From positions 1-28,326 of the IMG/VR virus record IMGVR_UViG_3300031857_001046: a stretch of DNA of 28,326 bases. The stretch is one strand, 5' to 3'. The notes below the pieces were generated by a model. It saw only the letters and a program-made list of their open reading frames with translations, ran no database searches and was not told the DNA's origin. The translations under genes were made by a program, and so were the position numbers. The stretch is from a virus. This document shows, in pieces, positions 1 through 28,326 of this stretch (position 1 is the first letter of the stretch; each line of letters starts with the position of its first letter).

Positions 1-207
1 GACGCCTATGATGAACACATGATGCAGTTGTCTGCTTATCGTGTCGGGCTGGGTATGCCAGACGCCCGATGCGCGAACATCTTCGTGTCACGCAATGTGC
101 CCGGCCTCGTCAAGATTATTGAATGGGATCAGGCAGACCTTGCTCGTGGCTGGCAGATGTTCCATGCGCTGTTGACCTTCTGGCAAACCAAAAATCAACA
201 CAAATGA
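1..207 (+). CDS. PD-(D/E)XK nuclease, C-terminal fragment (5' end outside window)
   Basis: The reading frame is open at base 1 and ends at TGA 205-207, so only the last 68 residues are visible. They include Gln-Leu-Ser-Ala-Tyr (QLSAY, bases 25-39), which fits the QxxxY motif that follows the catalytic core of Cas4/RecB-type PD-(D/E)XK nucleases. The segment after it (strand, then a helix with WQMFHALLTFW) fits the C-terminal end of phage exonucleases of this superfamily. The catalytic D and ExK residues would lie upstream of the window and cannot be checked. Such enzymes process DNA ends during phage replication or recombination, or degrade host DNA. It overlaps the next gene by 4 nt (ATGA), suggesting a shared plus-strand operon. 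The superfamily is moderately secure; the exact role is not. Confidence 0.6.
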   Translation, partial: DAYDEHMMQLSAYRVGLGMPDARCANIFVSRNVPGLVKIIEWDQADLARGWQMFHALLTFWQTKNQHK

Positions 208-419
208 TCATGGAAAAAATTGAAGCCTTTAAGACAAGCGACGGGTCGCTTTTTGACGACAAACTCAAGGCCGAGCGCCACGAGTTGTTCCTGAAGAAGG
301 ACATGATCGTCGAAGAGTTTCTCGACAGCGATCTGAACCCGTACACCGGGCCACAGCGCGTGATCGCTCGAAACACAATCATCAACTGGGAACTATGGAA
401 AGTAAAAAATGCTGAATGA
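204..419 (+). CDS. Small phage protein of unknown function (71 aa)
   Basis: The ATG at 204 overlaps the stop of the nuclease gene (ATGA), the usual arrangement for translational coupling; an in-frame ATG at 210 is an alternative start. The frame is open further upstream, but that part duplicates the nuclease coding region and is not needed. The 71-residue product begins with a charged stretch containing KTSDGSLFDD and continues as a helical, Lys/Glu-rich chain with a central NPYTGPQRV turn. I recognise the general look of small cytoplasmic proteins from phage early or middle regions but no named domain. No signal peptide or membrane segment is visible. It overlaps the next start by 11 nt. Confidence 0.6.
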   Translation: MIMEKIEAFKTSDGSLFDDKLKAERHELFLKKDMIVEEFLDSDLNPYTGPQRVIARNTIINWELWKVKNAE

Positions 420-630
420 AGAACTGATCAAGCAAATATTTTTTCAAAGCGACCGCCCGCGCAAGGACGCTCTGTTGGCCGACGAGGTTGACATCGTCCA
501 GTTTGCCGAGAATGTAATTGCCGTGGCCCGCCTTGAAATTGCCAAGCAAGAACACGCTCGTTGTGTTGCAATGGTGAGAGATATGAACCGCGTAGTAGGC
601 GATACATTGGAAAACTACCCACCGAGGTGA
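409..630 (+). CDS. Hypothetical protein (73 aa)
   Basis: The ATG at 409 lies inside the end of the preceding gene and follows a purine-rich GGAAAG tract at a plausible ribosome-binding distance. The product is 73 residues, predicted mostly helical and soluble, mixed-charge, with two cysteine-free helices and one Cys near residue 48. No domain is recognised and no membrane segment is present. Its place in a chain of overlapping plus-strand genes and its tight spacing to the next start (3 nt after the TGA) support a real gene. A role in the replication or host-takeover module is only a guess from position. Confidence 0.55.
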   Translation: MLNEELIKQIFFQSDRPRKDALLADEVDIVQFAENVIAVARLEIAKQEHARCVAMVRDMNRVVGDTLENYPPR

Positions 631-633
631 CCT

Positions 634-870
634 ATGTCAGTCTTGCACCAAGCCATGAAAACGACCTCCGCAGGTGAGTTCGAAATTGATATGCACATCA
701 TCAGACAGATGGCTGTTGCATTCGATGAAGGGGTTCACAGCGAGGAGACCATCATCGCAAAGTTCATCGTGGCCGCGTATGAGACTGGTTTTGATCGCGG
801 CATTCAAGAGTCAGAGAAGCGGAGTATGCAGACAGCCATGCTCCTCGCTTGCACCGCAGGAAACGCATAA
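634..870 (+). CDS. Hypothetical protein (78 aa), last gene of the plus-strand module
   Basis: The start is supported by GAGG six nt before the ATG at 634, lying across the stop of the previous gene (628-630). The 78-residue product is predicted helical: an N-terminal part with several Met and His residues (IDMHIIRQMAV), a central acidic stretch, and a C-terminal helix. No family is recognised. The stop codon (868-870) abuts the A-tract of the hairpin that terminates the opposing minus-strand transcript, so this is the last gene before the convergence point. Confidence 0.6.
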   Translation: MSVLHQAMKTTSAGEFEIDMHIIRQMAVAFDEGVHSEETIIAKFIVAAYETGFDRGIQESEKRSMQTAMLLACTAGNA

Positions 871-894
871 AAAAAGCCCCCCGTGAGGGGGGCT
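869..894 (-). terminator. Rho-independent terminator of the late (minus-strand) operon
   Basis: A perfect 8-bp, mostly G:C stem (875-882 paired with 887-894) closes a GTGA loop. Read on the minus strand, the stem is followed by a run of six Ts (complement of 869-874), the classic intrinsic terminator form. It lies 40 nt after the stop of the last late gene (934). On the plus strand the stem is followed by purines, so it is a poor terminator for the opposing genes, though it may still slow that transcript. Confidence 0.88.
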
Positions 895-933
895 AAGAAG
901 GAGAGCGGCAACTGCTCCTTGCAAAGAAACTCT

Positions 934-2634
934 TTACTGTGGTGCCTTCTCAGGCTCCGCCCATGCACCGCGCTTGCGGAAGTAGTCATGGGCAATCATG
1001 ACTGGAATCATCGCCAGACCACCGACCGTACCAACACCCTTCGCGGCCAGACCCACTGGGCCAACCGGAGGAGCCATCGATGCAGTCGCCAGTGCGGCTT
1101 CAATAGTCGCCAGCACGCTACCGGAATAGTCACCAGCCTGATACCTTTTCACGGCTTCGTCAACTGATAACCCTGCACCAAGACCCCCGGCCACATTCGC
1201 CAGCACGGGCGCCTTGGCGGCGTACTTACCAGCCTTCTGTATGTTGGACAGGCCAGACTTTTGGGCGCGGTCTGCCGCCGCTTGTGCAACGGCTACGGCA
1301 TCTTCTGCCCGCGCCACATTCTGGGTCGCACGCTGGGTGGTTTGTTGCTCTGCACGACGAGCCTGATCCACGGCTCTACGCTTCTGGCTGGCCTCGATGC
1401 TGGCACGCTTTTGCTCTGCCTTGACTCTTTCGAGTTCGGCGTCTGCGGCGGCTCTCTCGGTGGCTGTACGGGCATCGGCTTGACGCTGGGCCAACTCATC
1501 CTCATAGACCGCGCTGGCAGGCACTTGAATGCCTCCCTTGGTCGTGGTCATGCCGGGCGCTTCGGCCAGCACATTCTTGTCGGTTAAAACGCCCTTACGG
1601 CGCAATTCGTCCTGTACCCGGGCCAACTCCTCACGGCGGGCCGCTTCGGCGGCTGTACGCTCGTTAAAGCCCATGCGCTGACGGCCAGTGGTTCCTGCCT
1701 CATCCACGGTGCCCAACTGGACACGCTGATTCTGGGCGTCGGTTGGGATGCCACCACCACCCCCGGGAGGGGTAGCGGCAGGGGCGGCGCCGGGTTTGAA
1801 TGACGCGGCTTTTGATCTAGCGTCGGCCAAGTCACGCTCGGCCTGCTGTAGAACGCCCTGAGAACGCTGGAATTCGGCCTCTAGATCGGCAATGTTGACT
1901 CCGGAAGCCGGAGGGTTCGCCAGACGCTCCTGAGCGATTCTGAAGCGATCCTGCGCCCTTGCGAGACCTTCCTCTGCCGCCGCTGTTGATGGCGGTTTGT
2001 AGACATCCGCACCGCGCTCCACAACACCTTTGGCAAGACCTACAGCCGCACCAATGGTCGGAGCATCTTCGGTAACTCGACTGCGCTCAGGCATATCGCC
2101 ACCGCCTTGGCTTGCAGACTCAAGGGTCTCAGCCGATGGAGGTTGAACACGATCAAACGGGTTCTCTTGCTCACCCTCTGGACGAACCTTGAGAACCGTT
2201 GAGTAAGCGGATCGGATAGCGAGTGGGTAATCTTCGGCAGTCGCATACGAACCCGCGACGCCTTGGTTTAGACCTGTGGTGAACTTGTTTACATCCGAGC
2301 CAGCACCAACGGCCTTGGGGTACATACGCTTGATGAAGTCGACATAGTAGTCAGCAAAGACCTCGGGGTCTTCAAACCGCAGGTATGCGTCGTTGGACTT
2401 CTCGCGCTTGTCGTATGCCCTCTGGCCTTTGCCGCTTGGGTCTTTGATGTTGCCAAGGTTGTAGGTGCCCGGGATCACAGACTTGCCCCAGCCAGTCTCC
2501 TGCCCGAACTGAGCCAAGATGATCTTGGGGTCGACGCCAATTTCAGACCCAATGCGCTCGGCAATCGGGCCGTACTCTTGAACGAATGCGGCGGGGTCTC
2601 CGCCTTTTCTTGGCGCAGGCTTCTGATCGGCCAT
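934..2634 (-). CDS. Virion-associated peptidoglycan hydrolase / putative ejection protein with glucosaminidase-like domain (566 aa)
   Basis: Residues about 15-150 look like a glucosaminidase/FlgJ-type lysozyme domain: QETGWGKS with the likely catalytic Glu46, then NLGNIK, an FEDPEVFADYY helix and YATAEDYP, in the order known for that family. The middle (about 200-470) is Ala/Arg/Glu-rich coiled coil interrupted by a Pro/Gly linker. The end (about 470-550) has a hydrophobic Gly/Ala-rich stretch able to enter a membrane. The layout of lytic domain, long helical part and hydrophobic tail is that of internal virion proteins that open the cell wall during DNA entry. The ATG shares one base with the preceding TAA (TAATG). 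It is the last gene before the terminator and is separate from the GH24 endolysin at 16997-17461. The lytic domain is fairly sure; the ejection role is inferred from context. Confidence 0.72.
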   Translation of the reverse strand: MADQKPAPRKGGDPAAFVQEYGPIAERIGSEIGVDPKIILAQFGQETGWGKSVIPGTYNLGNIKDPSGKGQRAYDKREKSNDAYLRFEDPEVFADYYVDFIKRMYPKAVGAGSDVNKFTTGLNQGVAGSYATAEDYPLAIRSAYSTVLKVRPEGEQENPFDRVQPPSAETLESASQGGGDMPERSRVTEDAPTIGAAVGLAKGVVERGADVYKPPSTAAAEEGLARAQDRFRIAQERLANPPASGVNIADLEAEFQRSQGVLQQAERDLADARSKAASFKPGAAPAATPPGGGGGIPTDAQNQRVQLGTVDEAGTTGRQRMGFNERTAAEAARREELARVQDELRRKGVLTDKNVLAEAPGMTTTKGGIQVPASAVYEDELAQRQADARTATERAAADAELERVKAEQKRASIEASQKRRAVDQARRAEQQTTQRATQNVARAEDAVAVAQAAADRAQKSGLSNIQKAGKYAAKAPVLANVAGGLGAGLSVDEAVKRYQAGDYSGSVLATIEAALATASMAPPVGPVGLAAKGVGTVGGLAMIPVMIAHDYFRKRGAWAEPEKAPQ

Positions 2635-4565
2635 TATTCACCTTCCTTCTTCTTGCGAACGGTGCCATCGACATCGATGTACACGCTACCAACAGGCAAC
2701 TTCTTGAACGCTTCGTCTGCCTTGCTCTTGATGCGAACTGGGCCTGCTGGCGCTGATGCCGCAGGCGGACGATTGGCTGGAGCCGCAGGTGCGGCAGGTG
2801 CGGCAGGCGTCGATGGCTTCGATTCAGCAGGACGCTTACCACCAAACAGGTCGGCGTTGCGCTCTCGAACCTTTTGCAAGGTCGCGTCGTACTGGTTGTC
2901 GAGGGTGTCCTTGACATCGGATGCAAGGAAGTCCCCGTAGGAGGCATCTCTGTTTTGGCGCTTGTAGTTGTTCCATGCGCGGAAGAGTTGCTTGTCGTAC
3001 TCTGCTTTGAGTTCGAGTGCGTGCGACTTGAGAATGATGACTCGCGCAGTATCGGATGGCAATGCGCCCAACTGCGAGAAGAGCAGACCTTCGCTCTCGG
3101 TCGTTGCACCTTCGCCCGGGGCACGAGCAACCTTACGGAAGTTCACCGTCAACTCAGCATATTTCTGCATGAACATCTGAAGCGCTTCGCGATCCTGCGG
3201 GCTGAGTTTGTAAGTCTCCAACTCACGGGCAGGGAACGCAATCGTGCCACCCGGTGTGGTGATACCTTTTTCAGCCGCACGGAAGATGGCATCCTTGATC
3301 GTGGTGTCTTGCAACAACTGGAACGCACGAGGATTGGACGACGCGTAGGTCGTCATATCTTTTGCGATGTTCGTGAGACCACGAGCATTCTGCATATTGT
3401 TGCGGATGTTGCTGATCTGAGTCTTTTCTTCCTCGATCTCGGTCTCACCACGCTTCTTACGCAAAGCCTCTTGGGTCTCACGCTCCTGAACGGTCATAGG
3501 AGGCTTGTCGGCACCGCCACCAGTGGTTGGAGCCTTGCCTGCGGCAATCTCTTCCTTCGTGGGTTTGATGTTGCCTTCCAGCCAGCCTTGACGACGGAAC
3601 CAGTTGAATTCGATCTCTGGATCGTCTTTTGCCACGGCCTCTGCGCGAATCTTGTCGTACTCGCGAGAGAGACGCTCGGGCACCTTCTTCGGGCCAATGA
3701 AGCGACCGAAGTCGCGCTCGATGATCTTGGTTTGATGTGGCTCGACTTCGAGATACTTTTGCTGTGAACGAGAGAACGGGCCTTCCGGTGTGGAGATGAT
3801 GTCCTCGCGTTGCATCTTCGCAATGTTTGCAATCTTTTCGCCGTACTCTTTCGAGATGGCGTATGCACGAGTGATGTCGGCGTCAGTGATGAGACGCATC
3901 TGATTCGGGGCGCCAGTCTGACCCACGGCGCCAGCAGGAGCGGGTGCGGCAGGTGCGCCACCAGCGGCTGGAGCAGAAGGAGCGCCAGCAGTCGCGGCAG
4001 GGCCACCAGCGGGGGCGCCAGCAGGTGCGCCGGGTGCGCCGACTCTTGGTGCGGCCATGGCTTTACCGCCCATGCCAGACAGGCGCAGGAGGTCTTCCAT
4101 TTCCAAATTCTTGGTGGTGGCAGACAAACCCTTCTCGGCCAACTCAAGTTCGAGTTTTGCCATCGCCTGACGACGAGCAAATTCTTTCTCTGCTTCACTC
4201 GACATACCTTCAGCGGCATAACCAAGCGATTCGCCAAACGATCCGGTTTTGGTTGGCTTTAGGAAACCAGCGGCACCAGCCATCATGACCGGGTCAAACG
4301 GCAATCCTTTGCGACTATCGAGAGACGACTTCAGTTTTTCAATCTGAGCCATCAGAGCCGCAGACTGTGCGCGACGCTCTTCGAGAGTCTTGGTGAAATA
4401 GTCTTCCGCAGTGTCCGGTTGCTCTTGCTCCATACCAGCCGCACGAGCGGCAAGGTTCTCGTTCTTTGGCGGCTGAGGAGGTGCCGCAGGGCCAGCGGCA
4501 GGAGCCGCAGGACGAGGAGTAACTGCGTTAAGACCTCCGGTTGGCGGTTGTTGTTGTATTGCCAT
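2634..4565 (-). CDS. Putative internal virion / ejection protein, Ala-Pro-rich (643 aa)
   Basis: No catalytic domain is recognised. The N-terminus (1-40) is Pro/Ala/Gln-rich and disordered, followed by a helical region (about 50-165) with several charged heptads. A second Ala/Pro/Gly linker covers about 170-220. A long mostly helical region (about 225-580) follows, and a third Ala/Pro linker (about 585-620) leads to a short C-terminal segment ending in KKKEGE. Linkers between helical blocks and a neighbouring lytic protein fit proteins packaged in the capsid and threaded out during infection. The start is ATG 4565, three nt after the upstream stop (TAAGACATG), with purine-rich sequence before it. 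Assignment as a structural protein rests on position and composition only. Confidence 0.6.
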   Translation of the reverse strand: MAIQQQPPTGGLNAVTPRPAAPAAGPAAPPQPPKNENLAARAAGMEQEQPDTAEDYFTKTLEERRAQSAALMAQIEKLKSSLDSRKGLPFDPVMMAGAAGFLKPTKTGSFGESLGYAAEGMSSEAEKEFARRQAMAKLELELAEKGLSATTKNLEMEDLLRLSGMGGKAMAAPRVGAPGAPAGAPAGGPAATAGAPSAPAAGGAPAAPAPAGAVGQTGAPNQMRLITDADITRAYAISKEYGEKIANIAKMQREDIISTPEGPFSRSQQKYLEVEPHQTKIIERDFGRFIGPKKVPERLSREYDKIRAEAVAKDDPEIEFNWFRRQGWLEGNIKPTKEEIAAGKAPTTGGGADKPPMTVQERETQEALRKKRGETEIEEEKTQISNIRNNMQNARGLTNIAKDMTTYASSNPRAFQLLQDTTIKDAIFRAAEKGITTPGGTIAFPARELETYKLSPQDREALQMFMQKYAELTVNFRKVARAPGEGATTESEGLLFSQLGALPSDTARVIILKSHALELKAEYDKQLFRAWNNYKRQNRDASYGDFLASDVKDTLDNQYDATLQKVRERNADLFGGKRPAESKPSTPAAPAAPAAPANRPPAASAPAGPVRIKSKADEAFKKLPVGSVYIDVDGTVRKKKEGE

Positions 4566-4568
4566 GTC

Positions 4569-5582
4569 TTACCCCACTAGGTTGCCATCGGTGTCATAAA
4601 TGTTGCCGTTGCCGTCGGTGTACGCGATGGGCGTTGCACCTCCGTCCGCATAACCTCCGCGCTTCATACGGCGACCTTTGCCTGCCATTGTTGCGGCCAT
4701 AGGTTGCTTGCGCAACGCGCCGCCTTTGGCTTTGTGAATCACGCCACCACGGGCCTTGCCCGGCTCGGAACGAAGGAACGCACCCAGACCCTGCAAGAGG
4801 CCAGCAATCTGCGCCAGAGGTGCGTTGCTGTAGCCTTCTGAGCCAGTCGTCTGTTGCACGGTTCCGGTCGGCACTTGATAGCCCTGCAAGAGTTTTGCAA
4901 AGGCTTGAGTCTGAGCCATTGGATAGTCGAGCATCTTCTGGCCGAGGGCCTGCTCTTGACCGCCGTAGTCAAACAAAGTCTTGAGTCCACCAACACCGAG
5001 TTGCTGTTGCTCTTGGCCCAGTGAAGTAAACGAACGGCCAGCATTGAGCGCACGCTCCAAGTCGGTTTGTGCGAACTTGCCTGCTTCGGTGTAGCCCTGT
5101 TGTAGAGCGCCGAGTTGCTTACCGACTAGGTCAGACTGAAGGTCACGCAAAGCCTGACCAGTTACCTGAGCCTGACGACGCGAACCGAACTGACCAGTGC
5201 CCACAGCCGCACCGCCGAGGTTCGGCAACACATTCTCACGAATGTTGCGCTGTTGCAGACGGGCCATCTCGTTCACCACGGAACTGGTGTACGGGTTCAT
5301 GTAGTCCGCAACGACATCAGGCATCGTGGTGGCACCAGCCTCGCCAAGCAATTGAGACGCCGCGCCCAGAGAGCCTGATCCAGAGAACGCCACATTGGGC
5401 GCCATCTGGAGGGCTTGCTGTTGCAGTGGAGAGAAGCCAGCAATACCACCCTGCGTGACGGCGTTCTGGCCGAGGTTCGCAATATCTTGGAGGTAGTTTG
5501 TATAAAACTCTGGAGCGACCTGTTGTTGCTCCGTGGTTTTAGTTAGCGCTGGTAACGGATCACCTTGAAAAAGTCCGGCCAT
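4569..5582 (-). CDS. Putative virion/ejection protein with Gln-rich helical body (337 aa)
   Basis: The body (about 15-270) is Gln/Leu/Ala-rich and helical, with a conserved-looking core around DYMNPYTSSVVNEM and GTGQFGSRRQA (residues 93-138), a pattern I associate with phage structural proteins near ejection genes. The tail from residue 275 is very basic and Gly-rich (KARGG, KRGGYADGG). The last 19 residues end in YTDGNGNIYDTDGNLVG, a repeat type also found inside the adjacent 1073-residue protein. A GGA tract eight nt before ATG 5582 is the likely ribosome-binding site. No enzymatic motif is visible. The virion role is inferred from neighbours. Confidence 0.6.
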   Translation of the reverse strand: MAGLFQGDPLPALTKTTEQQQVAPEFYTNYLQDIANLGQNAVTQGGIAGFSPLQQQALQMAPNVAFSGSGSLGAASQLLGEAGATTMPDVVADYMNPYTSSVVNEMARLQQRNIRENVLPNLGGAAVGTGQFGSRRQAQVTGQALRDLQSDLVGKQLGALQQGYTEAGKFAQTDLERALNAGRSFTSLGQEQQQLGVGGLKTLFDYGGQEQALGQKMLDYPMAQTQAFAKLLQGYQVPTGTVQQTTGSEGYSNAPLAQIAGLLQGLGAFLRSEPGKARGGVIHKAKGGALRKQPMAATMAGKGRRMKRGGYADGGATPIAYTDGNGNIYDTDGNLVG

Positions 5583-5583
5583 C

Positions 5584-8500
5584 TCAAATTCCTTTCTTCA
5601 GGTACGAGGTCAACGCTTTGGTCTTCGGCGGAATCTTGTCCAACGGAGCAGAGCGCTTGTGTTTGCGAATGTTCTGTCTAAAGTCGTCCAACGCCTTCGC
5701 ACCTGCTTTGGTCGAACCATTACCAATCTGCGCCACTGTTTCAGCGTCAATCACATACTCACCATCCGCAAGCATAGCGGGAATGTCGTCAGATTGACCA
5801 TCGCCGGGGCCGTGAACGGCAGAGCCTTTACGGAAGTCCAAGCGGCCTTGAGCCAGCGGAACATTTGACACCGCAGGCAAGCCACCGCGCTTCATTGCAG
5901 GAGGCATCTGAACTTGCTGTGGCATCTGCTGTTGAGCAGAAGGCTGTTGAGGCGTGCCCATGGCCGGAGAGTTTGGCAACCCACCAGAGCGCGGCAAGCC
6001 ACCAGCCTGAGCCATTTGAGGCGCCTGCGTTTGCTGTACTGGGCGAGGATTGGTCAGGTTACTGATTGGGTCTACCGCTTTGCCAAAAGTGTAGTAACCG
6101 CCTGCCAAGCCGCCGTCAGCCATGCCTTGAGTTTGCTCAGTGCCTTCTTCGTCAGTTCTTTCAGTTTCTTCATAGCCGTAATCTCCTTCATTTACGGGAT
6201 TGAATCCCGGTGCGTTGAGGTTGCGATACAACTCGTCGCCATAAATTTCAGGCATTTCGTCTCGTGCGGCGTACTGATCGTAGGTCACATAGTTTGCAGG
6301 GCCAACACCAAAGTCGGTGGTGCGGGCCGGGATCACGCCAACCTTGGACATATCGATGCCTTGGTTCTGCGTGCCAGTACCGCCAGAGAACAGGTCGCTG
6401 TTCCCTAGAAGAGCGCCAAGCACTGCACCAGCGGCGCCAGCGCCAAGGTAACCAGAGCCAGTGATCTTGTCCATGATGTCGCTTACAGCAGACTTCTGCT
6501 CATTTTGACGATTCGTCTCATCAGCAAGTCGACGCGCACGCTGTGCTGGCGTCTCAGTGTTGTAGTAGTCGCGCAGGTCTACACCGCTACCACCGCTGGT
6601 CACGCTGTAGTCAGGAGCCTCGGTGGAACCAACAACATTACCGTCGCTGTCGACAGTCAGCGTAGAGCCATCGTCAAAGGTTTGAATGTAAGAGCCATCG
6701 TCAAAGTACTGGATGTTTCCGGCAGAGTAGCGGCTGGGATCATCCTCGCTTACAGTGCTGGTATCTTCGGTGTCTTGATCCATTTGACGCTCGGCCATGC
6801 TGTCTTCAACGCCGTTTGCGTTGTATTGGTAAACAGCGCCATCAGAGTCGTAAGTGACATAAGAGCCGTCATCGTAATAAACGATGTAAGAGCCATCATC
6901 AAAATACTCAACATCATCCGAACCCTCGTATGAGTTTTGAAGCAGGCTTGTATCTGGAGAGCCAGCGCCAAAGTAAGTAGAGGTTGCAGTTGGGCCTGCG
7001 CCACCAAAATAGCGCACCTCGCCACCGTCTGGGTTGTAGTAGGTGACAGGGTAGTCCTCTTCGTAGACAACCTCCTCGCCCTCATCGCCACCCTCTTGGA
7101 ATGCGCGGACTTTGCCGCCGTTGTTCATCAGTGCCACAAGACCTCCTTTTTTACCCCAGTAGTCAGGGTCGCCATAGTCATACTCGTCTTCTGTGTACTC
7201 ATCTTCGGCGTACTCGTCTTCAGGGTAAGTTATTTCTTCATCGTAATAATATTCATCTTCAGACCCGGCATATGGATCAAAGATCACATTGCCGTCCCAG
7301 TCATACTGATAGCCATCGTCATCGGTATAGACATAATCAGAATGATCCGCCTCAGCAATTAAGTTGCCGTAATAATCGTATTGATTGCCGTAGTCATCAG
7401 TGTAGATGTAGTCGGCAATTTCTTCATCGGTGTAGTAGTCGTCGGCGGAATAAAGCAGTTCACCAGTAGAGTCGTAAATGTTGCCGTACTCGTCTTCGTA
7501 GTAGCCCAATTCCTCCAACTCTTCATCGGTTGCACCTTCTTCAAGAGCAACCTCTTCTTCGCCTTCATACTCTGATTCATCTTCGGCAAAATCAGTTGCA
7601 TCGGTTGAGTCAACTACATTACCCTCGGCATCAATCGTGACAGTAGAGCCATCGTCATAGGTGTAGACGGTGTTGCCCTCGTCGTCAGTAGCAATATCGG
7701 TAGAGTCTTCGGCGTACTCGTCGGTCGCCTCGGTGTACGACACAACATTACCGTCTTCATCTAGAGTTACGGTAGAGCCGTCGTCGTAGGTGTAAGTGGT
7801 CGTGCCATCATCGTTGGTAGCGATGTCAGTGCCTTCGGCATCGGTTGAGCCAATAATGTTGCCATCAGCGTCATAAGTGATCGTTGAGCCGTCATCAAAG
7901 GTCTCGGTGAATGTCCCGTCTTCGTTCTCGGTGGCATTTGGATTGACGCCAACAGGAAAGCCGGACGCGCCCGTACCGCCAGTGGTTCCTCCAGTGGTAC
8001 CACCCGGTTTGGTCGGGCCTTTAGGCGTGACCGGAGGCTTAGGGCCACCAGTAGTTGGTTTTGTTGGGCCACCAGTTGTTGGCTTCTTGGGGCCAGTAGT
8101 AGTTCCACCCGGGGTCTTTGGCCCAGTGGTACCACCCGGCTTGACAACAGTTCCACCCGGTTTAGTTGTGGTGCCTCCGGGCTTAACAACAGTGCCGCCG
8201 GGTTTGGTTGTAGTTCCACCCGGTTTCGTAGTTGTCGTGCCACCGGGTTTGGTTGTTGTTCCGCCGGGCACCTTGGATGCGTCAACAACCTTCTTGGTGC
8301 CAGTCAGTTTGTCGTAAACCGCTTTGGTGCCCACACCTAGAGCCGCACCAGTCAACGCGCCAGTAATGGCGTTGGTCAGACCAGAGGTGCTTCCAGTCTT
8401 GCCTTGAGAGGTAGACACGGATGGACGAGAAGCGCCTGTTACCTTGTTGGTGATCGACTTGGGTGAGCCAACAACAGAAGTCAACGCAGGCTTAGATGCG

Positions 8501-8805
8501 CCAGTGGTTTTCTGAGCCGCAGTCTTTGCGGGCGTGACAGTAGAGCCGCCACCAATCTTCGGCGTGGATACGGCCTCACCCTTTACGGCGCTGGTCAGAC
8601 GGCTTGCGGGTGTTCCCCCTGCGGTTGTGCGAGAGGTCAACAGTGGCCGCGAGGTGCCAAGGTCACCGCCAGCGGGCCTATTGGGTCGGCTGACATCAGG
8701 GCTGGTAGTAGTCGTGCTGGTTAACTTGTCACCGGGACGAGAAACCTTACCGGATGTAGCCTCTGGAAGGCTTGCCTGTGAACGGCGTTTTTTCAGAATT
8801 GCCAT
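5584..8805 (-). CDS. Large acidic repeat-rich virion protein (1073 aa)
   Basis: Domains in order: a basic Ser/Thr/Pro-rich N-terminus (1-140); a short hydrophobic Gly/Ala segment (about 142-163); a Pro-Gly-Gly-Thr linker repeated many times (179-279); acidic beta-type repeats of the form DDGSTVTxDxxGNVV (296-405); YGNxYDxxGNL-type repeats (434-510); a Glu/Asp/Tyr block (515-550); a second DDGS set (633-727); a Gly/Ala segment (781-802); a Gln/Pro-rich linker (920-970); and a C-terminal domain (997-1050, GDGQSDDIPAMLADGEYVID) that I know as a recurring end of phage virion and tape-measure-like proteins. No catalytic residues are evident. It lies among putative ejection genes. The acidic repeats could bind metal ions, but they lack the canonical RTX nonapeptide. 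Function beyond 'structural' is unknown. Confidence 0.68.
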   Translation of the reverse strand: MAILKKRRSQASLPEATSGKVSRPGDKLTSTTTTSPDVSRPNRPAGGDLGTSRPLLTSRTTAGGTPASRLTSAVKGEAVSTPKIGGGSTVTPAKTAAQKTTGASKPALTSVVGSPKSITNKVTGASRPSVSTSQGKTGSTSGLTNAITGALTGAALGVGTKAVYDKLTGTKKVVDASKVPGGTTTKPGGTTTTKPGGTTTKPGGTVVKPGGTTTKPGGTVVKPGGTTGPKTPGGTTTGPKKPTTGGPTKPTTGGPKPPVTPKGPTKPGGTTGGTTGGTGASGFPVGVNPNATENEDGTFTETFDDGSTITYDADGNIIGSTDAEGTDIATNDDGTTTYTYDDGSTVTLDEDGNVVSYTEATDEYAEDSTDIATDDEGNTVYTYDDGSTVTIDAEGNVVDSTDATDFAEDESEYEGEEEVALEEGATDEELEELGYYEDEYGNIYDSTGELLYSADDYYTDEEIADYIYTDDYGNQYDYYGNLIAEADHSDYVYTDDDGYQYDWDGNVIFDPYAGSEDEYYYDEEITYPEDEYAEDEYTEDEYDYGDPDYWGKKGGLVALMNNGGKVRAFQEGGDEGEEVVYEEDYPVTYYNPDGGEVRYFGGAGPTATSTYFGAGSPDTSLLQNSYEGSDDVEYFDDGSYIVYYDDGSYVTYDSDGAVYQYNANGVEDSMAERQMDQDTEDTSTVSEDDPSRYSAGNIQYFDDGSYIQTFDDGSTLTVDSDGNVVGSTEAPDYSVTSGGSGVDLRDYYNTETPAQRARRLADETNRQNEQKSAVSDIMDKITGSGYLGAGAAGAVLGALLGNSDLFSGGTGTQNQGIDMSKVGVIPARTTDFGVGPANYVTYDQYAARDEMPEIYGDELYRNLNAPGFNPVNEGDYGYEETERTDEEGTEQTQGMADGGLAGGYYTFGKAVDPISNLTNPRPVQQTQAPQMAQAGGLPRSGGLPNSPAMGTPQQPSAQQQMPQQVQMPPAMKRGGLPAVSNVPLAQGRLDFRKGSAVHGPGDGQSDDIPAMLADGEYVIDAETVAQIGNGSTKAGAKALDDFRQNIRKHKRSAPLDKIPPKTKALTSYLKKGI
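6625..6909 (-). repeat. Acidic DDGS...DGNVV protein repeats, second block
   Basis: Residues 633-727 repeat YFDDGSYI twice, each followed by another DDGS(Y/T) and a YDSDG or VDSDGNVVGSTEA ending. This is the same unit as the block at 7591-7920, separated from it by about 230 residues, which points to internal duplication. Confidence 0.7.
7591..7920 (-). repeat. Acidic DDGS...DGNVV protein repeats, first block
   Basis: Three consecutive copies of a unit of about 35-45 residues (residues 296-405): Y-T-Y/F-DDGS-T-(V/I)-T-x-D-x-(D/E)GN-(V/I)-(V/I), followed by an acidic spacer with STDAEGTD, YTEATDEY or STDATDFA. Related copies recur at 6625-6909. Confidence 0.75.
7969..8271 (-). repeat. PGGT/TTKPGGT coding repeat array
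   Basis: About ten copies of a short unit encoding (T/V)(T/V)KPGGT, grading into TTGGP(T/K)KP and GGTTGGTTGG. The unit is degenerate at third codon positions, so selection acts on the protein. It probably forms an extended flexible linker between the N-terminal segment and the acidic repeats of the 1073-residue protein. Confidence 0.8.
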
Positions 8806-8808
8806 GTC

Positions 8809-10677
8809 TTATCCTTTGCCGCCAGTCAAAATTGAAGTCAGGCTTGCCACATCGCTGATCGGAGTCAAAGTCTTGACATCGACCTTCTTCGGAGGCGGAG
8901 CCTTTGCTACTGGCTTGTTGATCACCTTGCTCATGTCGATGGTTCGAGGAGCCTGCTTTTGCTGTCCTGCTCCACGAGCCTGTTGAAGTTGTGCCGTCGT
9001 CAGAGGTGACTTCTTCTGCACGGGGCGCTTGACCATGGTCTTGGTCGGAGTTCCCTTGATAGCGCGAGTCAGACCCTGACGAATTGCTGGCCTGAGGAAC
9101 TGGTTCAGTGCGCCAGCCACCATCTTGTCAGTCGTCATGCCGCTGGTGTCAACAAGACCTGTTCTACCAGCGATGTCGGTCAAGGCATTTAAGCCGCCAT
9201 CAATGATGCTTGGCCCTTGACGGCCAGTCACATCAACCGTGCTGTCTTCTGCAAGGTTGGCGATGTTCTCATCCAAGCCAGCGTAAGGGTCAACAGCCTT
9301 CTTTGTAGCCAATATTTCACTCTTGTCGACAAGGCTTTCGTCAGAATCAATGTCGGCCTTACCACCGGAGAAGATGATGTCTTCTTCGGTGATGTCGGTT
9401 GGCACATCTGTCGCCGCCTTGATTGTGGTCAGGCCACCAGTTGGCTCTTGCGCTTCGGTCTCAGCGACATAAGGCGTGTATTCGGTGTAATCGGTTTCTT
9501 CTGCGACCTCAACAGGAGTTTCTTCTGCAACCTCAACAGGAGTTTCTTCACCGATGCCATACTCAGCATACAAGTCCTGAACATCGCCGGGCAAAGCCTC
9601 AACAGTGACAGAACCCTGAGGCTCATCCTCATCGCTAAACTCATCGATGATTTCGGTTGCGTCGGTGCTTGCAAGCAGGTTGTCAATGTTGGTGGCTGAA
9701 CCTAAATCGGTTGCACCAAAAGTGGTGTCAAAGCCACCTAGATCGGTAGAGCCGACACCTGTAGTTGCAAGCGTATCGGTTGTTGCGCCGCTGTCGGTTC
9801 CCATGTCAGACACGGCAACCTCTTCAACCAACGAGTCCACGATACCTGCACCAGTGGTGTCAGTGTCGCGAGTTGTATCAAGCGCAAAGTAATCATCAAA
9901 ACTGAGCAGGTCGCTCTCAGTTTCTTTTTCTTTCTCTACGGTTTGCAAACCCTCTTCGGTCGAGCGGAACTGATCGCCAATCGTGTTGACGGCGTAGTTG
10001 GTTCCAACATTGATGGTTGAGTTCTGCACGCTGTTGATGAACGCATCATCAAAGTCGCCACGGCCAGTGATCTCTGCGGTCAGGCCAGCGGATACGGCGC
10101 GGGTGCCTTCCTTGACCAAAGAGTTGATCGTGCCAGTCTCAAGGCCGGAGTCAGACAGCATATCTTGTACGCCGGGGGAGATGAATTCGTTGGTGAACTC
10201 GCCAACCGAGGAGTTCACGAGAGTGCCAGTAAAGCCACCAGCAAAGCCGTCCTCAAAGTCACCGCCGCGAACCTCAGCAATGGTGCCGCTCACAAGGCCC
10301 TTGCTCACGCTGTCAACGACGATGTCGGACACAGTCTGGTTCACGATTGCGTCGCCAATGGACGCGGACAGGGTGGACGACAGAGCATTGCTTGCCTGCG
10401 GGGCGAGGTACGCCACACCAGCAGACAGCACGATGTCTTCAAGATCGCCGCCACGAGCCGCAGTCACAGCGGCCATGGTTACGGGCGGAGGAATACCGAT
10501 TGCGGCGCCAGCGATGGACAGGAGCGTTGGAAGAGGATCATTGACAATCGCCTCGACGGTATCGCCAACGAACTCAACCGCATCCTCTACAACATCGACG
10601 ACGGTATCGACTACATCACCGACTGCGTCGACGACATTCTCAACGACATCTGCGACAAAACTGACTACGGCACTCAT
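8809..10677 (-). CDS. Putative ejection/virion protein with amphipathic Val-Asp N-terminus (622 aa)
   Basis: The first 48 residues are a regular Val-Val-Asp-x-Val pattern (VVDAVGDVVDTVVDVVEDAV) that would form an amphipathic helix with a strongly hydrophobic face. Then comes a Gly/Ala/Pro hydrophobic stretch (about 49-95). A region to about 235 has repeats of the form RGGDFEDGFAGGF, RGGDLEDIVLSAG and GRGDFDDAFINS. The middle (about 240-480) is acidic and Thr/Asp-rich and includes a tandem ETPVEVAE; the C-terminus is basic with Pro and Lys. Membrane-active ends on a virion protein fit a role in forming the channel across the envelope at infection, but this is inference. The ATG overlaps the stop of the 147-aa gene by 4 nt (ATGA), linking it directly to the acyl cassette. 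Confidence 0.62.
   Translation of the reverse strand: MSAVVSFVADVVENVVDAVGDVVDTVVDVVEDAVEFVGDTVEAIVNDPLPTLLSIAGAAIGIPPPVTMAAVTAARGGDLEDIVLSAGVAYLAPQASNALSSTLSASIGDAIVNQTVSDIVVDSVSKGLVSGTIAEVRGGDFEDGFAGGFTGTLVNSSVGEFTNEFISPGVQDMLSDSGLETGTINSLVKEGTRAVSAGLTAEITGRGDFDDAFINSVQNSTINVGTNYAVNTIGDQFRSTEEGLQTVEKEKETESDLLSFDDYFALDTTRDTDTTGAGIVDSLVEEVAVSDMGTDSGATTDTLATTGVGSTDLGGFDTTFGATDLGSATNIDNLLASTDATEIIDEFSDEDEPQGSVTVEALPGDVQDLYAEYGIGEETPVEVAEETPVEVAEETDYTEYTPYVAETEAQEPTGGLTTIKAATDVPTDITEEDIIFSGGKADIDSDESLVDKSEILATKKAVDPYAGLDENIANLAEDSTVDVTGRQGPSIIDGGLNALTDIAGRTGLVDTSGMTTDKMVAGALNQFLRPAIRQGLTRAIKGTPTKTMVKRPVQKKSPLTTAQLQQARGAGQQKQAPRTIDMSKVINKPVAKAPPPKKVDVKTLTPISDVASLTSILTGGKG
9497..9544 (-). repeat. 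24-nt tandem duplication in the 622-aa gene
   Basis: Two adjacent 24-nt units (9497-9520 and 9521-9544) differ at a single base and are followed by a few bases of a third. They encode the octapeptide ETPVEVAE twice in frame. Near-identity at the DNA level suggests recent slippage. Confidence 0.85.
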
Positions 10678-11117
10678 TCTTTAGCCTCCCGCTTCGGCCC
10701 GAGTTTCACGGTGACGCGGTACCCGGTGTTTGTCTTCTCGGCCCTGTAGCCCATTTGCTCACGGGGAGGATTGCGCGAAATGGCCTTGAAGATATTGATG
10801 ATGGTTGGGTCTTCAAACTCGGTCATCAGAGTATCGAAGCCCATCTTGTATGCGGCCTGAATGAACTCGTAGGAGTTCTCAAGGTAGTTCCGAGCAGTGT
10901 CGGCATTCAGGGCGCGGAAAGTGCCCACGCGGCCTTTGGCGTGGTGCATCATGAAAATGGTGTTGCCTGCGCGGTAGGTGGTGGTGCCACGGAGATTCAT
11001 CTCCTTCACAAGTGCGGCATAAACCTGAGCGGCAGAGTACTTGGACTTTGTCTCTTCAGCGGCGATCATCAGGATCGCCTGCTCTCCAAGTTGTTTTTCT
11101 TTACTATTTACCAGCAT
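10674..11117 (-). CDS. 147-aa protein beside KS/ACP; possible GNAT-like acyltransferase
   Basis: The start is ATG 11117, one nt after the stop of the ketoacyl synthase gene, with GAGGGG seven nt upstream; the frame extends to a TTG at 11132, but that would lie upstream of this site. Predicted order: two N-terminal helices (1-42), two strands (TTTYRAGNTIFMMHH and GRVGTFRAL, 45-70), a helix (74-93), a strand (DTLMTEF, 95-101), a helix (DPTIINIFKAI, 103-113), then two strands (MGYRAEK and GYRVTVKLG, 122-140). This matches the second half of the GNAT fold, where a GF or GY follows the last helix. However, the Q/R-x-x-G-x-G/A cofactor loop is not evident. GNAT-fold enzymes that use acyl-ACP include HlyC-type protein acyltransferases, LuxI-type synthases and N-acyl amino acid synthases. 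Function is therefore a hypothesis; the gene itself is secure. Confidence 0.55.
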   Translation of the reverse strand: MLVNSKEKQLGEQAILMIAAEETKSKYSAAQVYAALVKEMNLRGTTTYRAGNTIFMMHHAKGRVGTFRALNADTARNYLENSYEFIQAAYKMGFDTLMTEFEDPTIINIFKAISRNPPREQMGYRAEKTNTGYRVTVKLGPKREAKE

Positions 11118-11118
11118 T

Positions 11119-12234
11119 TCAAAGCCCCTCAAAGATTGCGGCGCTGTAGATGTTTCCCATCCCAGCCGCCAGACTCAGCACCAACCCCTTTGGTGGCTTA
11201 GTCGGTTCCGACAAGAAAACCGAATCGGATTCGGTTCGATTTTCGATTGGAGGAACGAATCCCTTTTTCATATCCTCCAGCAATAATAATGATTCCAGCA
11301 GTCCAGAGGAACCCATGGTGTGACCTATTTTTTGCTTGTACGAGGTCACGACAAAATCTTCAAAGCCTGCATTGAGGATTGCGGCCTTCTCTGCTTTGTT
11401 GTTTGACTCGGTTCCGGTGCCGTGGGCTTTGACAATCTTGATGTCTTGGCGAAGCACGCCGCTGTAGCGCAGAGTGCCCTCTATGGCCTTCGTAAAGCCC
11501 TGACCGTCCTCGCATTGACCGATGGCATTGGTTGATGCTTCGGAGGCGCTGTAGGCCCCTACAAAGCGGGCCAGAGGATCACGATTGAGTTTGCTCAACG
11601 ACCATTCGCTCTCAAACACCGCCAGCGCGGCGCCCTGACCCACATAGAAGCCGCGATTCTTGCTGTCGAATGCCGAAGGCTTGACTCCGGTCTCAGCCTC
11701 CTCCTTGGCCGTTAAAACGGCGCGGGACTCGCCAAAGAACTCCAAAACGGCGTTTGAGACACCGTCTTCGACCGTCAGCACGATCACACGCTCAAAGCCG
11801 TAGTTCTTCATCAGAATCTCGACATCCATCATCACTTTGAGGCTGGATGCGCAAGCAGATGCGTCAGTGGTCACCAAGTCCATGTTGCCAAACGACTGAG
11901 CCATACGGCCTGCATAGACCTGAGTCAGCGTGAACGGCAAGAACTTGTAGGTGTAGGACAACTTGGTGTCGTATGCACGCTGGCCGATACCTGCGAAGTG
12001 CTGATTGCCGCCAGCAAGGATGAATGCAGTCTTGCCGACTTGGTTCTCACGCAAGTACTGGATCAACTCGGCGTCCAGAACCTTGTCAGCCAGTTTGTGC
12101 GGGACATAGAACATCCCGGTCTTGACGCGGTTATAGGTTTCTGGGAACCAGTGAACGCGTTGTGGGTAGACGATGTCGTCAAACAACTCGACATTGTTGG
12201 TGGCCGCTGTGCGGTAGTGCGTGAGGTAGATCAT
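11119..12234 (-). CDS. Beta-ketoacyl-ACP synthase (thiolase-fold condensing enzyme), divergent, 371 aa
   Basis: Condensing-enzyme motifs appear in order: TTDASACASS with nucleophile Cys128; an FDSKNRGFYVGQGA segment (189-202) matching the FD-x3-GF-x2-GEGA signature of KAS I/II enzymes; KAHGTGTESNN with His271; and YKQKIGHTMGSSG with Lys300 and His305, the Lys five residues before His as in FabF. The full Cys-His-His set implies Claisen condensation of acyl and malonyl units on ACP. Oddities: about 40 residues shorter than FabF, GQG replaces GEG, and the C-terminal FGFGGTN gating loop is replaced by LAAGMGN (355-361), so substrate choice may differ. ATG 12234 overlaps the ACP stop by 4 nt. It could also be a chain-length or initiation-type KS; activity is predicted from motifs only. 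Confidence 0.9.
   Translation of the reverse strand: MIYLTHYRTAATNNVELFDDIVYPQRVHWFPETYNRVKTGMFYVPHKLADKVLDAELIQYLRENQVGKTAFILAGGNQHFAGIGQRAYDTKLSYTYKFLPFTLTQVYAGRMAQSFGNMDLVTTDASACASSLKVMMDVEILMKNYGFERVIVLTVEDGVSNAVLEFFGESRAVLTAKEEAETGVKPSAFDSKNRGFYVGQGAALAVFESEWSLSKLNRDPLARFVGAYSASEASTNAIGQCEDGQGFTKAIEGTLRYSGVLRQDIKIVKAHGTGTESNNKAEKAAILNAGFEDFVVTSYKQKIGHTMGSSGLLESLLLLEDMKKGFVPPIENRTESDSVFLSEPTKPPKGLVLSLAAGMGNIYSAAIFEGL
11125..11130 (-). promoter_or_regulatory. Ribosome-binding site deciding the start of the 147-aa gene
   Basis: GAGGGG on the minus strand, seven nt before ATG 11117, inside the last codons of the ketoacyl synthase gene. It favours ATG 11117 over the TTG at 11132. Confidence 0.65.
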
Positions 12235-12518
12235 TTGATTGCCTCTTTCGCCGCCGCGACTGACTCTGGCTCTTGCGTTTTACGCTTCATCAGATAGTCG
12301 AAGACCTCCTGAACGGAGGTCGGGTGCCAGTCTTTTGTCTCGTCGTCTTCTGAAATTCCGTAGAGTTCGCAGAAGTACATCGTCATCACTAAGCCATCGA
12401 GACTATCAATCCCGATGTCTGCCAACTTGTCTTCCATGGTCGTTGCAGGTGCTTCTTTGGCGTGAGCCGGACGAGCAACCTGCGAGACCATGTTGAACAT
12501 CTCAATAAAATTTGTCAT
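12231..12518 (-). CDS. Acyl carrier protein (95 aa)
   Basis: The motif DIGIDSLDGLVM carries Ser39 within Asp-Ser-Leu, the 4'-phosphopantetheine attachment site of acyl carrier proteins. The following helix and loop (FCELYGISEDDE) and the TSVQEVFDYL helix match ACP helices II-IV, and the chain is acidic in the right places. At 95 residues it is slightly longer than bacterial AcpP, with an N-terminal extension (about 1-25) and a Lys/Glu-rich C-terminal tail. It would need a phosphopantetheinyl transferase, presumably the host's; none is seen here. The ATG overlaps the upstream gene by 4 nt and has no strong ribosome-binding site, so translation is probably coupled. It directly precedes the ketoacyl synthase, its expected partner. 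Confidence 0.92.
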   Translation of the reverse strand: MTNFIEMFNMVSQVARPAHAKEAPATTMEDKLADIGIDSLDGLVMTMYFCELYGISEDDETKDWHPTSVQEVFDYLMKRKTQEPESVAAAKEAIK

Positions 12519-12760
12519 GGATTCATCGCCGCTAAAAGAGCCGCCGCCCAGTCTTGCCAGTCGTCATACTGGTAAGGGTTGGGAGCCGCTTCGTTTGTAA
12601 AAATATCAATTGCCAACAAGCCAGCCCCCCACGCCTTCCAGTCTGTGCCGGATGTTGGAATGGAGAGTTGTTGACTTGCGTACTGCTCACATAAGAGGGA
12701 CGCCCAGTCCTCAAATGTCTGGTATCGGGGGTCATAGAGAAGTCCCTGATTAGTAGCCAC
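12515..12760 (-). CDS. Small protein with three W-x-x-W-A-x-x-L-L repeats (81 aa)
   Basis: The start is ambiguous. GTG 12760 has GGAG exactly six nt upstream, whereas ATG 12766 abuts the same GGAG, so I prefer the GTG. The frame extends further, but only over the end of the upstream gene. The product holds three copies of an amphipathic Trp motif: FEDWASLLCEQY (16-27), WKAWGAGLLAID (41-52) and WQDWAAALLAAM (68-79), separated by Pro/Asn-rich turns. It overlaps the tail-stabilisation gene by 11 nt and the ACP gene by 4 nt. No named family is recalled with confidence. It may be a small tail-associated protein or a partner of the ACP; its position between the two modules leaves both open. Confidence 0.68.
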   Translation of the reverse strand: MATNQGLLYDPRYQTFEDWASLLCEQYASQQLSIPTSGTDWKAWGAGLLAIDIFTNEAAPNPYQYDDWQDWAAALLAAMNP

Positions 12761-14741
12761 GGACATCTCCAATCGTTGCGTTGAGCAAGACCTTACCGAG
12801 TTGATAGTCGCCGCCAGCCACATTGCTGACAAACTTCATACGAAGTTCGCGGCGTTGTTCTTTCATGTCAATTTTGTTGGTGTTCGGAGCAAACACGAAT
12901 GGATCAGAAGTCTCGTCCGTAGACTGCGCATAGGGACGACCAGTGATGTACAACTCCATGTTGCCAGTCTGAATGAAGTCAGGCTCAACACGCTCAAGAC
13001 GGAGCCAACGGTTCTCACCCATAGGCGAAGGCTGTGACGGGCCACCAGAGACCCAACCAAGGTCGTTGGTCTCAAAGTAAGACTCAATGGCGTTGGCGGT
13101 TGCACCCTGCACTGCATCAGTACCAATCTCGTGTTGCCACAGGCTGGTGAATGTCATCAGGCTGTTGACGGTAATCACAAGACCAGAGCCAGCGGGGATA
13201 GATGCAGAAAGCAAGTCGCCCACGGTGTAGTTCTGCCCACGGTTCACAATGGTCACAGAGGTAACGACACCAGCCGTAACAACGATGTCAGCCGTCGCGC
13301 CCGTACCTGTGCCGCCAGTAAGAGGTTGAGCAAGGTAGGTGCCGTTGGTGTATAGCGTGCCGCCAGCGGTCAAGGTGAATGCGTTTACGCCGCCGGAAGA
13401 GTTGGCCTCCCAGCCAGCATTGATGGGGTAGTGGAACACCTGAGAGAAGTACCCAGCGGAGCGACGGGCGCCCAAGGCTTGACCGAGGTCATACCAGCAG
13501 TTCTCGCGGATGTTGTAGATCACGCAGTCGTTGCACTCTGTCGATGTGCCAGACGGGAAGAACCACCAGATTTCACCGAAGCGAGGAACCTTGGCGGCAA
13601 AGACTTTCTGACGCTGTTCGTAGTTCAGATTGTCAAAGAAGTAGTTCTGGTTGAAGGTGTTTGGAATCTCTTTCACAACACCGTTGTAGAGCAGGAAGCG
13701 GTCAACACCGCACCAGTAGTAGATGCCGTCGTACTCGATCACAGAAGACGATGACAGGATCGAAGACTGCGAAGAAATGATGTCGTAGCGCCAGTAGAAG
13801 GTCTGAGGCGTGCCGCCCACCGTGATGGTGGTTGGGTTGTACGACACACGGATCAGCGAATCAAGCGACCAGAAGAGGCCAGAAGGCGCGTTTGAACCAC
13901 CTCGCACTGGTAGGCCCTTGACGATCTTTGTGGAGGCCACATTGGTCTCGTTGGAGTCAGCGGAGACCCAGTCGTTTGGGTTGCCAGCCGCGCAGTTGCG
14001 GATTAAGCCGTTGTTGCCGTACACGAAGACATACGGGTGCAGAACGACCACGCCACCAGAGACATCGACATTGTTGTCAATCGTCAGCGTGGAGGCGCCA
14101 GTAGCGGTTGCGGCGGCGCTGATCTCAAAGGTCGTGGTGTTGGTCACGGACGCGACCGTAGTGCCCGATGGGATACCTGTGCCAGTGACTGACTGACCTG
14201 CGGCAATCAGACTGGTGTTTGCAACAGTCACCGTGGTGGTGGAGTTAAGCGTTGCGGCAACATTGAACACACCGATAGCCGAGAAGGTCGTGCCCGAGGT
14301 CGAGCCTGCAAGAACAGGCGTATTGATTGAACTGTCAATCAGCGAAAGGTTTTGACCGGGGTGGCAGACAAGCAATTCATCACCAGAACCGGATGAGTCA
14401 AACAGAGAGTCAAACTGCCAAAGGTTGTTTGCGTTTGGCGTGAAGTCACTTAGCGTCATGTCGGTGACGCCAGAGCCGATGCCCACATTGTTGATTGGGA
14501 TCAGTTGCAGGCCATCAGAGTAGCCGTTGTAGACATTGTTGAAGTTGTTCTCAGGGATCACATAGATGCCGCGAGATGGGCCAGCCATGTCGTCGACGAT
14601 CTCACGGTACCCAGCAATCTTGCGAGGGCGACCGCGCTGGAAACGAACCCAGCGACCGTCGTTGTAGAACTCCTTGTCGAAGATCGTGCCGTCGCGCTGA
14701 ATGCCCGGCTTAGTGTCAAGAGCAAAGACTTTTTGCGTCAT
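12750..14741 (-). CDS. Tail-stabilisation / tail-hub protein, P22 gp10-like (663 aa)
   Basis: The N-terminus (GTIFDKEFYNDGRWVRFQRGRPRKIAGY, residues 18-45, in parts) and core signatures (WSLDSLIRVSYNP; WRYDIISSQSSILSS; EYDGIYYWCGVDRFLLYNG; FAAKVPRFGEIWWFFPSG) are those of packaged-DNA/tail-stabilisation proteins of podoviruses, a beta-propeller-like component below the head-tail adaptor. The C-terminal part (GRPYAQSTDETSDPFVFAPN and following) is a beta domain. Two low-complexity beta inserts break the core: residues about 154-224 (Thr/Ala/Val-rich, Ig-like) and about 452-526 (Gly/Thr-rich). It starts 1 nt overlapping the previous gene's stop (TGATG). The family resemblance is strong; the P22 name is by analogy. 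Confidence 0.8.
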   Translation of the reverse strand: MTQKVFALDTKPGIQRDGTIFDKEFYNDGRWVRFQRGRPRKIAGYREIVDDMAGPSRGIYVIPENNFNNVYNGYSDGLQLIPINNVGIGSGVTDMTLSDFTPNANNLWQFDSLFDSSGSGDELLVCHPGQNLSLIDSSINTPVLAGSTSGTTFSAIGVFNVAATLNSTTTVTVANTSLIAAGQSVTGTGIPSGTTVASVTNTTTFEISAAATATGASTLTIDNNVDVSGGVVVLHPYVFVYGNNGLIRNCAAGNPNDWVSADSNETNVASTKIVKGLPVRGGSNAPSGLFWSLDSLIRVSYNPTTITVGGTPQTFYWRYDIISSQSSILSSSSVIEYDGIYYWCGVDRFLLYNGVVKEIPNTFNQNYFFDNLNYEQRQKVFAAKVPRFGEIWWFFPSGTSTECNDCVIYNIRENCWYDLGQALGARRSAGYFSQVFHYPINAGWEANSSGGVNAFTLTAGGTLYTNGTYLAQPLTGGTGTGATADIVVTAGVVTSVTIVNRGQNYTVGDLLSASIPAGSGLVITVNSLMTFTSLWQHEIGTDAVQGATANAIESYFETNDLGWVSGGPSQPSPMGENRWLRLERVEPDFIQTGNMELYITGRPYAQSTDETSDPFVFAPNTNKIDMKEQRRELRMKFVSNVAGGDYQLGKVLLNATIGDVRGY
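12767..12770 (-). promoter_or_regulatory. Ribosome-binding site favouring a GTG start for the Trp-repeat gene
   Basis: GGAG on the minus strand six nt before GTG 12760, lying inside the C-terminal codons of the tail-stabilisation gene. The neighbouring ATG at 12766 would have zero spacing. Confidence 0.55.
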
Positions 14742-15979
14742 CAGAATGTCCCGCCCTTAATGCCACCGCTGAATTTACCTTCACCAGTGACAGTGATGCC
14801 CGTAGCCAAGATGTTGATGATCTGGCTTCCCAAAATTGCAAAAGCCACTTGACCAATGCCGGGGCGATACATACCCGAGTTGGTCTCAGCGGCAAAGTTG
14901 ATAGCAGGGGTTCCGACCGTACCGTTAATCAGGTTCAGTGAGGTTGCACCAGCCTGCACGGTATTGGCGTTGAAGAAGTTCACGCCGTCGCACACCAGAG
15001 TCGCTTGCTGTCCGGGCGGAATAGTTGTCGACAATGCGCCGCCTGCGCTGGTCTTAATCGTCAGGGTGTAGCCGTTGTCGGTGGTTTGGTTCGAGACCAC
15101 ATACAAGGTCACCACCTGAGGGAAGACCACCTCCACATTCCCAGTGAGCGATCCAACATATTCTTGGATCACATTCTGCGCTTCGTTAGTCGTCAGGGTA
15201 TAAGTTCCGGAGACAACAGGCTTCACCAGAGCAGAGAACGCAAACTCAGTGTTTGCGCCGTAGCCCACAGTGATGTACTCGGTGCCCGTACAAATGATGA
15301 ACGCGGCATCGTTTGGCTGGAATGTCTTGGTGATCTTGCCGTCGATCAACTCAGCCGATGTCGTGCCCACGGTCATGGTTCCGGTGCCGTTGTTCTTCAA
15401 CAGCGTGAACCAGTTGTTGCCTAGAGACGATGCAAGGGGAAGGGTAGAAGTTCCGGAGCCGCTTGACCACACCTTAGTTTGGGCGCGGTCAGAGGCAAGG
15501 TAGGTGTACCCGTTGGTCAACGAGGATGTGGGGTGGCTTTGATTCAGCGTGGTGCTGATTGCCAGCAAGCCATACCCGGCAAGAGTTGCCGCATCAGCAG
15601 ACGAAGAGCCTGCACCAAAGGCGATGTTGCCCCATGTGCCAGCGACCGTGCTGTTGTCGGTGATGTAGATGTACTTGGCCTCACCCGGGGCCACGGTGAT
15701 GATCGTGCTTGCGCCGCCAGAGGTAGTGACGGTAAACGAGTTCGAGCCAACATTTCGGATCAAAGAGTCTTCACCGACAGACGCTTCGTTTGCTGGAGGA
15801 ACACGCAATTGCAGGCCAGCCGATGAGGCATTGACCTGCATGATTCGAGCGATGAAGTCAGTCGCGGTGGTGCTGTTAGACGGCCAATTCAGTTGCGTGT
15901 TGGCCGACAGTGCTACCGTCCGGTACGAGACATCGGTGGGCTGTATGACATCGCCCGTGAATGGGGAAACATAACTCAT
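14741..15979 (-). CDS. Beta-rich tail/virion protein (412 aa)
   Basis: The sequence is almost entirely beta-strand and Thr/Ser/Gly/Asn-rich with no Cys-dense or enzymatic motif. Residues 1-250 contain two similar halves (RNVGSNSFTVTTSGGASTIITVAPGEAKYIYI and NNWFTLLKNNGTGTMTVGT...FIICTGTEYI, cited in part) typical of jelly-roll repeats. The C-terminus has INFAAETNSGMYRPGIGQVAFAI and ends in GGIKGGTF. Phage fibre or appendage proteins often have an NSGMYRP-type segment. ATG 15979 overlaps the adaptor stop by 4 nt. It lies between an adaptor and the tail-stabilisation protein, so it may be a tail needle, knob or fibre-anchoring protein; the exact role is not known. Confidence 0.65.
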   Translation of the reverse strand: MSYVSPFTGDVIQPTDVSYRTVALSANTQLNWPSNSTTATDFIARIMQVNASSAGLQLRVPPANEASVGEDSLIRNVGSNSFTVTTSGGASTIITVAPGEAKYIYITDNSTVAGTWGNIAFGAGSSSADAATLAGYGLLAISTTLNQSHPTSSLTNGYTYLASDRAQTKVWSSGSGTSTLPLASSLGNNWFTLLKNNGTGTMTVGTTSAELIDGKITKTFQPNDAAFIICTGTEYITVGYGANTEFAFSALVKPVVSGTYTLTTNEAQNVIQEYVGSLTGNVEVVFPQVVTLYVVSNQTTDNGYTLTIKTSAGGALSTTIPPGQQATLVCDGVNFFNANTVQAGATSLNLINGTVGTPAINFAAETNSGMYRPGIGQVAFAILGSQIINILATGITVTGEGKFSGGIKGGTF

Positions 15980-16605
15980 GTGTCAAGTACCGCCGCTTGT
16001 CGGTCACCGATACGCTGAATATCCTCAGTCTTCAACACCTTCATGATGGTGTCGTATTGAGCCTGCCACATGGCAATGCGCTCGTCGTTCTTCAGGTATG
16101 GCATGGCCTGCAAGAGGGAGCCGTACAGAAGAGCCTGAGGGGCGTAGGCGGTAAACCAGTTGGTTTGATTGGACACATCCAGAGGCTGGACGCGCTCGTA
16201 GTACAACACCTCAAAGGCGTAGGCCGATGCCGGGGTGGGGGCAACGAGCCAGTGGGTGTAGTCGTAGTCACAGTAGTAGGCCGGAACATCCTCAAGAGTT
16301 TGGTTCGGCCAGTACTCGCGAAGGTACTCGTATTTTCTGAGAAGGATGGGCTGTCGGACGCCGCCTACAGTCACATTCATGGACACGGTTTTATGCCACC
16401 GAGCAGGCTTTTCGATTACAGGATTACCCTGCACCATATTGCTGGTGTTTACCGTCAGGTTGCCGAGAAACTTGATCTCTGCGGCAATGACCTGCTCGGC
16501 CAGCATAATGAAGGTGGGAATCTTGGCAATCGTCTCGGCGTCACTGCGCTCAAGATATTGCTGGATGTCTGTCACCAGCGAGTTGTATGTCATTACGACG
16601 GCCAT
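15976..16605 (-). CDS. Head-tail adaptor-like protein (209 aa)
   Basis: The start is ATG 16605, which shares a base with the preceding TGA and has AAGGTG a few nt upstream; an internal ATG at 16593 and upstream GTGs are alternatives. The N-terminal half is helical (SLVTDIQQYLERSD, IPTFIMLAEQVIAAEI), followed by a strand-rich middle (WHKTVSMNV, LLRKYEYLREYW, FEVLYYERVQPL). A helical end (YAPQALLYGSLLQAMPYLKNDER) closes it. This architecture and motif order match phage adaptor proteins that join portal to tail (gp4/gp11-like). A second protein with related features is encoded at 25798-26871. Adaptor identity is fairly confident from the pattern; the phage it most resembles cannot be named without a search. 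Confidence 0.7.
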   Translation of the reverse strand: MAVVMTYNSLVTDIQQYLERSDAETIAKIPTFIMLAEQVIAAEIKFLGNLTVNTSNMVQGNPVIEKPARWHKTVSMNVTVGGVRQPILLRKYEYLREYWPNQTLEDVPAYYCDYDYTHWLVAPTPASAYAFEVLYYERVQPLDVSNQTNWFTAYAPQALLYGSLLQAMPYLKNDERIAMWQAQYDTIMKVLKTEDIQRIGDRQAAVLDT

Positions 16606-16997
16606 CACCACACCTTTTTCTTGATAGATTCAGGCTGTGGGACAAACTGCTTGCCTTTTTGTGTGCCCTCTCGTTTGGCACGGGTCGTAGCACCGTACTC
16701 TGCGGGAGTTAATTTCTCACGGGCTTGTTTCGGCAGGTACCGTTCCCCAGTCGCCTCTTTACCCTGAGTGGACGGCTTACCGGATCGAGTTCCCCAATCT
16801 TCTTGCGTCCACTTACTTAATGAATTATCCGCCTTTTTAGGGCCTTTGTAACCCCCTCCGCTACTCTTGTATTTTTGAGTCGCGAGTTGGGCTTTTCTTG
16901 CGCTCCACTGACCGGGTTTGCCACCCTTATCAGAGGCTTTGACTTGAGACACGATCCGCTTCCATTTGGATGGATCGCTTTTGGTTGCTGTACTCAT
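16605..16997 (-). CDS. Small basic protein, DUF5872-type (130 aa)
   Basis: The start is ATG 16997, sharing one base with the stop of the endolysin gene (TGATG), with a GGGGGTG tract just upstream. Residues about 6-80 (SDPSKWKRIVSQVKA, GGKPGQWSARKAQLA, GGGYKGPK, SLSKWTQEDWGTRSG) match the family I know as DUF5872, small Lys/Gly/Trp-rich proteins found in phages and large DNA viruses. The C-terminal part (GERYLPKQAREKLTPAEYGATTRAK, cited in part) is a second basic motif. It is strongly basic, and a nucleic-acid-binding or virion-packaged role is plausible but unproven. It is embedded between lysis and adaptor genes. Confidence 0.75.
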   Translation of the reverse strand: MSTATKSDPSKWKRIVSQVKASDKGGKPGQWSARKAQLATQKYKSSGGGYKGPKKADNSLSKWTQEDWGTRSGKPSTQGKEATGERYLPKQAREKLTPAEYGATTRAKREGTQKGKQFVPQPESIKKKVW

Positions 16998-17461
16998 CAC
17001 ACCCCCATAACTTGACACTCCGCTTCACGGCGTTTTACAAGGCCCGGAAGCACTCGTCCACCGCCCCTTGTCCATAACATCAATTGTTCTTTTGCGCCTT
17101 CCCAGTCTTGCTCATTTATTTTGCGGCGCAATGTGCTGGTCTGAAGTCTGCCAACCCCAAGGTTGTAGGCAAAGTCCACGATGGCATTGAGTTTGCCCCA
17201 GTCATTTGCCTGCAAGGCAAGCGTAAGCAGAACTGGACACTGCCGGATCGTCCCGGGCGCGTATTTGTGCATCAACTCATGAACGAGCAAAGCCCGCGCC
17301 GTGGGTTCGTCCATGGGCGGGTCTTGAAGCGTGACTTTGCGACCGTCTGCGTAGAAGGTGGAGCCGTACCCAATGGTAGGCACGCCAGCCGGGCAGAGGT
17401 AGGGTTTAGCCTTATACCCCTCGAACCTCTTGCAGAGTTCGGTCGCAATGTCTAATTTCAT
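16997..17461 (-). CDS. Endolysin, GH24 lysozyme (muramidase), 154 aa
   Basis: The N-terminus carries the GH24 catalytic set: Glu14 in RFEGYKA, Cys23 in YLCPAG (the position of the catalytic Asp in other members) and Thr29 in VPTIGYG, i.e. the E-x8-(D/C)-x5-T arrangement. DFAYNLGVGRLQTSTL (115-130) and GLVKRREAECQVM at the C-terminus are further GH24 motifs. It cleaves the glycan strands of peptidoglycan at lysis. No signal peptide or N-terminal anchor is visible, so it probably depends on the holin upstream. ATG 17461 overlaps the holin stop by 4 nt. Length is normal for the family. Confidence 0.93.
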   Translation of the reverse strand: MKLDIATELCKRFEGYKAKPYLCPAGVPTIGYGSTFYADGRKVTLQDPPMDEPTARALLVHELMHKYAPGTIRQCPVLLTLALQANDWGKLNAIVDFAYNLGVGRLQTSTLRRKINEQDWEGAKEQLMLWTRGGGRVLPGLVKRREAECQVMGV

Positions 17462-17958
17462 GCAAGTCCACGCTTTGCCAGAGTCCTATCAAGAATCCAG
17501 TAGTTGACAACACCAGACAGCAGGGCCATGTCATCAACACCCCAAGCGTTCTTCAGCACTTCCAGCATCGGCTGGCCTGCGTAGTACGCCAAAATGATTG
17601 CGGCGGTCTTGGCGACGCCGTAGAGGAGCAGGAGGTAGTAGGTCATCACCGGGCGCACAGAAGCGCTCAGAGAGGCCACCCAGCCCCCTGCGGCCTTGAC
17701 CATCTCGGTCTGCTGGTCGATAGCGGCCTTGAAGGCGTCCATGACCCCAACATCGACCGCCATGTCGCGCTGGGCGCCGATCTCTTCGAGCCTGATCTGA
17801 CCGCGCACCTTTTCGAGGTCGCACTGCTTGTCGAACATTGCCAGTTCATGCTGGCGCTCGTTCTTCTTGTCAAAGTACTTGATGACCTCCGGCACGAGAC
17901 GGAACACGCCGCCAAGCAAGGAGCCAATAATTCCACCGCCAAGCAAATCAAACATCAT
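17458..17958 (-). CDS. Holin, GTA-type 3-TM family (166 aa)
   Basis: Residues 2-25 form a Gly-rich hydrophobic segment, followed by a charged helix (about 28-75). GGWVASLSASVRPVMTYYLLLLYGVAK then starts a membrane region with two segments (about 103-125 and 143-160), ending in NYWILDRTLAKRG. This matches the GTA_holin_3TM family, which perforates the inner membrane to release or activate the endolysin. Two consecutive ATGs (17958 and 17955) are possible starts; GGGGGG upstream lies three or six nt away respectively. Its place directly before the GH24 endolysin supports the call. Confidence 0.85.
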   Translation of the reverse strand: MMFDLLGGGIIGSLLGGVFRLVPEVIKYFDKKNERQHELAMFDKQCDLEKVRGQIRLEEIGAQRDMAVDVGVMDAFKAAIDQQTEMVKAAGGWVASLSASVRPVMTYYLLLLYGVAKTAAIILAYYAGQPMLEVLKNAWGVDDMALLSGVVNYWILDRTLAKRGLA

Positions 17959-18230
17959 TTACCCCCCTTACCAAGTCGCTCACGCTCCTCAAGCAAACGA
18001 ACCTTGACCTGCAACTCATTGATGTGTTGCATCAACTGTTCTTTTTGAATTTGCCTGCGCTCGGCAGAAATGGGACTATCGGTAGGCGTACCTTCTTTGG
18101 TGATCAAAGCGGGCATTTGGCCCTCAATCTTTGTCAGCCGCTCAGAGAAGGAGGCGACTTGGCCCAGAAGCCACGCAAGGGCGGCAACCACGATTGGAAT
18201 TACTGCCTTGAGGACATCTGACCAAGCCAT
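17955..18230 (-). CDS. Small membrane protein with coiled-coil tail, lysis cassette (91 aa)
   Basis: One N-terminal membrane segment (residues about 7-27, VLKAVIPIVVAALAWLLGQV) is followed by an acidic/basic helical region with EGTPTDSPISAERR and a coiled coil ending in ERERLGKGGK. The ATG shares a base with the preceding stop (TGATG), a GTG at 18233 being a less likely start. The topology of one TM and a coiled coil could suit an inner-membrane spanin or an accessory holin, and the family recurs in phage lysis regions. No matching outer-membrane lipoprotein (lipobox) gene was found nearby, so a spanin role is not supported strongly. Confidence 0.65.
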   Translation of the reverse strand: MAWSDVLKAVIPIVVAALAWLLGQVASFSERLTKIEGQMPALITKEGTPTDSPISAERRQIQKEQLMQHINELQVKVRLLEERERLGKGGK

Positions 18231-18451
18231 CACTTATCCACCTTGTTGTCGAGTTTGTCGAAAATCTTCCCAAGCATCCCCTTGATCTCGTTGATGTCGT
18301 TTCGATAGTCGTCACGAGTCACATATTGCAAAGGCATCTCTGCAATACGATCCTCGATGCGGATGATCGAACGAGAGAGTGAATTCAGAATCCACCCCCC
18401 AAAAGCACCAGCAACAGCAAAGGCAATGTTAAGAAGCGTCTGATTGTCCAT
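18230..18451 (-). CDS. Small membrane-anchored protein, lysis cassette (73 aa)
   Basis: The start is taken as ATG 18451 with a weak GAG upstream; a longer frame would extend into the 51-aa gene. A short hydrophobic N-terminal segment (NIAFAVAGAFGGWILNSL, residues 8-25) is followed by a charged helix with YVTRDDYRNDINEIKGMLGKIFDKLDNKVDK, the RDDY/heptad pattern common in small phage membrane proteins next to holins. It overlaps the 51-aa gene by 23 nt and the next gene by 1 nt. Its role in lysis is inferred from neighbours; it may be a second holin or a holin regulator. Confidence 0.62.
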   Translation of the reverse strand: MDNQTLLNIAFAVAGAFGGWILNSLSRSIIRIEDRIAEMPLQYVTRDDYRNDINEIKGMLGKIFDKLDNKVDK

Positions 18452-18584
18452 TCTCAACTTTCTGCTGGTTCTTGGCTTCTGCTTGAATAGCCTCAACCAG
18501 TTGGAACACCTCTTGGTATGGACGAGTCCCTAGATAAGCCAAGACTTGATTGATCAATTGCAAAGAAATATTGAAATTTTCCAT
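18429..18584 (-). CDS. Short lysis-region gene encoding a 51-aa protein
   Basis: This frame is short but well supported: ATG 18584 has GGAG exactly six nt upstream (18591-18594), and the stop is TAA 18429-18431. The product starts MENFNISLQLINQVLAYLG and continues with a TRPYQEVFQLVEAIQAEA helix, a helical, soluble chain that resembles small proteins repeatedly found beside phage lysis genes. It begins one nt after the stop of the 85-aa gene and overlaps the 73-aa membrane-protein gene by 23 nt, so it completes an otherwise unbroken gene chain. The function is unknown. Confidence 0.7.
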   Translation of the reverse strand: MENFNISLQLINQVLAYLGTRPYQEVFQLVEAIQAEAKNQQKVENGQSDAS

Positions 18585-18585
18585 C

Positions 18586-18843
18586 TTAGGCTCCGGGTTG
18601 TTGAGCGGCGGCCAATTGAGCCTGATAAGCGGCGATTACGGCAGGAGTCCATGCCACATTGCAGATAGCCACGACATTCGCAGGTTGACCAGTGAGGTCT
18701 TGACCCGGCGTCAGGCTGGTGCGATGGTAAGTCTTGCTCAATTCGTTGCCATCTTCCATGATGCGAGTTGCCTCACGATAGAGGACGATACCGTTCTCAG
18801 TGACGGTGATTTGATCGATTACTTTTTCTTTCGTGATTGCCAT
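18586..18843 (-). CDS. Small protein between fibre and lysis genes (85 aa)
   Basis: ATG 18843 is preceded by AAGGAG at eight nt. Residues 1-45 are predicted beta-type (KVIDQITVTENGIVLYREATRI), and the C-terminal half is helical with an Ala/Gln-rich end (AAYQAQLAAAQQPGA). Small proteins of this type follow fibre genes in many phages and may attach to the fibre or assist its folding, but I cannot name a family. It starts a new block after a 69-nt gap that contains a small stem-loop. Confidence 0.62.
   Translation of the reverse strand: MAITKEKVIDQITVTENGIVLYREATRIMEDGNELSKTYHRTSLTPGQDLTGQPANVVAICNVAWTPAVIAAYQAQLAAAQQPGA
18591..18594 (-). promoter_or_regulatory. Ribosome-binding site of the 51-aa gene
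   Basis: GGAG on the minus strand six nt before ATG 18584, inside the last codons of the 85-aa gene. It is the main evidence that the short frame is translated. Confidence 0.65.
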
Positions 18844-18877
18844 TTCAGTTTCTCCTTAAAGTTGGCGTTGTGTCCGG

Positions 18878-18896
18878 CCTGACCAATCCAGTCAGG
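18878..18896. other. Stem-loop in the gap between fibre and lysis genes
   Basis: A perfect 6-bp inverted repeat (CCTGAC/GTCAGG) encloses a 7-nt loop in the 69-nt gap before the 85-aa gene. No U-run follows on the minus strand, so it is not an intrinsic terminator. It could be an RNA-processing or mRNA-stability element, or chance. Confidence 0.3.
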
Positions 18897-18912
18897 TTAA
18901 TGAACTTCGTGG

Positions 18913-19866
18913 TTAAGATGTGAAATAAGTGCCCTCAATGTACCAGTCAATAGAGGAACCCATATTTGTAACAGTCACTGTCGCATCAACACCTGTCTGC
19001 GGATTTGATGTCGAAGCAGATGTCCAAAACTTTGCGTGGGTTGCGCCGTTTTCAATCATGCTGGCTTGCGGCTGAACTGCTGTAGAGCCTCCTCTATAAC
19101 CCATTGCAAATGCAGTCCAATACTCAGTGGACGCAAATGGGAAGCCCCCAATTCTTGCATCACCACTACCTCCAGTAATTGCGCTAAAAGTAATGTTTGC
19201 TCGAATATGAACAGCCCTACCAACTTTCACATAGTGGCCTACATTTGTTCCGCCTGCTGTTCCAGTTGGATTTGACCCAGTGCCACCCAAACTTGGAGTC
19301 CAAGTCCCCTCCTCATAATCATCTAGCGTGTTTGCGTTAGATGATGCTGTTTGAGTTGCGGGGAAGGTGATGCCTATGCCAGATGCTGGAGAAGCGCCTT
19401 GCAAGGCAATAGTCTGGCTTGCAAGACCCATAGTAAGGGTGGTCGTAAATCCAGCACCTGCACCCGCTGTTCCAGCGGCGGCTGAGTAAAAATAAAACCC
19501 GCCATTTGCCAATTTCAATGCCGAAGCCGCATCCGAATTGATGTACTTGGGTGATGCGCCTAACGGGTTCGTAAGATTGGACGATATTTGCGTTTGATTG
19601 TTGGTTGACGATGCGCTAATAGATGCAATCGATCCAACTGGGCCAAATTGCATAACTTTTTGACCGTAAGCGCTGTCAGCCGCACTGGGGGTTATGCCAA
19701 GACCAATGTTCTGTGAGGCATCAACCAAAAACGCCAGCGTGCCATTCGTGGCAAGAGCCACCTGATTGGCGGCAGGGTAGTAGACACCAGTGGTCGCACC
19801 ACCAGTACCGCCTTGTACCGCTGGATCAGAGACGCTGTTGTCTGTTCCTTTGAGAATGAGTGTCAT
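18913..19866 (-). CDS. Tail fibre / receptor-binding protein (317 aa)
   Basis: AAGGAA precedes ATG 19866. The chain is beta-rich and low in charge: an N-terminal region with Gly/Thr repeats (GGTGGATTGVYYP), a middle region (QNIGLGITPS) and a stalk-like part. A domain starting at GIGITFPATQ with the linker NTLDDYEEGTWTP (residues about 165-190) follows; it is shared with the gene at 19906-20721. The C-terminal domain (about 200-317) is a beta-sandwich-like module with HYVKVGRAVHIRANITFS, often seen at the ends of fibre proteins. It probably contributes to host recognition. It is AT-richer than the genes left of 17000. Confidence 0.68.
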   Translation of the reverse strand: MTLILKGTDNSVSDPAVQGGTGGATTGVYYPAANQVALATNGTLAFLVDASQNIGLGITPSAADSAYGQKVMQFGPVGSIASISASSTNNQTQISSNLTNPLGASPKYINSDAASALKLANGGFYFYSAAAGTAGAGAGFTTTLTMGLASQTIALQGASPASGIGITFPATQTASSNANTLDDYEEGTWTPSLGGTGSNPTGTAGGTNVGHYVKVGRAVHIRANITFSAITGGSGDARIGGFPFASTEYWTAFAMGYRGGSTAVQPQASMIENGATHAKFWTSASTSNPQTGVDATVTVTNMGSSIDWYIEGTYFTS

Positions 19867-19905
19867 GGTTATTCCTTGTCTTTATTTGGTCAATGAACTC
19901 TTTGG

Positions 19906-20721
19906 TTAAGCGGATGTTCGGTATGTATAACCAAGAATTATTTCTGTTGTGTTTGAAAATTGTGCATTTGTCAATCCTATTTTTGCACCGCCAGAAATTT
20001 GTCCATACCAACTTAAAACAGCCCCACCAGAACCTCCTTGGTTGGAAATGTTGTATGCGCCAGACGGAAGCGTTAAATTATTAGAAGAAAAAGCCGCACA
20101 TGAATACGAAAATAAACCTGAGTTAGTTGGGAACGGAAGAGAAATATTTGCATCACCAGTGGCGCTACCTTTGCTGGACAAAACAATAATTAAACTTACA
20201 AAAACCAATTGCCCTATTTTTATATAGGACGCCGACCTAGTGGAATATGTAATTCCCGTGTTTGCAAGACCAAAAGTAAGTTCTGGAGTCCAAGTCCCCT
20301 CTTCATAGTCATCCAGAGTGTTTGCATCGCTTGATGGGCTTTGAGTGGATGGGAATGTGATACCAAAACCAGAAGATGGGACAGCAGTTCCAACACCGAT
20401 ACCATATTGGTTCATTGCCGCCATGTAGGTGGCATGAGTTGGGTTGTAGAAGCCAAGGTTGTTGGCGCTGTTTGCGCCAATCTGGAATTGCTCATTTGCG
20501 TTTACAACAGTTACAGCCGCCGCAGTAGCGTTATAAATACTTAGATTGGCACCGAAGCCACCACCGTTGTAAGCAGTAGCAGAGCCAACGGCAACAGAGG
20601 TTCCACTCAAGATGTTGACTGCAACCGTACCATTCGACTGAAGTTGCAATACACCAGAAGCGTCAGCAGTCTGTACGATGCCGCCGCTACCAGTAGAAGA
20701 TGCGTTGATTATTGAGGCCAT
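19906..20721 (-). CDS. Tail fibre / receptor-binding protein (271 aa)
   Basis: The N-terminus (MASIINASSTG, then ADASGVLQLQSNGTVAV) parallels that of the 257-aa gene at 21075, and residues about 120-150 (GFGITFPSTQSPSSDANTLDDYEEGTWTPEL, cited in part) parallel the 317-aa gene. The protein thus looks assembled from exchangeable modules: an attachment domain, a linker and a beta-rich tip (ASYIKIGQLVFVSLIIVL and following). GGGAG upstream of ATG 20721 is the likely ribosome-binding site. Codon and base use are visibly AT-richer than neighbours. Host recognition is the likely role. Confidence 0.65.
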   Translation of the reverse strand: MASIINASSTGSGGIVQTADASGVLQLQSNGTVAVNILSGTSVAVGSATAYNGGGFGANLSIYNATAAAVTVVNANEQFQIGANSANNLGFYNPTHATYMAAMNQYGIGVGTAVPSSGFGITFPSTQSPSSDANTLDDYEEGTWTPELTFGLANTGITYSTRSASYIKIGQLVFVSLIIVLSSKGSATGDANISLPFPTNSGLFSYSCAAFSSNNLTLPSGAYNISNQGGSGGAVLSWYGQISGGAKIGLTNAQFSNTTEIILGYTYRTSA

Positions 20722-20724
20722 ATT

Positions 20725-21060
20725 TTATGCTCCCGCCCAAGGTAGAGGCAATGTCACAATTGGAGGGTTAATCTGCAATTGAATTTCTGCCTCGATTTTC
20801 GATTCTGTTCCTGTTTTATTTACGCCGTTGCTCCAGCACCAATTAAGCACCTGATCTTGTGTGAGGTCTGCATAAGGAGTGAAAGCGCCATCTTGCAAGG
20901 GGAAAGATGCAACACCACAAGATGTCGCCGAGAAACGAGTGTCTCCAACAGACTGATTTCCAGTGCAACGCCATCCAGCGGTAATCACAACATCTGTGTA
21001 TTGACCTTCACTTGGCTTGCATTGCATCCATTCAATTGTCCAAACAATGTTTGTATTCAT
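20725..21060 (-). CDS. Small protein in fibre cluster, DUF7936-like (111 aa)
   Basis: The start is set at ATG 21060, which has AGGA about ten nt upstream; the longer frame to 21093 lacks a better site. The sequence WTIEWMQCKPSEGQYTDVVITAGWRCTG (residues 7-34, in part), PYADLTQDQVLNWCW (76-90) and a C-terminal INPPIVTLPLPWAGA match a family common in phage fibre regions that I recall as DUF7936. The function is unknown. Three paired-looking Cys-containing beta segments are visible. It lies between two fibre genes and is probably a fibre-associated or chaperone-like accessory. Confidence 0.6.
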   Translation of the reverse strand: MNTNIVWTIEWMQCKPSEGQYTDVVITAGWRCTGNQSVGDTRFSATSCGVASFPLQDGAFTPYADLTQDQVLNWCWSNGVNKTGTESKIEAEIQLQINPPIVTLPLPWAGA

Positions 21061-21074
21061 AGAAGTTTTCCTAA

Positions 21075-21848
21075 TTAAGCAAGGCGAAGCCAAGAGATTT
21101 GAACAGAATCCAGATTGTTGCTAAAAGAAGCACCAAAGTTGATGCTGGCAAAACCAGAGGCGTTGCAAGTAATTGTCTGAGATGCGCCATACCCACTTGC
21201 TGACAAAAGAGAATATCCAAAATCTGCTGTGTCGTAAGCATTCAAGATGTATACGGCTCTGCTGTGATAAACACCACTTCCAATCACGGTGACAATATAA
21301 CAACCAATATCAAAGTTTGTGACGCTTCTTGTGGTTCCAGAAGTTGTTGATCCCCATGATTGATAACCGCTTTGAATAACGCCAGTAGTGACGCCCGGGT
21401 AATTTCTATTACTACCAGTTGTTGCGGAAGTATTGAAAAGAACATCTCCAGTAGGGCCAATACTGCCCCTGACGGTGTTGTTTGTGGCAAAAGCAATAGC
21501 AGAAGAGCCTGTCGTACCAATACTTAACCCATAAGCAGTTCCGCCACCAAACAAACCAGTTCCAGAACTGTTTTCAAGGCCAATAAAAGCCCTGTCAGAA
21601 CCATTTGATCGAAGTGTTAAGTAGTTTGCGCCAGTGCCAGTTTGCTCAAACTTTGAATTTGATGCGGTAGATGTTGAGACATGAAACAAATTTGCTGGGC
21701 TTTGAGTGCCAACACCAACTTGCTGACTACCGTTAACGGTCAAGGCCACCGTGCCGTTGTTGGTGGCAAGTTGCAGAACACCAGAGGTGTCCGCGCTCAT
21801 GTTTAGCGCGGTTGCACTGGTGGTTCCTGCCGAAATAATCGATGCCAT
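21075..21848 (-). CDS. Tail fibre / receptor-binding protein (257 aa)
   Basis: AAGGAG precedes ATG 21848. The N-terminal residues (MASIISAGTTSATAL, SADTSGVLQLATNNGTVALTV) mirror the start of the 271-aa gene. The middle has repeats resembling QVGVGTQSPANLFHVS and a VRGSIGPTGDVLF stretch, and the C-terminal domain (about 165-257) is Ser/Gly/Tyr-rich beta with GYGASQTITCNASGFASINFG. No enzymatic motif is seen. The shared N-terminus implies attachment at the same virion site as the 271-aa protein, or competition for it. Confidence 0.65.
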   Translation of the reverse strand: MASIISAGTTSATALNMSADTSGVLQLATNNGTVALTVNGSQQVGVGTQSPANLFHVSTSTASNSKFEQTGTGANYLTLRSNGSDRAFIGLENSSGTGLFGGGTAYGLSIGTTGSSAIAFATNNTVRGSIGPTGDVLFNTSATTGSNRNYPGVTTGVIQSGYQSWGSTTSGTTRSVTNFDIGCYIVTVIGSGVYHSRAVYILNAYDTADFGYSLLSASGYGASQTITCNASGFASINFGASFSNNLDSVQISWLRLA

Positions 21849-21860
21849 ATTGTTCTCTCC

Positions 21861-22850
21861 TTAGTACACAAGCCAGCGTTGGCCGCTTGTGATAGTCACA
21901 GACTGACCAGACGCAATAGTTACAGGGCCAACGGATTGCGCGTTGTAACCACTCTCAATTGTGTAACTTGCCGCGATAGAGGTCGCATTCACAAACAGGC
22001 CATTCGTTGCCACGAGTTCACTTGCCTTAAATTCACCCGTGCTTGGCTTGTACAAGAGTTTCGCATTACTTGTGTACAAAGTCGATGCCGTACCACTTGT
22101 TGCGGCGGCAAACAGCGGGTAAACATTGGTCGAGGTTGCGGTGTCATTGCTGAGTGCCGCACCACCCACAGAAGCCCAAGCGGTGCCGTTGTAGCCCTCA
22201 AACTCGGTCGTAGTGGTATTGAAGCGCAACATACCCGAAGCAGGGCTTCCGGGGCGCTGTGCGGTCGTTCCCTTGCTGATCGTCAGAGAGCCAGTCGACG
22301 AGAAGGTCGAGTCCGCCGTTGCGGTCAGGGCGCCAGTGACAGCCAGCGTCGTGCCGTTCCAAGTCAGGTTTGCAGAGGCACCAAGCGCACCGCTGTTGTT
22401 GAACTGAATCTGCGTGTTCGAGCCAGCCGCACCACCCACAACAGTAGAAGCGTTCACCCACACTGGGGCGCTTCCATTGGACTGAAGAATCTGGCCGTTG
22501 GAGCCAATCGTCAGTTTGGACAGAGCCGTCGAGCCAGAAGCGTAGAGCAGGTCGCCAGTGGTGTACGAGGCGTACCCAGTACCGCCGTTTGCGGCCACAA
22601 GCGTTCCTGCCACGGTCACAGCGCCGCCAGTAGCGGTCGACGGCGTCAGTCCAGTAGTGCCAAAACTGATGGTTGTTAAGTCAGTTTGAGAGGCCAGAAG
22701 TTGAACCGTGCCACCGCTGTCTTTGTAGTACAACTTACCATCAGCGATATTGATTGCCAGTTCGCCGTTTGCAAGGTTGCCCGCAGTAGGAACCGCACTT
22801 GCGGTCGTACTGAAGTACAACTGAATTGGGGTGTAGCCGCTTTGTGCCAT
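21861..22850 (-). CDS. Tail fibre protein with hub-type N-terminus (329 aa)
   Basis: Residues 5-50 (QLYFSTTASAVPTAGNLANGELAINIADGKLYYKD, in part) match the N-terminal segment of many phage fibre/tail-spike proteins. From about residue 80 there is a Gly/Thr/Ser-rich region containing GGTGYASYTTGDLLYASGS and LTIGSNGQILQSNGSAPVW. The same unit is found in the next (868-aa) fibre. The C-terminal part (about 230-329) is a beta-rich end with IASGQSVTITSGQRW, typical of fibre tips. GGAGGA inside the preceding gene's last codons is the ribosome-binding site. Confidence 0.7.
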   Translation of the reverse strand: MAQSGYTPIQLYFSTTASAVPTAGNLANGELAINIADGKLYYKDSGGTVQLLASQTDLTTISFGTTGLTPSTATGGAVTVAGTLVAANGGTGYASYTTGDLLYASGSTALSKLTIGSNGQILQSNGSAPVWVNASTVVGGAAGSNTQIQFNNSGALGASANLTWNGTTLAVTGALTATADSTFSSTGSLTISKGTTAQRPGSPASGMLRFNTTTTEFEGYNGTAWASVGGAALSNDTATSTNVYPLFAAATSGTASTLYTSNAKLLYKPSTGEFKASELVATNGLFVNATSIAASYTIESGYNAQSVGPVTIASGQSVTITSGQRWLVY

Positions 22851-25457
22851 TTAGAAGGTTCCTCCAGAAATTCCAGCAGTAAATACGCCTGTCGACGGAT
22901 TGATTTTCGGGCCAGTGCTTGTGTAAAAAGCCTTGTCGCCAGTCGTTGCACTGTCAATCAACGGGATGTAAAAGTCTGCGTTCGTCGTCGACGCTGTCAC
23001 TGCTAGGTTGTCAGCATTCGTTGCGTTTGTTGCGTTTCCGACCGTGATCGATGCAGGGTCGATATACGCCGGGGCGGTGCCATTTGATCCAAGCAAATAT
23101 CCATTTGTGCCGATAGTCAGCCTATCAAGCGTCGTGGTGGTGTTTGCGAAGAGCAGGTCGCCTACAGCGTAACCAGAAATGCCAGTACCGCCGTAGGTCG
23201 CGCCAATCGTGGTAGCGTTCCAAGTACCTACAGTCAGGGTTCCGACCCCGGTGATTCCGGTGTAAGAGCCACTCAGATATGCCGAGCCGACGGTTCCAGA
23301 GGTAATCTGGTTGCCGTTGATCGAGATAGGCGTATTGGTGACGCTGGTCAACTGACCTTGAGCATTCACAGCAAACACAGGCACATCAGCGGCAGAGCCA
23401 TAGGTGCTTGCGGTAACAGCCGTGTTAGACAGACTGAAGACCGTACCAGTGAGCGTCAGGCCAGTGCCTGCGGAATAAATCTGCACCGCGCTGATCTGCA
23501 CGAATGTGATGTTGGTCGTACCAAAGGTGATCACACCCTGCGTGTTGCAGGTGTAGGTCTCACCAGCACCAGTCACGCCTTGCTGAACAAAGAAGGTCGA
23601 ACCCTCGCTCAAGGTCGTTGGGCCAGAGATGCCGTAGGTGTTGGTATCGGACGAGCGGGTCAAAACCCAGTTCGTCGAGCCGGAACCAGTGTCAGTGACC
23701 ACATAGACGCCGTTCTCGGTCTGGTTGGTCTGGGTGTAGATCAACACACGATCATTGACTGCAACCGTCACGCCATCAATCACCAAGGCGGCTTGCGTGC
23801 CTGCGTTAGTCAGAGTTGCACCTACCCCGGCTGTGCCGTTGTTGTAGGTCGCATTCAGCGGGGTTGGAGACTCAACACGAACGGGCGTGTGATAGTGAAC
23901 GCCTGCGGCCACCAAGGTATCGACATACTGCTTGGTTGCGGCCTGCAAGGCAGACACAGGGTCTTGCGTCAGCGTGACCGAAGTCAACCCGGCAAGCGTC
24001 AAAGAAGTGGCGCCGAGGTTGATTGCAGTCGTGCCGATGGTCACTGACTGATTGACCAGTGCGCTGTTCGGGATGTTCGTGAAAGTGTTCGACGCGCCAT
24101 CCAAAGTCTTATTGGTCAGCGTATCGGTCGTAGCGCGGCCTACAAGCGTGTCAGTGCTTGTGGGTAGGGTAAGGGTGCCAGTGTTGACAATCGACGAAAT
24201 GACGGGCGCTGTGAGCGTCTTGTTGGTCAATGTCTGGGTGCCAGACAAAGTGACCACGCTTGAATCGATGCTGATAGTCCTTGCAACCGATCCGTCAAAG
24301 GTAGAGCCAGAGTCCAGTTGCAGACCAGTGCCAACAGTGAGGGCGGCAGTCGTCGTGGCCGTAATCGTGCCAGAAGCACCAAGAGCCACGGTCACGCCGT
24401 TGTAGGTCACAGACGAGTTGACCAGCGAACCGTTGCCGATGTTTGTCAGCGTGTTGTCAGGGCCGTTGATCGTCTTGTTGGTGAGCGTCTCGCTGTTCGA
24501 GAGCGTCGCCAAAGTGCCGGAAGTCGGCAGGGTGACACTGGTATTGGCCGATACCGCCAAGGTTGTATTGAACGCGCCCGAGGTGACGAGGTTGCCACCC
24601 AAGGTAATGGTCTTGCCTGCGTTGTTGATGCCTGTACCGCCGCTGGCGCCGTTCAAAATGCCGCCAAGGGTCACAGCACCAGTTGTGCTGGTTGCAGGCG
24701 TAAAGCCCGTAGAACCCGCGCTGAAGGATGTCACGCCACCAGTCAGCGAGAACTGACGCCAAGAGCCTGAGGCGTAGCCGTCAAAGGTCTGTGTGGTGCT
24801 GTTGTAGCGAATCTGACCCGACGAGCCTACTGGTTGCTCACCAGAGGTGCCGATAGGCACAGTCATAGCCCCTGTGCCGGGCAAAATCACATTGTCAACA
24901 ATTGAAATGGTCGGGTTTCCGCCCGATCCGTTGCCGTTTGCGACTGAAATTTGGTTTGCGGTTCCCGCAATCAGCACGCCGCCAGCGGTCGTGCCGTTCT
25001 GGATTGCCACCAGACCCGTTCCGCCAAGTTGAGCGAGAGCCAAAGCGAGGCCAGACAGGCCCAAAGTGGGGTCTCCAGACACACCACTGCCGTTGGTGAC
25101 CGACAAACCAGCCCCAGTGACCTGCAATGTGCGGTTTGTGACGGTGCTGGCGCCTGTTTTGACTATCAACCCATTACCAGCGGCTTCCAACGAGCCTGAG
25201 GCCCCGTTTAGCGTGATCTGGAGGGTGCTTTGGGCGCCGTTATCAGTCAAACCAACGCCTGTACCCCCGGCCAGACGGCGGGAGTTGGGCAGAGTCGGCT
25301 CTTGATTGAGGGTAATGAAGGTCTGAACCTGCGACGGAGAAGCGGCAATCGCCCCCGTCGTGGTACGGACGGTCACGCCATTCTGGACAATAGGCACCAA
25401 CTCAGAGCCAGTAATGGCCCCGGCGGCTGGTAATTGGGTAATCTGTACTTGTGCCAT
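22851..25457 (-). CDS. Large tail fibre protein with LTNKT repeats (868 aa)
   Basis: Residues 1-50 (QLPAAGAITGSELVPIVQNG) resemble fibre N-termini. A long stalk follows: Gly/Thr/Ser-rich beta repeats to about 320, then three copies of a (T/S)xTLTNKT-containing unit (325, 410, 447). SALQAATKQYVDTL (502-515) is the helical AATKQYVD motif typical of phage fibres. A beta domain (about 520-660) and a further Gly-rich part containing GGTGISGYAVGDLLFANTTT and LTIGTNGYLLGSNGTAP follow, shared with the neighbour at 21861. It ends in GGTF. ATG 25457 overlaps the stop of the zinc-ribbon gene by 1 nt (TAATG). It is probably the main side or central fibre. Confidence 0.75.
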   Translation of the reverse strand: MAQVQITQLPAAGAITGSELVPIVQNGVTVRTTTGAIAASPSQVQTFITLNQEPTLPNSRRLAGGTGVGLTDNGAQSTLQITLNGASGSLEAAGNGLIVKTGASTVTNRTLQVTGAGLSVTNGSGVSGDPTLGLSGLALALAQLGGTGLVAIQNGTTAGGVLIAGTANQISVANGNGSGGNPTISIVDNVILPGTGAMTVPIGTSGEQPVGSSGQIRYNSTTQTFDGYASGSWRQFSLTGGVTSFSAGSTGFTPATSTTGAVTLGGILNGASGGTGINNAGKTITLGGNLVTSGAFNTTLAVSANTSVTLPTSGTLATLSNSETLTNKTINGPDNTLTNIGNGSLVNSSVTYNGVTVALGASGTITATTTAALTVGTGLQLDSGSTFDGSVARTISIDSSVVTLSGTQTLTNKTLTAPVISSIVNTGTLTLPTSTDTLVGRATTDTLTNKTLDGASNTFTNIPNSALVNQSVTIGTTAINLGATSLTLAGLTSVTLTQDPVSALQAATKQYVDTLVAAGVHYHTPVRVESPTPLNATYNNGTAGVGATLTNAGTQAALVIDGVTVAVNDRVLIYTQTNQTENGVYVVTDTGSGSTNWVLTRSSDTNTYGISGPTTLSEGSTFFVQQGVTGAGETYTCNTQGVITFGTTNITFVQISAVQIYSAGTGLTLTGTVFSLSNTAVTASTYGSAADVPVFAVNAQGQLTSVTNTPISINGNQITSGTVGSAYLSGSYTGITGVGTLTVGTWNATTIGATYGGTGISGYAVGDLLFANTTTTLDRLTIGTNGYLLGSNGTAPAYIDPASITVGNATNATNADNLAVTASTTNADFYIPLIDSATTGDKAFYTSTGPKINPSTGVFTAGISGGTF
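22860..22865 (-). promoter_or_regulatory. Ribosome-binding site inside the GGTF C-terminus of the 868-aa fibre
   Basis: GGAGGA nine nt before ATG 22850 lies on the codons for the Gly-Gly of the terminal Gly-Gly-Thr-Phe. The C-terminal peptide and the translation signal of the next gene share the same bases. Confidence 0.6.
24027..24539 (-). repeat. LTNKT repeat region in the large fibre
   Basis: Three units built around (T/S)xTLTNKT(I/L) (residues 307-477), each followed by a LTNIGNGSLVNSSV, ISSIVNTGTLTLP or FTNIPNSALVNQSV-type segment. The unit is conserved in protein but not in DNA, consistent with old duplication of a beta-solenoid-like stalk. Confidence 0.7.
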
Positions 25458-25798
25458 TAGGGACTCGGTGCGATGTTGTCGAGATTGCCGTTGTTTTCCG
25501 GAGTGTCCGTATTCCCTTCGGTCGTGATCTCAAAGTTATTCGGGCCGTTCGTGAGCAGTGCATCCGGATCAACGGCCACACTCTCGTCAGGGCGGGGAAA
25601 GCGCAAGTTGATGCGCTCTGTTTTTCTTGCTGGTAGGCGATAAGGATCGAACTCATCCTTGCAACCCTGATCGCACACACGAAGACCCGGGAAGTTCGGG
25701 TCGGCCATCAATGACACAAAGGTGCGCTTCATCTTGCACCTATCGCAAACTGCGATGGCGACAGAAGATAGGCCGCGTGTGTCAAGAAAAATCGGCAT
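25457..25798 (-). CDS. Zinc-ribbon protein (113 aa)
   Basis: Cys18-x2-Cys21 and Cys42-x3-Cys46 form a likely zinc-binding site, with GLRVCDQGCKDEFDPYRLPARKTE (about 38-61, in part) as a recurrent motif in small phage proteins near adaptor genes. The C-terminal half (about 65-113) is acidic and disordered. The start (25798) shares a base with the adaptor gene's TAA (TAATG), and the next fibre ATG shares one with its own stop. Function is unknown; it may be a small virion or assembly factor. Confidence 0.7.
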   Translation of the reverse strand: MPIFLDTRGLSSVAIAVCDRCKMKRTFVSLMADPNFPGLRVCDQGCKDEFDPYRLPARKTERINLRFPRPDESVAVDPDALLTNGPNNFEITTEGNTDTPENNGNLDNIAPSP

Positions 25799-26871
25799 TA
25801 TCGTGTGTACACCGAGATGTTCGGCGCCCAGTAAATTGGTGACTTGTCGCGCTCTTCTTGCTCGGCTTCGAAGAGATACTTCTCGGCCTGCTTCTCAAGA
25901 TAAGCGATGCGGTCAACAGCGACCTGAGGCAACTCAAGCGACATACGATGCGCCAGCATGAATTGCACGGCCTCATACCACCGTTGCGGAATTTCGAGTT
26001 CATCAGTCAACGCACCCACATCCATGATCTGACGCTGATACCAGACGGTCATTTGGATAAAGGGGTCGCTCGGCGTAGGCCAGAGGTAGACCGTTGGCTG
26101 AGGAATGGTGCGGTCAAACCAGAACTGATACGGCTGGTTGGCCGTAAAGTTCTTGTTTGGTAGATTGGTGTAGTCATCGCGGTTCAAGCGAGACATCTGA
26201 ATCTCACGGCTGTTGTTGCCGATGTAGAGTTCGCGCAGAGCCAGTGTGGTGCCACCGTATGCACGGATGCGGTAGTACATCACGCTCTGACCGGGATCGA
26301 TGTCAGTCCACACCCATTGGTTGTCGGTCACAACAATTGTGCCGAGGTCATCAAGGGTGTTCCAAGTGATGCCGTCAACGCTGTACTCCAGCGTGATTGA
26401 CCAAGTCGCCGAGCCACCACCAGAGACATACGGCAAGAAGCCGATAGAGCCTGCGTAGATGGGGTTGTCGGTGCCGTAGAAGACCGAGATGTTGCCGTTG
26501 GCCGAAGACTGTTGGCACCAAGTGTCGACATCACTGTCGTACACATTCGCGATCACGCCACCTGCGGAGGAGGTGTAGTCACCAGAAGGGCGGTTCATTG
26601 TGCGGTACAGCACATTCAGAACATCGATACAGCCCAGAGGCATTGTGTAGATGTACTGATCGGCCTTCAGGCCAAAGACCTTCTTGTTGATGGCCCAGTA
26701 ATTGATGCCCTTGTTCGCAAGGTGCGAGAGCAAAAAGAAAAGAGACTGACGAGCAGAGAGAACTTGCTCGGAAGTAAGTTCTTCAGCGAGTTTTCCGCAT
26801 CGACGCGCACCGTGGTCTATCAATGTCTGAACATTGATAACGGTCTCGCCGACGGTTCCCGAATATGCCAT
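25798..26871 (-). CDS. Adaptor/tail-tube-like protein with discoidin-like insert (357 aa)
   Basis: AGAGGA lies five to six nt before ATG 26871. The N-terminus (residues 1-95; SARQSLFFLLSHLANKGINYWAI) and C-terminal half (LNRDDYTNLPNKNF, YLWPTPSDPF, DELEIPQRWYEAVQFMLAHRMSLELP) have the motifs of podovirus gp11/gp4-like adaptor or tube proteins. Between them, residues about 100-215 form a beta domain with VYDSDVDTWC, LEYSVDGITWNTL and RIRAYGGTTLALRELYIG, the pattern of F5/8-type C (discoidin) carbohydrate-binding modules. The inserted domain could face outward from the tail and bind surface glycans. The adaptor call is good; the insert is moderately sure. Confidence 0.7.
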   Translation of the reverse strand: MAYSGTVGETVINVQTLIDHGARRCGKLAEELTSEQVLSARQSLFFLLSHLANKGINYWAINKKVFGLKADQYIYTMPLGCIDVLNVLYRTMNRPSGDYTSSAGGVIANVYDSDVDTWCQQSSANGNISVFYGTDNPIYAGSIGFLPYVSGGGSATWSITLEYSVDGITWNTLDDLGTIVVTDNQWVWTDIDPGQSVMYYRIRAYGGTTLALRELYIGNNSREIQMSRLNRDDYTNLPNKNFTANQPYQFWFDRTIPQPTVYLWPTPSDPFIQMTVWYQRQIMDVGALTDELEIPQRWYEAVQFMLAHRMSLELPQVAVDRIAYLEKQAEKYLFEAEQEERDKSPIYWAPNISVYTR

Positions 26872-26880
26872 AACAGTCCT

Positions 26881-27288
26881 CTACCATCCGGGGCATTTCC
26901 AACGCTTGAGCGATGCTTTGGCGCGTTCTGCGTCCCCTTTTGAGTTTTCAACAACGCCCGACATCCTTGCGCAAAACGAGTCTTTTCTCGATCCGCCTTC
27001 TGGTTGTGGGGCCTTCAAATTGCTACCAGTTTCACGGTTATATTTTGCCCGACCCTTGGCCGTTAAGCCAGCACCGCGTTCGGTCGAAAGTTTCTCACCA
27101 CGGCCAACAGCCAGAGACACGCCGCCTTTGGCTTTTTGCTCGGGGAGTTTGTCGTATGCCTTCTTGCCAGTATTGCTCGAAGTGAACTCAGTCGCGGTCG
27201 ACTTGCTGATACCGACCTTTTTTGCGAAGGCAGGGTTGTTCTCCGCCGCCTTCATCAGCCTAAACTGAGACTTTGACTTTGCTGGCAT
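26881..27288 (-). CDS. Small basic DUF3008/DUF6321-like protein (135 aa)
   Basis: Residues 1-55 (SKSQFRLMKAAENNPAFAKK) resemble a DUF3008-type segment. The second part (about 65-135, AKYNRETGSNLKAPQPEGGSRKDSFCARMSG then KRWKCPGW) matches a DUF6321-like segment. The product is strongly basic (Lys/Arg-rich) and has two Cys in the second part. Such proteins are common near phage structural genes and may bind DNA or RNA; no mechanism is visible. ATG 27288 shares a base with the TAA of the upstream gene. Confidence 0.65.
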   Translation of the reverse strand: MPAKSKSQFRLMKAAENNPAFAKKVGISKSTATEFTSSNTGKKAYDKLPEQKAKGGVSLAVGRGEKLSTERGAGLTAKGRAKYNRETGSNLKAPQPEGGSRKDSFCARMSGVVENSKGDAERAKASLKRWKCPGW

Positions 27289-28067
27289 TACGGCCCCTCT
27301 TTCACCAAAACAATGATGAACATGGACGACACTGAGTTGTTTGCCGAACTACCAATGGCAGTCGCCTCAAGTGTGGTTTTCTCAGGAATAGCCAGTGGGT
27401 ACTCGAACACATAGTTCGCCACGCCGTTGTTGATTGTGGTGATCGCGGCAGTCATGCGAATGTTGTTCACGCCACGGCTTAGGAGCCTACCCTGAACAGG
27501 GTTAGAGCCACCTGCCTGTCCGGTCGAAAACAGACCCTGAGACACATACCCCGTATACCCGGCTGGGATGGTGTAACTGCCTGTGGTCGTGTTGTTGTAA
27601 TCGAACTTGATGATGTCGTATGTGGTCGCAGGAACGCCTGCGGTCACAGTACCTGTACCGATGTAGATGTCGCCCTCAGCGCTATTGCTTGAGCCTGCGG
27701 TTGCCACATAAGCGTAATTCACACGAAGAAGCGACGCGGTCATCGTGACGGCTGTTTGCCCGTTCATGGTGACCGTCTCGGTGACTTCGTTGTAGTTTGC
27801 ATCGAGGCCCTGCACGACTACCGTGCGGGCGCCTGTACCTGCGGCTGTGTCGTTCGCGCTCGTCGAACTGACGGTCATCTGAATGGCAGACGCAGGAAAA
27901 GTGATCAGGCTTGGCAAAGGCCAAACCGATACCTGAGTCGTATCTACATCAGGGTTGAAGCCAAAGACAGTGACATTCCTGTGGCCTTGAATCTGACCAC
28001 GAGATACTTGCAGTTCAAACGGCTCGTATGCCCCTTGTCTTGTGACTGAAGAGATGGTCGTTGCCAT
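27288..28067 (-). CDS. Beta-rich virion protein (259 aa)
   Basis: The chain is almost wholly Thr/Val/Ala/Asn-rich beta strand with little charge: QGHRNVTVFGFNPDVD, ITFPASAIQMTVSST, GARTVVVQGLDANYNEVTETVTMNGQ, then a Gly/Thr-rich middle and a final YPLAIPEKTTLEATAIGSS segment. This composition is usual for capsid-decoration, head-fibre or minor virion proteins. I cannot name a family. Placement after the capsid region (outside the window) and before an adaptor gene supports a head or neck role. The start shares a base with the preceding TAA. Confidence 0.62.
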   Translation of the reverse strand: MATTISSVTRQGAYEPFELQVSRGQIQGHRNVTVFGFNPDVDTTQVSVWPLPSLITFPASAIQMTVSSTSANDTAAGTGARTVVVQGLDANYNEVTETVTMNGQTAVTMTASLLRVNYAYVATAGSSNSAEGDIYIGTGTVTAGVPATTYDIIKFDYNNTTTGSYTIPAGYTGYVSQGLFSTGQAGGSNPVQGRLLSRGVNNIRMTAAITTINNGVANYVFEYPLAIPEKTTLEATAIGSSANNSVSSMFIIVLVKEGP

Positions 28068-28326
28068 TAAGCGATTCCCGCTTGAACGACCTTCATGGTC
28101 ACGGTGCCAGTGCCGGAATTAACCAGAACCTTCAGGCCCGTGATCGGGAAATTGATGTAGCCATCCTCGTTACCAGTCTTGCTGGTGATGGTGGCGTCGT
28201 CGAACCAAGTGGTAAAACCCACACCCGGGTCGTCATAGGTAAACTGTACCGAGTAGTTCACGGTGCCAGTCACAATCACTGCGAAGCCAATGTTGACGGG
28301 CGTGATGTTCGTGTTGATCACAACCG
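28067..28326 (-). CDS. Partial beta-rich virion protein (5' end beyond window)
   Basis: The frame runs to the right edge with no stop; an internal GTG at 28321 is only a possible start, so the gene very probably continues beyond base 28326. The visible residues (NITPVNIGFAVIVTGTVNYSVQFTYDD then FDDATITSKTG, cited in part) are beta-rich and resemble small head/decoration proteins that precede adaptor genes in podovirus-like phages. Its TAA overlaps the following ATG by one base. Confidence 0.6.
   Translation of the reverse strand, partial: VVINTNITPVNIGFAVIVTGTVNYSVQFTYDDPGVGFTTWFDDATITSKTGNEDGYINFPITGLKVLVNSGTGTVTMKVVQAGIA

Follow-up and report, generated by a model that had tools for sequence, protein, structure and literature searches.

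What purpose could genes for fatty-acyl chemistry serve inside the virion operon of a phage? The locus that raises this question lies in a 28,326-nt viral stretch (IMG/VR record IMGVR_UViG_3300031857_001046; here the window, meaning the whole stretch that was analysed), where an acyl carrier protein (ACP), a beta-ketoacyl-ACP synthase (KAS) and a third protein (gene 3) are encoded between a nozzle gene and a probable ejection gene (Table 1). An earlier note on this DNA had described three ORFs chained by a 4-nt overlap and a 1-nt gap, and we confirmed them on the minus strand: the ACP and KAS genes share the overlap ATGA, while a single nucleotide separates KAS from gene 3. That these were true phage genes of a virion operon was also borne out, their place being the same in relatives. 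Both flanks had been described as fused to the trio by short overlaps, and each side indeed has a 4-nt overlap (ATGA between gene 3 and the ejection gene); however, the ACP gene does not adjoin the nozzle gene, as a small Trp-rich ORF stands between them.

Table 1. Genes of the virion module in the window, with positions and the basis of each assignment
Feature	Position	Strand	Basis
Glucosaminidase-domain protein, same gene run	934-2634	minus	PF01832, E 6.6e-12
DNA ejection-like protein	4569-5582	minus	PHROG 4287 DNA ejection protein, E 9.5e-4
Virion gene, C-terminal part tape-measure-like	5584-8805	minus	PHROG tail length tape measure, best E 1.4e-6
Probable ejection protein, 622 aa, starting MSAVV and continuing with an acidic, Val-rich segment	8809-10677	minus	Position; conserved N-terminal motif
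GNAT-fold protein (gene 3), 147 aa, probable acyltransferase	10674-11117	minus	AlphaFold model; Foldseek
Compact FabF-like beta-ketoacyl-ACP synthase (KAS), 371 aa	11119-12234	minus	PF02801/PF00109; fabF match; FabF alignment
ACP, 95 aa, predicted phosphopantetheine serine Ser39 in DSLDG	12231-12518	minus	Family profile against PDB; NCBIfam
Small Trp-rich ORF, 83 aa, between nozzle and ACP	12515-12766	minus	GB2A homologue, E 7e-10
Nozzle / tail stabilisation protein	12750-14741	minus	PHROG 3287 virion structural protein, E 8.7e-24

The small ORF adjoined the nozzle gene in 81 of 82 loci and has a homologue at the equivalent place in Caulobacter phage GB2A; being found both with and without the cassette, it belongs with the nozzle, for which a 'phage stabilization protein' homologue in MW202545 provided a second basis of identification. 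Stretches resembling ribosome-binding sites were present at the starts of KAS, gene 3 and the ejection gene (GGAGG at the last of these), and the local GC content was 53%, against 54% for the whole window. The 622-aa product had no family match in the PHROG search, so its ejection role is assigned by position, after gene 3 and before the genes matching tape measure and DNA ejection proteins.

We pursued the identities of the first two proteins through profile searches. The single-sequence match of the ACP was weak (NCBIfam acyl_carrier, E 4.7e-4), and alone it found no match in Pfam, a point that would favour ACP and KAS being chance remnants or wrongly called genes. However, when the family profile was compared with the PDB, the 60 best matches were all ACPs or ACP subunits (best E 2.9e-4), and the DSLDG motif with its serine was invariant in 82 family sequences, in agreement with the intact DSL site described earlier. 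By sequence relation, the product is an ACP with a predicted DSL phosphopantetheine site; it is acidic (-8 to -12). The KAS exceeded the cut-offs of both Pfam models (Ketoacyl-synt_C, PF02801, E 2.5e-16; ketoacyl-synt, PF00109, E 3e-7) and had fabF as its best NCBIfam match (E 5.9e-30), but it scored 104 bits against the FabF equivalog TIGR03150, where the cut-off is 493.75, and is therefore a distant FabF relative rather than FabF itself. The four residues that had marked it as a condensing enzyme (Cys128, His271, Lys300 and His305) aligned with the corresponding catalytic residues of Escherichia coli FabF and were invariant in 76 family sequences, giving an intact active site for which condensing activity is predicted. 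Additionally, the protein is about 24% identical to E. coli FabF, lacks the first ~30 residues of the latter, and has Met359 at the position of the FabF gating Phe. Its PHROG match was phrog_35856, listed under 'unknown function', and its structure model was poor (pLDDT 51, shallow alignment) and left unused.

All three genes were under strong purifying selection, with a median dN/dS of 0.093 for ACP, 0.080 for KAS and 0.086 for gene 3. Moreover, the 4-nt overlap of ACP and KAS was conserved in 81 of 81 loci, which argues against their presence by chance. Given the profile matches, the invariant active sites, the selection and the overlaps, we rejected the idea of remnants or wrong calls, to which we attach next to no credence.

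The third protein had been left without an identity in the earlier note, its fold having been missed. The window protein had no Pfam, PHROG or NCBIfam match. An AlphaFold model built from an alignment of 20 family members (the MW202545 row being left out) reached a pLDDT of 92.2 and a pTM of 0.84 and exhibited the strand-helix order of GNAT enzymes. In Foldseek searches against the PDB, the top 50 matches were all GNAT acetyltransferases (best E 3.2e-4, probability 1.00, TM 0.57), with TM-scores that were moderate, ranging from 0.38 to 0.57. On this model, the gene 3 product has a GNAT acyltransferase fold and is probably an acyltransferase. The CoA pyrophosphate loop, [QR]xxGx[GA] after beta 4, was absent from 20 of 21 members and misplaced in the other one, so the protein was not classed as a CoA-dependent GNAT acetyltransferase. 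In our reading, an acyl-ACP donor would make this loop unnecessary, and the net charge of the GNAT-fold proteins, positive in 20 of 21, fits docking with the acidic ACP.

The missing loop pattern, and the failure of the gene 3 sequence to match any GNAT family, would also suit a non-catalytic virion-assembly chaperone, with the KAS loading or sensing the acyl state and the ACP as a structural or regulatory partner, a capacity in which ACPs serve in other complexes. A morphogenesis role has, furthermore, been proposed for T7 gp13 (PMC6775973). Nevertheless, a purely structural role would not need invariant catalytic residues in the KAS, and we consider such a chaperone quite improbable. The GNAT-fold protein could still be inactive, which would count against an acylation module, and at the equivalent position other phages, T7 with its gp13 among them, have GNAT-like proteins that work without ACP or KAS.

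The comparison with gp13 is chiefly one of place. In the window and its relatives, gene 3 lies between the nozzle and ejection genes, as gene 13 does in T7 (gene order 12-13-14), and a GNAT fold or domain is assigned to each. PHROG and Pfam searches with the window protein gave no match that would link it to gp13, and T7 gp13 has an RLSGKA loop that the gene 3 family lacks. The Cobavirus GNAT (pc40), which has been equated by position with T7 gp13, likewise adjoins internal virion proteins (PMC6775973). Unlike either of these, the cassette described here adds an ACP and a KAS.

The distribution of the three genes revealed how tightly they are linked. One scan of viral contigs with the KAS recovered 104 relatives, and 179 distinct KAS loci remained after duplicates were removed, 130 of them with enough flanking sequence. 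ACP, KAS and GNAT were contiguous in 128 of these 130, the two exceptions being a locus with an extra ORF between KAS and GNAT (L370) and one with a frame-broken KAS (L298). The survey of relatives proposed in the earlier note thus found the three genes together and at the same position, neither scattered nor decayed, and the profile searches it proposed matched for both ACP and KAS. We also gathered loci through the nozzle, and among the 73 distinct ones with enough downstream sequence, 26 had all three genes, 45 had none and two had the GNAT alone, while ACP or KAS alone occurred in none of the 73. These counts are not unbiased frequencies, because each scan provided its best 80 matches and one of the nozzle profiles was built from phages that carry the cassette; the lack of partial ACP/KAS states is independent of that bias. 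A second gene context was exposed by nine KAS loci (for example L084, L154 and L158) with more than 3.5 kb of upstream sequence and no nozzle match, all of which kept ACP, KAS and GNAT, followed by the ejection gene wherever the sequence sufficed. The cassette thereby stays with the ejection gene when the upstream genes differ. A clean empty site was provided by Caulobacter phage GB2A, in which the nozzle, the small ORF and the next structural gene follow each other with 4-nt overlaps, and ACP, KAS and GNAT were all missing from this nozzle locus. ACP, KAS and GNAT are, then, an all-or-none cassette tied to the next gene. Rank correlations of evolutionary distance (0.90 for ACP-KAS, 0.69 for KAS-GNAT and 0.83 for nozzle-KAS) were not counted as support, because the GNAT is no closer to the KAS than the nozzle is.

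Among the phage records searched, MW202545 was the sole true relative of all three proteins. In this annotated relative (MW202545.1) the gene order is the same, and the ACP and GNAT are called hypothetical. Other KAS matches in phage records were distant (22-30% identity) and came mostly from records without annotation; they probably represent ordinary FabF/FabB genes. A scan of genome contigs gave a single locus, on a phage-like contig in a Balneolaceae MAG; we claim no host from it, since the contig may be a binning error. The second KAS-like match of that genome was only 25% identical, and, as judged from this one MAG, the KAS sequence does not appear to be recently host-derived.

These data bear on whether ACP and KAS are an auxiliary metabolic cassette that alters host fatty-acid synthesis or membrane lipids, with the GNAT a mere neighbour, a gp13-like assembly factor. 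Precedents exist for both halves of this idea, in that Rhodobacteraceae prophages carry fabG-acpP-fabF as auxiliary metabolic genes (PMC8224337), and Cobavirus GNATs adjoin internal virion proteins without ACP or KAS (PMC6775973). The prophage set resembles the cassette in encoding an ACP and a FabF-type KAS; however, it includes a reductase, follows the order of the host fab cluster and is described as metabolic, whereas the cassette has no reductase, has a GNAT and is fixed in the virion module. Specifically, no SDR reductase (PF13561) was found in 24 relative records by a search that was positive in 13 of 14 control genomes. In the loci surveyed, ACP and KAS never occurred without the GNAT, and the KAS is not host-like, given its low identity to FabF, its shortened start and its distance from the second match in the MAG. 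We therefore set aside an ordinary fatty-acid auxiliary cassette and regard this explanation as improbable.

If the three proteins belong together, the gene to which they are tied becomes the candidate for their target. The protein encoded after the cassette starts with M-[SGAT]-[AGV]-[VIA] in 100 of 105 cassette loci, as against one of 46 first large proteins in cassette-free loci, and all 105 have S, G, A or T as second residue. Residues 2-5 had a mean entropy of 0.99 bits versus 2.16 for residues 6-40. Bacterial proteins often have a small residue at position 2. The motif correlation is also confounded by descent, because the cassette and the ejection-protein family are inherited together, and in most cassette-free loci the first ejection gene is unrelated. 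The two GNAT-only contigs, L353 and L460, are informative here: both encode a homologous ejection core (DPLPTLLAIAG...) with a basic N-terminus (MSWFKKRF), the core being preceded by MSWFKKRFNAVKK and not by MSAVV and an acidic Val-rich stretch. They are 97% identical over the query and so represent one lineage, yet not an assembly accident. We set aside lysine as the acceptor in the ejection protein, as the first 30 residues lack lysine in 99 of 121 unique N-termini, which makes the alpha-amine the obvious nearby acceptor.

We consider it likely that ACP, KAS and GNAT act in one acyl-transfer reaction. The proposal of the earlier note, that KAS and ACP make or elongate a dedicated acyl-ACP, is consistent with all findings, and such acyl-ACP more likely serves to acylate a virion protein than as an end in itself. 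Our leading proposal, which we put forward tentatively, is that the phage KAS and ACP may make acyl-ACP with which the GNAT would acylate the ejection protein, likely at its N-terminus. No phosphopantetheinyl transferase (PPTase) was found in the 24 relative records by a search that was positive in 10 of 14 control genomes; with the SDR reductase missing as well, holo-ACP formation and any reductions would therefore come from the host.

From the computed features (the identities and intact sites of ACP and KAS, the GNAT fold, the linkage and the N-terminal motif), we infer a scheme that covers the catalysis, the acyl donor and chain type, the residue acylated and the part played in entry. In it, the phage ACP would receive its phosphopantetheine from host AcpS, and the phage KAS would join a host-derived acyl primer to malonyl-ACP by condensation, host reductases and dehydratase performing any further steps, so that the phage ACP would end up carrying an acyl chain. 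The GNAT-fold protein would then take the acyl group from acyl-ACP and pass it to the adjacent first ejection protein, the acceptor most likely being the alpha-amine of Ser2 or Gly2 exposed by Met removal. At ejection, the lipidated, Val-rich amphipathic N-terminus may anchor or insert in the host membrane and help DNA to cross it.

The N-terminal amine of the ejection protein is the probable acceptor on the evidence of linkage, motif and few lysines, and this assignment is the weakest step of the scheme. The same trio might act together on another acceptor, which could be a different protein of the virion, a protein of the host or a small molecule such as an N-acyl amino acid or a signal-like product; the all-or-none linkage needs a shared reaction and not an ejection-protein acceptor. 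GNAT-fold users of acyl-ACP that make small molecules, such as LuxI-type synthases, exist. Against such an acceptor stand the fixed place of the cassette, which immediately precedes the ejection gene in either gene context, and the N-terminal motif, which points to the neighbouring protein; we hold it to be unlikely, although a more serious contender than the alternatives weighed above.

Several known systems resemble the proposed N-terminal acylation in part. The type II fatty-acid synthesis proteins FabF (KAS II) and AcpP share the catalytic Cys-His-Lys-His set and the DSL serine of the ACP with the phage pair, which differs from them in the divergent and shortened KAS, the Met in place of the gating Phe, and genes that lie in a virion operon with neither a PPTase nor an SDR reductase found. 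For the transfer step, the closest logic is that of goadvionin and selidamide lipidation, in which a GNAT moves an ACP-bound chain to a ribosomal peptide; these come from bacterial secondary-metabolite clusters, not phages, and are likened here by their logic. The picornavirus capsid protein VP4, which acts on membranes during genome delivery, is N-myristoylated by the host N-myristoyltransferase, with CoA as donor carrier. A pore role for VP4 is described in PMC4125281. By analogy only, the phage proposal shares with VP4 the N-terminal fatty acylation of a membrane-active delivery protein, while VP4 depends on a host enzyme and belongs to a eukaryotic virus. Still more tentatively than for the acylation itself, we suggest that these phages may run their own lipidation pathway, yielding a fatty-acylated, membrane-anchoring delivery protein as a counterpart of myristoylated VP4.

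The cassette is real and conserved, it is under selection, and there is more to it than the earlier note saw, its bearers being a large set of uncultured aquatic phages widespread in environmental contigs, even though its proteins are still catalogued as hypothetical or of 'unknown function'. No report of an ACP-KAS-GNAT phage operon was found in the literature searched. While the proteins belong to known families, the phage system that they form, whose function we infer, is without a described counterpart that we could find and is categorically new in this sense. If the proposal is true, this would be, as far as known, the first phage system to produce an acyl donor of its own for virion modification. 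A phage-encoded acylation unit tied to the ejection protein would then also give a direct chemical handle on the passage of such proteins of short-tailed phages into and across the inner membrane of the host.

Two separate proteins of the window matched the SU10 adaptor family, which suggests that it holds two adaptor-like genes. Related fiber-like stretches (for example, MASII-A-TS-G and GITFP-TQ-SS-ANTLDDYEEGTWTP) were located at the start of, or within, three adjacent genes at 18913-21848, in what looks like a tail-fiber gene duplication.

The 1073-aa virion protein (5584-8805) was low-complexity for a virion protein, being composed mostly of Pro/Thr/Gly and Asp/Tyr repeats (5950-8700; for example, GGTTTKPGGT and TYDDGSTVT). 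Its C-terminal stretch, GPGDGQSDDIPAMLADGEYVIDAETVA, also ends gp65 of Caulobacter phage GB2A, the first large structural gene downstream of the nozzle in that phage, and because both proteins have this end in common, it appears to be a mobile module that different virion proteins can acquire.

Adaptor family matches in the window and relatives that have the GNAT gene without ACP and KAS
Feature	Coordinates	E-value
SU10 adaptor family match	15976-16611	1.7e-25
SU10 adaptor family match	25798-26871	1.2e-5 (just under curated cut-off)
GNAT-only relative	L353:5435-7782	
GNAT-only relative	L460:6549-7500	

Among relatives with the cassette, locus L370 had an additional ORF between KAS and GNAT (10177-10847) that contained a HIDNN-type motif and is possibly an oxygenase or hydroxylase. 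The ACP-KAS-GNAT block was also present in a 37.6 kb phage-like contig (L084; JAGYJQ010000016.1) from a Balneolaceae MAG, a placement that could be a host clue or a binning error.

In the GNAT-only loci L353 and L460, a basic N-terminus, MSWFKKRFNAVKK, replaced the MSAVV of the probable ejection protein. Lacking ACP and KAS, these loci provide a natural contrast for the idea that GNAT transfers an acyl chain from the phage ACP to the ejection protein, probably to its N-terminus.
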